The notes beneath the pieces were generated by a model, which searched no databases, was not told the origin of the DNA, and saw nothing but the letters and a program-made list of their open reading frames with translations. Positions 1 to 64,000 of a DNA stretch of 64,000 nucleotides are shown here, in pieces (within the stretch, counting starts at the first letter, position 1; every line of letters begins with the position of its first letter). The translations under genes and the position numbers were made by a program. Origin of the DNA: Acidiphilium sp. PA (GTDB lineage Bacteria > Pseudomonadota > Alphaproteobacteria > Acetobacterales > Acetobacteraceae); contig NZ_JAIMBY010000007.1 in assembly GCF_026191915.1 (NCBI RefSeq), positions 62,001-126,000 of the forward strand. Direction: 5' to 3'.

Positions 1-59
1 GGGGGTGCTTAGCTTAAACCGGTTGGTTCGTCATTGGGCGGGTTGTGAGGAGGGGAAGG

Positions 60-177
60 CTTCTTTTTTGGAAAAAAGAAGCAAAAAACTTTCTGACCCT
101 GGGGCACGGGCGTTTGAAGCGGCACGGGCCTAAATTAACAAAGTTTTTTTGCTTCTTTTTTGTTCACAAAAAAGAAG
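60..177. repeat. A/T palindromic element, paired copy 1
   Basis: Left stem-loop CTTCTTTTTT/AAAAAAGAAG followed by CAAAAAACTTT, then a GC-rich core (CTGGGGCACGGGCG...CACGGGCC), then the inverted unit AAAGTTTTTTTGCTTC plus a second stem-loop ending at 177. The right unit is the reverse complement of the left. It lies upstream of putA. The core matches that of the copy at 40243. I do not recognise it as a named element. Confidence 0.85.
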
Positions 178-201
178 GCTCTTGCCTCCTCTTTTCCATA
201 A

Positions 202-231
202 GGTTAACCCTGATATCCAGAGCGGTTAACC
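202..231. promoter_or_regulatory. Two GGTTAACC palindromes upstream of putA (candidate operator)
   Basis: Perfect 8-bp palindromes GGTTAACC occur at 202-209 and 224-231, exactly 22 bp apart (about two helical turns), ending 19 bases before the putA start. PutA carries an N-terminal ribbon-helix-helix, so autoregulation here is plausible. This is inference from spacing and symmetry only; the E. coli PutA site is a different sequence. Confidence 0.4.
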
Positions 232-250
232 CCAACTGCGGAGCGGTACG

Positions 251-3200
251 ATGGTGGCCTCGACCATGGGTGTGAAACTGGACGAGGATATTCGCGCCCG
301 GCTGCGTCGCATCGCCGAGGCGCAGGGTCGGACGCCGCATCATCTGATGAAGCAGGTGATCATGGCGGGTCTGGAGCGGCTGGAACGTGGTGAGGCGCTC
401 GATGCCGGGCCGGCAAGCGTGAGGTTTCTGGATTTCGCGCAGGACGTGCGGCCGCAGACCGTGCTGCGCGCCGCCATTACCGCGGCTTATCGCCGGCCGG
501 AACCCGAAGCGGTGGCCGCGCTGATCGATGCCGCGACGCTGAGCCCCGCACGGGCAGCACAGGCGCAGCACACGGCACGTAGCCTGGTGACCACGCTGCG
601 CGCGCGGCGCAGTGCCGGCCTGGTCGAGACGCTGTTGCAGGAATACGCGCTGTCGAGCCAGGAAGGCGTCGCGTTGATGTGCCTGGCGGAGGCGCTGCTG
701 CGGATTCCCGATGCGGCGACGCGTGATCGGCTGATCCGCGACAAGATCGGCGGCGGCAACTGGCACACACATATCGGCGAAAGCCCGTCGCTGTTCGTCA
801 ATGCCGCGACCTGGGGCTTGTTGTTGACCGGCAAGCTCACCGCGACCGCCAGCGAAACCGGCCTGGGTTCGGCGCTGAGCCGGCTGCTGGCGCGCGGTGG
901 CGAGCCGATCGTGCGGCACGGGGTGAACATCGCGATGCGGCTGATGGGCGAGCAATTCGTGATGGGCCAGACCATCGCCGAAGCGCTCGCCAATGCGCGC
1001 AAGCGCGAGGCGCGCGGGTTCTTATATTCGTACGACATGCTGGGCGAAGCCGCGCTGACGGCGGCGGATGCCGCGCGCTACTACCGGGATTACGAACAGG
1101 CGATCCACGCGATCGGCGTGGCCGCCGGCGGCCGGGGGCTGTATCGCGGGCCGGGCATTTCGATCAAGCTTTCGGCGCTGCATCCGCGGTATGTCAGGGC
1201 GCAGCGCGCGCGGGTGATGACCGAACTCGGGCCAAGGCTCGCGGCGCTGGCGCTGCTGGCGCGGCGCTATGACATCGGCCTGAACATCGACGCCGAAGAG
1301 GCCGACCGGCTCGATCTTTCGCTCGACCTGCTCGAGATGCTGTGTTTCGAGCGCGGGCTTGCCGGCTGGAACGGCATCGGGTTCGTGGTGCAGGCGTATC
1401 AGAAGCGCGCCCCTTTCGTGATCGATCATCTGATCGATCTCGCACGCCGGAGCGGCCACCGGCTGATGGTGCGGCTGGTCAAGGGGGCTTATTGGGATTC
1501 CGAGATCAAGCGGGCGCAGGTGGAGGGGCTGGAGGATTTTCCGGTCTATACCCGCAAGGTCCATACCGATCTTTCCTACCTTGCCTGCGCGCGCAGGATG
1601 CTGGGCGCGGCCAGCGACATCTTTCCGCAGTTCGCGACGCATAATGCGCTGACGCTCGCCAGCATTCACGCGATGGCGGGCGGTGATTTCACGATCGGCC
1701 AGTACGAGTTCCAGTGCCTGCACGGCATGGGCGAGGCGCTGTATGACGAGGTCGTCGGGGCCGGGAAACTCGGCGTGCCGTGCCGGATCTATGCGCCGGT
1801 CGGCACCCATGAGACGCTGCTCGCCTATCTGGTACGCCGCCTGCTGGAAAACGGCGCCAACACATCGTTTGTCAACAAACTCGCCGATCAGCGGGTGCGG
1901 ATCGAGGACCTGCTTGCCGACCCGGTGGCGCAGGCGCGGCAGATCGTGCCGCTTGGTTCGCCACACGATAAAATCGCCGCCCCCGGGGCGTTGTTCGGCA
2001 CCGTGCGGCGCAACGCCGCGGGGCTTGATCTGTCCAACGAGCAGCGGCTGGGTTCGTTGTCTTCGGCGTTGCTCGCGAGTCTCGATACGGTGTGGCGCGC
2101 GGCGCCCGATGCGGCGGCGGCGGACGATGCCGGGCGGGCCATCCGCAATCCGGCCGATTTCACCGATCAACCGGGAAGCGTGGTCGATTCGAGTGCGGCC
2201 GCGATCGAGGCCGCTCTGGTGCAAGCCAGCCTCGCGGCGCCGATCTGGCAGGCGACCCCACCCGATCAGCGCGCGCAATGCTTGCTGCGTGCCGCAGATT
2301 TGCTGGAACAGGGGCTCGCGCATCTGATCGGGCTGATCGTGCGCGAGGCCGGCAAGACGATTCCGGCGGCGATCGGCGAGGTGCGCGAGGCGGTCGATTT
2401 CCTGCGCTATTACGCGGCGGAGATCGGCGACGGGTTCGATAACGCGACCCATCGGCCGCTCGGCATCGTCGCGGCGATCAGCCCGTGGAATTTTCCCCTG
2501 GCGATTTTCATCGGTCAGGTGGCGGCGGCGCTTGCCGCCGGCAATGTCGTGCTCGCCAAACCGGCCGAGGAAACCCCGCTGATCGCGGCCGAGGCGGTGC
2601 GGTTGCTGCGTACCGCCGGCGTGCCGGCGGGCGCGGTTGCGTTGTTGCCCGGCGATGGCGCGGTGGGCGAAGCGCTGGTCGCGGATGCGCGGGTGCGCGG
2701 CGTGATGTTCACCGGTTCGACGGCGGTGGCGCGCGCGATCCAGACGACGCTCGCGCAACGGCTCGACCCTGCGGGACACCCGATTCCGCTGATCGCGGAG
2801 ACCGGCGGCCAGAACGCCATGCTGGTGGATTCCTCGGCGCTGCTCGAACAGGCGGTGGGCGATATCATTGCCTCCGCCTTCGACTCTGCCGGGCAGCGGT
2901 GCTCCGCCTTGCGGATTCTCCTGGTGCAGGACGATATCGCCGATGCTCTGCTCACGATGCTGAAAGGGGCGATGGCCGAACTCACCATCGGCAACCCGGA
3001 CCGTCTGGCGAGCGACATCGGCCCGGTGATCGGCGAGGCGGCGCGGGCGACGATTCTGGCGCATATCGCGGCCATGGCGCGGCGCGGTTTTGCGTGTTTT
3101 TCGGCGCAATTGCCGGGTGAGGCCACGGGTGGCTGGTTCGTCGCGCCGACGCTGATCGAAATTCCCGAACCCGCCGTGCTGGAGGCCGAAGTGTTCGGAC

Positions 3201-3934
3201 CTGTGCTGCATGTCGTGCGGTTTGCCGCCGCCGCGCGCGATGAGATGATCGATGCGGTGAATGCGCTCGGCTATGGCCTGACTTTCGGCATCCACAGCCG
3301 GATCGACGAGACGATCGCGCAGGTGACCGGGCGGATCGCCGCCGGGAACCTGTATGTCAACCGCAATATCATCGGTGCCGTCGTCGGTGTGCAGCCGTTC
3401 GGCGGACATGGCCTGTCGGGCACCGGACCCAAGGCGGGCGGCCCGCTCTATCTGCGGCGATTGCTGGCGCGCCGCCCCCGCTTCGAGGCCGGATCGACCC
3501 GCTCGCGCGAATTGCCCGGCCCGGTCGGGGAGCAGAATCTGTATCGGCTGCAACCGCGCGGCACGGTTCTGTGCCGCGCGGCGACGGCGGCGGGGGCGGC
3601 ACGCCAGATCGCGGCCTGCTTTGCCACCGGGACGGTTCCGCTGGTGCTGTGCGATGAGGCGCTCGACGCGCGGGATCGCGCGAAAGTGCGGCTCGCGGAC
3701 CCCGCCCACCCGCTCGAGGCCGGGATTGCGGCCGTATTGTTCGAGGGTGATGCCGCGACTCTGAGCGTTTTGCAGCGTGAGGTCGCGGCGCGGCCGGGGC
3801 CGATCGTGCCGATTTTCGTGCGCGATGAGGCGGCGGGTGATGCGTATCCGCTCGAATTCCTGTTCGCCGAACAATCGATCAGCACCAACACCGCCGCCGC
3901 CGGTGGCAATGCGAGCCTGATGACGATCGGGTAG
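251..3934 (+). CDS. putA: Bifunctional proline dehydrogenase / P5C dehydrogenase PutA
   Basis: Two-step oxidation of proline to glutamate: an FAD proline dehydrogenase, then an NAD-dependent glutamate-semialdehyde (P5C) dehydrogenase. The first ~50 of 1227 residues resemble a ribbon-helix-helix (KLDEDIRARL...), as in trifunctional PutA that represses its own gene. The PRODH barrel follows (GAYWDSEIKRAQ, CLHGMGEALYD), then the aldehyde dehydrogenase with the glutamate motif ETGGQN near 850 and catalytic Cys in AGQRCSALR near 884. About 150 C-terminal residues form the usual extra domain. Start ATG 251 has GGAG 8 bases upstream; ATG 266 is an alternative. Twin GGTTAACC palindromes precede it. 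Full length for the family. Confidence 0.95.
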   Translation: MVASTMGVKLDEDIRARLRRIAEAQGRTPHHLMKQVIMAGLERLERGEALDAGPASVRFLDFAQDVRPQTVLRAAITAAYRRPEPEAVAALIDAATLSPARAAQAQHTARSLVTTLRARRSAGLVETLLQEYALSSQEGVALMCLAEALLRIPDAATRDRLIRDKIGGGNWHTHIGESPSLFVNAATWGLLLTGKLTATASETGLGSALSRLLARGGEPIVRHGVNIAMRLMGEQFVMGQTIAEALANARKREARGFLYSYDMLGEAALTAADAARYYRDYEQAIHAIGVAAGGRGLYRGPGISIKLSALHPRYVRAQRARVMTELGPRLAALALLARRYDIGLNIDAEEADRLDLSLDLLEMLCFERGLAGWNGIGFVVQAYQKRAPFVIDHLIDLARRSGHRLMVRLVKGAYWDSEIKRAQVEGLEDFPVYTRKVHTDLSYLACARRMLGAASDIFPQFATHNALTLASIHAMAGGDFTIGQYEFQCLHGMGEALYDEVVGAGKLGVPCRIYAPVGTHETLLAYLVRRLLENGANTSFVNKLADQRVRIEDLLADPVAQARQIVPLGSPHDKIAAPGALFGTVRRNAAGLDLSNEQRLGSLSSALLASLDTVWRAAPDAAAADDAGRAIRNPADFTDQPGSVVDSSAAAIEAALVQASLAAPIWQATPPDQRAQCLLRAADLLEQGLAHLIGLIVREAGKTIPAAIGEVREAVDFLRYYAAEIGDGFDNATHRPLGIVAAISPWNFPLAIFIGQVAAALAAGNVVLAKPAEETPLIAAEAVRLLRTAGVPAGAVALLPGDGAVGEALVADARVRGVMFTGSTAVARAIQTTLAQRLDPAGHPIPLIAETGGQNAMLVDSSALLEQAVGDIIASAFDSAGQRCSALRILLVQDDIADALLTMLKGAMAELTIGNPDRLASDIGPVIGEAARATILAHIAAMARRGFACFSAQLPGEATGGWFVAPTLIEIPEPAVLEAEVFGPVLHVVRFAAAARDEMIDAVNALGYGLTFGIHSRIDETIAQVTGRIAAGNLYVNRNIIGAVVGVQPFGGHGLSGTGPKAGGPLYLRRLLARRPRFEAGSTRSRELPGPVGEQNLYRLQPRGTVLCRAATAAGAARQIAACFATGTVPLVLCDEALDARDRAKVRLADPAHPLEAGIAAVLFEGDAATLSVLQREVAARPGPIVPIFVRDEAAGDAYPLEFLFAEQSISTNTAAAGGNASLMTIG

Positions 3935-3990
3935 GGTCAGCCGCTGCGTTCGTCGTTGTCGGGCTGGGCCGAGTCTGCGCATGATGGCGC

Positions 3991-4938
3991 ATGACTTTGG
4001 AGCAGTTGCGGATTTTCCTGGTGGTGGCGCAGCGCGAGCATGTGACTCGCGGGGCGGAGGCGTTGGGGATGACGCAATCGGCGGTATCGGGCGCGATTGC
4101 CGTGTTGGAGCGGGAGTTCGGCACCAGGCTGTTTCATCGGGTCGGGCGGGGGATCGTGTTGACCGAGGGTGGGCGGTTGCTGGCGACCGAGGCGGCGGGG
4201 GTCCTGGCACGCGCGGAATCGGCGGTTCTGGCGATGCGCGAATTCACCGGGCTGGCGCGTGGACGGCTCGAGGTGATGGCGAGCCAGACGATTGCGGGGC
4301 ATTTGCTGCCGGTGCGGCTGGTTGCGTTCCATCGGGCCTATCCGGGGGTGGCGCTGGCGGTATCGGTCGGTAATTCGGCGCAGGTGATCGAGGCCATTCT
4401 GCAGGGGCGGATCGAACTCGGTTTCATCGAGGGGCCGCGGGATGATGTCGCGGAACCCAACCTCGCGGCCGAACTGATCGCGACCGATCCGCTGATGATG
4501 ATCGTCAGCCCCGCGCATCCCTGGGCCTCGCGGGAGGGGTTGAGTGCCGACGATCTGGCCGCCGGGCAGTGGGTGGTGCGGGAGGATGGTTCGGGCACCA
4601 GAGCGGTGTTTTTCAGGGCGCTGGAATCGCTCGGCGTGGCCCGCGAGCGGGTCGATATCGTGATCGAACTGCCGTCGAACGAGGCGATCATGGCGGCGAC
4701 GGTGGCGGGGGCGGGGCCCACCATCGTATCCGCGCTGGTCTGCCAGAGCGAGATTGCAGCGGGCAGGGTGGTGCGTGTGCCGGTGAACCTGCCGCCGCGG
4801 GCGTTTTTCGCGGTGCAGCATGTCGACCGGTATCGGTCGCGGGCGGTGGCGGCGTTTCTGGGGGTTTTACGGGGGTGGGAGGCGGGGCGGGAAGAGTCTT
4901 CTTTTTTTGAAAAAAACGAAGCAAAAAAACTTTCTTGA
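3991..4938 (+). CDS. LysR-family transcriptional regulator, C-terminus encoded by a repeat
   Basis: LysR regulator of 315 residues. The N-terminal winged helix-turn-helix is clear (MTLEQLRIFLVVAQ, then GMTQSAVSGAIAVLE), followed by a type-2 periplasmic-binding-like effector domain. The product resembles CysL/CbbR-like LysR proteins, but its target cannot be read from sequence. It starts 56 bases after putA on the same strand, so a role near proline metabolism is possible, though most LysR proteins regulate divergent genes. The last ~13 residues (EESSFFEKNEAKKLS) and the TGA stop come from the A/T palindromic element beginning at 4898. The native C-terminus was therefore probably different. 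Confidence 0.9.
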   Translation: MTLEQLRIFLVVAQREHVTRGAEALGMTQSAVSGAIAVLEREFGTRLFHRVGRGIVLTEGGRLLATEAAGVLARAESAVLAMREFTGLARGRLEVMASQTIAGHLLPVRLVAFHRAYPGVALAVSVGNSAQVIEAILQGRIELGFIEGPRDDVAEPNLAAELIATDPLMMIVSPAHPWASREGLSADDLAAGQWVVREDGSGTRAVFFRALESLGVARERVDIVIELPSNEAIMAATVAGAGPTIVSALVCQSEIAAGRVVRVPVNLPPRAFFAVQHVDRYRSRAVAAFLGVLRGWEAGREESSFFEKNEAKKLS

Positions 4939-5012
4939 GCTGGGTTGTGCTGGTGAAAACGGCTGCGCGCTATCGCAACAAAAGTTTTTTGTTTCTTTTT
5001 TCGAAAAAGAAA
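4898..5012. repeat. A/T palindromic element, paired copy 2
   Basis: Left hairpin CTTCTTTTTTTGAAAAAAACGAAG with CAAAAAAACTTT, a core of about 47 bp, then AAAGTTTTTTGTTTCTTTTTTCGAAAAAGAAA. Same architecture as copies at 60 and 40243, but the core is diverged. Its left arm overlaps the end of the LysR gene. Confidence 0.8.
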
Positions 5013-5086
5013 TGCTTGCCTGGCTACCCTCGAATTACCCATGGATATGTTGCGCTGCGGCATGAAAAAGCGTAGCGACACGGCTC

Positions 5087-6241
5087 ATGCTCGATCAAGT
5101 CACAGAGCGGCGCGCAGACGATGTGATGTCGGCCTACCGCGCCCGTATCGATGCCGGCGCGATCCTGCCGGACCCGGTGCAACGCCGGGCGGCTGAGCGG
5201 CTGCATGAGTTGTGGGGACGGTTGCGCGGGTATGATCCGCACCCGAAGGCACCGCCGAACGGTTGGCTGGGCCGGCTGCTGAACAAGAAACGGGTCGATG
5301 AGGTGCCGGAGGATTATCCTTCGGGCCTGTATCTGGTCGGCGATGTCGGGCGCGGCAAATCGATGCTGATGGACATGTTTTTCGATGCCGCCGCCGTGCC
5401 GCGCAAGCGGCGGGTGCATTTTCATGAATTCATGCAGGAAACCCACGCAAGGCTGCATCGGCTGCGGACCGAGGCGCCCGAATCGGATGCGATGACGACG
5501 CTGGCCGACCTGATCGCGGCCGAGTCGGTGCTGCTGTGCTTCGATGAGTTCCAGGTCCACGACATCGGCGATGCAATGATCCTCGCCCGGCTGTTCGAGG
5601 CGTTGTTCGCCCGGGCGGTGGTGGTCGTTGCGACGTCGAACACGCTGCCGGATGATCTATACAAGAACAAGCCAGGGTATGAGACGTTCAAGCCGTTCAT
5701 CGCGCTGCTGAAGCGGCATCTCGACGTGCTGGTGCTCGATGGCGGCAAGGATTACCGCCGCGCGCGCGTGCGGGGCGTGCGGAACTGGTACGTGCCGGCG
5801 GATCGCCGGGCGGAGCGGATGCTCGATGAATTGTTCGCGCGCCTGACCGATGGCGCGGCGCCGAAGCCGGAGGCGCTGACCGTGTTCGGCCGTAAACTGC
5901 CGGTGCCGCTGGCGGCCAACGGTGTCGCGCGGTTTGATTTTTCGGCTTTGTGCGCGCAGGCGCTGGGGTCGGGCGACTATCTGGCGCTGGCGACGCATTA
6001 CGACACCGTGCTGATCGATGCGATCCCCGCGCTGTCGCCCGATAATTTCGACGAGGCGCGCCGGTTCATCACGTTGATCGATGCGTTATACGAGCATCGG
6101 GTCAAGCTGTATGCCTCGGCGGCGGCGGAACCGGCGCAGCTCTACACCGCGGGCGAGGGGGTCTCGATTTTCGAGCGCACGGTTTCGCGGCTCGAGGAAA
6201 TGCGCAGCGAGGCGTATTTCGCGCTCGCGCATCTGCAGTGA
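5087..6241 (+). CDS. zapE: Cell division protein ZapE / AFG1-like ATPase
   Basis: P-loop ATPase of the ZapE/AFG1/Lce1 family, 384 residues, the usual length. The Walker A is the family variant GDVGRGKSMLMD near residue 88; Walker B with sensor is LLCFDEFQVHDIGDAM near 150. In E. coli ZapE associates with the Z-ring under stress; in mitochondria the homologue AFG1 handles misfolded respiratory-chain subunits. In alphaproteobacteria the gene often lies near TCA-cycle genes, as here directly before sucCD. The start ATG 5087 is chosen because the conserved N-terminal helix (AYRARIDAGAILPDPVQ) begins soon after it. Confidence 0.93.
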   Translation: MLDQVTERRADDVMSAYRARIDAGAILPDPVQRRAAERLHELWGRLRGYDPHPKAPPNGWLGRLLNKKRVDEVPEDYPSGLYLVGDVGRGKSMLMDMFFDAAAVPRKRRVHFHEFMQETHARLHRLRTEAPESDAMTTLADLIAAESVLLCFDEFQVHDIGDAMILARLFEALFARAVVVVATSNTLPDDLYKNKPGYETFKPFIALLKRHLDVLVLDGGKDYRRARVRGVRNWYVPADRRAERMLDELFARLTDGAAPKPEALTVFGRKLPVPLAANGVARFDFSALCAQALGSGDYLALATHYDTVLIDAIPALSPDNFDEARRFITLIDALYEHRVKLYASAAAEPAQLYTAGEGVSIFERTVSRLEEMRSEAYFALAHLQ

Positions 6242-6368
6242 GCATGCCCGGTTGCACGGCGCGGCGGCTTGGTCTAGGCCGCTGTCCGACGGGTCCGAGG
6301 CATGAGCAGAGATAGCGACTGGCGAATGTTTTTTGATGACAGGCGAATGACCACCGTACAGGAATCCC

Positions 6369-7565
6369 ATGAACATACATGAATATCAGGCCAAGGAACT
6401 TCTGAAATCCTATGGCGTCGCGGTGCTGGACGGGCATGTTGCCTGGAGTGGCGAAGAGGCGGCCCGGGCGGCGGCGAAACTGCCGGGACCGGTTTATGTC
6501 GTGAAATCGCAGATCCACGCCGGCGGGCGTGGCGCGGGACATTTCAAGGACGATCCCGAGGGCAAGGGCGGCGTGCGGCTGGCGAAATCGGCCGATGAGG
6601 TGAACGCGGCGGCCGAGGCGATGCTGGGGCACACGCTGATCACCAAGCAGACCGGCCCGGCCGGGCGGGTGGTGCGGCGGGTGTATGTCGAGGCCGGGTG
6701 CGACATCAAGCGCGAGCTGTATTTGTCGCTGCTGGTCGATCGTTCGGTCTCGGAAGTGGTCATCATGGCCTCGACCGAGGGCGGCATGGAGATCGAGGAG
6801 GTCGCCGAGCATCATCCGGAAAAGATCATGCGCGTCGCGGTCGATCCGGCGAGCGGAATTTCCGGCTTCCATGCGCGCAAGCTGGCGTTCGGCCTCGGGC
6901 TGGATGCGACGCAGCAGAAATCCTTCGCGAAATTCGTGGCCGCCATGTACAAGGCGTTCATCGCGCTCGATTGCGCGATCGTGGAGATCAACCCGCTGGT
7001 GGTGACCGGTGCAGGCGAGATTATCGCGCTCGATGCCAAGATAACATTCGACGATAACGCGCTGTATCGGCATCCCGACCTCGAAAAATTGCGCGACGAG
7101 GCCGAGGAGGACCCCAAGGAACTCGAAGCGGCCAAGCACAGTCTGAATTATGTGGCGCTCGAAGGCTCGATCGGGTGCATGGTGAATGGCGCCGGGCTTG
7201 CGATGGCAACAATGGACATCATCAAGCTGTATGGCGCGGAGCCGGCGAATTTTCTCGATGTCGGCGGCGGTGCGACCAAGGAGCGGGTGACCGCGGCGTT
7301 CAAGATCATTCTTTCGGATCCGAACGTGGAGGGTATTCTGGTCAATATTTTCGGCGGCATCATGCGCTGTGACGTGATCGCCGAGGGTGTGGTGGCGGCG
7401 GCGCGCGAGGTTTCGCTCTCGGTGCCGCTGGTGGTGCGGCTTGAAGGCACCAATGTGCAACTCGGCAAGGACATACTGTCGAAATCCGGCCTGCCGATCA
7501 TCGCGGCCGACAACCTGGCTGATGCCGCGCAGAAGATTGTGGCCGCCGTGAAGGAGGCCGCATAA
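6369..7565 (+). CDS. sucC: Succinyl-CoA ligase, beta subunit
   Basis: Beta subunit (398 residues) of the alpha2beta2 or alphabeta succinyl-CoA synthetase, catalysing substrate-level phosphorylation in the TCA cycle. It starts with the family N-terminus [17 protein letters not shown], has an ATP-grasp fold with [17 protein letters not shown], and carries the C-terminal CoA-ligase domain with [20 protein letters not shown] precedes the ATG at 6369. Its TAA stop overlaps the sucD start (TAATG at 7563-7567), so the two subunits are translationally coupled. Confidence 0.97.
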
Positions 7566-8440
7566 TGGCTATTCTGGTCAATGCCGAAACCCGCGTGATC
7601 ACCCAGGGTTTCACCGGTGCGCAGGGTACGTTTCATTCCGAGCAGGCGATCGCTTACGGCACCAAGGTGATGGGCGGCGTGACGCCGGGCAAGGGCGGCA
7701 CGCGGCACCTGGATTTGCCGGTGTTCGACACCGTGGCCGAGGCGAAATCCGCGACGCAGGCCGATGCCAGCGCGATTTACGTGCCGCCGCCGTTTGCGGC
7801 CGATGCGATTCTGGAGGCGATCGATGCCGAAATCGGCCTGATCGTGTGCATCACCGAGGGGATTCCGGTGCTTGACATGGTACGGGTGCATCGGGCGCTG
7901 TCCGGCTCGAAATCGATCCTGGTCGGGCCGAACTGCCCGGGGGTGATCACGCCGGATGCCTGCAAGATCGGCATCATGCCCGGTCATATTCACCGGCGCG
8001 GCAAGATCGGCATCGTCTCGCGTTCGGGGACGCTGACCTATGAGGCGGTGGCGCAGACCACGGCGGCGGGGCTTGGGCAGTCGAGCTGCGTCGGCATCGG
8101 GGGCGATCCGGTCAAAGGGCTCGATTTCATTGAGGTTTTGGAAATGTTTCTGGCCGATGATGAGACGGAAGCGGTGATCATGATCGGCGAAATCGGTGGC
8201 CAGAGCGAGATCGATGCGGCGGAGTTTCTGGCGCGTCACCGCGTGAAGAAGCCGGTGGTCGGGTTCATTGCCGGTGTCACGGCACCGCCGGGGCGGCGCA
8301 TGGGCCATGCCGGCGCGGTGATTTCGGGCGGGCGGGATACCGCGGGGGCCAAGATCGAGGCGATGAAGCTGGCGGGTATTCATGTGGCGGACAGCCCGGC
8401 CTCGCTGGGTTCGACGATGGTGAAGGCGTTGCGGGCCTGA
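7565..8440 (+). CDS. sucD: Succinyl-CoA ligase, alpha subunit
   Basis: Alpha subunit (291 residues) carrying the CoA-binding Rossmann domain and the phosphohistidine. Visible motifs are [19 protein letters not shown] at the N-terminus, PNCPGVITP in the middle and the active-site histidine in [10 protein letters not shown] near residue 245. The gene overlaps sucC by one base. It is followed by a 200-bp spacer holding a perfect stem-loop before sucA. Confidence 0.97.
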
Positions 8441-8559
8441 TATGCCGCGGGCTGGATGATCGATGAACGGTCCGGCGAAGCCGCCGATACATGCGCCGCA
8501 AGCATCCCTGCACCGTAAAGCAGCGGTGCAAGCGGCGCGGCAAGTGGCCTATGTCTAAC

Positions 8560-8586
8560 GCGTCATATGTACCCCACATATGACGC
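8560..8586. promoter_or_regulatory. Perfect stem-loop in the sucD-sucA spacer
   Basis: GCGTCATATGT (8560-8570) and ACATATGACGC (8576-8586) form a perfect 11-bp inverted repeat around the loop ACCCC. No T-tract follows, so it does not look like a standard intrinsic terminator. It may be an mRNA processing or attenuation structure, or a protein-binding palindrome, between the succinyl-CoA ligase and 2-oxoglutarate dehydrogenase genes. Confidence 0.6.
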
Positions 8587-8631
8587 AAGCCGCTTTCGGG
8601 CGGGTTTGATGGTGCGGACCGTGTTCGGTTG

Positions 8632-8638
8632 AAGGAAG
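8632..8638 (+). promoter_or_regulatory. Ribosome binding site deciding the sucA start
   Basis: AAGGAAG lies 5 bases before ATG 8644. The longer reading frame opens at TTG 8629, which would place this purine-rich site inside the gene, so ATG 8644 is preferred. Confidence 0.7.
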
Positions 8639-8643
8639 CAGAT

Positions 8644-11490
8644 ATGGCGGGTGTCGATATTTTAGCCACGGCGATGAACGGCAGTAATGCCGCCTTCATC
8701 GCCAATCTCTATGCGCGGTGGGTGAGCGCGCCGGACAGTGTCGATCCGGATTTTGCGGCGTTGTTCGCATCGCTCGGCGACGAGGCGAAATCGGTGCTCA
8801 GCGACGCGGTTGGTGCTTCCTGGGCGCCGCGGCCCACCGATTTCACGACGGCACCGGCAATGGCGGAGACGCCATCCGTACCGGTATCGCGCCAGGCGAC
8901 GATCGATTCGATCCGCGCGCTGATGTTCATCCGCGCCTATCGCGTGCGCGGGCATCTTGAAGCGGATCTTGATCCGCTGGGGTTGAAGCGCCCCGGACAT
9001 CATCCGGAACTCGACCCGGTGAGCTACGGGTTTACCGAGGCCGACATGGATCGGCCGATCTTCATCGACATGGTGCTCGGCCGCGAGACCGCGACGATGC
9101 GCGAGATCATCGGCATTCTGCGCGAGAGCTATTGCGGCAAGATTGCCGTGGAATTCATGCATATTCAGGACCCGGAGCAGAAATCCTGGATCCAGCGCCG
9201 CATCGAGGGTGCGCCCTGGCGCAATGCGCTCTCGCCCGAGGGCAAGCGCAAGGTGTTGCAGCATTTGACCGAGGCGGAAGGCTTCGAAACCTTCTGCCAG
9301 CGCCGCTATGTCGGGACCAAGCGATTCGGCCTCGAAGGGGCGGAAAGCACCATTCCGGCGCTGCACCGGATCATCGAGACCGCGGCGCGCGACGGGGTTT
9401 CGGAAATCGCGATCGGCATGCCGCACCGGGGCCGGTTGAACACGCTGGTCAATATCGTTAAGAAACCCTTCACTGCGCTGTTCTCCGAATTCGGCGGCGA
9501 GAGTTTCAAGCCGGATGCCGTGCAGGGGTCGGGCGACGTCAAATATCATCTCGGCACGTCGACCGACGTGTCGATCGATGGTCGGCAGGTGCATCTGTCG
9601 TTGCAGCCGAATCCGTCGCATCTCGAAGCGGTCGACCCGGTCGTGGTCGGCAAGGTGCGGGCGCGTCAGGATATGGCGGGGGATACCAGCGGGCGGCGCT
9701 CGGTGATGGGCGTGCTGATGCATGGCGATGCGGCGTTCGCCGGCCAGGGGCTGGTGTATGAGACGCTCGCGATGAGCCAGCTGATCGGCTACCGCACGGG
9801 TGGCACGGTTCACATTGTCGTCAATAATCAGATCGGCTTCACCACGGTGCCGGCCCATGCGTATTCGGGGCTCTATTGTACCGATGTGGCGAAATCGGTG
9901 CAGTCGCCGATTTTCCATGTGAACGGCGATGATCCGGAAGCGGTGGTTTTTGTCGCACAACTGGCGACCGAGTTCCGCCAGCAATTCGCGGTGGACGTGG
10001 TGATCGACCTGGTCTGCTATCGCCGCCACGGCCATAACGAGACCGACGAGCCGGCGTTCACCCAGCCGCTGATGTATCAGGCGATCCGGTCGCGCAAGAC
10101 GACGCGCACGCTGTATGCCGAACGTCTGGCCGCCGAGGGTGCGGTGAGCACCGCCGAGTCCGACAAGATGCATCAGGATTTCGTGGCGACGCTCGAGGAA
10201 GCCTACAAGGCGGCCGCGGGCTATAAGCCGAACAAGGCGGATTGGCTGGAAGGCCATTGGGCCGGGCTGAATTCGGCGCGCGACGAGGATGGCGAGACCG
10301 AGGAACCGACCGCGATTTCGCTCGAAGACCTGCGTACGATCGGGCATGCGCTCGCGACCCCGCCGGCGAATTTCGACCTCAACCCCAAAATCATCCGCCA
10401 GCTTGAGGCCAAGCGCGACGCGATTGAGACCGGCGAGGGCATCGACTGGGCGACGGGCGAGGCGTTGGGCTTCGGCTCGCTGCTGCTCGAAGGGCATCGG
10501 GTGCGGCTGTCGGGCGAGGATTGTCAGCGCGGCACGTTCAGCCAGCGCCACGCCGTGCTGGTCGATCAATCGAACCAGCACGAATATGTGCCGCTGAACA
10601 ACATCCGCGCCGATCAGGCGAAGATCGAGATCTTCAACTCGCTGTTGTCCGAAGCCGGCGTGCTTGGATTCGAATATGGTTATTCGGTCGCCGATCCGCG
10701 CACGCTGGTGCTGTGGGAAGGCCAGTTCGGCGATTTTGCCAATGGCGCGCAGGTGATCATCGATCAGTTCATCGCGGCGGGTGAAAGCAAATGGCTGCGC
10801 ATGTCCGGTCTGACGATGTTGCTGCCGCACGGGTATGAAGGGCAGGGGCCGGAGCACTCATCGGCGCGGCCGGAGCGGTTTTTGCAGTTATGCGCCGAAA
10901 ATAACATGGCGGTGTGCAATATCACGACACCTGCGAATTATTTCCATGCGCTGCGCCGCCAGCTCAAGCGGAATTTCCGCAAGCCCTTGATCATCATGAC
11001 GCCGAAATCGCTTTTGCGGCATAAGCTGGCCGTCTCGACGCTCGATGAGATGAGCAACGGCTCGGCGTTCCGGACCGTGATCGCGGAGATCGATGCGATC
11101 GGGCCGGCCGAGCAGGTCAGGCGCGTGGTGATCTGTTCGGGCAAGGTCTATTACGATCTGCTGGCCGAACGGCGTGATCGCGGCATTGCGGACGTGGCGA
11201 TCGTGCGGCTGGAGCAACTCTATCCGTTCCCGAAAAAGGCGCTGAAAGCGGCGATCGAGATGTATGGCAATGCCGAGGTCGTCTGGTGCCAGGAGGAGCC
11301 CGAGAACATGGGCGGCTGGCATTTCGTCGATCGGCGGATCGAGCACGTGCTCGAATGCCTGGGCGATGGCATGAAGGCGAAGCGGCCGGTCTATGTCGGG
11401 CGCACACCGGCGGCGAGTCCGGCGACGGGTCTTGCCAAAACGCATGCTGCCGAACAGGCGGCTCTGGTCAAGCAGGCACTTGGCGTCTGA
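8644..11490 (+). CDS. sucA: 2-oxoglutarate dehydrogenase E1 component
   Basis: Thiamine-diphosphate-dependent decarboxylase of the 2-oxoglutarate dehydrogenase complex, 948 residues from ATG 8644. The N-terminal E1 segment (NGSNAAFIANLYARWVSAP) is typical of family members that dock to E2. The THDP core shows IGMPHRGRLNTLVNIVKKP, then the NNQIGFTT region; the transketolase-like pyrimidine domain has EFGYSVADP-like EYGYSVADPRTLVLWEGQFG. The C-terminal part contains VWCQEEPENMGGW. It is followed 24 bases later by sucB, consistent with one operon. Confidence 0.97.
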   Translation: MAGVDILATAMNGSNAAFIANLYARWVSAPDSVDPDFAALFASLGDEAKSVLSDAVGASWAPRPTDFTTAPAMAETPSVPVSRQATIDSIRALMFIRAYRVRGHLEADLDPLGLKRPGHHPELDPVSYGFTEADMDRPIFIDMVLGRETATMREIIGILRESYCGKIAVEFMHIQDPEQKSWIQRRIEGAPWRNALSPEGKRKVLQHLTEAEGFETFCQRRYVGTKRFGLEGAESTIPALHRIIETAARDGVSEIAIGMPHRGRLNTLVNIVKKPFTALFSEFGGESFKPDAVQGSGDVKYHLGTSTDVSIDGRQVHLSLQPNPSHLEAVDPVVVGKVRARQDMAGDTSGRRSVMGVLMHGDAAFAGQGLVYETLAMSQLIGYRTGGTVHIVVNNQIGFTTVPAHAYSGLYCTDVAKSVQSPIFHVNGDDPEAVVFVAQLATEFRQQFAVDVVIDLVCYRRHGHNETDEPAFTQPLMYQAIRSRKTTRTLYAERLAAEGAVSTAESDKMHQDFVATLEEAYKAAAGYKPNKADWLEGHWAGLNSARDEDGETEEPTAISLEDLRTIGHALATPPANFDLNPKIIRQLEAKRDAIETGEGIDWATGEALGFGSLLLEGHRVRLSGEDCQRGTFSQRHAVLVDQSNQHEYVPLNNIRADQAKIEIFNSLLSEAGVLGFEYGYSVADPRTLVLWEGQFGDFANGAQVIIDQFIAAGESKWLRMSGLTMLLPHGYEGQGPEHSSARPERFLQLCAENNMAVCNITTPANYFHALRRQLKRNFRKPLIIMTPKSLLRHKLAVSTLDEMSNGSAFRTVIAEIDAIGPAEQVRRVVICSGKVYYDLLAERRDRGIADVAIVRLEQLYPFPKKALKAAIEMYGNAEVVWCQEEPENMGGWHFVDRRIEHVLECLGDGMKAKRPVYVGRTPAASPATGLAKTHAAEQAALVKQALGV

Positions 11491-11514
11491 TACGCCGACA
11501 GGAGAGGCAGAAAT

Positions 11515-12732
11515 ATGTCCACCGAAATCAAGGTCCCGACTCTGGGCGAAAGCGTGACGACCGCGACGGTCGCGCGCTGGATCAAGAAATCCGGCGAGCA
11601 TGTCGAGCGGGACGAGGCGATCGTCGAGCTTGAAACCGACAAGGTGACGGTGGAGGTCAATGCCCCGGCGGCCGGCACGATCGAGGCGATTGCGGCGGAT
11701 GAAGGGGCGGAAGTCGAGGTTGGCGCGCTGCTCGGCACCATCGGCGCCGGCGATGGTGCGGCCGCGGCACCCGCCAAGGCCGAGCCGAGGCCCGCGGCCA
11801 ACCCGCCGGCCGGCGTGACCGCGCCGCCGCCGCCGTCTGGCCCGGTTGCCCGCAGTGGCCACGCGCCGATGCCGGCGGCCCAGAAAATGATGACCGAGAC
11901 CAAGGTTGCGCCGTCGCAGATCGATGGTTCGGGCAAGGATGGCAGGATCACCAAGGGCGACGTGATCGCGTTTCTCGACAAGCCGGCCGAAAAGCCGGTC
12001 GCGGCTGCGAGGACGCCCCGCACCGAGGATGTGCGCGAGGAGCGGGTGAAAATGACCCGGCTGCGCCGCACCATCGCAGCCCGGTTGAAGGAGGCACAGA
12101 ACAACGCCGCCATGCTGACCACCTTCAACGAGGTGGACATGGGCGCGGTGATGGCGCTGCGGTCGGAATACAAGGATGCGTTCGAGAAGAAGCACAAGGG
12201 CGTGCGGCTCGGTTTCATGAGCTTCTTCGTCAAGGCCTGCGTTGCCGCGCTGCGCGAGTTTCCGGCGGTCAACGCCGAGATCGACGGCGATGAAATTGTC
12301 TACAAGAATTTCGTGAACATGGGCATTGCCGTCAGCAGCCCGAATGGGCTGGTGGTGCCGGTGCTGCGCGATGCGGACCAGATGAGTTTTCCGCAGATCG
12401 AGGCGGCGATTGCCGGGTTCGGCAAGCGGGCGCGCGACGGGGCGTTGAAGCTCGATGAGCTTTCGGGTGGTACGTTCTCGATCACCAACGGCGGTGTATT
12501 CGGCTCATTGATGTCGACGCCGATCTTGAACCCGCCGCAATCGGCGATCCTGGGGATGCACAAGATCCAGGATCGGCCGATGGCGATCGACGGCAAGGTG
12601 GAAATCCGGCCGATGATGTATCTCGCGGTATCGTACGATCATCGGATCATCGATGGGCGTGAGGCGGTGTCGTTCCTGGTGCGGGTGAAGGAGAGCATCG
12701 AGGATCCCCGCCGGCTGATGCTGGAGATCTAG
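11515..12732 (+). CDS. sucB: Dihydrolipoyllysine succinyltransferase (E2 of 2-oxoglutarate dehydrogenase)
   Basis: E2 core of the complex, 405 residues. Domains in order are one lipoyl domain with the lipoylated lysine in [11 protein letters not shown] (near residue 43), an Ala/Pro-rich linker, the peripheral subunit-binding domain ([21 protein letters not shown] read as separate short motifs around 125-150), and the catalytic acyltransferase domain ending with the HxxxDG signature [13 protein letters not shown] near 377. AGGAGAGG lies just before ATG 11515. A single A/T hairpin element lies between this gene and lpd. Confidence 0.96.
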
Positions 12733-12798
12733 CCCAACGAAACCTTGCAAACGTCGTGCCCAGGCGAATTACGCGTCAGGGCACGACCTGATATGAAT

Positions 12799-12832
12799 AA
12801 AAGTTTTTTGGTTCTTTTTTTCAAAAAAGGAC
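12799..12832. repeat. A/T palindromic element, single unit (sucB-lpd spacer)
   Basis: AAAAGTTTTTTG followed by a stem-loop GTTCTTTTTTTCAAAAAAGGAC with one G-T pair. It corresponds to the right unit only of the paired element. It lies between sucB and lpd, 23 bases before the lpd start. Confidence 0.7.
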
Positions 12833-12854
12833 CCTTCCTTAAGGATTTTACCTG

Positions 12855-14246
12855 ATGCCAGACCAGTTCGACCTCATCGTCATCGGCGCCGGCCCCGGCG
12901 GTTATGTGTGCGCCATCCGGGCCGCCCAGCTTGGGATGAAGGTCGCCTGCGTCGAAAAGCGGGCGACGCTGGGGGGCACGTGCCTGAATGTCGGCTGCAT
13001 ACCCTCGAAGGCGTTGCTGCAATCCTCGGAAAATTACCATGCGCTTCTGCATGGGTTCGCGCAGCACGGGGTGATGGCAAAAGAGGTTTCCTTCGATCTG
13101 CCGAAAATGATGAGCCACAAGGACGAGGTGGTCGTCGCCAATACCAAGGGCGTCGAGTTTTTGTTCAAGAAGAACAAGATCACCTGGCTGAAGGGATCTG
13201 CGGCGTTCAAGTCGGCCGATACGATCACTGTGGAAGGCATTGATTATACAGCGAAGCATATCGTGATCGCGACCGGTAGCGAAAGTGTGCCGCTGCCCGG
13301 GGTGGAGATCGATGAAACCACCATCGTCACGTCGACCGGTGCGATCGCGCTGGCATCGGTACCCAGGCATCTGGTGGTGATTGGGGGCGGCTATATCGGG
13401 CTGGAACTCGGTAGCGTCTGGCGCCGGCTGGGCGCGGAGGTAACCGTGGTCGAATATCTCGATCGTCTGGTGCCGACGATGGATGGCGAGATCGCGGGCA
13501 GCTTTCAGAAAATTCTGACCAAGCTCGGCCTGAAGTTCAAGCTCGGCACCAAGGTGACCGGGGCCAGCAAGACCGCCGCCGGGGTTACGTTGACACTGGA
13601 ACCGGCCAAGGGCGGCGCGGCGGAAACGCTGGAAGCCGATGTCGTGCTGGTCGCAATCGGCCGACGGCCCCACACGGCGGGGCTTGGGCTCGATGTTGCC
13701 GGCGTGGCGACCGACGAACGCGGCCGGGTCAAGACCGATGGGCATTTCGCCACCAATATCAAAGGTATTTACGCGATCGGCGATGTGATCGCCGGGGCGA
13801 TGCTGGCCCACAAAGCCGAGGAAGAAGGCGTCGCGCTGGCGGAATTGCTGGCAGGGCAGGCCGGGCATGTCAATTACGGCGCGATCCCGGGGGTGGTATA
13901 CACCTGGCCGGAGATCGCCTCGGTCGGCAAGACCGAGGAAGAACTCAAGGCCGAGGGCGTGGCCTACAAGACCGGCAAGTTTCCGTTCATGGCGAACGGG
14001 CGGGCGCGCGCGATGGGCGACACTGATGGTTTCGTTAAAATCCTGTCCGACCGGACGACCGACCAGGTGCTGGGCGCGCATATCATCGGGCCGGATGCGG
14101 GCACGATGATCGCGGAACTCGTGCTGGCGATGGAGTTCGGCGCTTCGGCGGAGGATATTGCACGCACGAGCCACGCTCATCCGACATTGAACGAGGCCGT
14201 CAAGGAGGCGGCACTGGCGGTTGACGGGCGCGCTCTGCATATCTGA
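12855..14246 (+). CDS. lpd: Dihydrolipoyl dehydrogenase (E3)
   Basis: FAD/NAD-dependent disulfide oxidoreductase of 463 residues that reoxidises the lipoyl groups of E2. The FAD-binding [17 protein letters not shown] lies at the N-terminus, the redox-active pair in [16 protein letters not shown] near 40-45, the NAD-binding [13 protein letters not shown] near 180, and the catalytic His-Glu pair in [10 protein letters not shown] near 443. AAGGA precedes ATG 12855. As the last gene of the sucCDAB-lpd set it completes the 2-oxoglutarate dehydrogenase complex; E3 may also serve other complexes. Confidence 0.97.
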
Positions 14247-14465
14247 CGGCCAGCGACGCGCTGCACCGCGCATCGTGCGATAAAGTGCCGGCGATCGGTC
14301 CGCGACCTCTTGCATCGCCCGCTTGAAATCACCAAAAATTAATCCAGCGGGAATGATTTTTGGTATGAGCGTGGGTGGGTCATTTGGAGGTCCATCGGCC
14401 TCCGGCAATTTTTGATCGCATCGGACCGTCGGGTGCGGATAATCGCGGAACTGGACCGCCACAAC

Positions 14466-16106
14466 ATGGATTACAGCCAGCTCACGCCGGGTATGGATAC
14501 GCAAAGCCTGATCGCGGCGTTCGATTGGGGTGCGACCGTGCTAGGCGCCCGGGATGATTGGCCGGTCGAGCGGATCTGCGCGGTCGATCTGGCCCTGCGA
14601 TCGCCCGCACCGATCGCGCTTTTTCTCGGCCCGGATGGGGTTTTGCTATACAACGATGCATGCGCGGCGTTGTTCGGCGTGTGGCACCCGCGGGCGTTGG
14701 GTATGGCCGTCACCGAGGTATTTCCCGAACACGCTGTGTTCTGCCGGTCGATGCTGGAACGTGTGCGGCGAGGGGAAGCGGTCCTGCTATCCGATCGGGC
14801 GCTTAGCACGGGTAACGTGGCGATGACCGGGCAGTGCGGGTTCGATTTCAGTTACACGCCGATCATCGCAGAGCGAAACCGCGTTGACGGCGTCTTCACG
14901 GTGATCACGGAAACACCCGCGCGGGCGCGGGCGCGCGAGCGTGAGGGCACCGGTTCAAACTTGCGCCAGAGCGAAAAAATGGCTGTGATCGGTCAGTTGA
15001 CCGGCGGCATTGCCCATGATTTCAATAATTTACTGGCCGGGATCATCGGCAATCTCGATATGCTCACAACGCGGCTGGCGCAGCGTGATCTGGCATCGGC
15101 GGAGTCTTATCTTGCGGGGGCGCGTAGTGCCGCCAGTCGGGCAGCGGGGCTGACGCAGCGGCTGCTGGCCTTTTCGGGCAAGCAATCCCTGGTGCCGACG
15201 GTGATCGATATTCCGGAGTTCCTGCTCGACATCGAGGAATTGCTCAGCCACACGGTTGGTCCCACGATCGAATTGCGGACACGGTGCGACCCGGCGGTCG
15301 GCGCCGCGGTTTGCGACTACCATCAACTCGAAACGGCGCTGCTCAATCTCGCGATCAATGCGCGCGATGCGATGCCCGATGGCGGGTATCTGACGATCGA
15401 GGCCTGCCGCCGGACGCTCGGCACGCCAGATGACGGTGATGCCGCCGCGCCAGGAAGATATGTGGTGGTATCGGTGATGGACACCGGTTGCGGTATGACC
15501 GAGGACGTGGCGGCGCGGGCGTTCGATCCGTTCTTCACCACCAGGAAGCGCGGCCACGGCGCCGGGCTGGGCCTGTCGATGATTTACGGTTTCCTCAAAC
15601 AATCAGGCGGTCATGTCGAATTACAAAGCCGGCCGGGCATGGGGACCATCGTTCGCCTGTTCCTTCCGTGCGAAACCGCCGCCGGCGCGATCGGCAGCGC
15701 GGATTCCGCCGCGCAGATGCCGCAGCCCGAGACAAAGGATGTCATTCTGGTCGTTGACGACGAACCCGATCTGCGCGCGCTCCTGGCCGAAATGCTCGAG
15801 GGGTTGGGGTTTTCCGTCCTCCAGGCAGCCGATGCGGCAGCGGCGCTCGACGTGCTGTCCGCGTCCGGCCGGATCGATCTGCTGATTTCCGATATCGGGC
15901 TGCGCGGCGCGATGAACGGGCGCTGCCTGGTGGAGGCAGCCCATGCGATACGGCCGGCTTTACCGGTGCTGTTCATCACCGGGCTGGGTGACGTCAGCGA
16001 TGCGGCGCGCATCGTGGCCGGGCCACGGGTCGATCTGCTGAGAAAACCGTTTTCGTTCAGCGTATTCGAAGATCGCGTGGAACGCCTGCTGGCGCGTGTG
16101 ACATGA
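14466..16106 (+). CDS. Hybrid sensor histidine kinase with C-terminal receiver
   Basis: Soluble-looking hybrid kinase, 546 residues, with no obvious membrane segments. An N-terminal PAS-like sensor (PAPIALFLGPDGVLLYNDAC) is followed by a HisKA-type box GGIAHDFNNLLAGIIGN with phospho-His near 184, an HATPase domain (N box NLAINARDAMPDGG; DTGCGMTED; FFTTRKRGHGAGLGLSMIYG), and a receiver (LVVDDEPDLR; phospho-Asp in LLISDIGL near 475; LLRKPFS). No output domain or cognate regulator is adjacent, so the signal and target are unknown. The frame is open from TTG 14412, but ATG 14466 is preferred. Confidence 0.9.
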   Translation: MDYSQLTPGMDTQSLIAAFDWGATVLGARDDWPVERICAVDLALRSPAPIALFLGPDGVLLYNDACAALFGVWHPRALGMAVTEVFPEHAVFCRSMLERVRRGEAVLLSDRALSTGNVAMTGQCGFDFSYTPIIAERNRVDGVFTVITETPARARAREREGTGSNLRQSEKMAVIGQLTGGIAHDFNNLLAGIIGNLDMLTTRLAQRDLASAESYLAGARSAASRAAGLTQRLLAFSGKQSLVPTVIDIPEFLLDIEELLSHTVGPTIELRTRCDPAVGAAVCDYHQLETALLNLAINARDAMPDGGYLTIEACRRTLGTPDDGDAAAPGRYVVVSVMDTGCGMTEDVAARAFDPFFTTRKRGHGAGLGLSMIYGFLKQSGGHVELQSRPGMGTIVRLFLPCETAAGAIGSADSAAQMPQPETKDVILVVDDEPDLRALLAEMLEGLGFSVLQAADAAAALDVLSASGRIDLLISDIGLRGAMNGRCLVEAAHAIRPALPVLFITGLGDVSDAARIVAGPRVDLLRKPFSFSVFEDRVERLLARVT

Positions 16107-16125
16107 CGCGCCATCGGTTGGATGG

Positions 16126-17142
16126 TCAGTGCGCGATGATATCGCGCAGTGCCGCAGCCTGATCCGGCCACTCCGGTAGCGTACGGGCGTGAGCCCAGGC
16201 GATGCCGCCCATTTCGGCGCGCAAGGCGGGGCTGAAAATCAGCCTGCGGAGCGCTTTTGCGAGTTGGGCGACATCATCGACCGGGGCTACGATTCCGGCA
16301 CCCGTTGCAACCAGGCTGCCGGCGGCGCCGCCATCGGTGATGGCGACGGGCAGGCCACGGGCCATGGCTTCGGCGATCACCATGCCGAAGCCTTCGAAGC
16401 GGGTTGCCAGGGCGAACAGATCGGCGCGCGCCCAGGCGGTGTCGAGGGCAGCACCCTCGAGGGCACCATGCCGTTCGACCCGGGCAGACAAGCCGGTCTG
16501 CTCGATCAGCGTATCGAGGCTGTGGGCATAGGTTTCATCGCGCGGTTCGCCGGCCAGGATTAGACGCCAGTCGAGGTCGGTCAGTGTCGCGAGGGCCTTC
16601 AGCAGGACATCGTGGCCTTTGCGATAGGTGAGGGTCGCAAGGGAGAGAATGGTGCAGGGGGCGCCGAACGGCGCATCGGCACCGATCGAGCGCCGGGTCT
16701 GACGATCGGTGCCGGGGACCAGAACGCGCAAACGGTTGGCTGGTACGCCGAATTCCTGGCTGAGGCGATCCGCGATCGGTGCACTGGCTGCGACGACTTT
16801 GCGAAAACCGGGCAGCACGGATCGTTCGAGTGCCTTGAGCGCGCGGCGGCGGGGTTCGGGCGTGCCGGGTTCCAGCGCCGTCGGATGATGGATCAGGGCG
16901 ACGGCGCCGCGTGCCTGCAGCGCGGGGATGACGGCTTCGGCGTATTCGAACGCGGCGCCTTCGACGATGATCGCGGCTGATGGATCGAACCGTTCGGCGA
17001 AATCGGGTGCCGGCGGCGCGGTCAAGGCGATCACTTCGGCGGTGCCGCCCATGTCGTTCCAGGCGGCGAGCAGGCGGCGATGGTAGAACGATGCGCCGGA
17101 GACGGATTCGAACGGCGCGATCGTGATCAGAATGAGACGCAT
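16126..17142 (-). CDS. Glycosyltransferase family 4 protein
   Basis: GT-B fold glycosyltransferase of about 338 residues. The N-terminal domain begins RLILITIAPFESVSGASFYH; the C-terminal donor-binding domain has the retaining-enzyme E-x7-E motif in EGFGMVIAEAMARGLPVAI near 265. Such enzymes add sugars to lipid, polysaccharide or protein acceptors from nucleotide-sugar donors. It lies directly upstream of nothing obviously related; the flagellar genes transcribed in the same direction end 57 bases before its start region, so it might act on flagellin or on a surface glycan. ATG 17154 is an alternative start four codons upstream. Confidence 0.85.
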   Translation of the reverse strand: MRLILITIAPFESVSGASFYHRRLLAAWNDMGGTAEVIALTAPPAPDFAERFDPSAAIIVEGAAFEYAEAVIPALQARGAVALIHHPTALEPGTPEPRRRALKALERSVLPGFRKVVAASAPIADRLSQEFGVPANRLRVLVPGTDRQTRRSIGADAPFGAPCTILSLATLTYRKGHDVLLKALATLTDLDWRLILAGEPRDETYAHSLDTLIEQTGLSARVERHGALEGAALDTAWARADLFALATRFEGFGMVIAEAMARGLPVAITDGGAAGSLVATGAGIVAPVDDVAQLAKALRRLIFSPALRAEMGGIAWAHARTLPEWPDQAAALRDIIAH

Positions 17143-17198
17143 GGTAGAGCGCATGCCATAGCGCGTCTGTAGTGACCAGAGATTGGCCGGTTGGGCGG

Positions 17199-17621
17199 TT
17201 ATGCGCGCAGGGTGAGCGCGACCGGTGCTGTGTGCCGGTGGGACGTCTCGGCCCCGTTCTGTCCGGGATAATGTTGGTCGGCCGGCTCAGGGTCGATTGC
17301 TTGCAGAATCGTGGCGATGACGCGTTGCTGCGTATCGATCGAGCGGCGCAGGAGCAGGCGATTCTGCTCGATCGCACTGTCGAGGCGCCGGTGAAGCGCC
17401 TCCGGCATCAGGCTCGGCGATGGCGGTTGATGCAACGTGAGGCTTTCGAGTGAAACGATCGCGAGGCGTTTGGCATCGGCCAGGGCGCCGCTGGCGCCGA
17501 AATCCGACTGGCGCAATGCACCGTTTTCCGCCTCGAGCACTTTGGCGAGGGTGGTGACCGCCTCCAGCAGGGGTGACGGTTGCGGCGACGGGAGCGTTTT
17601 AACCTTGGATTTGGCGATCAT
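17199..17621 (-). CDS. FlgN-like flagellar protein
   Basis: Small protein of 140 residues that I assign mainly by position and by its shape: a helical segment (PLLEAVTTLAKVLEAENGALRQ) followed by a second helix with ALHRRLDSAIEQNRLLLRR, as expected for a FlgN-type export chaperone for hook-associated proteins. It overlaps the flgJ-like gene by four bases (ATGA at 17618-17621) and is the last gene of the flgI-flgJ-flgN unit. The C-terminal ~30 residues are low in recognisable structure. Sequence similarity to FlgN is weak by eye, so the name is tentative. Confidence 0.65.
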   Translation of the reverse strand: MIAKSKVKTLPSPQPSPLLEAVTTLAKVLEAENGALRQSDFGASGALADAKRLAIVSLESLTLHQPPSPSLMPEALHRRLDSAIEQNRLLLRRSIDTQQRVIATILQAIDPEPADQHYPGQNGAETSHRHTAPVALTLRA

Positions 17622-17956
17622 TTCTCGACTCCGGTTGACATGCGGAATGCCGGTGCGGGGCCTTGCTTTGCCTGTTCGCCGGCCAAAGTGGTTTCGATCA
17701 TCGGGGTAAGGCCGAGGCCGCCGCGCGCTTCCATCGATTTGGCGATCGCGTCGATCAGGAACGGCTGAAACTGCCGAGCAACGGTGCCGCCGCCGAACGG
17801 GGCGTCGGCCTTGCCCATCGTTTGGAAGATCGGTTTCAGAAACTGCGCAATCGCCATGGCTTCGAATTTCTGCGCGGTCGCATCGGTCTTGCTCGCCGCC
17901 GCGATTGTGCGGGTCGCCGGTGGCAGGATCGGCACCGATCCGATCGTGCCGCTCAT
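17618..17956 (-). CDS. flgJ: FlgJ-like rod-binding protein
   Basis: Protein of 112 residues matching the N-terminal rod-binding domain of FlgJ (AQKFEAMAIAQFLKPIFQTM, then GGGTVARQFQPFLIDAIAKSM). It lacks the C-terminal peptidoglycan hydrolase domain found in enterobacterial FlgJ, which is normal in alphaproteobacteria. It would act in the periplasm as a cap for rod assembly. It overlaps flgI by four bases upstream and the flgN-like gene by four bases downstream, indicating translational coupling. Confidence 0.85.
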   Translation of the reverse strand: MSGTIGSVPILPPATRTIAAASKTDATAQKFEAMAIAQFLKPIFQTMGKADAPFGGGTVARQFQPFLIDAIAKSMEARGGLGLTPMIETTLAGEQAKQGPAPAFRMSTGVEK

Positions 17957-19113
17957 TGCACGACCAGCTGGGCTTGCAGCGCGCCGGCTGCCTTGATCGC
18001 CTGCAGAATGCTGATCATGTCGTGCGGTGCGACCCCGAGGGAGTTCAGACCGCTGACCAATTGGCGCAGACTGACGCTACCTTTGACGATTGCCATTTTC
18101 TTGCCTTTGCCTTTCTTGACCGCGATTGTGGTTTGCGCGGTCGAAACCGTTTGACCGTTGGAAAGCGGGCCGGGTTGGCTCACCACCGGTGTGTTGGTGA
18201 CCTGCACGGTCAGATTGCCCTGCGCGATGGCGACTGTACTGATCCGCACATCCGCCCCCATCACGATGGTGCCGGTCGCTTCATCGACCACGACCGTCGC
18301 GGGGGAGGAAGGCTCCACTTTCAAATCCTCGATCGCCGCGAGGTCGCCGACGACATTGCGGCCTTTCAGGTCGAGCGTGATGGTTCGCGGATCGTCCATC
18401 GTGGCGATGCCGGGCCCCAGATCGGCGTTGATCGCGTCGGCGATTCGCTCGGCGGTGGTGAAATCGGGATTGCGCAATTCGAGTTTCGGATCGGTCTCGG
18501 TGGCGAGAGTGAAATTCACCGACCGCTCGACGATGGCCCCGTTGGTGATGCGGCCGACCGTCGGTACGCCCTGGGTGAACGAGGAATTCGCGCCGCTCGC
18601 CTTGATCGCACCGGTGACCAGCGAACCCTGCGCCACGGCATAAACCTGGCCGTCCGCACCGAGCAGCGGGGTTACCAGCAGGGTGCCGCCGGTGAGGTCC
18701 TTCGCATCGCCCAGGGCTGAAACAGTGACGTCGATCTGCTCGCCGCTGTGCGAAAACGCCGGCAGGCTTGCCGTGACCATGACCGCGGCGATATCCTTGG
18801 TCTGCAGGCTGGCAGCCTGGTCTTCGGTGTTGACGCCCAGGCGTTCGAGCATGCCGATCAGCGACTGGCGCGTGAAGATGGCATTGTTGAGCGAATCGCC
18901 GGTGCCGTTGAGCCCGACGACCAGCCCATAGCCGATCAACTGGTTGTCGCGGATGCCCTGGATATCCGTGATGTCCTTGATGCGAACCTCCGCCCGCGCC
19001 GTGCCGATGCAGGCGAGGAGCGATATGACCAACATGCCGGCGAAGGCCACCAGGCCGAAGCGCCGCTTCGTCGGCCGGAAGGGGGCGGGCTGCGATGATA
19101 CGATTGTGCTCAC
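17953..19113 (-). CDS. flgI: Flagellar P-ring protein FlgI
   Basis: P-ring subunit, 386 residues, forming the bushing around the flagellar rod in the peptidoglycan layer. An N-terminal signal peptide is visible (basic TKRRFGLVAFAGMLVISLLAC, cleavage after TARA), followed by the family opening EVRIKDITDIQGIRDNQLIG and GLVVGLNGTGDSLNNAIFT. The C-terminus ends GALQAQLVVQ as in the family. It is first in a coupled flgI-flgJ-flgN unit. The 96-bp divergent region to fliX must hold both promoters. Confidence 0.96.
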   Translation of the reverse strand: MSTIVSSQPAPFRPTKRRFGLVAFAGMLVISLLACIGTARAEVRIKDITDIQGIRDNQLIGYGLVVGLNGTGDSLNNAIFTRQSLIGMLERLGVNTEDQAASLQTKDIAAVMVTASLPAFSHSGEQIDVTVSALGDAKDLTGGTLLVTPLLGADGQVYAVAQGSLVTGAIKASGANSSFTQGVPTVGRITNGAIVERSVNFTLATETDPKLELRNPDFTTAERIADAINADLGPGIATMDDPRTITLDLKGRNVVGDLAAIEDLKVEPSSPATVVVDEATGTIVMGADVRISTVAIAQGNLTVQVTNTPVVSQPGPLSNGQTVSTAQTTIAVKKGKGKKMAIVKGSVSLRQLVSGLNSLGVAPHDMISILQAIKAAGALQAQLVVQ

Positions 19114-19209
19114 AAATCTGGTTATCGCAGTAAAAAGTTAATACTTTGCAGCTAAAGATGCGTTGGTCGGCAAAATTGCAAAACGCGTAGAGCGCTTCGA
19201 GGAGTTGGC

Positions 19210-19602
19210 ATGACACGTATTTCAGCACTGTCCGGGGTCGGAGCCGCCCGGCCCGGCGGTACCACCGCCAGAACCGGAGCCCCGGGTTTCATGCTTCGGC
19301 AGCCCGCTGCGGCATCGGTGGGCACGGTGTCGGCTGTGATCCCCGCCGGATTGATCGCGCTGCAGGAGGATACCTGCCCCCAGCACCGCGACCGCACGGC
19401 CCGCCGCGGGGGTGAATCCGTGCTCGGCGCGCTGGATGCCATCCAGATAGCTACGCTGAACGGAGATGGCGGCGCCGCGCTCGCCGCGCTGAGCGATGCG
19501 GTCGCGACCATGACCGAGCCTGCCGATCCGGTACTGCGGCAGATCATCGGGGCAATCCGGTTGCGCGCCAAGGTAGAACTCGCGCGGCGTGACCAAATAT
19601 GA
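19210..19602 (+). CDS. fliX: Flagellar assembly regulator FliX
   Basis: Protein of 130 residues. The C-terminal half (LIALQED, RGGESVLGALDAIQIATLNG, RLRAKVELARRD) matches FliX, an alphaproteobacterial factor that in Caulobacter links flagellar assembly to the activator FlbD. Its divergence from flgI is the arrangement known from Caulobacter and relatives and supports the call. GAGGAG lies 7 bases before ATG 19210. The Gly/Ala/Thr-rich N-terminus is poorly conserved in this family. Confidence 0.85.
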   Translation: MTRISALSGVGAARPGGTTARTGAPGFMLRQPAAASVGTVSAVIPAGLIALQEDTCPQHRDRTARRGGESVLGALDAIQIATLNGDGGAALAALSDAVATMTEPADPVLRQIIGAIRLRAKVELARRDQI

Positions 19603-19721
19603 CGGCTTGGTGAATTGCCGCAGGATAGGTCTTGGCGTCGGGCAGGGCCGAAGCTATAAGCCGGCGGCGTGCGGCCGATGGCGACCCCCGGCTGGCCGAC
19701 TCGTTGGAGAGACTCATAAAC

Positions 19722-20138
19722 ATGCTGATCACTCTCGCGCCGGATTATGTACCGAGTGACGATGAAGAATTTATGAATCCGATGCAGATCGAATATTTCC
19801 GCCAACGTCTGTTACGCTGGCGGCACGATCTGCTGATGGAGGCGAATGGCACCCTCGCCAGTCTTTCGGAGGGCGGTATTCTGGAGCCCGACATCACCGA
19901 TCGTGCGAGTGTCGAGACCGACCGCGCACTCGAATTGCGCACCCGCGACCGCGCGCGCAAACTGATCGGCAAGATCGACCAGGCGATGGCGCGGATCGAA
20001 GGCGGTACCTACGGCTATTGCGAGGAAACCGGCGAGCCGATCGGCCTGAAACGGCTGATGGCACGCCCGATCGCGACATTGTCGATCGAGGCGCAGGAAC
20101 GTCACGAGCGTCAGGAACGTATCCAGCGCGACGATTGA
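19722..20138 (+). CDS. dksA: DksA-family RNA polymerase-binding protein with degenerate zinc finger
   Basis: Protein of 138 residues with the DksA coiled-coil (QIEYFRQRLLRWRHDLLMEA) and globular domain (TYGYCEETGEPIGLKRLMA). Family members bind the RNA polymerase secondary channel and modulate rRNA and stress promoters with ppGpp. Of the four zinc cysteines of E. coli DksA only one remains: the first pair is CEET and the second region reads ATLSIEAQE. Such cysteine-poor DksA versions are common in alphaproteobacteria. ATG 19722 with GGAGA upstream is preferred over the frame opening at 19632. Confidence 0.9.
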   Translation: MLITLAPDYVPSDDEEFMNPMQIEYFRQRLLRWRHDLLMEANGTLASLSEGGILEPDITDRASVETDRALELRTRDRARKLIGKIDQAMARIEGGTYGYCEETGEPIGLKRLMARPIATLSIEAQERHERQERIQRDD

Positions 20139-20203
20139 TTGTTGCCGCGCGCGTCGGCGTGGCCGGCGCGGTCGATGCGCGTCAGCCGCGCTAAGGCTCG
20201 GGC

Positions 20204-21664
20204 TCAGCGGAATCCAGGTTCGACGAAGCCGCGCAGCTTGCGCGAGTGCAACCGTTCAACACCCTGGCGCCGCAGGATATTCATGGTTTCGATCCCGATC
20301 ATGATGTGCTGATCGATGCTGGTGCGATAGAATTCATTGGCCATGCCGCGCAGTTTCAACTGCCCGTGCAGCGGCCGGTCCGATACGCAGAGCAGCGTGC
20401 CGTAAGGCACCCGGAACCGAAAACCGTTGGCCGCGACGGTGGCGGATTCCATATCCACGGCGATGGCCCGGCTGCGATTGAACGCGGCGAAATAGGTATC
20501 GAGCTGAATTTCCCAATTGCGGTTGTCCGTGGTCGCGACCGTTCCGGTGCGCAGGCGGGTTTTCAGCTCATGGTCGCGCAGGCCGGTGACCAGCGAGGTC
20601 GCTTCGGCCAATGCCACCTGCACCTCCGCGATCGCGGGGACCGGCACCCACAGCGGCAGATCGTCGTCGAGCACATGATCGGCGCGAACATAGCCGTGCG
20701 CCAGCACGTAATCGCCCAGCACTTGGCCACGCCGCAAGCCGGCGCAATGGCCCACCATCAGCCAGCAATGCGGCCGCAGCACCGCGATATGGTCGGTGAT
20801 GGTCTTGGCGTTGCTCGGCCCGACACCGATGTTGACCAGGGTGATGCCATCGCCGTCCGGGCGCTTGATGTGATAGGCCGGCATCTGCGGCAGATTGCGA
20901 CTGAACGCGTCGGCATCAATCGTGCCGCCCGCGGCGGTTTCGACATCACCGGGCCCGACGAAGGCACTGGCCCCGCCGGCCGCGAGCTGGGTGCGTGCAT
21001 AGGCCACGAAGGCATCGGCATACCGCTGATAGTTGGTGAACAGCACGAAGGATTGGAAATGACCCGGCGCCGTACCGGTGTAGTGGTGCAGGCGCGCGAT
21101 CGAATAATCCACCCGCTCGGCGGTGAACAGCGACAGCGGGTTCGGCGCGTCAGCCAGCGGCCGGTTGGTGCTGTTGGCAATCGCGTCGTTGATCGCCCAT
21201 AGATCGGGCTTGGTCGAACGATCGAGCAGCGCCTCGTAGTCGAAATCGGCGCCGGCACCCGAGGCATCCGGCGCGGCGAACGCGAGCGGGATCGGCGTCG
21301 CGCTCGCGCCGACATGCACGGCACAACCGTGGTGATGCATCAGCCGGCTGATCTGTTCGTGGTAGTAGGCGCCGAAAATATCCGGCCGTGTGAGCGTCGT
21401 GCCGTAGGTGCCGGGTTCGAGAAACACGCCGTGCGACAGCCGCGCATCGACGTTGAGTTGCTCCTGTGCCACCGAAAACGCGACGTACGGGTAGGGTGCC
21501 TCGACCGGGTCCGGGGCGTGCGGATCGGCCAGCAAGGCGCGGAATCCGGCACCGATCCGGGCGAGGCTCTGGTCGTAGATGCGGCGGATTTCCTGCACGG
21601 CGGCGGCCGCATCGTCATAAGCGGTGAGCGGGCCGATCGCGTTCAGGCTCAGCCGGCCGGTCAT
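20204..21664 (-). CDS. amn: AMP nucleosidase
   Basis: Enzyme of 486 residues (E. coli Amn is of similar size) that hydrolyses AMP to adenine and ribose 5-phosphate, lowering the AMP pool. The N-terminal regulatory domain (PYPYVAFSVAQEQLNVDARLSHG as shorter motifs) is followed by the purine nucleoside phosphorylase-like catalytic domain with VNIGVGPSNAKTITDHIA, MVGHCAGLR, and AIAVDMESATVAANG. The start is ATG 21664, which overlaps the stop of the upstream MFS gene (ATGA, 21661-21664). Coupling to a transporter is unusual and hints that the transported compound feeds purine metabolism. Confidence 0.95.
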   Translation of the reverse strand: MTGRLSLNAIGPLTAYDDAAAAVQEIRRIYDQSLARIGAGFRALLADPHAPDPVEAPYPYVAFSVAQEQLNVDARLSHGVFLEPGTYGTTLTRPDIFGAYYHEQISRLMHHHGCAVHVGASATPIPLAFAAPDASGAGADFDYEALLDRSTKPDLWAINDAIANSTNRPLADAPNPLSLFTAERVDYSIARLHHYTGTAPGHFQSFVLFTNYQRYADAFVAYARTQLAAGGASAFVGPGDVETAAGGTIDADAFSRNLPQMPAYHIKRPDGDGITLVNIGVGPSNAKTITDHIAVLRPHCWLMVGHCAGLRRGQVLGDYVLAHGYVRADHVLDDDLPLWVPVPAIAEVQVALAEATSLVTGLRDHELKTRLRTGTVATTDNRNWEIQLDTYFAAFNRSRAIAVDMESATVAANGFRFRVPYGTLLCVSDRPLHGQLKLRGMANEFYRTSIDQHIMIGIETMNILRRQGVERLHSRKLRGFVEPGFR

Positions 21665-22995
21665 GAGGGATCGACGATCGTTTCGCCCGAGGCAACGCCG
21701 AGCGCCGCGCCGCCGCCGGTTTCGATACCGAAGGCCGACCACAACACCGCCCCTGCGAGGCCGACCAGCCAGACCGCGAGGTTGAAGCCGAGATAGCCGC
21801 CGATCGTCAGGGATTGCGTCACGAAAATGGTCACGACATAGCATCCGATCGAAATGAACCGCACCAGCGCCGTCATCGAGCCGCGCACCGCGGTCGGCCA
21901 GATTTCGGCCTTGAACGTATCTTCAGTGATATAGGCGATATTGATGAAGAAGTTCAAAACGAACACCAGGGCGAGAAAGCGCAAGGCATCGCTGTGCCAC
22001 CAGCCGCGCGTCAGCACGATCACCAGGCTGATCGCGGCGCAGGCGGCATAGCCGAGCAGCAAGGTCCGGCGCCGGCTGATCCGGTCGCCGGAGAGAAAGA
22101 TCATCCCCGAAACCACCGCCGCCAGCCCTGCGGCGAGCAGGATCTGATCGGTCAGGTTTTTGAAGAAATACGGCCCGACCACATAGGTGATCATGCCATA
22201 ACCGGCCGCGTTGCCGAACGACATCATCGTGCTGCACGCGAGCTTCAGGCCCATGCGCGGCAGGCCCAGCACCTGCCGCCATGAGGATGTGGCCGGGGAC
22301 GCTGCGCGCAACTCCGCCTCGATCGCGCCGATCCGTGCGGCCGCCTGATCGGCGTAGAAATGCCCGGCTTCGCGCACCGCCCGCGCCGGATCGATGCCAT
22401 AAAGCCAGCGCAGTGATTCCGGCGTCCGGCCCCGGACATAGAACAGAACGGCGACGATCGCGAACCCCACACCGCCGACCACCGCGCGCTGCACCGGCAC
22501 CGAGCCGTAGGATGATGAAAACGCCGCAACGGCCAGCACCAACCCGCCGATCGAGACGAAGCTGACCGCCGCCATCGTTGCCTTGCCCCGGTGGCGCGGC
22601 GGCATCAACTCATGCGAGGCGATCAGGATGGTGTTCATCTCGCCGCCCGAGGCCAGGAGCATGATCGCCAGAAACAGCAGGATCAGCCCGTAGCCCTGGC
22701 TGAATGCAAGCCCGAGCGCACCCACGCCGTACAGCGCCATGGTCACGTAGAACATCAGTTTGCGGCCCAGCCGGTCCGACAACGGGCCCGATATCGCGAT
22801 GCCGATGATCAGCCAGATCGGCGCCCAGGCCAGCAGCAGCGAGAGGAGCGATTTTGGAATGCTCACCCAGCCGGTCGCGACCGATGCCACACCGAACGCA
22901 TAAGCCTCCGCCAGCATGCCGATGGCGAAAGACAGGAAATTCCAGCTATCGGTCGGGCACCAGGTGATGCGGCGGTCCGCTGCCTGCGCGGTCAT
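21661..22995 (-). CDS. MFS transporter coupled to AMP nucleosidase
   Basis: Major facilitator of 444 residues with about 12 hydrophobic segments. The loop 2-3 motif reads ISGPLSDRLGRKLMFYVTMAL and there is an RGRTPESLRWL-like loop between TM6 and TM7, as in the sugar/metabolite:H+ symporter branch. The substrate is not readable. It overlaps amn downstream and a short ORF upstream by four bases each, so all three are translated as one unit. A nucleoside, nucleobase or sugar substrate would fit the AMP nucleosidase partner, but that is inference. Confidence 0.85.
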   Translation of the reverse strand: MTAQAADRRITWCPTDSWNFLSFAIGMLAEAYAFGVASVATGWVSIPKSLLSLLLAWAPIWLIIGIAISGPLSDRLGRKLMFYVTMALYGVGALGLAFSQGYGLILLFLAIMLLASGGEMNTILIASHELMPPRHRGKATMAAVSFVSIGGLVLAVAAFSSSYGSVPVQRAVVGGVGFAIVAVLFYVRGRTPESLRWLYGIDPARAVREAGHFYADQAAARIGAIEAELRAASPATSSWRQVLGLPRMGLKLACSTMMSFGNAAGYGMITYVVGPYFFKNLTDQILLAAGLAAVVSGMIFLSGDRISRRRTLLLGYAACAAISLVIVLTRGWWHSDALRFLALVFVLNFFINIAYITEDTFKAEIWPTAVRGSMTALVRFISIGCYVVTIFVTQSLTIGGYLGFNLAVWLVGLAGAVLWSAFGIETGGGAALGVASGETIVDPS

Positions 22996-23255
22996 GGGCC
23001 GCCCACCACGCGGCGATTAGCCTCGGCAAAGACCCGCGCGCCGTCCGCAATGGTGTGGCGCGCCGGACCGTCCCGCACGAAATCCGGCCCGACCGCAATG
23101 CCGCCGGTGCCGATGTAAAAATTCTCGCTCGCCCGCGTGCCCATGAACGTCATTTCCATATATGTGTGCGGATCGTTGCCCTCGTTGATCATGCAAGCGG
23201 CGTTTTGATCATCGCGCCCGCCAGCCAGGTCCGCACGACGACCGGCTCCGCCCAT
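22992..23255 (-). CDS. Unrecognised short ORF coupled to the MFS gene, possibly a gene remnant
   Basis: 87-residue frame ending in an ATGA overlap with the MFS start. The segment from EGNDPHTYMEMTFMG to ADGARVFAEANRRVV looks like genuine protein, and the same frame stays open up to about 23390 (RPGDLGACFIAGAIGLDRQA) without an ATG, GTG or TTG. The frame at 23189-23428 also looks protein-like (RTWLAGAMIKTPLA), suggesting a frameshifted, 5'-truncated older gene. I cannot name the family. Either it is a short real protein starting at ATG 23255 or the tail of a decayed gene. Confidence 0.45.
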   Translation of the reverse strand: MGGAGRRADLAGGRDDQNAACMINEGNDPHTYMEMTFMGTRASENFYIGTGGIAVGPDFVRDGPARHTIADGARVFAEANRRVVGGP

Positions 23256-23623
23256 GAGCGTTCGGGCCTGACGATCCAGGCCGATCGCGCCCGCGATGAA
23301 GCAGGCGCCCAGGTCGCCCGGCCGAACCGGGTGCAGATCGTGGCACGATCGTCGATCGATCCCCGCTTGAAATGATGCCGTCTGGTCAATCTACCCGACA
23401 GCGTGATGGATCCGTCAGATCCGGTCAAGACAATGCCGTCGCAAACCGCCGGCGTGCATCAGGCGCGACAGACGCCACCCAGCAGCCCGTTTCGCCACAG
23501 GCCGGCCCGGGTCACCGGCGCTGCGGTGACGTGAGATTCTTGCCACGGCTTGAGCGATCGGCCTAAACCAGCGGTAACGGCTCCGGCATCGGGGCCGGGA
23601 AACCGGGAGGTCCAACCAACGCC
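23256..23623. other. Intergenic region with possible gene remnant
   Basis: No intact gene is seen. The left part (to about 23390) holds out-of-frame, protein-like minus-strand sequence that continues the short ORF at 22992. The right part has a GGGAGG about 15 bases before the DUF3311 gene. No convincing RNA gene or terminator was found. Confidence 0.5.
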
Positions 23624-23851
23624 ATGTCATCACCCGATTGGTCATCACGCGAACCCGAACCAGAGCACGGCAGACGTGTGTCCGCCTGGCGGTTTCTGCT
23701 GCTCATCCCGTTCATCGGCACGCTATGGGTGCCGTTCTACAACCACGCCCTTCCGGCGGTATTCGGGTTCCCGTTCTTCTACTGGTATCAACTGGTCGCC
23801 GTGCCGCTCTCGGCAGTGATTATCTTCATCGTTTATAAAGCCGAGAGCTGA
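23624..23851 (+). CDS. DUF3311 small membrane protein
   Basis: 75 residues with two hydrophobic segments (FLLLIPFIGTLWVPFYN and YQLVAVPLSAVIIFIVY) and the DUF3311 look. These small proteins are regularly encoded just before sodium:solute symporters and are thought to be accessory subunits, comparable to the YhdT-PanF type pairing. Here the symporter starts 10 bases downstream, so co-translation is likely. Substrate unknown. Confidence 0.85.
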   Translation: MSSPDWSSREPEPEHGRRVSAWRFLLLIPFIGTLWVPFYNHALPAVFGFPFFYWYQLVAVPLSAVIIFIVYKAES

Positions 23852-23861
23852 GGCCAAGACC

Positions 23862-25394
23862 ATGGATATTGCGATCGGCATTTTTACGGTTCTGCTCGTG
23901 CTCGTGCTGGGCCTGGGGTTTGCCGCCGGGCGTTGGCGCGGCGGGGATCTGACCAGGCTCGATGAATGGGGTCTGGGCGGGCGGCAATTCGGGGTCATCG
24001 TTTCGTGGTTTCTGATCGGCGGCGATATCTATACCGCCTACACCTTCATCGCGGTGCCCGCGCTGATGTTCGGTGCCGGGGCGCTCGCGTTTTTCGCCGT
24101 GCCGTACACGATTGTCGCCTACCCGATCCTATATGTGATCTTTCCGAAATTATGGCGCGTCTCCGCCAGGCACGGTTTTGTCACCGGGCCGGAATTCGTG
24201 CGCGGGCGTTACGGCAATCGGCTTCTCGCCCTCGCGGTGGGGGTAACCGGCATCGTCGCGACCATGCCCTACATCGCGCTGCAACTGGTGGGCATGCAGA
24301 CCGTGATCGGCGGATTGGGGATCACCGGGGCGGGATTCGGCGCGCATCTGCCGCTGATCATCGCCTTTCTGGTGCTGGCGGCGTTTACCTTCACCTCCGG
24401 CCTGCGCGCGCCCGCCATGATCGCGGTGGTCAAGGATCTGTTGATCTACCTCACCATCATTGTCGCGATCATCGTTATCCCGACCGAACTCGGCGGGTTC
24501 GGCGCGATTTTTGCGAAAATCGCCCCAGCCAAGCTGCTGCTGCCCAAGCCGCCGGCCGGCAGCGGCGGGCTCTATTCCGGCTACGCCACCCTCGCACTCG
24601 GCTCGGCCATGGCGCTGTTCTTATACCCGCACGCCACCACCGGCGTGCTCTCGGCACGATCGAGCGAAGTGGTGCGGCGCAACGCGGTGATCCTGCCGGC
24701 CTACTCGTTGATGCTTGGGCTGGTCACGCTGCTCGGCGCCATGGCGGTGGCGGCGGGCGTTTCCACCATGCCGCAATTCGCGGCCGGGTTTAAGGAATTC
24801 GGCACCAATTTCGCGGTCCCCGCCTTGCTGATCCACACCCTGCCGCCCTGGTTCGTCGGCATCGCGTTCGCCGCCATCGCGATCGGCGCGCTGGTGCCCG
24901 CCGCCATCATGGCGATCGCCTCCGCGAACATCTTCACGCGCGACATCTGGCGCCAGTTCATCAACCCGCGCGTCACCGCCGGACAGGAATCAATGGTCGC
25001 GCGGCTGTTTTCCATCGTGATGATCATCGGCGCGCTCGCCTTCATTTTCGCGCTGCCGCTGAAATACGCCATCCAGCTGCAGTTGCTCGGCGGGATCTGG
25101 ATGATCCAGATTTTTCCCGCCATCGTGTTCAGCCTGTTCACGCGCTTTTACAACGGCTGGGCCCTGCTGGTCGGCTGGGCCTGCGGCATCGGCCTTGCCA
25201 CGCACTACGCACTGCTCAATCACCTGGCAGGATCGATCTACCCGTTCCACATCGCAGGCTATACCTTCCCCTGCTACATCGCGATCGCGACCTTCATCGT
25301 CAACGTCGTCGTCTCGACCGCGCTATCCCCCATCTTCCACGCCTTCGCCTCCGACCGTATCCACGACGTTACGACCGAGGCCGATTACGGATGA
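23862..25394 (+). CDS. Sodium:solute symporter (SSS family)
   Basis: 510-residue SSSF transporter with about 13 hydrophobic segments. The family features are an early LDEWGLGGRQFGVIVSWFLIG, the GxDxYTAYTF region (GGDIYTAYTFIAVPALMFG) and HGFVTGPEFVRGRYG after TM3. The combination with a DUF3311 partner is typical of organic-acid/monocarboxylate importers such as MctP, so lactate, pyruvate, acetate or similar is plausible but not proven. The coding strand is C-rich, unlike the neighbouring MFS gene at 25756. It is followed by a composite inverted-repeat element. Confidence 0.9.
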   Translation: MDIAIGIFTVLLVLVLGLGFAAGRWRGGDLTRLDEWGLGGRQFGVIVSWFLIGGDIYTAYTFIAVPALMFGAGALAFFAVPYTIVAYPILYVIFPKLWRVSARHGFVTGPEFVRGRYGNRLLALAVGVTGIVATMPYIALQLVGMQTVIGGLGITGAGFGAHLPLIIAFLVLAAFTFTSGLRAPAMIAVVKDLLIYLTIIVAIIVIPTELGGFGAIFAKIAPAKLLLPKPPAGSGGLYSGYATLALGSAMALFLYPHATTGVLSARSSEVVRRNAVILPAYSLMLGLVTLLGAMAVAAGVSTMPQFAAGFKEFGTNFAVPALLIHTLPPWFVGIAFAAIAIGALVPAAIMAIASANIFTRDIWRQFINPRVTAGQESMVARLFSIVMIIGALAFIFALPLKYAIQLQLLGGIWMIQIFPAIVFSLFTRFYNGWALLVGWACGIGLATHYALLNHLAGSIYPFHIAGYTFPCYIAIATFIVNVVVSTALSPIFHAFASDRIHDVTTEADYG

Positions 25395-25400
25395 GGTTGA

Positions 25401-25742
25401 GGGATTGGGGTGGGCGAGCGAAGCAAGACCAGGGGGCTTTGCCCCCTGGACCCCCACTAAGGGCGGAGCCCTTAGAACCCGCTAGTTTTAGGCAAGGGGA
25501 GGGCGCTGCCTCGGTGGTTCCGTCGATCTGGCCTGTGTCGCCCTCCCCTTGCCTAAAACTAATGGATTTTAAAGCCCGGCGCGCGTCGCGCGCCTCATCG
25601 TATGATAGCGGGCATCTTGCCCGCGGGGCCTTTAACGGGGTCCAGGGGCGGAGGAGCCCAAGGTTCCAGCGATGCTCTTTATCGCTGGAATGGCTCCGGA
25701 GGGAGAGCCCCTGGCCTTACTTTGCTCGCTCACCCAATCCCC
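25401..25742. repeat. Composite inverted-repeat element (MITE-like)
   Basis: The outer ends are diverged inverted copies: GGGATTGGGGTGGGCGAGCG at 25401 and its partner GGGATTGGGTGAGCGAGC read on the minus strand from 25739, each followed by AAG.AAG.CCAGGGG. Internal hairpins are AGGGGGCTTTGCCCCCT (25431-25447) and TAAGGGCGGAGCCCTTA (25458-25474). A perfect 23-bp inverted repeat occupies 25483-25505 and 25539-25561. It holds no ORF of its own. It may be a non-autonomous element or two facing intergenic repeats. Confidence 0.7.
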
Positions 25743-25755
25743 CCAACTCCCATCC

Positions 25756-26985
25756 ATGATCAGCCGCGTGGCGGGGCGGCGGGATGCGGCGTTTGGGTTT
25801 ATCATGGCCACGATTTTGTTGGACATGTTGGCGATGGCGATTGTGTTGCCGGTGTTGCCGAAGCTGGTTTTGGGGTTGGTTGCCGGCAATGTGGTGTTGA
25901 CGGCGCACGTGTTCGGGTTTTTTGGCGCGGCGTGGGCGGCGATGCAATTTGTGACGGCGCCGGTGCTGGGCGCGTTGTCGGACCGGTTCGGCCGGCGGCC
26001 GGTGATTTTATTTTCATGTCTGGGGCAGGCGATCGATTTCGCGGTGATGGCCTTGGCCCCGGATGTGGCGTGGTTGTTTGTCGGGCGGATTTTATCGGGC
26101 GCGTCGTCGGCGAATATTGCGGCGGCGAATGCGTATATTGCGGATGTGACGCCGGCGCAGCGGCGGGCGGCGGCGTTCGGGATCTCGGGTGTCGCGGCGG
26201 CGCTGGGGTTTGTGCTGGGGCCGGCGCTGGGCGGCATTCTGGGCGGAATTTCGTTGCGGCTGCCGTTCTGGTTTGCGGCGGGTCTGGCGCTGGCGAATTT
26301 TTTGTACGGGTTGGTGGCATTGCCGGAATCCCTGTCGCGCCGGGCGCGTACGCGGCTGAGTTGGCGGGGATTGAATCCGTTATCGGCGCTGGGGTTTTTC
26401 AGGCGGCCGCGGATCGCCGCACCGGCGAGCGTGTACGCGTTGGGAACGCTGGCGTTGCAGGCGGTCCCCTCGGTGCTCGTGCTCTATGTGCAGGACCGGT
26501 ATGGGTGGTTGCCGCTGGAGATCGGGCTGACTTTGGCGGCGGCGGGGGTTGGGTTTGCGTTGGTCGGCGGCTTGCTGGTCGGGCCGGTGGTGCAGCGGTT
26601 CGGCGAGGTGCGCGCGCTGGCGATCGGGTTGGCGGGCGGCGCGATCGGCTTTCTGATTTTCGGTTTTGCCCGGCACAGCATGGTGTTCTGGCTGGGCGTG
26701 CCGGTCTTTTCGTTATGGGGTCTGGCGATGCCGGCCGTGCAGGGTGTGATGGCGCATCGCGTGAGCGATGCCGAGCAAGGCCGGTTGCAGGGGTTGCTCG
26801 CGAGTTTGACCGGGCTGACCGCGTTGATCGGGCCGCTGCTGTTCACCACGGTGTATGCGCGGTGTCTCGGGCCGAACGGCGTCGCGACGGTGTGGACGGC
26901 GGGAATCCCGCTGGTAGTTGCGAGCGGGTTGCTGGTGGCGTCGGTGGGTCCGGCGTTGCGGCTGCGGCGCCGGTCAGCCGGGTGA
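25756..26985 (+). CDS. MFS transporter, TetA/TCR-like drug efflux type
   Basis: 409 residues from ATG 25756 (an upstream in-frame ATG at 25672 lies within the repeat element and is disfavoured). About 12 hydrophobic segments are present. Motif A reads ALSDRFGRRPVILFS; motif C-like GFVLGPALGGILGG is the antiporter signature. The family resembles class A-like tetracycline efflux proteins (TCR/Tet), many of which export other compounds. No tetR-type regulator is adjacent. The coding strand is strongly G-rich and uses many TTG/GCG/GGG codons, in contrast to the symporter before it. It overlaps the end of the convergent sulfotransferase-like gene by 12 bp. Confidence 0.85.
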   Translation: MISRVAGRRDAAFGFIMATILLDMLAMAIVLPVLPKLVLGLVAGNVVLTAHVFGFFGAAWAAMQFVTAPVLGALSDRFGRRPVILFSCLGQAIDFAVMALAPDVAWLFVGRILSGASSANIAAANAYIADVTPAQRRAAAFGISGVAAALGFVLGPALGGILGGISLRLPFWFAAGLALANFLYGLVALPESLSRRARTRLSWRGLNPLSALGFFRRPRIAAPASVYALGTLALQAVPSVLVLYVQDRYGWLPLEIGLTLAAAGVGFALVGGLLVGPVVQRFGEVRALAIGLAGGAIGFLIFGFARHSMVFWLGVPVFSLWGLAMPAVQGVMAHRVSDAEQGRLQGLLASLTGLTALIGPLLFTTVYARCLGPNGVATVWTAGIPLVVASGLLVASVGPALRLRRRSAG

Positions 26986-28149
26986 CGTCGGGGTTGCCGA
27001 AGAGCCGGGTTCGTTAAAGATTTTGTTGATGACGTGATCGGCGAGCCGCCGGTGCGAGCGGCGGGCCTGCTGCAGACGATCGAGCATGCGGGCCGCGAGC
27101 GGGATGGTCGTATTCTCAAGGCCGATTGCGGCAAGCCACGCGGGCAAGTCCGTGGTGTCGAGCATGGTGATCGCACGCTGGGTTTCGAACGAGAACAGGG
27201 ATTCGAGGGAGATTTCGGAGGCCGTGCGCCCCATTCGCGCGGCATCGAGCCCCGTGGTTGGTAATTGCCATTCCGCGCACAGCGCCCGGTTACCGGGGCC
27301 GAATCGTTCGGCGAAAACCTCTTGCAGAGCGGCGCTGCTGGTGGACCGATCCGCGCAGGCGGCGATTTGCATGATGCGGATGCGCTCGATCGGCGAGGGC
27401 CGCTGGCCAGTGCGGTTGCGATGGAACGTATAGAGCGCGGTCGAGGTTGGTTGGCGCTGGTTGGCGGTTTCGCGACCGGGACCTGGTTTCAGCGCGTCGG
27501 TGAGGCCGAACAGGCCGGCGAAATCATCAACGATGCCGCCCGGCCCCAGGTCGTGGTAATTGCGCAGGATGATCGTGGCCTCGGTGCGCGCCCGCAGGCG
27601 GGCAAGGGCGCGTTGATAGTCGAAGCAATGCACGGCCTCTTCGGACCGGCGGTTGCCGGTTTGCAGGATTTCATCGGCGTGACGTTCATAGTCTGTACCG
27701 ATGCCGTGCTTGATCAGTTCGAAGAACAGGGATTCGGCGTAGGCGATCTGGTTGCGAAGATAGATGACCAGAACGAGGTCCCGGCCGGACCGCGCGGCCA
27801 CGTTGCGCAAGAGCGTCAGCCCGTCGGCGCTGCCCAGCAGGGTTTCGAACTCTTCGCTGGACAGGATCGCGTCACCAGGAAATTCCGCGATTTCGGCGAG
27901 CATGGCGGACAGGCCGCCGCGTGCGGGATCGTAGCGCCGATGGCGGGCGGTATGCCAAGCCAGGTTGTGGTGCGCGCTGTCGCTGGGGTCGCTGCCGATC
28001 CGGCCCGGCTGGTCACGGCTGCCGGCGTAGGGATAGAGAAAACCTGCGGCGCGTAATCGTGTGTCGCTGGCGCGCAGCGCGGCCTGCAAGGCGGTGCTGC
28101 CGGTTTTATGGAAGCCGCAATGGATGATCAGCCTTGGATTGGCCTGCAT
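26974..28149 (-). CDS. Sulfotransferase-like P-loop protein
   Basis: 391 residues from ATG 28149. The N-terminal IIHCGFHKTGSTALQAALR carries the 5'-phosphosulfate-binding loop (HKTGSTALQ) typical of bacterial sulfotransferase-like proteins; the second PAPS contact region is plausible at VIYLRNQIAYAESLFFE. Such proteins transfer sulfate to sugars or other small acceptors and are often linked with surface polysaccharide genes. No partner gene is adjacent. Longer frames use GTG/TTG codons upstream; ATG 28149 is closest to the conserved core. The last four codons overlap the convergent MFS gene. Confidence 0.75.
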   Translation of the reverse strand: MQANPRLIIHCGFHKTGSTALQAALRASDTRLRAAGFLYPYAGSRDQPGRIGSDPSDSAHHNLAWHTARHRRYDPARGGLSAMLAEIAEFPGDAILSSEEFETLLGSADGLTLLRNVAARSGRDLVLVIYLRNQIAYAESLFFELIKHGIGTDYERHADEILQTGNRRSEEAVHCFDYQRALARLRARTEATIILRNYHDLGPGGIVDDFAGLFGLTDALKPGPGRETANQRQPTSTALYTFHRNRTGQRPSPIERIRIMQIAACADRSTSSAALQEVFAERFGPGNRALCAEWQLPTTGLDAARMGRTASEISLESLFSFETQRAITMLDTTDLPAWLAAIGLENTTIPLAARMLDRLQQARRSHRRLADHVINKIFNEPGSSATPTSPG

Positions 28150-28260
28150 GGAGATCGAAATCCGCTTCGCTTGCTGTGATGACAGGCGGTACCACACAAT
28201 CTAAAATTGTGTAAATCAATTTCGCACATCGACCACGCGGCATCGGTAATCCCAGGGCGA

Positions 28261-29067
28261 TCAGGGAAAGTCAAAACCATATGCATCCATGCGCAGGATG
28301 GCGTGTTCGGTGGAATTGTGCAGGCGCCGCGCGGTGGGCGCGTCGCCGGCGGCGCCGATGGCGGTGAACAGCGGCAGGAGATGTTCCTCGGTCGGGTGTT
28401 CATCGGCGGCATGCGGCGCACGAGTGCGATAGTGGATCAGCGCCTCGACGTCATGAGCGGCGATGTGCTGATCCATCCAGGCGCTGAACGCGGTAACGTC
28501 GGCGGTTTCCGGCGCATCGACCGCCTGGCCGCGAAAGCGGCGGAGGTCGTGGGTGAAGCTGCCGGAGCCGATGATCAGCACGCCTTCGGCGCGGAGCGGC
28601 GCGAGGGCCCGGCCGATGGCGTAGGCATGGGCGGGGCCGCGGTGCGATTGCACGGAAAGTTGCAGGACCGGCACATCGGCAGCCGGATAGGCGAGCATCA
28701 TCGGCACCCAGGCGCCATGATCGAGACCGCGGGCGTGATCGATGCCGGTGGGAAAGCCGGCCGCCGCGAGCAGGTCCGCGATATGGGCGGCAAGCGTGGC
28801 ATCGCCGGGTGCCGGGTACTGGATTTCGAACAGGGCGCGCGGAAACCCGCCGAAATCATGGATGGTCTGGTTGCGCGCAACCGCGTTGACCATGGGGCGT
28901 TCGGTCTCCCAATGCGCGGAGACCATCAGCACGGCGTTCGGCCGGGGCAGGGTGGTGCCGAGATGGGCAAGGAAGTCGCGCGCCGGCGTGCGGGTAATCG
29001 CCAGCATCGGCGAGCCATGGCTGACGAAAATACTGGGCAGGGGGGCCGGGGTCTCGCTATCCATCAT
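28261..29067 (-). CDS. Class III extradiol ring-cleavage dioxygenase (DODA-type)
   Basis: 268 residues, matching the 4,5-DOPA extradiol dioxygenase-like (YgiD/LigB-related) family. The metal ligands are expected in FVSHGSPM near residue 17 and LMVSAHWET near 50; further conserved segments are HARGLDHGAWVPMMLAYP and SGSFTHDLRRF. These enzymes cleave catecholic compounds using a divalent metal. It starts within a few bases of the DoxX-family gene stop (29064-29067), so the two are one transcription unit, with a divergent LysR gene as probable regulator. Confidence 0.9.
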   Translation of the reverse strand: MMDSETPAPLPSIFVSHGSPMLAITRTPARDFLAHLGTTLPRPNAVLMVSAHWETERPMVNAVARNQTIHDFGGFPRALFEIQYPAPGDATLAAHIADLLAAAGFPTGIDHARGLDHGAWVPMMLAYPAADVPVLQLSVQSHRGPAHAYAIGRALAPLRAEGVLIIGSGSFTHDLRRFRGQAVDAPETADVTAFSAWMDQHIAAHDVEALIHYRTRAPHAADEHPTEEHLLPLFTAIGAAGDAPTARRLHNSTEHAILRMDAYGFDFP

Positions 29068-29489
29068 ACGGCTCGCTGGTTGAAGGGGGTTGGAACGAGA
29101 GCATAGGCACCGTCGCCGAGCAGGGCCAGTGTGATCAGGCCAATCGTCCAGAAGGCCGGATATTCCCAGCCGCCGCCGGGGGCGTTGAAGAAGAAGCCGT
29201 TGTGGCTATGGACCAGAATGATGGCGCCGATCAGGTCCGGTGCGATCAGCAAGGCGGCGAGGCGGGGCCAGATACCCAGGATGAGGGCGATACCCGCGAT
29301 GAGTTCCGCCACGATGACAACCAGCCCGAAGACCGGCGGCAGGCCGAGGCTGGCGAAGTATTTTTCGGTCCCGGCGGGGGTGAAAACGAAATATTTCAAG
29401 CTGGCATGGGCAAGGAACAGCGCGCCCATGCTGACCCTGAGCAGGAGGGCGCCGTAGGGGGCGGTGCGGTTGTCGATGGCATTATGCAT
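29064..29489 (-). CDS. DoxX-family membrane protein
   Basis: 141 residues with four hydrophobic segments (LLLRVSMGALFLAHASLKY, VFGLVVIVAELIAGIALILG, LIAPDLIGAIILVHSH, FWTIGLITLALLGDGAYAL). This matches the DoxX family, whose members form membrane oxidoreductase-associated complexes or are linked to thiosulfate:quinone reduction and oxidative stress. AGGAGAT precedes the start (aaggagatcat on the minus strand). It is first in a two-gene unit with the dioxygenase and is divergent from a LysR regulator 70 bp away. Confidence 0.85.
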   Translation of the reverse strand: MHNAIDNRTAPYGALLLRVSMGALFLAHASLKYFVFTPAGTEKYFASLGLPPVFGLVVIVAELIAGIALILGIWPRLAALLIAPDLIGAIILVHSHNGFFFNAPGGGWEYPAFWTIGLITLALLGDGAYALVPTPFNQRAV

Positions 29490-30484
29490 GATGATCTCCT
29501 TTGCAGCATGATATAGACTTGCACCGATCAGGGAGACATTCCCGAATATCGTTCATTCGTCATGCGTTTACGCATAGGGGGCCCCGTGCTCGATTGGGAT
29601 GACCTGCGCAGTTTTCTGGCAATCGCCCGCCATGGCACGCTTTCGGCGGCGGCGCGGGCGCTGGGCGTGCGGCAATCAACGATGGGGCGGCGCCTGGCCG
29701 CGTTGGAAGCACGCGCGGGCGCACGGCTGCTGGTGCGCACGCCGCGCGGGTTCGTGCTGACCGCCGCGGGCGAGGCGGTACGCGGCGAGGTCGAGCGGAT
29801 GGAACAGGCCGCGTTCGCCGTCGAGCGGACCGTGAGCGGGCGCGATATCCGGCTCGAAGGCGTGGTGCGGCTGACCACGGTGGAGGGGTTCGCCGAAGTG
29901 GCGCTGATGCCGGTGCTGGCGGCGCTGGCGCGCGACTATCCGGGCATCGTGGTCGAACTGATCGGCGCGGACCGGACGCTCAGTCTCGCGGCGGGTGAGG
30001 CGGACCTCGCGATCCGCATGGCGCGGCCACGCGGGCAGTCGATCCTGGCGCGGCGGGTGGGTTCGGTGCGGTTCGGCCTTTATGCCAGTGCCGGCTATCT
30101 TGCGGCGCACGGCGTGCCGGATTTCAAGGCGGGCGGCGGTGCCGGGCATCGGCTGATCCTGACGCGCGATGAAACCGGGATGTATCCCGAAATCGACCGG
30201 CTGGTGGCGCTGGCGCCACAGGCGGTGCCGGCGCTGCGGGCCGATAACCGGGCGAGCCACATCGCGGCGGCGCGGGCGGGGCTGGGAATTGCGGTGCTGG
30301 CGCATCACACGGCACGGGGGACCGGTCTGGTGCGCCTGGCCTCGCCCGATCTGGGCGGGCGCGAGATCTGGCTGGCACAGCATCGCGACACGCGCGAGAC
30401 GCCGCGCATTCGCGCGGTGGCCGAGGCGATCGCGGCGGCGTTGCGGGCGGCGGCGCCATGGTTCAGCGGCGATGACGCGGCGGC

Positions 30485-31933
<1,449 letters not shown>

Positions 31934-31977
31934 TTCCAATAATTGGGAGGTCCGACCGGAAAAGCGAACCCCGCTTG

Positions 31978-32544
31978 TCAATTAACGGCGTAATATACCG
32001 GATTTTTTGTCGTTGCTTCGAGGAACGTCGGGGGCGGGAGGCTGTTGCCAATACTCAAGCTGTATCCCCGGGGACGACCAACCGGCTTTTCAAGTTCGGC
32101 CAGCTTGAATTGGCTTGGCCATGTCTTGATCACCCCATCATTGACGCTCAGGCCGCTCGGAATATAAGCGGCCAATTGCCGTACTATGGTTTTGCCCGAG
32201 TAGGATTTTCCGCCGGTATGGCTGGTGGCGACCCCGGGGATAACAAAAACATGAAACGTGCCGCCTTCCGTACCACTTACGACGATATCGAAATGAGCCT
32301 TGCTGTCTCGTTGATGAATTCCCTTGGTGATCTTGATCGTTGCGGTACTGCTGGCAAGAGCCGCTCTCACAGCCTTGAATTTGGCATCCATACCGACGGG
32401 GTCATCACCGCTCATCCCGGCAATCAAACTGATTTGGCCAGCTAGATCAATCATTTCAGCCTCGCTTAAACTGCTTTCGTGATTACTCCATTTCCCTTGG
32501 TTTGACATGCCCTTCCACCCGGTTTCACATGTGATGATAGCCAT
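31978..32544 (-). CDS. Hypothetical protein, AT-richer orphan
   Basis: About 188 residues from ATG 32544 (GGAG 11 bases upstream); ATG 32508 is another choice. No family recognised. Features are an acidic helical part (SLSEAEMIDLAGQISLIAGM, DDPVGMDAKFKAVRAALAS), a Ser/Thr-rich strand-like middle (GTEGGTFHVFVIPGVATSH) and the tail ATTKNPVYYAVN. Line 32281-32340 has 27 of 60 G+C (45%), far below the flanking genes, and codon use differs, which suggests recent acquisition. It ends 45 bases before the fumC start on the same strand but its function is unlikely to be related. Confidence 0.6.
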   Translation of the reverse strand: MAIITCETGWKGMSNQGKWSNHESSLSEAEMIDLAGQISLIAGMSGDDPVGMDAKFKAVRAALASSTATIKITKGIHQRDSKAHFDIVVSGTEGGTFHVFVIPGVATSHTGGKSYSGKTIVRQLAAYIPSGLSVNDGVIKTWPSQFKLAELEKPVGRPRGYSLSIGNSLPPPTFLEATTKNPVYYAVN

Positions 32545-32683
32545 GATCAGCATCGCTCCAAATTGTGGTAGTCGCAACCTTAAGATGTTTCCAATCCGAA
32601 AGTAAGCCAAAATCGAACGTAATTTTAGAAATTTTCACCGGCCTTGACGCCGCTATTTCGATTTCGTTTCATGCTGCGGTCGC

Positions 32684-32690
32684 AAGGAGA
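32684..32690 (+). promoter_or_regulatory. Ribosome binding site deciding the DUF427 start
   Basis: AAGGAGA, 6 bases before ATG 32697, selects this start over the frame opening at 32565. Confidence 0.75.
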
Positions 32691-32696
32691 CACATT

Positions 32697-32978
32697 ATGG
32701 TCAAGGCCATCTGGAATGAAACGGTCATAGCGGAATCGGATGATACCGTGGTGGTCGAGGGCAACCACTATTTCCCGCTCGCCGCGGTGCGCGCCGAGGT
32801 CCTGCGGCCGAGCGCGACCACGTCGCGCTGCCCGTGGAAGGGCACCGCGAATTACTACTCGGTCGCGGTGGACGGCGCGACCAATACGGATGCGGCCTGG
32901 TATTATGCCGAGCCGCTGGCCGCTGCGGCCGCCATCAAGGGCCGCGTCGCGTTCTGGAAGGGCGTAAAAGTCGGCTAG
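32697..32978 (+). CDS. DUF427 domain protein
   Basis: 93-residue protein made entirely of one DUF427 domain: KAIWNETVIAESDDTVVVEG, then YFPLAAVRAE, and the diagnostic SRCPWKGTANYYSV followed by AAWYYAEPLAAAAAIKGRVAFW. These small beta-rich proteins are widespread in bacteria and fungi; their biochemical role is unsettled. It stands alone here, with its own strong ribosome binding site, 7 bases from the 3' end of the convergent chemoreceptor gene. Confidence 0.93.
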   Translation: MVKAIWNETVIAESDDTVVVEGNHYFPLAAVRAEVLRPSATTSRCPWKGTANYYSVAVDGATNTDAAWYYAEPLAAAAAIKGRVAFWKGVKVG

Positions 32979-32984
32979 GACCGG

Positions 32985-34811
32985 CTACGCCCGTCGGAGC
33001 GCTGGCTGGCGTCCCTGCATGGTCTGCTTTGCCAGAGCAAACCGGGCGATGAGGCTCGAAAGATGATCGGAATCCGTCGCGAGGCTGCCGGCGGCGGCGG
33101 TGGATTGCTGGACCATCGCGGCGTTCTGTTGGGTTGCCTGATCCATCGCGTTGATCGCGGTATTGATCTGGGTGAGTCCGGTCGATTGTTCCTGCGCCGA
33201 AGCGGCAATCTCGGCGACGATGCCGTCGATGGTGGAAACCTGCGTCGCGATGCGGTTCAGGCTCTTCCCCGCCTCATCGACCAGTTCGACGCCGGTTTTG
33301 ACCTGGCTGCCCGACATTTTGATCAACGACGTGATTTCCTTGGCCGCATCGGCGGAGCGCTGTGCCAATGCGCGCACCTCGGAGGCGACGACCGCGAAGC
33401 CGCGTCCGGCATCACCGGCGCGCGCGGCCTCGATGCCCGCGTTCAGCGCGAGAAGATTGGTCTGGAACGCGATTTCGTCGATCACGCCTGTGATATTGCC
33501 GATCTGGGTCGAAGATTGAACGATGCCCGTCATGGCATCGACCGCGCGGCCCACCACGTCGCCCGAGCGTTCGGAATCTTCCCGCGCCGTCTGCACCAGT
33601 TTGCGGGCCTGAACCGCACCCTCGGCGGTGCGGCGTACTGTCGCGGTAATCTGGTCGAGCGCGGCTGCGGTCTGTTCGAGGTTGGCCGCCTGTTGTTCGG
33701 TGCGGCGTGCCATGTCGTCCGAGGCGCTGGCGATCTGGCTGGACCCGGCGCGGATCGTATCGGTCGCACCGGACACATCGGCCATCGTGGCATGCAGCTT
33801 CGTGACCGCGTCGTTGAAATCGGCGCGCAGTTTTTCGTATTCGGCGGCAAACGGGGTGTTGATCCGATGCAGCAGATCACCGTCGGCGAGGCGACTGAGC
33901 CCGCCCGCGACGGCGCTGACCACGGTGGTGAGCTGGGTGTTCATTGCGGCCCGCAAACTCTCCGCTTGCGCGCGTTCAGCCTCGCGCAGCTGGCGGGCTT
34001 CGTTCGCCTCGGATTCCAGGCGGCGCTTTTCCAGCCCATCGAGCCGAAACTGGTCGATCGCCATCGCCAGCGTGCCGATTTCATCGGATCGGTCAGTCCC
34101 CCTGATGGCAACATCGAGCCTGCCGGCGCCCACCGCGCCGGTCTGCACGGCAAGGTCTGACAGCGGCAGCGCGATGTTGCGCGACAGCCAGAACGCGACG
34201 CCGAAGATCAGGAGCAGAATCGGCAGGGCAAAAGCCGCGAAGTCCCAGAGCAGGGCGTCGAAATCATGTTGCACATCGTCAAGGTAGATGCCGGTGCCGA
34301 TCACCCAGTCCCAAGGTGCGAAATATTCCACCATCGCGACTTTCTGAACCGGCGTTTTCGAGCCGGGCTTGGGAAACCGGTAGAACGTCGGCCGGTGATC
34401 GCCCGCCACGGCGCGCCGTTCCATCACGCGGTTGAGGTACACGCCATCCGGGTCGTGCAGGTTCCATGTGTCCTGGCCGACCAGTTTCGGATCGGGCGGG
34501 AAGACGATGCGGACCGCTTTGCTGTTGTTGACGAATATATATCCGTCCTTGCCATACCCCATCTGGCCGATGATCCGCGCGGCCTTGGCCTTGGCGGCAG
34601 CCTCGCTGATCTGTCCCGCTTCTTCCCGCTGGTAGATCGAGGCAGCGACCGAGCGCGCCATTTGAGCGAGGACGTCGGTTTTGGCGATCCGATCGGCCAG
34701 CATGGTGCGATAGAGCAGATGCAGCGCAAACGCACAGAGACAGACAAAGCCAACCAGGCTGATTGCCGCGGTCAGGTAAAGCTTGTGTCGAACATTCAGT
34801 TTCAAAACCAC
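32985..34811 (-). CDS. Methyl-accepting chemotaxis protein with single Cache sensor
   Basis: Chemoreceptor of 608 residues. TM1 ([20 protein letters not shown]) is followed by a periplasmic single-Cache (sCache_2-like) domain with [31 protein letters not shown] and [13 protein letters not shown], then TM2, a HAMP linker ([21 protein letters not shown]) and a signalling domain with the hairpin tip region [23 protein letters not shown]. sCache_2 domains often bind small organic acids. No CheA/CheB/CheR genes are near, and the C-terminus ([11 protein letters not shown]) shows no NWETF-type pentapeptide. It fits the motile lifestyle implied by flgI/fliX. Confidence 0.93.
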
Positions 34812-34901
34812 TGGGCGTCATCCTTGCTGCAACCGCTATGATCGGCAGACTAAGGCGCAAAGATTAACGCCGGGTTATGCGCTCTCCGGTCGCGCGGTGG
34901 G

Positions 34902-35708
34902 TCACGCCGCCGCGTGGGCCGGCGTCGCGTAGCCCAACTGCGCAGCGAGGTTGCCAAGCGTACGCACCGCGATGGTCTCATCGCGATGGGTTGCAGCGGA
35001 TCGAGCCGCACCGAGCTCGCTCACCGGGTCGCTGAACGGGGTGGGTCTGCGGCGTTGCGCATGCAGGAAACGCGCGATCGGCCCGCGGTCGGCCAGGTCG
35101 AGGAAGGACGCGATGGCGTCAGCCGCGCGATCGGCGTTGCCGATCAGATCCTCATGCGCAATGGTAAAGTGGCGATGGTCCCCCAACGCACCGAGGAAAC
35201 GGCGGATTTCAACGACATATTGCCGCCATATCGAAAGGCCCGCCTCGTAGCTGCCAATCCACCCCTTGCGGGCGAGCGACCGGGCGACGCTCGCGGGATG
35301 ACGGTGGATGTGGATGAATTTCGCCGCCGGCAAGACCTCCGCGATCAGCTCGAGACAGGAGCCCGACAGGGGCAGAATGGGGGTTGCCTCGGTACGGCCC
35401 GACAGCAGGGCAGGATCGGCGTAAGGCGGGTGCTTGTCGCCCCAGATCCTTGTGTTGATGCCGAGTTGTTCGCGGTAGAACCGCTCGATCGTGGCACCGG
35501 CGTGGCGGCGCTGGAACGCCCGCCAATCGGCCTGGAATTCCTCCCCGATCAGATCGTCGCGCGCACTGGCGGGATCGAGCCGGTGCTTGAGGTCCGCGAA
35601 CACCCGGGATTCGTTGGTGATCCTGATGTCCGGGTGCTGGTTCAGCACATGACACAGAAATGTGGTGCCCGAGCGCGGTGCGCCCACGATCATCAAAGGT
35701 TGCGACAT
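34902..35708 (-). CDS. Sulfotransferase family protein
   Basis: 268 residues from ATG 35708. The start MSQPLMIVGAPRSGTTFLCH holds the 5'-phosphosulfate loop (APRSGTTF), and the 3'-phosphate contact is likely in FIHIHRHPASVARSLARKGW. It therefore resembles PAPS-dependent sulfotransferases, acting on an unknown carbohydrate, lipid or peptide. The longer open frame (to 35999) runs antisense into the ABC ATPase gene and is not credible as N-terminus. No sulfate-activation genes are adjacent. It is a different subfamily from the gene at 26974. Confidence 0.85.
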   Translation of the reverse strand: MSQPLMIVGAPRSGTTFLCHVLNQHPDIRITNESRVFADLKHRLDPASARDDLIGEEFQADWRAFQRRHAGATIERFYREQLGINTRIWGDKHPPYADPALLSGRTEATPILPLSGSCLELIAEVLPAAKFIHIHRHPASVARSLARKGWIGSYEAGLSIWRQYVVEIRRFLGALGDHRHFTIAHEDLIGNADRAADAIASFLDLADRGPIARFLHAQRRRPTPFSDPVSELGAARSAATHRDETIAVRTLGNLAAQLGYATPAHAAA

Positions 35709-35814
35709 TGTTGCTCCATCACGACAGTGTGACAGAGCTGGGCTGATGACCGCGCGGTTTCCAGCCCGGATTTCGTAACTTTCGGTAAGGTCGCGTCCCG
35801 GCAGCGCGGCGCGG

Positions 35815-37134
35815 TTATTCCTCCTCGATATCCTCGAGGCTGAATTGCTGACCCTCCTCATCGTAGGCATAGAGCTCCGCGTAGCGGCCCCAGGAAATGG
35901 CGGTGCGCAGCGTCTCCTCGGCGCGCTCGGGCGACATGTGGTCCTCCAGCTCGTCACGGAATCGCACGGCGGAGGCCCGATGATTCCACCGTTCGTCAAT
36001 CACCTGGCGGATCGCTGCGACCAGTTTGACATGGGTACGCGCCGCCTCGGCAAAGATTTTCTTGCGCTCGTCGGTATCGGCGTGGACAAATCTGCGGCCC
36101 TGGTCGGTCAGGCGGATGTCGCCTTCCTCGAGTTCGGCGAAATGCAGCAGCTGCAAGGTCTCGCCGAGCGGCAGCAGTTCATCGGCCTCATATTGCAGCA
36201 CGGCGGCCAGCGCGGGCAGATCGGCCCGGCCATTATAGGGTTCGGCGGCGAGGGTTTCCATCAGCCCCGACATCAGATTGGTGCCGATCGGGTGGAGCGG
36301 CGTCGCGAATCCGGTGGCCGGTTTGGCCGCGGCGGCGCGCAGGTCGGCCGGGGTCTTGCGGCGGGTCATCACTGCGTAGATGTCGTCGACCATCTGGCGG
36401 AAGGCAGGGTCGAGCCGGTTGCGCGGATGGGCGAACGGCACGGTCATTTCATGGGCGACACGGCCGGGATCGGACGAGAACACCAGGATGCGGTCGCACA
36501 TCAGCACCGCCTCCTCGATATTATGGGTGACCATCAGGATCGATTTCACCGGCAGCTTGCGCTCGGACCACAGATCGATCAGGTCGGTGCGCAGCGTTTC
36601 GGCGGTCAGCACATCGAGCGCCGAAAACGGCTCGTCCATCAACAGCAGATCCGGGTGCGTGACCAGCGCCCGCGCCAGGCCGACACGCTGACGCATGCCG
36701 CCGGAAAGCTCCTTGGGATAGGCGCTTTCATAGCCACCGAGGCCGATCAGGTCGATCGCCTCCTCGGCGCGGGTCTCACGGATCGCGCGCGATACCCCCA
36801 TCGCCTCGAGACCGATTTCGACGTTTTCCTGCACCGAAAGCCAGGGAAACAGCGCGAAGCTCTGAAACACCATCGCGATGCCCCGCACCGGTCCGCGGAC
36901 CGGCTTGCCCTGCCAGGTGACATCACCGCTGGTCGGGCGCAACAGGCCGGCGATGATCCGCAGCAGCGTGGATTTGCCCGATCCCGAACGGCCGAGCAGC
37001 CCGACGATTTCGCCCTCGAACAGCCGCACATTGACATCGTCGAGCACGATGAGTTCGTTGTTGGCTTCCTTCGGATAGGCCTGCCGGCAATGGCTGACTT
37101 CGAGCAGGGTATGGGTGGTGACATGCTGATCCAT
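35815..37134 (-). CDS. ABC transporter ATP-binding protein (NitT/TauT type) with AAA-associated C-terminal domain
   Basis: 439 residues. The ATPase part has Walker A GRSGSGKSTLLRI, the signature LSGGMRQRVGLARAL, Walker B LLLMDEPFSALD and the switch His in VTHNIEEAV. It belongs to the nitrate/sulfonate/taurine import branch. Beyond about residue 270 it carries an extra helical domain of ~150 residues (LLPLGETLQLLHFAELEEGD, HMSPERAEETLRTAISWGRYAELYAYDEE), the AAA-associated C-terminal type found in some such transporters. ATG 37134 has GGGGA upstream. It follows the permease gene by 8 bases. No substrate-binding protein is adjacent. Confidence 0.9.
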   Translation of the reverse strand: MDQHVTTHTLLEVSHCRQAYPKEANNELIVLDDVNVRLFEGEIVGLLGRSGSGKSTLLRIIAGLLRPTSGDVTWQGKPVRGPVRGIAMVFQSFALFPWLSVQENVEIGLEAMGVSRAIRETRAEEAIDLIGLGGYESAYPKELSGGMRQRVGLARALVTHPDLLLMDEPFSALDVLTAETLRTDLIDLWSERKLPVKSILMVTHNIEEAVLMCDRILVFSSDPGRVAHEMTVPFAHPRNRLDPAFRQMVDDIYAVMTRRKTPADLRAAAAKPATGFATPLHPIGTNLMSGLMETLAAEPYNGRADLPALAAVLQYEADELLPLGETLQLLHFAELEEGDIRLTDQGRRFVHADTDERKKIFAEAARTHVKLVAAIRQVIDERWNHRASAVRFRDELEDHMSPERAEETLRTAISWGRYAELYAYDEEGQQFSLEDIEEE

Positions 37135-37142
37135 GGAATCCC

Positions 37143-38876
37143 CTATCCGAGATTGGTGCGGCGGCTGGCGTAGGCATAGAGCGGGCGCCACACCAGCCGG
37201 TTGAAACTCAGCACGAAGGCCGACATCACCGCGACTCCCAGCACGATCTTGCTGGTATCACCGGCGGTGGTGGCCTGCGCGATATAGGCACCCAGGCCCT
37301 TGGCCACCAGCGTGGTCTTACCCCAGGACGCCACCTCCGCGACGATCGAGGCGTTCCAGGCCGCACCGGTCGCGGTCAGCGCGCCGGTAACCAGATACGG
37401 CATGATGCCGGGAATGATCAGGCGGCGCCACCGCAGCCAGCCGCGCAGACCGAAACTGGCGGCAACCTCCTTGAGGTCACCCGGCAGCGCCGAGGCGCCG
37501 GCGACGACGTTGAACAGAATATACCATTGCGTGCCCAGGATCATCAGCGGCGTGAGCCAGATGTTCGGCAGGAGGCGGAAGGCGACGATGCCGGCCACCA
37601 CGAGCGGAAACAGCAGATTCGCCGGAAACGCCGCCAGGAACTGCGCGACCGGCTGCACCAGCTTGGTCGCCTTCGGGCGCAGACCGACCCACACACCCAC
37701 CGGCACCCAGATCGCGCAGGAGATGAGCAGGGCGGCGAGCACGCGCGCCAAAGTGAAAAACGCATCGATCACGCAGGTCAGCAGATCGGACCAGGCGAGA
37801 TGCGCCGCACAGAACGTCGCCACCTGCCAGAACGCATAGCCGGCCGCGGCGATCACCAGGGCGTAGAACACGCCATCGCCCAGTCTGGACGAGGTCCTGC
37901 CCGCCTTCAGCGAGGCGAAGGTACGTTCGGCGCGACCGAGGCGGAGCCGGCCGATCACAGCGACGCGATCACCCACCCAGCCGGCGGCCTCGCGCAGAAT
38001 AAAGGTCCGGCGCACCAGTTTCAGCACCCAGGGCTCGCCCGCCGAGACGGTCTGCACGGTTTCGAAGCGGAATTTGTCGGACCAGGCGACCAGCGGGCGG
38101 AACAGCAGCTGATCGTACAGCAGTATCACCACCAGCATGGTGAACACGGCTTCGAAAATCGCCAGCAGATCGCGCCGTTGCAGTGCTACCGCCACATAGG
38201 AGCCGATGCCGGGTAGAGTGAACGTCGTGTTGCCGACCGTGATGGCCTCGGCATAGACGACGAAGAACCACCCGCCCGACATCGACAGCATCATGTTCCA
38301 CACCAGGCCGGGAACGGCGAACGGCACGTCGAGCCGCCAGAACCGCTGCCAGGGCGAAAGACCAAAGCTGCGGCAGGCTTCATCGAGATCGGAGGGTTCC
38401 GTGGTGAGCGACTGGTAGAAGCTGAACGTCATGTTCCAGGCCTGGCCGGTGAACACCGCGAAAATCGCGGCACATTCGGCGCCAAGCTGCTGGCCCGGAA
38501 ACAGATTGACGAAGAACAGCACCGTGACCGACAGGAACCCGAGGATCGGGATCGATTGCAGGATGTCGAGCATCGGGATGATGATGATGGCGGCGCGCCG
38601 GCTTTTGGCGGCCAGCGTCGCGACCAGGAAGGTGAAGATCAGCGAGAGGAACAGGGCCGCGAACATCCGCAGCGTGGTGCGCACCGCATAGCCCGGCAGG
38701 TAGGCGGGATCGAGGTGAATATGCGTCGCCTGTGCGGCGGCCAGCGGCGCAAGCGTGCCGCGCGCGACGCTGACGACGCCGATCAGCACGCCCATCACGA
38801 GCAGAATCGCAGCGATGTCCCACGCGTTGGGCAGGCGGCGTCCATGCACAAGGGCAGGCGGGGCAATGCTGGTCAT
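37143..38876 (-). CDS. ABC transporter permease, tandem-domain fusion
   Basis: 577 residues from ATG 38876, about twice the usual permease size. Two binding-protein-dependent permease domains are visible: the first with FGLSPWQRFWRLDVPFAVPG as its EAA-type loop, the second with FGLRGWLRWRRLIIPGIMPY near the C-terminus. They are joined by a soluble linker (GWVGDRVAVIGRLRLGRAER). The partner ATPase is immediately downstream. Such fused permeases occur in NitT/TauT-like systems of unknown substrate; the absence of a nearby binding protein means the substrate cannot be inferred. Confidence 0.9.
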   Translation of the reverse strand: MTSIAPPALVHGRRLPNAWDIAAILLVMGVLIGVVSVARGTLAPLAAAQATHIHLDPAYLPGYAVRTTLRMFAALFLSLIFTFLVATLAAKSRRAAIIIIPMLDILQSIPILGFLSVTVLFFVNLFPGQQLGAECAAIFAVFTGQAWNMTFSFYQSLTTEPSDLDEACRSFGLSPWQRFWRLDVPFAVPGLVWNMMLSMSGGWFFVVYAEAITVGNTTFTLPGIGSYVAVALQRRDLLAIFEAVFTMLVVILLYDQLLFRPLVAWSDKFRFETVQTVSAGEPWVLKLVRRTFILREAAGWVGDRVAVIGRLRLGRAERTFASLKAGRTSSRLGDGVFYALVIAAAGYAFWQVATFCAAHLAWSDLLTCVIDAFFTLARVLAALLISCAIWVPVGVWVGLRPKATKLVQPVAQFLAAFPANLLFPLVVAGIVAFRLLPNIWLTPLMILGTQWYILFNVVAGASALPGDLKEVAASFGLRGWLRWRRLIIPGIMPYLVTGALTATGAAWNASIVAEVASWGKTTLVAKGLGAYIAQATTAGDTSKIVLGVAVMSAFVLSFNRLVWRPLYAYASRRTNLG

Positions 38877-39086
38877 GAGCAGATCCGCTTGAAAGAATTG
38901 ACGATGTCGGTCTGATGCCGGGCCCTGCGAACCTGACAGGCCCGCCATAACCCGCAATGCCCCCCTTGTCACCCACTGATTGGTTGCAGTTCGGTGATGC
39001 TTCGGACGGTTCTATTTAAGACCGATCTGGGCTATGCAACCAAACCGGCCGACTCGGACGCCCGGCAAGATGACTGGAAGGATCGC

Positions 39087-40211
39087 ATGAAGCTCAAGGC
39101 GGATCGCGCCACGCTCCTCAAGGCGCTGGCCCATGTTCAGAACGTGGTGGAGAAGCGCAACACCATCCCCATTCTCGCCAATGTCCTGCTGTCCGTGAAG
39201 GAAGGCCGCCTGACCATCGCCGCGACCGATCTGGAGATCGCGCTGATCGAGGACGTGCCGGTCGAGGCGGCGCAGGATGGTTCGGTAACCGCCCCGGCGG
39301 CCACACTGTACGAAATCGTGCGGCGTCAGCCCGAGCATGCCCAGGTCGAACTCGACCATCCGGGCGGCGATGCACCGCTCGCTCTCCGCGCCGGGCGCTA
39401 CGCCACCAAGCTCGTCGTACTGCCGACCGATGAATTCCCCAAGCTCGATGCCGGCAAGCTGAGCCACCGGTTTGCCATCCCGGCGCAGGCGCTCCGCGGC
39501 CTGATCGACCGCACGCGGTTTGCGATCTCGACCGAGGAGACCCGGTATTACCTGAACGGCATTTACGTCCACGCCGCCGAATCCGATGGCGCCCCCGTGC
39601 TGCGCGCCGTGGCGACCGACGGGCACCGCCTCGCCCGCGTCGAGGAGCCGCTGCCCGAAGGTGCGGCGGGCATGCCCGGCGTGATCATTCCGCGCAAGAC
39701 CGTCAATGAAATCAGGAAGCTGCTGGAAGATGTCACCGGCGAGGTCGCGATCGCCCTGTCCGAGACGCGCATTCAGTTCACCCTCGATACCATGCGAATG
39801 ACCAGCAAGCTGATCGACGGCACCTACCCCGATTACAGCAAGGTCATCCCGGTCGGTAACGACAAGATCCTGCGCGTCGACACCAACGATTTCTCCAACG
39901 CCGTCGCCCGCGTCTCCGCGATCACCGCCGAGCGCCACAAGCCGGTGAAACTCTCGGTGGCGCGCGATCTGCTGGTGCTCTCCGCCACCAGCCCGGATCA
40001 GGGGACCGCCTCGGAAGAGCTCGACGGCGAACAGGTGGAATACAGCGCCACGCCGCTCGAAATCGGGTTTCAGGCCCGCTATCTCAACGATGTGACGGAA
40101 CAGATCAAAGGCCATGTCGAATTCTGCTTCGCCGATGGCGCGGCACCGACGCTGGTGCGCGCCGCCGGCGATCAGAGCGCGATTTTCGTGCTGATGCCAA
40201 TGCGGGTCTAG
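39087..40211 (+). CDS. dnaN: DNA polymerase III beta sliding clamp
   Basis: 374 residues, full family length. The clamp starts MKLKADRATLLKALAHVQNVVEKRNTIPIL (as adjacent motifs), contains DKILRVDTNDFSNAVARVSAI in the third domain, and ends with the canonical hydrophobic pocket tail FVLMPMRV. The clamp tethers DNA polymerases to DNA. ATG 39087 with GGAAGGA upstream is preferred over the frame opening at 38994. It is followed by recF but not preceded by dnaA, whereas dnaA-dnaN-recF is the arrangement in many bacteria. An A/T palindromic element separates it from recF. Confidence 0.97.
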   Translation: MKLKADRATLLKALAHVQNVVEKRNTIPILANVLLSVKEGRLTIAATDLEIALIEDVPVEAAQDGSVTAPAATLYEIVRRQPEHAQVELDHPGGDAPLALRAGRYATKLVVLPTDEFPKLDAGKLSHRFAIPAQALRGLIDRTRFAISTEETRYYLNGIYVHAAESDGAPVLRAVATDGHRLARVEEPLPEGAAGMPGVIIPRKTVNEIRKLLEDVTGEVAIALSETRIQFTLDTMRMTSKLIDGTYPDYSKVIPVGNDKILRVDTNDFSNAVARVSAITAERHKPVKLSVARDLLVLSATSPDQGTASEELDGEQVEYSATPLEIGFQARYLNDVTEQIKGHVEFCFADGAAPTLVRAAGDQSAIFVLMPMRV

Positions 40212-40242
40212 CGGTCGCGCGGCGGTGCGAGGGGAGGAAGCG

Positions 40243-40359
40243 CTTCTTTTTTGAAAAAAAGAAGCAAAAAACTTTTTTTGATCTGGGGCACGGGCGCTTG
40301 AACCGTCACAGGCCCAGTGTCAGAAAGTTTTTTTGCTTCTTTTTTTTCAAAAAAAGAAG
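40243..40359. repeat. A/T palindromic element, paired copy 3 (dnaN-recF spacer)
   Basis: Left hairpin CTTCTTTTTTGAAAAAAAGAAG with CAAAAAACTTT, a core containing CTGGGGCACGGGCG.TTGAA and CACAGGCCC, then AAAGTTTTTTTGCTTC and a second hairpin ending at 40359. This is the best preserved copy, with the core shared with the copy at 60. It fills the dnaN-recF gap and ends 18 bases before the recF start. Confidence 0.88.
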
Positions 40360-40377
40360 TCCTTGCTTCCTTCTCCC

Positions 40378-41556
40378 ATGACAACCCTGACCACCCTCCG
40401 CCTGACCGATTTCCGCTCCTACGCCGCGCTCGATATCCGGCCGGCGTCGCGCATCGTGGCCCTCGAAGGGCCGAACGGGTCGGGCAAGACCAATCTGCTC
40501 GAGGCGATTTCGCTGCTGGCGCCCGGGCGCGGGCTGCGCGGCGCGAAATTTGCCGAACTGGCGCGGCGCGGCGGGTCGGGCGGCTGGGCGGTCGCCGCCC
40601 AACTCACCGATGCCGGGCGCCGCTTCACGCTCGGCACCGGCATCGATGGTCCGGGTGCCGAGCGCCGCAAACTCCTGCTCGATGGCGATCCGGTCACCGC
40701 GGCCGCGGCCGCCGCCGCCTTCGCCTGCGTATGGCTGACCCCGCAGATGGACCGGCTGTTCACCGAAGGCGCCAGCGCACGGCGGCGCTTTCTCGACCGG
40801 CTGACCCTCGCGCTCGCGCCAGCCCACGCGAGCGAGGTCGCGGCGTTCGAGGCGGCTTCGGCCAATCGCAACCGCCAGATCGAACAGGGCACCGCCGATG
40901 CCGCCTGGCTTGCGACCATCGAGGATTCCATGGCCCGCCATGCCGCCGCCCTGACGGCGTCGCGGCTCGATCTCATCGCGCGGGTCAACGCCATGCTGGC
41001 GCGCGGCGCGTTCGCACCGTTTCCGGCAGCGACCCTGGCGCTCGATTGCCCGATCGGGGCGCGCCTCGCCATCGAACCGGCGATCGCGGTGGAGGACTGG
41101 CTGCGGCGGCTCTATGCGCGCACCCGCGCCGAACCGGTCGCCGCGGTCTCGCCGCAGCGGGCCGATCTGCTGCTCGCGGATGCCGGCAGCGGGCTTGCCG
41201 CCGCCCTCGCATCGACCGGCCAGCAACGCGCCATGCTGGTCGCCATCGTGCTGGCGCACGCGGCGCTGATCGCCACGCTGCGCGGCGCGGCGCCGGTGCT
41301 GCTGCTCGATGAACCCTTCGTCCACCTCGATGCGGCGCATCGCCTCGCGCTGGGCGAGGCGCTGCGGCAAAGCCCGAGCCAGGTGTTCTGCACCGCGACC
41401 GATCGGGCGCACCTGCGCGCGCTGGGCGATGATGCGGCGGTCTGGCTGGTCTCGCCGGGGCGGATCGGCGGCGTCGGGTCAGGCGATCAGCCGGGCCCTG
41501 CTTTCGAACCGGCCGCTGGCCGGGTCGCCATCGGCGATGACGGCCCGATGCGCTGA
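40378..41556 (+). CDS. recF: DNA replication and repair protein RecF
   Basis: SMC/RecN-like ATPase of 392 residues that loads RecA at gapped DNA together with RecO/RecR. N-terminal LTDFRSYAALDIRPASRIVALEG precedes Walker A GPNGSGKTNLLEAIS near residue 30; the ABC-type signature region is STGQQRAMLVAIVLAHAALI and Walker B is VLLLDEPFVHLD. ATG 40378 is preferred: the frame opens at 40333 inside the A/T element and would add the artefactual FFQKKKSLLPSP. The C-terminus (GRVAIGDDGPMR) is longer and more divergent than usual. Confidence 0.95.
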   Translation: MTTLTTLRLTDFRSYAALDIRPASRIVALEGPNGSGKTNLLEAISLLAPGRGLRGAKFAELARRGGSGGWAVAAQLTDAGRRFTLGTGIDGPGAERRKLLLDGDPVTAAAAAAAFACVWLTPQMDRLFTEGASARRRFLDRLTLALAPAHASEVAAFEAASANRNRQIEQGTADAAWLATIEDSMARHAAALTASRLDLIARVNAMLARGAFAPFPAATLALDCPIGARLAIEPAIAVEDWLRRLYARTRAEPVAAVSPQRADLLLADAGSGLAAALASTGQQRAMLVAIVLAHAALIATLRGAAPVLLLDEPFVHLDAAHRLALGEALRQSPSQVFCTATDRAHLRALGDDAAVWLVSPGRIGGVGSGDQPGPAFEPAAGRVAIGDDGPMR

Positions 41557-41670
41557 GGCGACCTCAACCGGCATCGACCCGCGCCGCACAGTGTTGCCAC
41601 GAACCGATCAAGACTGCAGGATAGCACAACCCGGCATCAGACCGGTTCGCAACAGCACGAGGAAACCGCC

Positions 41671-42639
41671 ATGGCCAGCACGCTCCGCGCCGAAATCCCG
41701 GTCACCGAACTTCTCCGGAACGATCCGAAAAACTGGGGTCGCTGGGGTGACGATGACGAGGTCGGCGCCCTCAACTTCCTCACCCAGGCCGAAGTGCTGC
41801 GCGGCGTGCAGGCCGTCAGACAGGGCAAGACCTTCACCCTCCAGGTCATGATGGGTCATCCCGGCGGCGATCCGGTCTGGCCCGGCCGCGCCCAACCGGT
41901 CCGCGTCAACGTGATGGACAAGGGCCACTACCTCTGCGGCAAAGGCCCGGTATTTCCCGGCCACGCCGAATATGCGGACGACATGCTGATCATGTACCTC
42001 CAGGGCTCGACCCAATACGACGCGCTCGGCCACGTCTGGTGCGACGACACGCTCTACAACGGCTACGATGCCCGCACCACCGCCGGCAAAATGACCAAGG
42101 CGAGCGTCCTGCCGATCGCCGAACGCGGCATCGCCGGGCGCGGCGTCCTGATCGACATCGCCCGCCATCGCAACAAGCCGGTCCTCGACCGCGGCGAGAC
42201 CTTCACCCATGAAGACGTGCTCGCCGCTGCCGCGCAACAGGGCACGACGATTGAAAAACACGACATATTGCTCATCCGCACCGGCTGGATCGGCTCGTTC
42301 TACGACCGCGACAAGGCGGAATTCTATAAGGATTTCATCGAGCCCGGCCTGACCTACAGCCCCGAACTGGTCAAATGGTTCCACGAGATGGAAATCCCCA
42401 ACCTCGTCACCGACACCATCGCCAACGAGGTCACCGCCGATCCCGTCTCCGGCGTCGTCCTGCCGCTGCACAACGCGCTGATGCGCAATCTCGGCGTCAC
42501 CTTCACCGAAATCGCCGCCCTCGACGCCCTGGCCGACGATTGCGCGGCCGACGGCCAATGGACCTTCCTCTACACCGCCGCCCCCCTCAAAGTCGCCGGC
42601 GGCACCGGCGCCCCGGTCAACCCCGTGGTGATCAAATAG
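41671..42639 (+). CDS. Cyclase family protein (metal-dependent hydrolase)
   Basis: 322 residues, matching the cyclase/kynurenine-formamidase-like family of Mn/Zn hydrolases. The usual HxGTxxDxxxH metal motif appears here as QGSTQYDALGHVWCDD, lacking the first histidine; this variant is frequent in a subgroup of the family. Other conserved segments are GRGVLIDIARH and HDILLIRTGWIGSFYD. The substrate is unknown. It is followed 16 bases downstream by an acyl-CoA synthetase on the same strand, so the two may act on one carboxylic acid or amide. AGGAAACCGCC precedes ATG 41671. Confidence 0.88.
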   Translation: MASTLRAEIPVTELLRNDPKNWGRWGDDDEVGALNFLTQAEVLRGVQAVRQGKTFTLQVMMGHPGGDPVWPGRAQPVRVNVMDKGHYLCGKGPVFPGHAEYADDMLIMYLQGSTQYDALGHVWCDDTLYNGYDARTTAGKMTKASVLPIAERGIAGRGVLIDIARHRNKPVLDRGETFTHEDVLAAAAQQGTTIEKHDILLIRTGWIGSFYDRDKAEFYKDFIEPGLTYSPELVKWFHEMEIPNLVTDTIANEVTADPVSGVVLPLHNALMRNLGVTFTEIAALDALADDCAADGQWTFLYTAAPLKVAGGTGAPVNPVVIK

Positions 42640-42655
42640 GGCAGGGGCCGCGCCA

Positions 42656-44308
42656 ATGACCGTCTACGACGACAAACCCTGGCTCGGCCTCTACGACCAT
42701 GGCCAACCCGCCACCATCACCCCCGACTTCACCGACGCCCTGGCAATGTTCCGCGCCGCCGTCGCCCGCGCCCCGGACCGCGCCGCGATCCTGTATTTCG
42801 ACGCGACCCTCACCTACGCCGAACTCGACGATCTGAGCGACCGCCTGGCCACCCACCTCACCACCAACGGCTTCGCCCCGGGCGACCGCTTCGCCGTCTT
42901 CCTCCAGAACGTGCCGCAATTCGTCATCGCCATCCTCGCCGCCTGGAAATCCGGCGGCATCGCCGTCGCGGTCAACCCCATGAACCGCGCCCGCGAAATC
43001 GCCGTCCTGTTCGCCGATTGCACGCCCAAAGCCGTGATCTGCCACGACGAAACCTACCATACCGTCTTCGATCCGCTCGACCCGGCCCTCCGCCCCGCCA
43101 TCCTCATCACGACATCGGCGCTCGCATTCCAGACCCGCAACGATCCCCGTCTCTTCGCCAACGCCACCCGCCACCGCTTGCCCGACACCACCGACTTCGC
43201 CGATGCCATCGCGCACCCCGCCGCCCCGCCGCCAACCCCGCACTACCAACCCGCCGACATCGCCTTCCTGGTCTACACCTCCGGCACCACCGGCGTGCCG
43301 AAGGGCGCCATGAACACCCACGGCAACGTCACCTTCAACGCCCAGACCTATCGCGACTGGATCGAACTGGCCGAAGGCGCGCCGGTGCTCGGCATCGCCC
43401 CGCTGTTTCACATCACCGGCCTGATCGGCCACGTCGCCGCTGGCTTCCTCACCGCCGCCCCCCTGATCCTGTCCTACCGGTTCGAACCCGGCGTCATGCT
43501 CGACAGCATCGAGGAGCACCAGGCCGCCTTCACCATCGGCGCCATCACCGCCTTCATCGCCCTGATGAACCACCCGAACGCCACCCCCGAAAAACTGAAA
43601 TCCCTGACCAAAATCTACTCGGGCGGCGCGCCCATCCCGCCCAGCGTGGTCACCGCGTTTCGCGAGAAATTCGGCCCCTACATCCACAACGGCTACGGCC
43701 TGACCGAAACCAACTCCCCCACCCACGTCGTCCCGCTCTCACGGCAAGCCCCGGTCGACCCCGCCTCCGGCGCCCTGGCCATCGGCGTGCCCGTCTACGA
43801 CACGGTTTCCTGGATCTGCGACGACGAAGGCAATCCGCTCCCCCAGGGCGAAATCGGCGAAATCGTCACCCAGGGCCCGATGATCGTGCCCGGCTACTGG
43901 AACAAGCCCGACAAAACCGCCGAAGCCATCCGCAACGGCCGCTTCCACACCGGCGACGTCGGATTCATGGACGAACAAGGCTGGTTCTACCTGGTCGATC
44001 GCAAGAAAGACATGATCAACGCCGCCGGCTACAAAGTCTGGCCCCGCGAAGTCGAAGACGTGCTCTACACCCACCCCGCCATCCGCGAAGCCGCCGTAAT
44101 CGGCATCCCCGACCCCTACCGCGGCGAAACCGTCAAAGCCGTCGTCAGCCTCAAACCCGACGCCACCGCCACCCCCGAAGACATCATCGCCTTCTGCAAA
44201 TCCCGCATGGCCGCCTACAAATACCCCCGCACCGTAACAATAATCCCCGACCTCCCCAAAACCGTCACCGGCAAAATCCTCCGCCGCGAACTCAGAGACC
44301 CCGCGTAG
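42656..44308 (+). CDS. AMP-dependent acyl-CoA synthetase/ligase
   Basis: Adenylate-forming ligase, 550 residues. Core motifs are LVYTSGTTGVPKGAMNTHGN (phosphate loop), GYGLTETNSPTH, the adenosine-binding GDVGFMDEQGWFYLVDRKKD hinge region, and the catalytic lysine near the end in LPKTVTGKILRREL. It activates a carboxylic acid via acyl-AMP to the CoA thioester; the acid cannot be predicted but is probably supplied by the preceding cyclase-family hydrolase. The codons are extremely C-rich (43201-43260 has 34 C and 11 G). The TAG stop lies inside a REP palindrome beginning at 44304. Confidence 0.92.
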   Translation: MTVYDDKPWLGLYDHGQPATITPDFTDALAMFRAAVARAPDRAAILYFDATLTYAELDDLSDRLATHLTTNGFAPGDRFAVFLQNVPQFVIAILAAWKSGGIAVAVNPMNRAREIAVLFADCTPKAVICHDETYHTVFDPLDPALRPAILITTSALAFQTRNDPRLFANATRHRLPDTTDFADAIAHPAAPPPTPHYQPADIAFLVYTSGTTGVPKGAMNTHGNVTFNAQTYRDWIELAEGAPVLGIAPLFHITGLIGHVAAGFLTAAPLILSYRFEPGVMLDSIEEHQAAFTIGAITAFIALMNHPNATPEKLKSLTKIYSGGAPIPPSVVTAFREKFGPYIHNGYGLTETNSPTHVVPLSRQAPVDPASGALAIGVPVYDTVSWICDDEGNPLPQGEIGEIVTQGPMIVPGYWNKPDKTAEAIRNGRFHTGDVGFMDEQGWFYLVDRKKDMINAAGYKVWPREVEDVLYTHPAIREAAVIGIPDPYRGETVKAVVSLKPDATATPEDIIAFCKSRMAAYKYPRTVTIIPDLPKTVTGKILRRELRDPA

Positions 44309-44340
44309 GGCGGGGTGCGGCCTTCCGCACCCCACCGCCC
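44304..44340. repeat. REP-like palindrome 1
   Basis: CGTAGGGCGGGGTGCGG-CCTT-CCGCACCCCACCGCCC, a GC-rich hairpin with a CGTAGGG head. Its TAG serves as the stop codon of the acyl-CoA synthetase gene. Same family as 44449 and 45128. Confidence 0.8.
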
Positions 44341-44365
44341 AAAAGCCAGTAAAGCAAGGGCAGGA

Positions 44366-44399
44366 CTTCTTTTTTGCAAAAAAGAAGCAAAAAACTTTT
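44366..44399. repeat. A/T palindromic element, single unit
   Basis: CTTCTTTTTTGCAAAAAAGAAG followed by CAAAAAACTTTT, the left unit only of the paired element, placed between REP palindromes 1 and 2. Confidence 0.75.
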
Positions 44400-44448
44400 A
44401 TGAATCGCGGTGATCGCCGCTCGATGGTCCGCGCACGCATCAAACCAT

Positions 44449-44480
44449 CGTAGGGTGGGGTGCTCTTCCGCACCCCACCA
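44449..44480. repeat. REP-like palindrome 2, 3' side of the RAYT gene
   Basis: CGTAGGGTGGGGTGCTCTTCCGCACCCCACCA, identical over most of its length to the copy at 45128. Head CGTAGGG, stem GGTGGGGTGC-type with loop TCTTCC. It ends 13 bases before the RAYT stop codon. Confidence 0.85.
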
Positions 44481-44493
44481 CTGTCACCCCGCA

Positions 44494-45063
44494 TCACCCG
44501 TCCGGTCTCTCACCAAATCCGCCACCCATCTCCGCCCCGCCGCCCCAACCAGCCGGATAATCCCCCCGTGCCACCGCCCGCCGAAACGATGAAAACGGCC
44601 AATTCCCGGCATGGCCCACCAGCCCATGCTTGACCGGATTAAAATGACAATAATCCACATGACGCCTGAAATCAGCCTCATCCCGTATCGTGTGTTCCCA
44701 AAACCGCCGCTGCCACACACCGCGTTCGCCCTTGGCAATCCGAGAGGCGGATCGGCTTTCACCTTTCGCAAGTCTCACCGAGAAACCGCGCTTGATCAGA
44801 GCCCACCTCACGGAAAAATCGGCATCACCATCCGGCAATGTCCATACCGCATGCAGATGCTCGGGCAGCACAACCCATGCGTCGATGTTAAATGGATACA
44901 GCGCGCGGGCTCGTAAAACCGACGCGCGTAGGGCGTCAACCTCCTTGACCAGCAGGTCGCTGCGCCGGTCAGCCAAGGCGACGGTGAAAAAATATGTTCC
45001 GCCTGCGACGTGATTTCGCCGATACTCCGGCATTCGTTTACCATTTCGCTGTGCCCTCGGCAT
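44494..45063 (-). CDS. REP-associated tyrosine transposase (RAYT, Y1 family)
   Basis: 189 residues from ATG 45063, or 179 from ATG 45033. The HUH motif is in AWVVLPEHLHAVWTLP and the catalytic tyrosine in HVDYCHFNPVKHGLVGH, with the family ending NWPFSSFRRAVARGDYPAGW. RAYTs are single-copy IS200-like transposases thought to process REP palindromes. Here identical REPs lie on both sides (44449 and 45128). The frame stays open upstream to 45243, through REP 3 and into the C-terminal frame of a deleted RAYT copy, but that part is not credible as N-terminus. Confidence 0.93.
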   Translation of the reverse strand: MPRAQRNGKRMPEYRRNHVAGGTYFFTVALADRRSDLLVKEVDALRASVLRARALYPFNIDAWVVLPEHLHAVWTLPDGDADFSVRWALIKRGFSVRLAKGESRSASRIAKGERGVWQRRFWEHTIRDEADFRRHVDYCHFNPVKHGLVGHAGNWPFSSFRRAVARGDYPAGWGGGAEMGGGFGERPDG

Positions 45064-45127
45064 TTTGGCCCTGCAATGGTGGAGTGCAAGGAAAGGCGAC
45101 GATATGAAAACGAAGATGCTTAGCCGG

Positions 45128-45160
45128 CGTAGGGTGGGGTGCTCTTCCGCACCCCACCAC
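45128..45160. repeat. REP-like palindrome 3, 5' side of the RAYT gene
   Basis: CGTAGGGTGGGGTGCTCTTCCGCACCCCACCAC, same sequence and orientation as the copy at 44449. It lies between the intact RAYT gene and the deleted RAYT copy. Confidence 0.85.
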
Positions 45161-45164
45161 TTCA

Positions 45165-45386
45165 CCAAACTTCGTCCTTCCGGTCTTCCACCGAATTCCC
45201 CACCCACGCCGCCCCAACCGGCCGAATCCGCCCCGCGTGCCACAGCCCGCCGAAACGATGAGACCGGCCAATCCTTGCCGTGTGCGACCAGCCCGTACCT
45301 GACCGGGTCAATGTGAACATAACCGCCAACGCGACGGCGAACACATACGGTCCGCCTTCAACGCGATTTCGCCGATACGCCGGCAT
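45165..45386 (-). pseudogene. Internally deleted RAYT transposase copy
   Basis: Reading the minus strand from ATG 45386, MPAYRRNRVEGGPYVFAVAL matches the N-terminus of the intact RAYT (MPEYRRNHVAGGTYFFTVAL). It is then joined directly to GYVHIDPVRYGLVAHGKDWP, the counterpart of the intact VDYCHFNPVKHGLVGHAGNW, followed by SSFRRAVARGADSAGW. About 100 codons including the HUH histidines are missing and the two parts are out of frame. The C-terminal frame runs on through REP 3. It resembles a non-autonomous derivative left by internal deletion. Confidence 0.85.
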
Positions 45387-45427
45387 TGACCGGCCATTTG
45401 GATGAACAGTCGGCATGATGGTGCCGG

Positions 45428-45460
45428 AGCGCGGGGTGCGGAACATCACCCAACCCTAAG
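45428..45460. repeat. Diverged REP-like palindrome 4
   Basis: On the minus strand CTTAGGGTTGGGTGATGTTCCGCACCCCGCGCT resembles the REP head and stem with several mismatches and lies in inverted orientation relative to REP 3, on the 5' side of the deleted RAYT copy. Confidence 0.55.
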
Positions 45461-45491
45461 TCGGCTGACAGGCGGTTTCGTGAGGGAGGGT

Positions 45492-45523
45492 GGATAATGG
45501 GTATCGCGCGATACCCATCATCC
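45492..45523. terminator. Long palindrome downstream of the PEP-CTERM gene
   Basis: GATAATGGGTATCGC and GCGATACCCATCATC form a 15-bp stem with one G-T pair and essentially no loop. It lies 22 bases after the stop of the minus-strand PEP-CTERM gene, so termination or mRNA end protection is plausible. No T-run follows on the minus strand, hence the low confidence; a protein-binding site is the alternative. Confidence 0.4.
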
Positions 45524-45544
45524 GTCTGGTGGTTCAACCTCTCA

Positions 45545-46468
45545 TCAATGTTTGCGCCGTGAGCGGACGGCCAGGCCGAGACCGATCAGACCCGTCCCAA
45601 GCAACGCCAACGACCCAGGTTCCGGCACCGGCGTCGGCGCCGAGATCTCATAAACCCAAGACCCCCCACCGCCCCCGCCTTGACCGAAACTATTACCATT
45701 TGTTCCCCCCATGCCGCCGACTTCAAGGTCGAGCACCGTCCCGGCGGTCAACGTGATGTCGCCACTGACGGTCGCGCCAAGTCCGCCGACGAACTTTTGT
45801 CTAATTAAACTGATGCCGCCGCCGCCCTGGCCGCCGGAGGCGGTGAAATCGTAGACGCCGGTGGTGGAAACATCATAGCTCTGTGAACCGCCGGTATAGC
45901 TGAACGACTGTATGGAATTACCGAATTCGATAGAAATGGAGCCCGCGCCAGTATTTTTACCGGTAGTTCCCGAGATATTGCTGAACGCGGCGGCAAGAAA
46001 GGAACTGCCGCCGCCGCCGGCGCCCGCATTAGCTGGGGAATCGCCGCCGCCACCACCGCCGCCATTATAGCCGCCGCCGCCGCCGCCGCCGAAGCCGCCG
46101 CCGCCACCGCCACCGCCGTAGGCACCGGAGCCGCCACCATAAGCACCCGCCAAGCCGAACCCGGGATAGGCCAACCCCCCGCCCGCGAAGCCGTCCCCGC
46201 TGGGACCACCGTTACCAAGAGCGCCCGCGCCGCCCGCGCCGCCCGCGCCGAGACCACCGGCCCCACCCGACCCGTTCAAACCGGCGTTTCCACCAGGACT
46301 GCCACCGTTCTGAGCCACCGTCCCCGCCTGGCCCTCGCCGCCACCGACTCTATAGAACGCCCCACCACCCCCACCGGCGACCATCAACAGAATCGGATTG
46401 GCAAGGGCGTGCGCCGTCGTCGCGCAAAACAGGGTGGTCACGAGCAGGGCAATACGGGTCCGGGTCAT
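45545..46468 (-). CDS. Glycine-rich PEP-CTERM surface protein
   Basis: 307 residues. An N-terminal signal peptide (RIALLVTTLFCATTAHALA) is followed by ~130 residues dominated by glycine (for example GAYGGGGGGGGFGGGGGG), then a strand-rich domain (QSYDVSTTGVYDFTASGGQG) and a C-terminal PEP-CTERM sorting signal VPEPGSLALLGTGLIGLGLA with basic tail RSRRKH. PEP-CTERM proteins are cleaved by an exosortase and linked to the envelope or exopolysaccharide matrix. No exosortase gene is seen in the window. The exopolysaccharide genes at 51.8-59.8 kb are a plausible functional partner. The Gly tract causes long GCC/GCCGCC runs on the plus strand. Confidence 0.9.
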   Translation of the reverse strand: MTRTRIALLVTTLFCATTAHALANPILLMVAGGGGGAFYRVGGGEGQAGTVAQNGGSPGGNAGLNGSGGAGGLGAGGAGGAGALGNGGPSGDGFAGGGLAYPGFGLAGAYGGGSGAYGGGGGGGGFGGGGGGGYNGGGGGGGDSPANAGAGGGGSSFLAAAFSNISGTTGKNTGAGSISIEFGNSIQSFSYTGGSQSYDVSTTGVYDFTASGGQGGGGISLIRQKFVGGLGATVSGDITLTAGTVLDLEVGGMGGTNGNSFGQGGGGGGSWVYEISAPTPVPEPGSLALLGTGLIGLGLAVRSRRKH

Positions 46469-46748
46469 GGTGGCTCCTTACGGGAAAAGAACGAACAAAA
46501 GTTACTGAGCAAAATCAATGCCAAAAATTTTCTCGTTTCAATTCAATGTCATAATGAACGCATGAAACCGTTAGTGTAAAAAATCCTGACACCCACCGCG
46601 CGTAACGCCCGGGCAAGGATCGGGCGACCCGCCGCACCCCACCCCTTTCAACGCCCGTCCTCCGTCCGGCATGGCACCACACTCACCACGAAGACGTTAA
46701 TGAAAATAACTCTTGCTTAGCTCTACCCGAGCATGCTTATATCCGGCC
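46469..46748. other. Intergenic region upstream of the PEP-CTERM gene
   Basis: About 280 bases without a supported gene. The part 46490-46580 is AT-rich compared with its surroundings and probably holds the minus-strand promoter of the PEP-CTERM gene. TAAGGAG (minus strand, near 46475) is its ribosome binding site. Nothing else was recognised. Confidence 0.5.
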
Positions 46749-47231
46749 GTGGATAGAACCCCAGCCTCAGCCGTCTCGACCGTGCCGATCAACGCCAGAC
46801 TACAAGGCGTGTTCGACCACGTCTCGGCTCAGCGCGGTGCCGATGCCCTGAGCGACGCGATCGTGGACCTTATCCTCACCATCCTGAACATCCTGCGCAG
46901 TTTCCTCGAAACCTGCGCCTCACCATCCGCACCGGCACCAAACTGCCCGGCCCTCAACGCCACCATCCGCCCGCAACCCGAAGCCACGCCCCCGCGCCGT
47001 GCCACGTCCGCCTCACCGCATCCCGCACGCCGCCATCAGCGCCCGCCCGCCGCGAACCCGCCCGCCCCGAACCCGCCCATCTGCGCAACCGCCCAACCCA
47101 CACCAACCGAACCCATCCCAAACCCCGTCACCACAGCGGTCGCCATCTCACCCTCGCGCCAGGCCCGCCCGCCAGACCCCCATCCGCGCCGCCAAACCGC
47201 ACGCCCAGAGCACCGGTTCAAACACGCCTAA
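46749..47231 (+). CDS. Proline-rich hypothetical protein
   Basis: 160 residues from GTG 46749; the frame opens at TTG 46713 and no ATG is available near the start. The N-terminal half contains an amphipathic/hydrophobic helix (DALSDAIVDLILTILNILRSFLE) and the rest is a Pro/Ala/Arg-rich low-complexity tail (NPPAPNPPICATAQPTPTEP). Similar short helix-plus-proline-tail proteins are known as hypotheticals in Acetobacteraceae, but I cannot name a family. The tail may be only a by-product of C-rich sequence. No clear ribosome binding site. Confidence 0.35.
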   Translation: MDRTPASAVSTVPINARLQGVFDHVSAQRGADALSDAIVDLILTILNILRSFLETCASPSAPAPNCPALNATIRPQPEATPPRRATSASPHPARRHQRPPAANPPAPNPPICATAQPTPTEPIPNPVTTAVAISPSRQARPPDPHPRRQTARPEHRFKHA

Positions 47232-47256
47232 TTCGTTACGATATCAAAACAAAAAC

Positions 47257-48228
47257 TCAGTTCCCGCCCCGCCCCGCCCGCACCCGCGCGATATTCGCCA
47301 ATTGCTCACCGAACGTCCGGGCAAACACATGCCCACCCGTGCCGGTCGCCACGAAAAACAAATCCTGCGTCGCCGCCGGGTGCAGCACCGCATCGATCGC
47401 CGCAATCCCCGGCGACGCGATCGGCCCCGGCGGCAACCCATGGTGCAGATAGGTGTTATAGGCGCTCGGCGTCGCCAGATCATGATCGGTAACCCGGTGG
47501 GGCAGGGCGGTCGCCTGCCCCTTGGTTACCGCGAAAATCACCGTCGGATCAGCCTGCAGCTTCATCCCCTGCGCCAGCCGGTTTTCATAAACCCCCGCAA
47601 TCTTCGGCAACTCCGCCGCAACCGGCGTTTCCAGTTGCACGATCGAGGCCAGCGTCACCGCCTGTTGCGGCGTCTGCACCGGCAAATCCGGCGCGCGCGC
47701 CGCCCAGGCAGCGGCCAGCGCCCTGGTCATCGCATGCTGCATCCGCCGCAGAATGCTCTGCCGCGTCGCGCCATAGACATAATCATAGGTCTGCGGCAGC
47801 ACGCTGCCTTCGGGTGGTGGCGCCACATGCCCGCGCGCTTCCGGCAGCGCATTGATGATCGCGGCAATCTGGATCGCGGTCAGACCTTCGGGAATCGTCG
47901 CCTTGTGCTGCACCACCGCGCCGGATCGCAGCGTATGCAAAATCCGCCGCAGGCTGCCATGCGCGACGAATTCAAACTCGCCCGCCCGCAACGGCCCCTG
48001 GCGCCGCGTGATCCAGGCCGCGAGCTCGAAAATAAGCGGATAGCGGATCACCCCGGCGCGCTTCAGTGTCCGCGCCACCGCCACCGTACTGCCCGGCGGC
48101 ACCACGACATCGCGCGTCACCGCCAGCGCACCCGGAGCATAGTAGCTCTGCCGCACCGCCTGGTTGCCGATATTCGCCGCGACCACCAGCGCCATCAGCA
48201 CCAGGATCAGCCGCCCGCGGCTCAACAT
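47257..48228 (-). CDS. mltG: Endolytic transglycosylase MltG
   Basis: 323 residues with one N-terminal membrane anchor (LILVLMALVVAANIG) and a periplasmic YceG/MltG domain: a LysM-like part (RTLKRAGVIRYPLIFELAA, LRAGEFEF), IPEGLTAIQIAAIINA, then the catalytic region ASIVQLETPVAAELPKIAGVYENRL and ADPTVIFA. The enzyme cuts nascent glycan strands, thereby setting their length. Most family members read ASIVEKET in the catalytic region; here the first Glu is Gln, so activity deserves a check. It is last in the fabD-fabG-acpP-fabF-mltG order usual for proteobacteria, 14 bases after fabF. Confidence 0.93.
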   Translation of the reverse strand: MLSRGRLILVLMALVVAANIGNQAVRQSYYAPGALAVTRDVVVPPGSTVAVARTLKRAGVIRYPLIFELAAWITRRQGPLRAGEFEFVAHGSLRRILHTLRSGAVVQHKATIPEGLTAIQIAAIINALPEARGHVAPPPEGSVLPQTYDYVYGATRQSILRRMQHAMTRALAAAWAARAPDLPVQTPQQAVTLASIVQLETPVAAELPKIAGVYENRLAQGMKLQADPTVIFAVTKGQATALPHRVTDHDLATPSAYNTYLHHGLPPGPIASPGIAAIDAVLHPAATQDLFFVATGTGGHVFARTFGEQLANIARVRAGRGGN

Positions 48229-48242
48229 GCGGCGCCGCCCGG

Positions 48243-49511
48243 TCAGTTGACCTTGCGGAACAGGATCGAGGCATTGGTGCCCCCGAACCCGAAACTGTTC
48301 GACAGCACGACATCGATCTTGCGGCGCTGCGCGGTATGCGCCACCCGGTCGATCACGCTCGCACGGCTGGGTTCATCCAGATTGAGGGTCGGCGGGGCGA
48401 CGCCGTCCCGGATCGCGAGAATCGAAAACACCGCCTCGATCGCCCCGGCCGCGCCCAGCAGATGCCCCGTCGCCGATTTGGTCGAGGACATTGCAACGCC
48501 CCGCGCGGCATCGCCGAACAGGTTTTCGACCGCTTCCAACTCCAGATCATCGCCCATCGGCGTCGAAGTGCCGTGCGCGTTGATGTATTGAATATCGCCC
48601 GGCACCAGCCCGCCCGATTTCAGCGCCGCCTTCATCGCGCGGAACGCACCATCATGATGATCGGCCGGTGCCGTGATATGATGCGCATCGCCCGACATGC
48701 CGTAACCCGCGATCTCGGCATAGATCTTCGCACCACGCGCCTTGGCATGCTCGTATTCCTCCAGGAACACCACGCCCGAGCCCTCGCCCATCACGAAACC
48801 GTCGCGGTCCTTGTCCCACGGCCGCGAAGCCGCCTGGGGGCGGTCGTTGAACCCGGTCGAAAGCGCGCGCGAGGCGCAGAACCCCGCAATGCCCAGCGCG
48901 CACACCGCCGCCTCGGCACCACCGGCCAGCATGATATCGGCATCACCCAGCGCGATCAGCCGCGCCGCATCGCCGATCGCATGCACCCCCGTGGCACACG
49001 CCGTCACCGCCGAATGGTTCGGACCTTTCAGCCCGAACTTGATCGACACATTGCCCGAAACCAGGTTGACCAGCGCGGAGGGAATAAAGAACGGCGACAA
49101 CCGCCGCGCCTTGCCTTCGTGCACCAGGACCGAAGCCTCATAAATCGTCTGAAGCCCGCCGATGCCCGAGCCGATCATCACACCCGCGGCGTAACGATCC
49201 TCCTCGGTCCGGGGCACCCAGCCGCTGTCTTCCATCGCTTCGGTCGCCGCGACCATGCCAAGCTGGATGAACCGATCCATCTTTTTCTGGTCTTTGACGC
49301 CGACCCACTCGCCCAGCGTGAACCCGCCATCGGCGCGCGTGCCAGGCGGCATCTCCCCGGCCACCTGGCACGGCAGATCACTGGCATCGAAGGCGGTGAT
49401 CGCACCGATCCCGGAATCGCCATTGATCAGCCGCTGCCAGACCGGCTCGATCCCCACGCCCAACGGGCATGCGATTCCCATGCCGGTGACAACCACACGC
49501 CGCATCTTCAT
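48243..49511 (-). CDS. fabF: Beta-ketoacyl-ACP synthase II
   Basis: Condensing enzyme of fatty acid elongation, 422 residues. The thiolase-fold catalytic triad is visible: Cys in SAVTACATGVHAIGD near 165, His in NAHGTSTPMGDDLE near 305 and His in STKSATGHLLGAAG near 342. The N-terminal RRVVVTGMGIACPLGVG and C-terminal NSFGFGGTNASILF are typical for FabF. It follows acpP by 30 bases and belongs to the fabD-fabG-acpP-fabF cluster. Confidence 0.97.
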   Translation of the reverse strand: MKMRRVVVTGMGIACPLGVGIEPVWQRLINGDSGIGAITAFDASDLPCQVAGEMPPGTRADGGFTLGEWVGVKDQKKMDRFIQLGMVAATEAMEDSGWVPRTEEDRYAAGVMIGSGIGGLQTIYEASVLVHEGKARRLSPFFIPSALVNLVSGNVSIKFGLKGPNHSAVTACATGVHAIGDAARLIALGDADIMLAGGAEAAVCALGIAGFCASRALSTGFNDRPQAASRPWDKDRDGFVMGEGSGVVFLEEYEHAKARGAKIYAEIAGYGMSGDAHHITAPADHHDGAFRAMKAALKSGGLVPGDIQYINAHGTSTPMGDDLELEAVENLFGDAARGVAMSSTKSATGHLLGAAGAIEAVFSILAIRDGVAPPTLNLDEPSRASVIDRVAHTAQRRKIDVVLSNSFGFGGTNASILFRKVN

Positions 49512-49541
49512 GTCCTGACACTCACGCTGCCGTCTCGCCGG

Positions 49542-49781
49542 TTACTCGGCTTTCTGCTTCTCGATGTAATCGATCGCGTCCTTGACGGTCGTGATCTTCT
49601 CGGCCGCGTCCTCGGGAATCTCGACGCCAAACGCCTCTTCGAACGCCATGACCAGCTCGACAGTATCAAGGCTGTCCGCGCCCAGATCATCGATGAAGGA
49701 GGCTTCAGGCGTTACTTTCGCTTCATCGACGCCGAGATGCTCGACAACGATCTTCTTTACCTTATCGGCGACTTCACTCAT
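49542..49781 (-). CDS. acpP: Acyl carrier protein
   Basis: 79-residue acidic carrier of the growing fatty acid chain. The 4'-phosphopantetheine attachment serine is in [19 protein letters not shown] near residue 37. ATG 49781 with AGGAG (49792-49796, minus strand) gives the canonical start [17 protein letters not shown]; the longer frame upstream is ignored. It sits between fabG and fabF as in most proteobacteria. Confidence 0.97.
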
Positions 49782-49932
49782 TCTCTGTGTGCTCCTGTAA
49801 CGAAATTTTGGGCGGTCCATAGGCACGAACATCCCGGAGAATTCATGGCCAGCGCCATGTTCCGGTTTACTTGCGAAAGTCCGGCGCGCTTAGCATGGTT
49901 CATCGTGCCGCGCCAACCATGGCGCGGCGCTG

Positions 49933-50682
49933 CTAGATCATCGCCATCCCACCGTTCACATGCAAGACCGAACCGGTCACCCAGCCCGCGGCATCCGACG
50001 CCAGATACGCCACGGCCGCCGCCACATCCGCCGGCTGGCCCAGCCGGCCGAGCGGAATTTTACCGGCCAGGGCCGCGCGCTGCTCCTCGGTCAGCGCATC
50101 GGTCATCGCGGTCTCGATAAAGCCCGGCGCCACCAGATTGATCGTGATGTTGCGCGACGCCACTTCCTGCGCGAGCGCCTTGGTCAGCCCGATCAGCCCC
50201 GCCTTCGCCGCGGCGTAGTTCGCCTGACCCGGATTACCGGTCGAACCCACGATGCTGCCGATATTGATGATCCGCCCGGCACGGCGCCGCATCATGAATT
50301 TCAGCGCCGCCCGCGACAGGCGGAACGGCGCCGCCAGATCGACATCGAGCACCTGTCCCCACGCCTCGTCGCTCATGCGCAGGGTGAGCCCGTCGCGCGT
50401 CAGCCCGGCATTGTTGACCAGAATATCCACCTTGCCCATCGCGGCCTCGGCGCCGGCGATCAACGCCTCCGCCGCCTTCGGATCGGCCAGATCCGCCGCC
50501 TGTACATGGCTGCGCTCACCAAGCTCCGCCGCCAGCGCCGTCAGCGCCGCTTCACGCGTGCCCGACAGCATCACCGCCGCCCCCAGCCCGTGCAGCGTGC
50601 GCGCAATCGCAGCGCCAATCCCGCCGGACGCGCCGGTCACCAGCGCGGTCCTGCCATCCAGCCTGAACGGATCAGCCGACAT
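49933..50682 (-). CDS. fabG: 3-oxoacyl-ACP reductase
   Basis: Short-chain dehydrogenase of 249 residues reducing 3-oxoacyl-ACP with NADPH. The cofactor motif is ALVTGASGGIGAAIAR, NNAG lies in ILVNNAGLTRDGL, and the catalytic Ser/Tyr/Lys are in INIGSIVGSTGNPGQANYAAAKAG. The end FIETAMTDAL and the C-terminal LHVNGGMAMI are family-typical. It overlaps the 3' end of fabD by 11 bases, indicating coupled translation. The 150-bp gap to acpP is the largest in the cluster. Confidence 0.97.
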   Translation of the reverse strand: MSADPFRLDGRTALVTGASGGIGAAIARTLHGLGAAVMLSGTREAALTALAAELGERSHVQAADLADPKAAEALIAGAEAAMGKVDILVNNAGLTRDGLTLRMSDEAWGQVLDVDLAAPFRLSRAALKFMMRRRAGRIINIGSIVGSTGNPGQANYAAAKAGLIGLTKALAQEVASRNITINLVAPGFIETAMTDALTEEQRAALAGKIPLGRLGQPADVAAAVAYLASDAAGWVTGSVLHVNGGMAMI

Positions 50683-51631
50683 GTTTGATCAAAGCCTCCA
50701 GCTCCGCCGGTGTGCCGCAATTCAGCGCCTCGGCCTCCGGCGCGATTCGCCGGATCAACCCGGACAGCACCTTGCCCGACCCCAGTTCGATGAACCGCGT
50801 CACCCCCAGATCGACCATGGCCGCCACCGATTCGCGCCAGCGGACCGTGGCCGTCACCTGCTCGACCAGCAATGCGGAAATCTCAGCCGGCTGCGTCGCC
50901 TTGGCCGCCGTCACGTTCGCGATCAACGGCACCACCGGCGCGCGCGGCGGTGTCGCTTCCAGCGCGAAGCGCATCGCCTCGGCCGCCGGCGCCATCAGCG
51001 CGCAATGAAACGGTGCCGAAACCGGCAGCTTCATCGCCCGCTTGACGCCGCGCGCCTTGGCGATCTCGATCGCCCGGTCCACCGCCGCCGCCGCGCCCGA
51101 AATCACCACCTGGCCGCCGCCGTTGTCATTCGCGACCGAAACCACGTCGGACCCGGCCGGCCCGCTCTCCGCCTCGGCGCAGATCGCGCGCGCGGCCTCC
51201 AGTTCAACGCCCAGCAAAGCGGCCATCGCCCCTTCGCCCGCCGGCACCGCGCGCTGCATCGCGTTGCCCCGCACCCGCAGCAACAGCGCCGCCTCGGCGA
51301 CCGTGAACGCACCTGCCGCCGCAAGCGCGGAATACTCACCCAGGGAATGTCCGGCCACCACCGCGGCGCGCGCGCGCACCGCGACATGACCCTCCTGCTC
51401 CAGACAGCGCAGCACCGCCATCGACATCGCCATCAACGCGGGCTGGGCATTCTCGGTCAGCGTCAACGCCTCGGCCGGACCCTCGAACATCAGCCGCGAG
51501 AGCTTCTGCTTCAGAACCTCGTCGACCTCCTCGAACACCTCGCGCGCCGGCGCGAACGCCGCCGCCAGATCGCGCCCCATCCCGACCGTTTGACTGCCCT
51601 GACCCGGAAAAATAAAGGCGTTTACCGCCAT
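50672..51631 (-). CDS. fabD: Malonyl-CoA:ACP transacylase
   Basis: 319 residues, loading malonyl groups onto ACP. The start MAVNAFIFPGQGSQTVGMGR is canonical, the nucleophilic serine is in VVAGHSLGEYSALAAAG near 93, and the catalytic histidine is in SAPFHCALMAPA near 202. ATG 51631 with AGGAGA (51639-51644, minus strand) is chosen; the longer frame to 51700 lacks a signal. First gene of the cluster on the minus strand. An A/T palindromic unit lies 110 bp upstream. Confidence 0.97.
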   Translation of the reverse strand: MAVNAFIFPGQGSQTVGMGRDLAAAFAPAREVFEEVDEVLKQKLSRLMFEGPAEALTLTENAQPALMAMSMAVLRCLEQEGHVAVRARAAVVAGHSLGEYSALAAAGAFTVAEAALLLRVRGNAMQRAVPAGEGAMAALLGVELEAARAICAEAESGPAGSDVVSVANDNGGGQVVISGAAAAVDRAIEIAKARGVKRAMKLPVSAPFHCALMAPAAEAMRFALEATPPRAPVVPLIANVTAAKATQPAEISALLVEQVTATVRWRESVAAMVDLGVTRFIELGSGKVLSGLIRRIAPEAEALNCGTPAELEALIKHVG

Positions 51632-51638
51632 GAACCCG

Positions 51639-51644
51639 TCTCCT
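51639..51644 (-). promoter_or_regulatory. Ribosome binding site deciding the fabD start
   Basis: AGGAGA on the minus strand, 7 bases before ATG 51631, rules against the longer frame that opens at 51700. Confidence 0.75.
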
Positions 51645-51740
51645 GCTCTTGGGCGCGGGGTAGATTGGGACGGCGCGCAAGTCAATTCTGGGCCTGCCAC
51701 GGCCGGTAGATGGGCGGCCTGAGGTGTGCGGAAGAAAGCT

Positions 51741-51774
51741 CTTCTTTTTTGGAAAAAAGAAGCAAAAAACTTTT
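51741..51774. repeat. A/T palindromic element, single unit
   Basis: CTTCTTTTTTGGAAAAAAGAAG followed by CAAAAAACTTTT. Left unit only. It separates fabD (start 51631, reading away) from the end of the Wza-like gene (51854). Confidence 0.8.
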
Positions 51775-51853
51775 ATCTGTTTGGTGCGGCGGCGTTTTTC
51801 GGGTCGTCGCCGGACATCGGCACGTTCGTTCTGTTCGGGCGCTGCTACCCGGT

Positions 51854-52444
51854 TTAGAAGTGACGTTCAAACACCTCGATCACGTCACCCGGCGCAATCA
51901 ACGCCGTCGCCGGGGCCCGATATTCGACCGAGCGCCCGTGGCGCACACGAATGACCCCGACCCGCGACTGCAGCGCCCGGTCAGTAAAGCCGTTGGCGAT
52001 CGAGACCGCCGTCAGCACCGTCATGCCCGGCTGAAACGGATACTGGCCGGGCTTGTTGACCTCACCCAGAATCGAAAACGGCCGATACCGCCGCACATCG
52101 ACCGCGACCTCCGGTCGGCGCAGAATGCCGCGCCGCACCAGCCCCGCCGCAATCGCCCGGCCGAGTCCGCTTGCGGTATGGCCGGCCGCGCGCACCGGCC
52201 CGAGCAGGGGCACATCGATCATGCCGGCGGCGCTGACATCGTAATCGGCGCTCAACTGCTTCTGGTCGAACACCACGACCCGCACCCGGTCGCCGGTGCC
52301 GAGCCGGTAATTCCGCGCCGATGTCGCCGGCAGCGGCGGCAGATCGCCGCCCGCCGCGCACCCGCCCAGCATCGCCACGCCCCAACAAGCCATTGTCCGC
52401 AGCATCAGGCTTCGACGCCCGGATGAGTCTCGCAGCATCATCAT
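51854..52444 (-). CDS. Polysaccharide export lipoprotein (Wza-like)
   Basis: 196 residues. A lipoprotein signal is visible (RTMACWGVAMLGGCAAGG, lipobox Cys near 29). The Poly_export domain follows (YRLGTGDRVRVVVFDQKQLS, then AAGMIDVPLLGPVRAAGHT) and one SLBB-like repeat (FSILGEVNKPGQYPFQPGMTVLTAV). It would form the outer-membrane export channel of an exopolysaccharide. It is shorter than E. coli Wza and ends shortly after one SLBB unit. It is divergent from the Wzc-like kinase gene 158 bp away, with which it should work. Confidence 0.92.
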   Translation of the reverse strand: MMMLRDSSGRRSLMLRTMACWGVAMLGGCAAGGDLPPLPATSARNYRLGTGDRVRVVVFDQKQLSADYDVSAAGMIDVPLLGPVRAAGHTASGLGRAIAAGLVRRGILRRPEVAVDVRRYRPFSILGEVNKPGQYPFQPGMTVLTAVSIANGFTDRALQSRVGVIRVRHGRSVEYRAPATALIAPGDVIEVFERHF

Positions 52445-52602
52445 TCACAACCTTCGAGGGCAAACGATTGAACAGCAACTTAAGATTGACTTAACGCGAA
52501 ATCGGGGCAACAATCACACATTATTTGTTGCATCGCAAAAACAGGCCGGTGACCCAATCCCATGACGTGCTCGGCTCCCGCTGCTGAAAATCCGTCATCC
52601 CG

Positions 52603-54783
52603 ATGAGCGAGGTCGGATCATTGTCGCCCGCCGCCTCGCCCCGACCGCTCCTGGCCGGCGCGCTGACACTGCTGACCGCGCCCGACCCGCTGCAACCGCT
52701 CCGTGCCATTCGCCGCCACTGGCGCCTGACGGCGCTGATCACCATCGGCCTGCCGGCGCTCGTCGCCCTGGCGCTCACGCGTCAGCCGCCCACCTACACC
52801 GCCACCGGTACCCTGCTCTACGCGCCGCTCGACTTCAACCCGAAATTGTTGCGCGGCGTGCTCGAAACCAGCCAGGTGACCGATACGCTCATGACCAGCC
52901 AGATCGCCGTGGTGCGCAGCACCGCCGTGATCGAGAGCATGATCGACCGGCTCGATCTGGCGCACACCCCGCCGTTCAATCCCGCCCTGGCGCCATCGCC
53001 ACGCTGGCGCCGCTGGCTCGGCCTGCCGCCCGCCCACGCCGCGCCGCTGTCGCACCGGGCGCTGGTCGATCGGGTCCGCAACGCCCTTGCGGTCACCGTC
53101 CCGTCAGGCTCGCAACTGCTGCGGGTCTCGTTCACCAGCACCGATCCGAAACTGGCCGCGCAGGCGGTCAACAGCGCGATGCAAACCTATCTCGCGCGCC
53201 AGCGCGACGATAATCTGACCATGCTCGACCACGCGCAGACCTGGCTGGCCCGGCGCGCCGCCACAACCGGGGCAGCGTTGCGCGCGCTCGATATCGCCAT
53301 CGCCCGCACCCGCGCCGCCGCCGGCACCGAACGCGGCACCGGTGCCGCGCCGCTGACCAATCAGGAAGCCGGCCAACTGACCGACAGCCTGGCCCGCGCC
53401 GAGACCGATCTGGCCGCCGCCAGCGCGCAGTTGCAGGCGGCCGATGCCCGCGGCGGAACACCGGCGGCGGCGGCAGCGGCGATTGCGACGAACGTCGCAC
53501 CGATGCGCGCCCGTGCCGCCGAACTCGCCGCCCGGCTTGGCGCGCTCGCCAGCACCGAGGGGCCGAACTACCCCGAATACCGCGCGGTCCGCCACCAGCT
53601 CGCCGCCCTGCAAGGCCAGATCGCCGCGGAGACCGCGCGTCAGGTCGAGGCGGCCCGCGCGACGATGCAGGTCGATCAGGCCCGCGTCGCCAGTCTGAAG
53701 GCGTCGCTTGCGCGGTTGCGCCGGCGTACCGCCGCCGAATCCATCCGCGCCGCACCGCTCGCCAGCCTGCTCGAACAGCGCACCGCCGAGCGCAGCCTGC
53801 TGCGCGAGCAGACCGAGCAGATCGGCACGCTGGAAAGCCAGAGCGTCCTGGCCAGGCCGGACGCCAGGATCATCTCGCCCGCCGACACGCCGGAGGTGCC
53901 GAGCGCGCCGCGCACCACCCTCATCATCGCCGGCGCGACCGTGCTCGGCTTCAGCCTCGGCATCATCGCCGCACTCGCGGCGGATTTGCTGAACGGCAGT
54001 TTCCGCTCCGGCGGCGAGATCCGCACCACGCTCGATCTACCCTGCATCGCCCTGATCCCCGAGGTCACGCGGCGCGCCCGGCGCGGGCTCGCCATGCCGG
54101 AATACACCCGGATGCACCCGTTCTCGCCGTTCAACGAGCAGATGCGCGCGCTGCGCACCAGCCTGTGGCTCGACCCGTCCGCGCCGCGCAGCCTCGCGAT
54201 CACCGCAGCGCGACCGAGCGAAGGCAAGACCACACTCGCCGTCAGCCTCGCCGTCTCGCTCGCCGCCGGGGGCATGCGCGTGCTGGTGATCGATTGCGAC
54301 ATCCGCCAGCCGAGTTTCGATGCGGTGTTCAACCTCGGCGGCGCGCCGGGCCTGACCGATCATCTGGCGGGTCGCGTGCCGGCGGATGCGGCGATCCACC
54401 GGCTCCCCGATCTGCAGCTCGATGTCATGCCCGCCGGCGCCGTCGCGGCCGATGCGCTGTCGCTGTTCATGGCCCCCTCGATGCGCGCGCTGATGACCAC
54501 CCTGCGCGACCGCTACGATCTGGTCATTCTCGATCTGCCGCCGGTGTTCGCCCTCGCCGAAAGTCAGGTTCTGGCGAAGGCCGCCGATGCCACCCTGCTG
54601 TGCATCCGTTGGGCGGAAACGCCGCGCCGGGTGGTTGCCGCGGCTCTCACGCTGCTCGATCAGGCCGGCATCAGGGTCGCCGGTACCATCCTGACCCGGG
54701 TCGATGGCGCGCGCCACGCCCGCGCAGGCTTCGCTGATTCCGAACTCTATCATCCACGCTATGGCGGTTATTTCAGATCTTGA
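52603..54783 (+). CDS. Polysaccharide co-polymerase / tyrosine autokinase (Wzc-like)
   Basis: 726 residues. An N-terminal Wzz-type domain (TM1 TALITIGLPALVALALT; periplasmic coiled-coil rich in Ala/Arg; TM2 LIIAGATVLGFSLGIIAALA) is fused to a BY-kinase domain: Walker A RPSEGKTTLAVSL near 537, Walker A' VLVIDCDIRQPSF near 562, Walker B VILDLPPVF near 643. The tail ELYHPRYGGYFRS carries three tyrosines, a short tyrosine cluster. Such kinases control exopolysaccharide chain length and export by cycles of autophosphorylation. No Wzb-type phosphatase is seen in the window. The next gene starts 23 bases before its stop. Confidence 0.93.
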   Translation: MSEVGSLSPAASPRPLLAGALTLLTAPDPLQPLRAIRRHWRLTALITIGLPALVALALTRQPPTYTATGTLLYAPLDFNPKLLRGVLETSQVTDTLMTSQIAVVRSTAVIESMIDRLDLAHTPPFNPALAPSPRWRRWLGLPPAHAAPLSHRALVDRVRNALAVTVPSGSQLLRVSFTSTDPKLAAQAVNSAMQTYLARQRDDNLTMLDHAQTWLARRAATTGAALRALDIAIARTRAAAGTERGTGAAPLTNQEAGQLTDSLARAETDLAAASAQLQAADARGGTPAAAAAAIATNVAPMRARAAELAARLGALASTEGPNYPEYRAVRHQLAALQGQIAAETARQVEAARATMQVDQARVASLKASLARLRRRTAAESIRAAPLASLLEQRTAERSLLREQTEQIGTLESQSVLARPDARIISPADTPEVPSAPRTTLIIAGATVLGFSLGIIAALAADLLNGSFRSGGEIRTTLDLPCIALIPEVTRRARRGLAMPEYTRMHPFSPFNEQMRALRTSLWLDPSAPRSLAITAARPSEGKTTLAVSLAVSLAAGGMRVLVIDCDIRQPSFDAVFNLGGAPGLTDHLAGRVPADAAIHRLPDLQLDVMPAGAVAADALSLFMAPSMRALMTTLRDRYDLVILDLPPVFALAESQVLAKAADATLLCIRWAETPRRVVAAALTLLDQAGIRVAGTILTRVDGARHARAGFADSELYHPRYGGYFRS

Positions 54784-56230
54784 CGCCCGTCCGGCGGGGC
54801 GGCTGCGCACCGGCTTCGATGCTCCCGAAGCCGCGCTGCTGGGCGCGGCCACGCTGCTGATGTTGTGGCCCGCGCTCTACAACGGGTTTCCGCTGATCTT
54901 CTCGGACACCGGCACGTATATCTCGCAGATGATGGAGCACCATCTCGGCTGGGACCGGCCGCCCTATTACAGCATGTTGCTGCTCGCGCTCGACTGGGGG
55001 CACAACCTGTGGCTACCGACGATCGCACAATGCGCCGTGACCGCGTGGATGATCCGGCGCACCCAGCGCATGGTGGCACCCCGCGCGGGCCTCGGCGCCG
55101 GCGCCCTGCTGCTGGCACCGCTGGTGTTGCTGACCGCACTGCCCTGGACCGCGGCGCAGATCATGCCGGATATTTTTACCCCCCTGATGGTGCTCGCCTT
55201 CGCGATTCTGGTGCTCGATGACCGGATGAGGCGGCGTGAGCGGCGATCGCTCGCCCTGCTGATCACGCTCGCGATCATGGTGCATCTGAGTAATCTGCCG
55301 ATCTATGCAGGGCTGTGCCTGTGCGTGCTGGTGCTGCGCCTTCGCGCGCGCCCGCGCCCGGACTGGAAGCATCTGCTGCCCCCGCTGGCCATCGGCGTCA
55401 CCGCGCTGATCGCGGTCAATCTGATCGCCTCCGGCACACCGTCGCCCTCGCCCTATGGCGACACCTTCGTGCTCGCCCGCCTGCTGAGCGATGGCCCGGC
55501 ACGCGCCACCCTGGCACGGGACTGTCCGACGCAGCGCTGGGCGTTGTGCCGCTACCAGGCCGACCTCGCGCACAGTGCGGACCGGTTTCTCTGGACGGCG
55601 AACAGCCCGCTGTATCGCGCCGGCGGCCCGATCCATTTAATCGATCAGACCAACGCGATCGTGCGCGACACCGTCATGACATATCCGGCCGTGGTGGCGC
55701 GCAATGCCGTGCGTGACACGTTGCGCCAGATGGTCACCTTCGCGCCGGGCAGCGGCCTGCGCCCGTGGTCGGCCACGGCGGGGGCCACGATACGGCGCGA
55801 TCTGCCCCCGGCAACGGTACGGGTATTTCTCCGCAGCCGGCAGGCCCGCCGGCGTCTCGCGATCGGCGAGCCGCTCGCCGCGATCGTCGCAACGGTCACG
55901 ATCGCAGGGATCGTCGCGACACTGGCGTTCGTACTGTGGGCGGTCGTGCAAGCCATCCGCCCCTTCCGCGTCATTGCCGCGCTGCGCCATACCCGCCCGC
56001 TGAACAAGGATCGGCCGATCGATCACCGGCCGATCGATCACCGGTTGTTCTGGCTCGCCGGTTTCGTGCTGCTGGCGCTGGTGGGCAATGCGGTGGTCAC
56101 CGGCAGCCTGTCCGGCCCGCACGACCGCTATGAGAGCCGCATCGTCTGGCTCGCGGTGCTGACCGGCGAGCTTGTGCTCGCGCGATGCTACGCGGCGTGG
56201 CGATCCCGCCCGACCAGCACCACCGCGTAA
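54761..56230 (+). CDS. Polytopic membrane protein of the exopolysaccharide region
   Basis: 489 residues, about ten hydrophobic segments (LLGAATLLMLWPALYNG, ALLLAPLVLLTALPWTAA, HLLPPLAIGVTALIAVNLIA, FWLAGFVLLALVGNAVVTG and others) and a periplasmic-looking loop of ~120 residues. The early motif FPLIFSDTGTYISQM, with an acidic pair in a first extracytoplasmic loop, is reminiscent of GT-C glycosyltransferases, but I cannot name the family. It overlaps the Wzc-like gene by 23 bases and so is probably translationally coupled. A tandem 15-bp repeat near 56014-56043 encodes RPIDHRPIDH. Confidence 0.7.
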   Translation: MAVISDLDARPAGRLRTGFDAPEAALLGAATLLMLWPALYNGFPLIFSDTGTYISQMMEHHLGWDRPPYYSMLLLALDWGHNLWLPTIAQCAVTAWMIRRTQRMVAPRAGLGAGALLLAPLVLLTALPWTAAQIMPDIFTPLMVLAFAILVLDDRMRRRERRSLALLITLAIMVHLSNLPIYAGLCLCVLVLRLRARPRPDWKHLLPPLAIGVTALIAVNLIASGTPSPSPYGDTFVLARLLSDGPARATLARDCPTQRWALCRYQADLAHSADRFLWTANSPLYRAGGPIHLIDQTNAIVRDTVMTYPAVVARNAVRDTLRQMVTFAPGSGLRPWSATAGATIRRDLPPATVRVFLRSRQARRRLAIGEPLAAIVATVTIAGIVATLAFVLWAVVQAIRPFRVIAALRHTRPLNKDRPIDHRPIDHRLFWLAGFVLLALVGNAVVTGSLSGPHDRYESRIVWLAVLTGELVLARCYAAWRSRPTSTTA

Positions 56231-56400
56231 ACCCGCCAGCGCGCAAAGCCGAACCGCCGCCGCCAGTCGATCAGATGGGCGGCCCGGAACCGCATGCCGA
56301 AATGCAGATCGATCGCGGCGAGCTGCGCATCGTTGAAACTGGCCGCCACCGCTGGCGGCACGGCTGCGAGAAACCGCGCCACGGCCACCGACCGCGCCAT
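56188..56400 (-). CDS. Small basic hypothetical protein downstream of the acyltransferase
   Basis: 70 residues starting ATG 56400, 8 bases after the acyltransferase stop on the same strand. The sequence ends with a coherent pattern (FNDAQLAAIDLHFGMRFRAA, HLIDWRRRFGFARWRVYAVV, LVGRDRH) that resembles a small strand-containing domain and is not the reverse of a repeat. It overlaps the convergent membrane-protein gene by 43 bases. I do not recognise a family. Context suggests a role with the acyltransferase/GT2 unit. Confidence 0.55.
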   Translation of the reverse strand: MARSVAVARFLAAVPPAVAASFNDAQLAAIDLHFGMRFRAAHLIDWRRRFGFARWRVYAVVLVGRDRHAA

Positions 56401-56407
56401 GGCCGGT

Positions 56408-57400
56408 TCACTCGGTCATCCGGTCGAGCGGGGGAATGGCACGCAGAACCGTGCGTTTTAGCATGATCGGCCCAAGCATGCCCGCCAGCATCAAAGCCCC
56501 GACGAACGCAGGGAAATGATCGCCGTTCCAGCTCGTGACATGAAACAACAGCCCCTTGGTCAGGCCGATGAAGATGGTGTTGAACAGATAGATCATGAGT
56601 GAATACCGCCCGATGGTGACCAGTGTACGATCGGATGATAACCACGAACTCCTTACCAAAGAATGAAGGGCCGGCATCGCGAGCACACCCAGCACCAGTA
56701 ATCGCGCATCGAACGGCCAGCGATGCCCCGCCAGCGCAATCGCTGTAAAACCGACGGCAAACAGCGCGAGCAAGGGAAGGCGCCAGCGATCGATCCAGCC
56801 GGTCCAACGCACGCCGAGCGCGCCGGCCCCGATTCCAAGCGCATAGAACAGCCCGTAGCGGCAGAGATCGGCAAGGTAGAGATGCCAGGGCGGGTTTGCC
56901 AGTTCCAGCGCCGCGAACACCGCGACCACCAGAACCAGCCGCCCGCGCATCGCCCACGCCAGCACTGGCGTCATCAGGCTGAGCGCGCACAACACGGCGA
57001 GGTACCACAGCGAATAGGCCGGGCTGCGCACGGGGTTCCAAATCAGATCGATCAGCCCGGCAAGCATGCTGCGCGGCGCGTTATCGACGAACATGAACCG
57101 CGCCGCCAGTAATTTGCCCGCAATGATCAGCGCGCCCATCAGCACGAACGGCACCAGCAGCCGCCGTACCCGGCTCGCCGCCAGCCGTGCCCAGCCGGAG
57201 GGCCGCACGCTCACATGCCCGGCCAGGAAGGAAACCATGCCGCTCAGATAGAAAAAAAACGGCATATGGAACGCATACACCGCCCGGCGCAGCGGCTGAT
57301 ACCAGTGCACATGGGCGGGGTTCTGCCGCGCCACGATGTGCCCGAACACCACCAGCGTGATCGCGAGCCCCTTGGCGCGATCGATATCGAGCCGGCGCAT
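56408..57400 (-). CDS. Acyltransferase 3 family membrane protein
   Basis: 330 residues with about ten hydrophobic segments. The N-terminal DIDRAKGLAITLVVFGHIVA carries the conserved His of AT3 (OafA/OPG-type) acyltransferases, followed by YAFHMPFFFYLSGMVSF. Members O-acetylate or succinylate surface sugars on the periplasmic side. Its ATG overlaps the stop of the GT2 gene (TGATG at 57398-57402), so both are coupled and probably modify the same glycan. Confidence 0.9.
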   Translation of the reverse strand: MRRLDIDRAKGLAITLVVFGHIVARQNPAHVHWYQPLRRAVYAFHMPFFFYLSGMVSFLAGHVSVRPSGWARLAASRVRRLLVPFVLMGALIIAGKLLAARFMFVDNAPRSMLAGLIDLIWNPVRSPAYSLWYLAVLCALSLMTPVLAWAMRGRLVLVVAVFAALELANPPWHLYLADLCRYGLFYALGIGAGALGVRWTGWIDRWRLPLLALFAVGFTAIALAGHRWPFDARLLVLGVLAMPALHSLVRSSWLSSDRTLVTIGRYSLMIYLFNTIFIGLTKGLLFHVTSWNGDHFPAFVGALMLAGMLGPIMLKRTVLRAIPPLDRMTE

Positions 57401-58365
57401 CAGACCGTGACCATGTCGTCCGATGCCTCGATCAACATGCCGCGGACAAAGCCGGTGGCGAACGCCGCCTTGCAGCGCAGGCTGATCTGGCGCGTGCTCT
57501 GCCGGGGAAAGAGCAGCCAGGGCGCCAGCACCATCGCGTGCGCGGCCATCCGCCAGGCGCGCGCCATCCGCCGCTCACCCAGCGCGGCCAGCATCACCGC
57601 CTCCGATACGCCGCTCCAATACTGGCGGCGCACCAGCCAGTCCGGCCGCAACCGCTCGCGCGCGATTTCATGGTGCACCACGAGGGCGGGGTTGAACCGC
57701 ACCCGGAAATGCGCCCGGCGCAGCCGGCGCAGGATATACGTCTCCTCGTTCGACAGCAGCAGCGTGCCGCGGCGGCCGAGGCAGGCGGGAAACCCGCCGA
57801 ACCGCGTCAGCACATCGCGCCGGAACGCGATATTTGCGGCATAGGGATCGATGTCGGCGCAGGCGTCCGGTGCGACCCGGTCGATGATCGTGAGCACCGC
57901 GCGCAGCGAGTCCGGCCACCACACCGGCAGCAGCGCCTGCCATTGCGGCAGGATCATGCCGCCGGTCGCGGCGAGGTCGGGGTCCTGCGCGATGCTCGCG
58001 AGCAGCACCGTCACCCAGTCCGAAGCCGGTGTTGCGTCGTCATCCAGATAAGCGATCCATTGCCCCCGCGCGGCCGCCAGCGCGGCGTTCCGCGCCGCAC
58101 TCAGCCCGACCGATGCAAGGCGCGTATGCTGTGCGCCATGCGCCATCGCGGCGCGCAGAATGGTTTCGGCTTCTTCGCCGTCCGACCCGGAGTCGACCAC
58201 CAGCACATCGACCGCGGGATGCGGCGGTCCAAGCCCCGCCAGGCATCGTGCCACCGCGATGCCGCGGTTATGCGTGCAAATCGCAACGGTGAGGATCGGC
58301 GGCTCGGCGCCGGTCGCAGCCTGGGACGATCTTCGCATCACGAAATCCTGTTTTCCCAGCGACAT
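57400..58365 (-). CDS. Glycosyltransferase family 2 protein
   Basis: 321 residues. GT-A fold: LTVAICTHNRGIAVARCLAG at the N-terminus, VLVVDSGSDGEEAETILRAA, and the metal-binding DxD region in WIAYLDDDATPASDW near 112. A later NIAFRRDVLTRFGGF and the EET motif (LLSNEETYILRRLRRA) resemble the catalytic-base region of family 2 enzymes. The C-terminus has a hydrophobic helix (AMVLAPWLLFP). It is first in a minus-strand unit with the acyltransferase and a small ORF, and is divergent from the outer-membrane barrel gene. Confidence 0.9.
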   Translation of the reverse strand: MSLGKQDFVMRRSSQAATGAEPPILTVAICTHNRGIAVARCLAGLGPPHPAVDVLVVDSGSDGEEAETILRAAMAHGAQHTRLASVGLSAARNAALAAARGQWIAYLDDDATPASDWVTVLLASIAQDPDLAATGGMILPQWQALLPVWWPDSLRAVLTIIDRVAPDACADIDPYAANIAFRRDVLTRFGGFPACLGRRGTLLLSNEETYILRRLRRAHFRVRFNPALVVHHEIARERLRPDWLVRRQYWSGVSEAVMLAALGERRMARAWRMAAHAMVLAPWLLFPRQSTRQISLRCKAAFATGFVRGMLIEASDDMVTV

Positions 58366-58440
58366 TCAATTAAGGGTTGTGTATTATGGCCGCAGACACA
58401 ACCAGATTGCAACCGAAATCGATGCAAAGGCGGAGCGATC

Positions 58441-59820
58441 ATGCCGCAGGCTGAACCGACCGTCTCGCCCGCTGTCTCGAGCCAGCAGCAGCAAAACATC
58501 TGCCTGAAGCCAGCCGCCGAACCCCACCAAAGGCACGCCGCCTCAGGACCAAAGTTTTTTTGCTTCTTTTTTTTCAAAAAAAGAAGAACTTCCTTAATTT
58601 TCCTGGCATTATTGTACCCCTCAGCCGCCCAAGCCCAATCGATCGGCAACCTCCTCCCGATCGCAGTACCCGGCTTTTCCGTCGCCGCCGGCGTCACCGT
58701 CGCGACACGCCTGCACCGGGACGACATCCCGCGCGGCATCACGCTCGGCATCACGCCGGACGATCTGCGGGTCTACCCGAGCCTCACCGCCACCACCGGG
58801 TTCGACAGCGCCCCGGCTGCCGGTGCCCCGGCGAGCGCCACCATCCGCCTGCAACCCTCGGTCCAGATCAGCGATGCCGCCCTCGGCCTCGCCGCCTTCG
58901 CCGGTGCGGATCTCAACCGCTATCCGGGCGATCAGGCGGCCGCGGCCAACAACATCACCGCCGGCCTCGGCCTCGATGTACCCTTCGGCGCGGGCACCAT
59001 CACCCTGGGTGGCGCGCGCCTCACCACCCGGGAATCCGCCCTCGGCACCAGCCAGGCCGCGGCCAGTGCCCCGTTCGCCGTCGCCCTGACCGACGGCAGG
59101 GCAGCGCTCCGCCTGCCGCTCGGCGCGTTCGATACCACCAGCCGGATCGAGTTCAGCGACACCACGATCAACCGCACCACCACCACGCTACCGGCCCCGT
59201 TCCGCGCCCGCGCCTTCCTGCGCGCCTCGGGCGAACTCGCCACCGCGAACGACGGCGTGCTGCGCCTGCTCGCGCGGCTGAACCTCGCCGTCGCGCGCTA
59301 CAGCGGTGTACGGGCCGGTGCCGGCGTCTCGAACGCCACCACCATCGCGCTGCTCGGCGGGGCGGAAACCGCGCCGGGTCGCGTGCTGCGCCTGCGCGCG
59401 GTCGCCGGCATCGCGGCGCAACATTTCGCGGGTCCCACCACCGCGCCCGGCACCATCCCGGTCGGCTCGATCGGCCTGGGCTGGACGCCGGACGCCCTGA
59501 TCGCCGCCGAACTCGATCTGAGCCGCGATTCCGGCATCGACACCACGCTCGGCACCCCGGGCGAGCCGGTCACCACCCTGCATTTCGCCCTCGCGAACGC
59601 CTTCACCCGCTCCTTGTTACTCACCGCCACGGTCGATGCCAGCGCCGGCACCATCGCCGGCCATCAGGCGCGCGACACCACCATGCAGCTCGGAGCCGCC
59701 TGGTCCTGGGCGCGGCATTTTTCCCTGCAACCCAGCCTGTCCTATGCAATTCGCCACAATCTGCCAGGATCGGCGCCGCACGAGCTGCGCCTGCTGGTGG
59801 CGCTCACCTGGGCGCCGTGA
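58441..59820 (+). CDS. Outer-membrane beta-barrel protein of the exopolysaccharide region, repeat in its leader
   Basis: 459 residues. The mature part alternates short strands and Gly/Ala turns ([35 protein letters not shown]-type segments, [18 protein letters not shown]) and ends in WAP, as in outer-membrane beta-barrel proteins encoded with exopolysaccharide clusters. The leader is odd: ATG 58441 is followed by ~37 polar residues, then [13 protein letters not shown] from the A/T palindromic element (58551-58586), then [15 protein letters not shown] as hydrophobic core and cleavage site near residue 65. No better start codon exists after the repeat. The repeat-derived KKRR would act as the positive n-region. 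Confidence 0.8.
58551..58586. repeat. A/T palindromic element, single unit inside a coding sequence
   Basis: AAAGTTTTTTTGCTTCTTTTTTTTCAAAAAAAGAAG, the right-type unit, in frame within the leader of the barrel protein gene. Confidence 0.85.
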
Positions 59821-59864
59821 CCGCACCGGTCCGTCTTGCCGGCTGCCCGCATCTGCGTAATAAA

Positions 59865-61529
59865 ATGTCTCGCGTGACCATGGGGGGATTCGGTGGCGGT
59901 AACAATGCGGCGACACCCGGCATGAGCGGATTCCGCTCGGCTCTCGATCATCGGGGCGCGGCCTTCGCGCACAACCATCGCGCCATGCGCGCCCTGGTCG
60001 ATCAACTGGCGGCCGATGTGGCAACCATTCGCCTGGGCGGCGGCGAGGCGGCACGCGCCCGCCACGTCGCGCGCGGCAAATTGCCGGTGCGCGACCGCAT
60101 CCGCCTGCTGATCGACCCGGCGTCACCCTTCCTCGAGCTCTCGCAATTCGCCGGCCACGGGCTCTACCCCGAGCCGGTCCCGGCCGGCGGCATCATCACC
60201 GGCATCGGCCGGGTCGCCGGGCGGGAATGCGTCATCGTCGCGAACGACGCGACGGTCAAAGGTGGCACGTATTTCCCGATCACCGTGAAAAAACACCTGC
60301 GCGCCCAGGCAATCGCGGCCCAGAACCGGCTGCCCTGCCTCTATCTGGTCGATTCCGGCGGTGCGAATTTGCCGAACCAGGACGACGTCTTCCCCGATCG
60401 CGAGCATTTCGGCCGCATCTTCTACAATCAGGCCACCATGTCCGCCGCCGGCATTCCCCAGATCGCGGTGGTCATGGGCTCCTGCACCGCCGGGGGCGCC
60501 TATGTCCCTGCCATGGCGGATGAAAGCATCATCGTCCGTGATCAGGGCACCATTTTCCTCGCCGGACCGCCACTGGTCAAAGCCGCCACCGGCGAGATCG
60601 TGACGGCCGAAGACCTCGGCGGGGCGGATGTCCATACCAGGCTCTCCGGCGTCGCCGATCATTATGCCGAATCCGATGCCCATGCGCTCGGCATCGCCCG
60701 GCGCATCGTGGCATCGCTCAACCTCGCCAAGCCACCGGCGTCCGCGCCGCGTACCCCGCGCCCGCCACCCGGCGCGCCGGACGATCTCTACGGCGTCATC
60801 CCGGCCGATCCGCGCGCGCAGTACGATGTGCGCGAGGTGATCCGCCTGATCGTCGATGACGGGTCGTTCGACGAGTTCAAACAGCGCTACGGCACCACGC
60901 TGGTCACCGCCTTCGCGCATATCTGGGGCTATCCGGTCGGCATCATCGCCAACAACGGCGTACTGTTTTCCGAAGCCGCATTAAAGGGCGCGCATTTCAT
61001 CGAACTCTGCGCCCAGCGCGGCATTCCGCTGGTTTTCCTGCAAAACATCACCGGCTTCATGGTCGGCCGGAAATACGAGGCCGGCGGCATCGCCAAGGAT
61101 GGCGCCAAGCTGGTCACCGCGGTCGCCACCGCCAACGTGCCGAAATTCACAATCATCATCGGCGGCTCGTTCGGCGCCGGCAATTACGGCATGTGCGGCC
61201 GCGCCTATGATCCGCGTTTCCTGTGGATGTGGCCGAACGCGCGCATCTCCGTCATGGGCGGCGCCCAGGCCGCCGCGGTGCTGGCGCAGGTCCGGCGAGA
61301 CAACATCGAGGCCAAGGGCGGCACCTGGAGTGAAGCCGACGAGGCCGATTTCAAAGCGCCGATCGCCGCGCAATACGAAACCCAGGGCCACCCCTACTAC
61401 GCCAGCGCCCGCCTGTGGGACGATGGCGTGATCGACCCCGCCGACACCCGCATGGTGCTCGGCCTCGGCCTGTCCGTCAGTCGCAACGCCCCCGTGCCGC
61501 CGACGCAATTCGGCCTGTTCCGGATGTGA
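59865..61529 (+). CDS. mccB: Methylcrotonyl-CoA carboxylase, carboxyltransferase (beta) subunit
   Basis: 554 residues from ATG 59865 (ATG 59880 also possible). Carboxyltransferase of the acyl-CoA carboxylase family, here in the leucine-degradation context. Motifs include [58 protein letters not shown] (methylcrotonyl-type), [16 protein letters not shown] and the C-terminal [17 protein letters not shown]. It transfers CO2 from biotin to 3-methylcrotonyl-CoA. The stop TGA overlaps the hydratase start (TGATG), so the mcc genes are coupled. Confidence 0.95.
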
Positions 61530-62323
61530 TGACCATGAACGATCCCATCGATTTCCGTATCGACGGCCATGGCATCGCCACCATCACGCTCGACCGCGCC
61601 GAGCTGCACAATGCCTTCGACGATGCCATGATCACCGGCCTGCTCGACATCCTCGGCAAGGTCGCGACCGACGCGGAGATCGGGCTCGTGGTGCTGCAGG
61701 GCCGGGGCAGGAGTTTTTCAGCCGGTGCCGACCTGAACTGGATGCGCCGGAGCGCCGCCTACACGCCCGAACAGAACCTCGCGGACGCGCAGGACCTCGC
61801 CCGCCTGATGCACGCGCTCCACACGATGCCCAAACCGACCCTCGCCCTGGTGCAAGGTGCCGTCTTCGGCGGCGGCGTCGGCCTCGTCGCCTGTTGCGAT
61901 ATCGCGCTCGCCACGTCGGATGCGAAGTTCAGCTTCTCCGAAGTGCGCCTCGGCCTGATCCCCGCCGTGATCAGCCCCTATGTGATCGCAGCGATCGGGC
62001 CGCGTCAGGCCAGGCGCTATTTCCAGACCGGCGAGATTTTCACCGCCGAGACCGCCCATCGCATCGGTCTGGTCCATGAGGTGGTCGCACCGGATGCACT
62101 CCCCGCCACGCGCGATGCGCTGATCGCCGCCCTGCAGCGCGGCGGCCCGCAGGCCAAGGCATCCGCCAAGGCGCTGATCGCCGAGGTGGCGGATCGCCCG
62201 ATCGATCGCGCGCTGATCGTGCGCACCGCGCAGTTGATTTCCGAGCACCGCGCCTCGGCCGAAGGGCGCGAGGGTCTGGCGGCGTTCCTCGAAAAACGCG
62301 CGCCATCCTGGCTGATCGACTGA
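61529..62323 (+). CDS. liuC: Enoyl-CoA hydratase, probably methylglutaconyl-CoA hydratase
   Basis: 264 residues, crotonase fold. The oxyanion hole segments are GRGRSFSAGADLNWMRR near 70 and LVQGAVFGGGVGLVACCDIA near 115; the catalytic-site glutamate region is FSEVRLGLIPAVISPYVI near 145. Being between mccB and mccA it most likely hydrates 3-methylglutaconyl-CoA to HMG-CoA in leucine degradation. ATG 61529 overlaps the mccB stop; ATG 61535 is a second choice. It ends two bases before mccA. Confidence 0.9.
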   Translation: MTMNDPIDFRIDGHGIATITLDRAELHNAFDDAMITGLLDILGKVATDAEIGLVVLQGRGRSFSAGADLNWMRRSAAYTPEQNLADAQDLARLMHALHTMPKPTLALVQGAVFGGGVGLVACCDIALATSDAKFSFSEVRLGLIPAVISPYVIAAIGPRQARRYFQTGEIFTAETAHRIGLVHEVVAPDALPATRDALIAALQRGGPQAKASAKALIAEVADRPIDRALIVRTAQLISEHRASAEGREGLAAFLEKRAPSWLID

Positions 62324-62325
62324 GC

Positions 62326-64000
62326 ATGATGTTCGACACGATCCTGATCGCCAATCGCGGCGAAATCGCCTGCCGCATCATCCGCACCGCGCGGCGCATG
62401 GGCATCCGCAGCATCGCCGTGTTCTCCGAAGCCGATCGATCGGCCGCCCACGTAACGCTGGCCGATGCCGCCGTCGCGATCGGCCCGGCCGCCGCGCGCG
62501 AGAGCTATCTCGATGGCGCCCGCATCATCGCCGCCGCGCGTGAGGCCGGCGCGCAGGCGATCCACCCCGGCTATGGGTTTCTGAGCGAAAACGCGGCCTT
62601 CGCCGAAGCCTGCACCGCCGCCGGGCTGATTTTCATCGGCCCGCCCGCCGCCGCGATCCGCGCGATGGGCTCGAAATCCGCCGCCAAATCCCTGATGGAG
62701 CGGGCAGGGGTGCCGCTGGTGCCCGGCTATCACGGCACCGATCAGGCGCCCGATCATCTGGCCGCCCAGGCCGCCGCGATCGGCTACCCCGTGCTGATCA
62801 AGGCCTCGGCCGGCGGCGGTGGCAAGGGCATGCGCATCGTGACCGCGCCGGCCGATTTCGCCGCCGCCCTCGATCTCGCCAAGGGCGAGGCGCGCGCCGC
62901 GTTCGGCGATGACCAGGTCCTGATCGAAAAATACCTCACCCGGCCCCGCCACATCGAAATCCAGGTGTTCGCCGACACGCATGGCAACGTCGTCTCGCTG
63001 TTCGAGCGCGACTGCTCGATCCAGCGCCGCCACCAGAAAATCATCGAGGAAGCGCCGGCCCCGCTGATCTCGGAGGATCAGCGCTTCACCATGGGCGAGG
63101 CCGCCTGTGCTGCCGCCCGCGCGATCGATTACGTCGGTGCCGGCACGGTCGAGTTCATCGCCGAGGGCGGCGATTTTCATTTCATGGAAATGAACACCCG
63201 CCTGCAGGTCGAGCATCCGGTCACCGAACTGATCACCGGGCTCGATCTGGTCGAATGGCAATTCCGCGTCGCCGCCGGCGAGGCGCTGCCCCTGACCCAG
63301 AACGAGATCGAACGCACCGGCCACGCCATCGAAATCCGCCTCTACGCCGAAGACCCGCTGCGCGATTTCGCACCCTCGACCGGCACCATCCATCACCTGC
63401 GCCTGCCCGAACCCTCGGCGCATATCCGCATCGATGCCGGGGTGCGCCAGGGCGATGCGGTCTCGATCCATTACGACCCGATGATCGCCAAGCTGATCGC
63501 CTGGGACCATGATCGGGCCGGCGCGATCCGCCACCTCGCCCGCGCGCTGGCCACACTCGAAATCGACGGCGTACGCACCAACCTGCCGCTGCTGCGCCGG
63601 ATCATCGGCCACCCCGAATTTGCCGCCGCAGACCTCGACACCGGTTTCATCGCCCGCCACGAACCCGTTTTGCTCGCCCCCGCCGCGCCGGCATCACCCG
63701 CCGTGCTCGCCGCCGCCGCGCACCGCTGGCTGCACGATCTGCCAAGCCACGCCGCGCCATCCGACCCGCATTCGCCCTGGACCCTGAAATCCGCCTGGCG
63801 TCTGAACGGTCCGGCCTGTCAGGATGTCACTTTCGATGATGGCACGGCGCAATTTCCGATCCGCATCCACCCGGAACCCGCCGGCCGCCTCACGATGGAT
63901 CACGCCGGCACCAGCACCACCGCAGCCATCGCCGTCCTGCCGGACGACCGGCTCACCGTCACCATCGGTCATGTCACCACCACGCTCACCGCCCTGCACG
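62326..64000 (+). CDS. mccA: Methylcrotonyl-CoA carboxylase, biotin carboxylase (alpha) subunit, 3' truncated by window
   Basis: At least 558 residues; no stop before the window end. Biotin carboxylase domain: FDTILIANRGEIACRIIRTA at the start, ATP-grasp glycine-rich loop KASAGGGGKGMRIV near 162, HIEIQVFADTHGN near 208, and the catalytic EMNTRLQVEHPVTE near 285. A biotin carboxylase C-terminal domain follows (AHIRIDAGVRQGDAVSIHYD). The BT linker and biotinyl Met-Lys-Met motif must lie beyond 64000. With mccB it forms 3-methylcrotonyl-CoA carboxylase. ATG 62326 is 2 bases after the hydratase stop. Confidence 0.96.
   Translation, partial: MMFDTILIANRGEIACRIIRTARRMGIRSIAVFSEADRSAAHVTLADAAVAIGPAAARESYLDGARIIAAAREAGAQAIHPGYGFLSENAAFAEACTAAGLIFIGPPAAAIRAMGSKSAAKSLMERAGVPLVPGYHGTDQAPDHLAAQAAAIGYPVLIKASAGGGGKGMRIVTAPADFAAALDLAKGEARAAFGDDQVLIEKYLTRPRHIEIQVFADTHGNVVSLFERDCSIQRRHQKIIEEAPAPLISEDQRFTMGEAACAAARAIDYVGAGTVEFIAEGGDFHFMEMNTRLQVEHPVTELITGLDLVEWQFRVAAGEALPLTQNEIERTGHAIEIRLYAEDPLRDFAPSTGTIHHLRLPEPSAHIRIDAGVRQGDAVSIHYDPMIAKLIAWDHDRAGAIRHLARALATLEIDGVRTNLPLLRRIIGHPEFAAADLDTGFIARHEPVLLAPAAPASPAVLAAAAHRWLHDLPSHAAPSDPHSPWTLKSAWRLNGPACQDVTFDDGTAQFPIRIHPEPAGRLTMDHAGTSTTAAIAVLPDDRLTVTIGHVTTTLTALH

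Follow-up and report, generated by a model that had tools for sequence, protein, structure and literature searches.

Some bacteria of the family Acetobacteraceae, among them Acidiphilium sp. PA, carry a small dispersed element whose repeated unit is an A/T hairpin followed by a purine tail, and this tail is coupled to the upper stem of the hairpin both in length and in letter. We propose that the unit is a natural, selected triple-helix hairpin, that it forms the core module of an undescribed class of dispersed bacterial element found in Acetobacteraceae and in Clostridia and other MAGs, and that its third strand has evolved through covariation of the Hoogsteen type. We give this reading a probability of about 0.48. 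As to class, what can be read from the DNA letters makes it an even call that the element is a REPIN-like, non-autonomous dispersed element with a triplex-type hairpin unit.

The element was noticed in a stretch of 64,000 nucleotides (the window) in which a preliminary description had placed seven copies, and all seven are present, far in excess of chance (Table 1). The stem word CTTCTTTTTT occurs 15 times in the window where 0.02 are expected, and the tail word CAAAAAACTTT, with at most one mismatch, occurs 11 times against an expectation of 0.15; one of these matches, at 6325, is outside the repeat family, leaving 10 of the 11. Facing pairs of units account for three of the seven copies (60, 4898 and 40243) and single units for four, divided equally between the two orientations. 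Both CTGGGGCACGGGCG and TTGAA recur in the cores at 60 and 40243. It had been stated that every copy lies at a gene border, and this is mostly so, except that the left hairpin at 4898 and the unit at 58551 overlap ORFs or a leader. The former is inside the 3' end of a LysR-type ORF (3991-4938), the stop codon of which falls within the element. The latter, positions 58551-58586, translates in frame as KFFCFFF-KKRR close to the N-terminus of a porin-like ORF, ahead of a signal-peptide-like stretch, and the frame is kept in a related genome, G005. The window also contains GC-rich REP hairpins of the GTAG type (GTAGGGTGGGGTGC...GCACCCCACC) at 44305, 44450 and 45129, two of which bracket the A/T unit at 44366.

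Table 1. Coordinates of the elements and their parts in the window.
Feature	Positions	Strand	Remarks
Paired element	60..177		left hairpin 60-81, tail 82-92, core 93-139, right tail 140-150, right hairpin 152-177
Paired element	4898..5012		left arm T7 (imperfect stem), tail A7; site also occupied in G005
Single unit	12799..12832	-	between E2-type gene (11515-12732) and lpd-like gene (12855-14246)
Left hairpin of pair	40243..40264	+	between dnaN (38997-40211) and RecF-type gene (40378-41556)
Spacer C, proposed third strand AAAAAA, then CTTT	40265..40275	+	length and index match to stem, 542 units
Core	40276..40323		whole element 78-88% identical to many other copies in the genus
Right tail, proposed third strand	40324..40334	-	A7 on minus strand
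Right hairpin	40336..40359	-	T7 arm
Single unit	44366..44399	+	3' of AMP-binding enzyme gene (42656-44308), between two GTAG-type REP hairpins
Single unit, pair remnant	51741..51774	+	full pair at that site in G001, G002
Single unit	58551..58586	-	leader or N-terminal coding region of porin-like ORF

The unit consists of a 4-bp base (usually CTTC/GAAG or GTTC/GAAC), n upper pairs that are mostly T-A, a loop that is usually GA, then a single spacer base and n purines that form the tail. Coupling between stem and tail was scored in 542 units having a Watson-Crick-perfect stem, one of the listed bases, a 2-nt loop, spacer C and a purine run of length m followed by C. Identical 95-base contexts were counted once, and the group "other" in this set includes PKZM and CAHJWU records, which are apparently the same genomes as G188 and G139 (the dnaN ends L057 and L263 agree). 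The tail is as long as the upper stem in 520 of the 542, compared with a mean of 388 and a maximum of 408 in 10,000 shuffles that ignore kinship; by class, the lengths are equal in 5/6 units with n=5, 446/458 with n=6, 50/57 with n=7 and 19/21 with n=8. The right unit of the element at 60, with an upper arm of 8 bp that includes one G-C pair and a tail of 7 A, is among the few in which they are unequal. The coupling extends to the letters. In 79 units the arm contains a C, so that a C-G pair replaces T-A, and in 72 of these the tail has a G at the same index, with a full parallel fit, while none of the 79 has an all-A tail. Both the 542 and the 79 are mostly copies within few genomes, and the independent events are far fewer. 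Examples are CTTC-TTTTCT/AAAAGA, GTTC-TTTCTT/AAAGAA, GTTC-TTTTTC/AAAAAG and CTTC-CTTTTT/GAAAAA. The variants occupy index 1 (G792), index 4 (G068, G188 and Acidiphilium rubrum), index 5 (G188 and G092) and index 6 (G773 and G746), those of G068, G773, G746 and G792 being matches to a search pattern in which arm and tail are unconstrained.

In the light of these results the tail matches what is required of a Hoogsteen third strand, because it is complementary in the parallel sense and mirrors the purine arm in order. It does so in length as well. Exceptions in the letters are L199, which has a C at index 1 and a tail without G, L051 (base GTTAC), whose tail is all A although its sister L028 carries GAAAAA, and units in which only one arm has changed, which often retain the plain tail (the G067 rows). 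By eye, T.G and C.A mismatches are about equally frequent, so that wobble favours neither strand. A further 39 units carry a G in the arm, and in 33 of them the tail is still all A and as long as the upper stem. Seen from the minus strand, these units place a T opposite a C-G pair, the interruption that pyrimidine triplexes tolerate best. We suggest that when the unit is single-stranded, as DNA or as RNA, the tail would pack onto the upper stem to give an intramolecular triple helix. On the minus strand the order would then be U(n)-G-CUUC-U(n)-UC-A(n)-GAAG, with the triplets U.A-U and C.G-C. Such a fold would be tight, since one spacer base must span 4 bp, and either strand may be the one that folds: the plus strand is sense-downstream in Clostridia, and a purine third strand would be needed there. 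Folded as RNA or DNA with two strands alone, a single unit reaches a modest value of about -6 kcal/mol; the whole pair folds as one long hairpin (z -7.5 for RNA and -8.0 for DNA).

The letter coupling might also arise if the tail were an alternative, antiparallel partner of the T arm, exchanging with the purine arm in a two-state switch. The variants at indices 4, 5 and 6 can indeed be placed in an antiparallel register by drawing on the C of the base (CTTC or GTTC), but a separate register is needed for each variant. The index-1 units discriminate between the two rules: there are two, both in one genome, and they satisfy the parallel rule at 6/6 positions and antiparallel exchange at 5/6. A search of 22 genomes of the family gave no further index-1 variants. 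On these grounds strand exchange seems unlikely.

A triple-helix hairpin of the kind we propose resembles several known structures. The RNA triple helices of the ENE, of MALAT1 and of the telomerase pseudoknot are built of U-rich and A-rich strands with a parallel third strand, and C.G-C replaces U.A-U in them. These features are shared here, whereas the present units are bacterial, are known from sequence, occur in up to hundreds of repeats, and each combine a single hairpin, its base 4 bp long, with a tail of stem length. The mirror symmetry of purine arm and tail is that of H-DNA mirror repeats, but it covers only 5-8 bp, is attached to a hairpin and changes jointly in three ways. To our knowledge, a triplex-type hairpin with three-way covariation has not been described in bacterial repeats. 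If the proposal is correct, this would be a rare case in which evolution reports a triple helix, the stem pair and the third strand changing jointly with matched lengths, and it would offer a testable module for triplexes in cells.

In the complete 4.54-Mb genome from which the window derives (G000) there are 197 exact hairpins and none in the reversed control, and a search for hairpin-tail units gives about 254 against 1 in the reversed control. With the window DNA as query, the paired form emerged as a family of matches of about 120-165 bp, 78-88% alike, in G000, G001, G002 and G005; by this likeness its dispersed copies are homologous. Relatives were found that lack it at two sites. Between dnaN and the RecF-type gene the element is present in G000, in G005 and, with its right half decayed, in G002, and it is absent from G003, G004, G006, G008, G010 and G012. 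At the 51741 site G001 has a full pair, G002 has two tandem pairs, G000 and G005 have a single unit, and G003, G004, G010 and G012 have nothing. Since full pairs stand at this site in G001 and G002, the single unit is a remnant of a pair. The empty sites are too diverged for a target-site duplication to be read. Comparison of G000 with G005 reveals no recent movement, because all 9 of the 9 aligned sites are occupied in both and the one extra unit of G005 is in a segment that has no aligned counterpart in G000; the site of the element at 60 is also occupied in G005. At another shared site (C67:39214, L171, and G005:C46:19560, L161) the polar core is in opposite orientations, as if it had inverted between the arms. 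We suggest that the form that is copied is the facing pair, with its core between the two units, and that at least some singles would be pairs that have lost one half.

The units are also better conserved than their surroundings. For 12 units at eight sites, G000 and G005 agree at 390/402 positions, compared with 1265/1440 in the 60-bp flanks (p 3.5e-9); these flanks are partly coding and core sequence, and site 39214, with its core unaligned, was excluded. Within the window, 31/34 positions are kept in the unit at 12799 (flanks 94/120), 32/33 in that at 44366 and 33/34 in that at 58551 (flanks 84/120). Taken with the copy counts, the empty sites and the stem-tail coupling, this bears out the earlier suggestion of a dispersed, structurally selected small element.

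We next consider position relative to genes. Most of the 265 clusters of elements used for this purpose come from loci fetched for containing a unit; seven loci labelled as other phyla were excluded from these and the neighbour-gene counts, and genes were called by a purpose-written script, so that distances to starts are approximate. Between genes there are 225 clusters, 4 are inside called genes, and 36 are at locus edges and were left unclassified. Back-to-back pairs make up 19 clusters, beside the facing pairs and singles. In the 60 facing pairs between codirectional genes the hairpin starts a median of 15 nt 3' of the upstream stop codon, in the 22 between convergent genes the nearer and farther stops are at medians of 8 and 19 nt, and 13 are between divergent genes. 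Singles between codirectional genes are sense in 29 cases and antisense in 40, and thus favour no strand.

The proximity to stop codons is what would be expected of a transcription terminator or attenuator active in both directions, as had been proposed earlier. Several observations argue against it. The unit does not have the G+C-rich stem and following U run of an intrinsic terminator; its A-U stem is weak (-6.1 kcal/mol, z -0.8) and no U run comes directly after. Units are found between codirectional genes that are probably operonic (dnaN and the RecF-type gene, the E2-type and lpd-like genes, and a plasmid-borne cluster annotated as an ABC transporter), singles are not biased towards sense, and by eye some Clostridia carry a separate terminator-like hairpin near the unit. 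A terminator scan of positions 35000-54000 listed no unit, although it demands three G-C pairs and could hardly have listed one. Termination is therefore not supported and appears distinctly improbable. Placement just past stop codons would likewise suit a protector of mRNA 3' ends of the ENE/MALAT1 type that is carried by the repeat. In Clostridia, 9 of 10 loci have a sense ORF of at least 80 aa that ends no more than 100 nt before the unit, although short ORFs among them may be chance, and both a U-rich and an A-rich strand are available. ENE-type helices combine two U strands with one A strand, however, and that arrangement exists here on the minus strand only, while many units are antisense to their genes; we regard protection as having a slim chance of being correct. 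With the triple-helix hairpin, units near stop codons may be retained for some local benefit to the transcript or to the DNA.

In several respects the element resembles REPINs. As outlined in PMC3116915 and PMC3733652, REP sequences and REPINs share with it palindromes that face each other in pairs and are apparently copied as such, with singles as remnants (a remnant being observed here at one site), an extragenic location, a high and variable copy number, and tandem pairs (here in G002). Relative to those outlines, the present unit is A/T-rich and without a GTAG or CGTC tag, no Y1 gene was found in several high-copy genomes, and the tail follows the stem in both length and letter. The coexistence of pairs and singles would be accounted for by a classical GTAG REP/RAYT system, and RAYT-like genes, judged to be such by reading the ORFs, are present in 11 of the 200 family genomes in which Y1 matches and units were both counted; 8 of these 11 bear units, compared with 54 of the other 189 (p 0.004), an enrichment that may be an effect of kinship. 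Before the ORFs were read, weak Y1 matches fell in 13 unit-bearing genomes versus 3 (p 2.3e-5); on reading, those in G074, G148, G043, G061 and G189 did not look like RAYTs. G005 and some other carriers of units have a Y1 match. However, G000 has no Y1_Tnp match, G002, G188, G092 and G139 are outside the 24/200 genomes that have one, and the units have no GTAG tag beside the hairpin. At the 12 RAYT loci inspected (9 from unit-bearing genomes) a unit was within about 150 bp at 1, and a GTAG-tagged, GC-rich hairpin was close to 4. It is thus very unlikely that this system is responsible, and because the GTAG and RAYT tests fail we do not file the element as a REPIN in spite of its REPIN-like architecture. 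MITEs are similarly short and non-coding, with inverted-repeat ends and empty sites in relatives, but here there is no readable target duplication and a related insertion sequence was not found. Among the 1678 called genes, 596 adjoin units, and no recurrent cluster among them had the look of a transposase family. In G000, facing units 0.6-0.8 kb apart were also considered; one pair encloses an ORF of 194 aa with no Pfam match, and by eye none resembled an autonomous copy. The compact end of the unit, folded as a triplex hairpin, may be the feature that the moving enzyme recognizes, by analogy with the hairpins of IS200 and REP elements. With this proposal comes the question of the enzyme behind hundreds of copies in genomes that are devoid of RAYT.

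The statement that the element corresponds to no named family holds, in that Rfam gave no match to the window at gathering score. At E up to 1, 20 loci gave 26 Rfam matches, none at its own gathering score, and a literature search over titles and the starts of abstracts returned no description of this repeat family. A new family of this kind may confuse assemblies and gene calls in Acetobacteraceae.

Units are present in 10 of the 13 genomes examined in Acidiphilium, where copy numbers over the 13 run from 0 to 306. A sample of 200 Acetobacteraceae genomes from 102 genera has them in 62 genomes and 36 genera, with a maximum of 1,539 per genome. Carriers among the matches listed include Acidiphilium rubrum and many Acetobacteraceae MAGs. 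Seeming runs of units on one strand among the genome matches were attributed to the order in which matches are given and were set aside. By eye, the dnaN 3' end has a unit, in some cases degraded, in 5 of 20 distinct genomes besides that of the window. An "Acidobacteria" MAG with 924 matches (BOG_genome_mining.39; G214; L030, L090) has its dnaN in the same place as G092 and is therefore that Acetobacteraceae genome with a title that misleads. Distant blastn with one pair matched no phage and one plasmid record, Acidiphilium multivorum pACMV3, in which the copy is 78% identical and within the annotated ABC transporter cluster. Across 398 Pseudomonadota genomes, the pattern with unconstrained arm and tail had matches in 35; on visual inspection, true hairpins are confined to G000 and G068, both of which are Acetobacteraceae, and the matches in the other 33 are chance. 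Several copies matching this pattern occur in each of three Clostridia MAGs (15, 10 and 5), in a Defluviitaleaceae MAG (13 copies) and in a Nitrospirae MAG (8, of which 5 are exact). In the Clostridia MAGs and the Defluviitaleaceae MAG the rows are all identical over 32 bases. Of 295 genomes from one Clostridia order, 21 matched and 4 were true of kind (G209, G746, G773 and G792). The unit is accordingly not specific to the lineage, as had been supposed, although the pair core, unlike the unit, does look lineage-specific. The surroundings differ among these groups. In Clostridia the unit is held in a repeated noncoding element of about 230 nt with a terminator-like hairpin at its end, and this element (L229-L237) is mostly 19-70 nt 3' of a stop codon. 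In Defluviitaleaceae the unit is accompanied by a GGGGCTTCGCCCC-like hairpin. In the Nitrospirae MAG (L246, L247 and L248) a small hairpin precedes the unit and displays paired changes, TGCC..GGCA versus TGTCC..GGACA.
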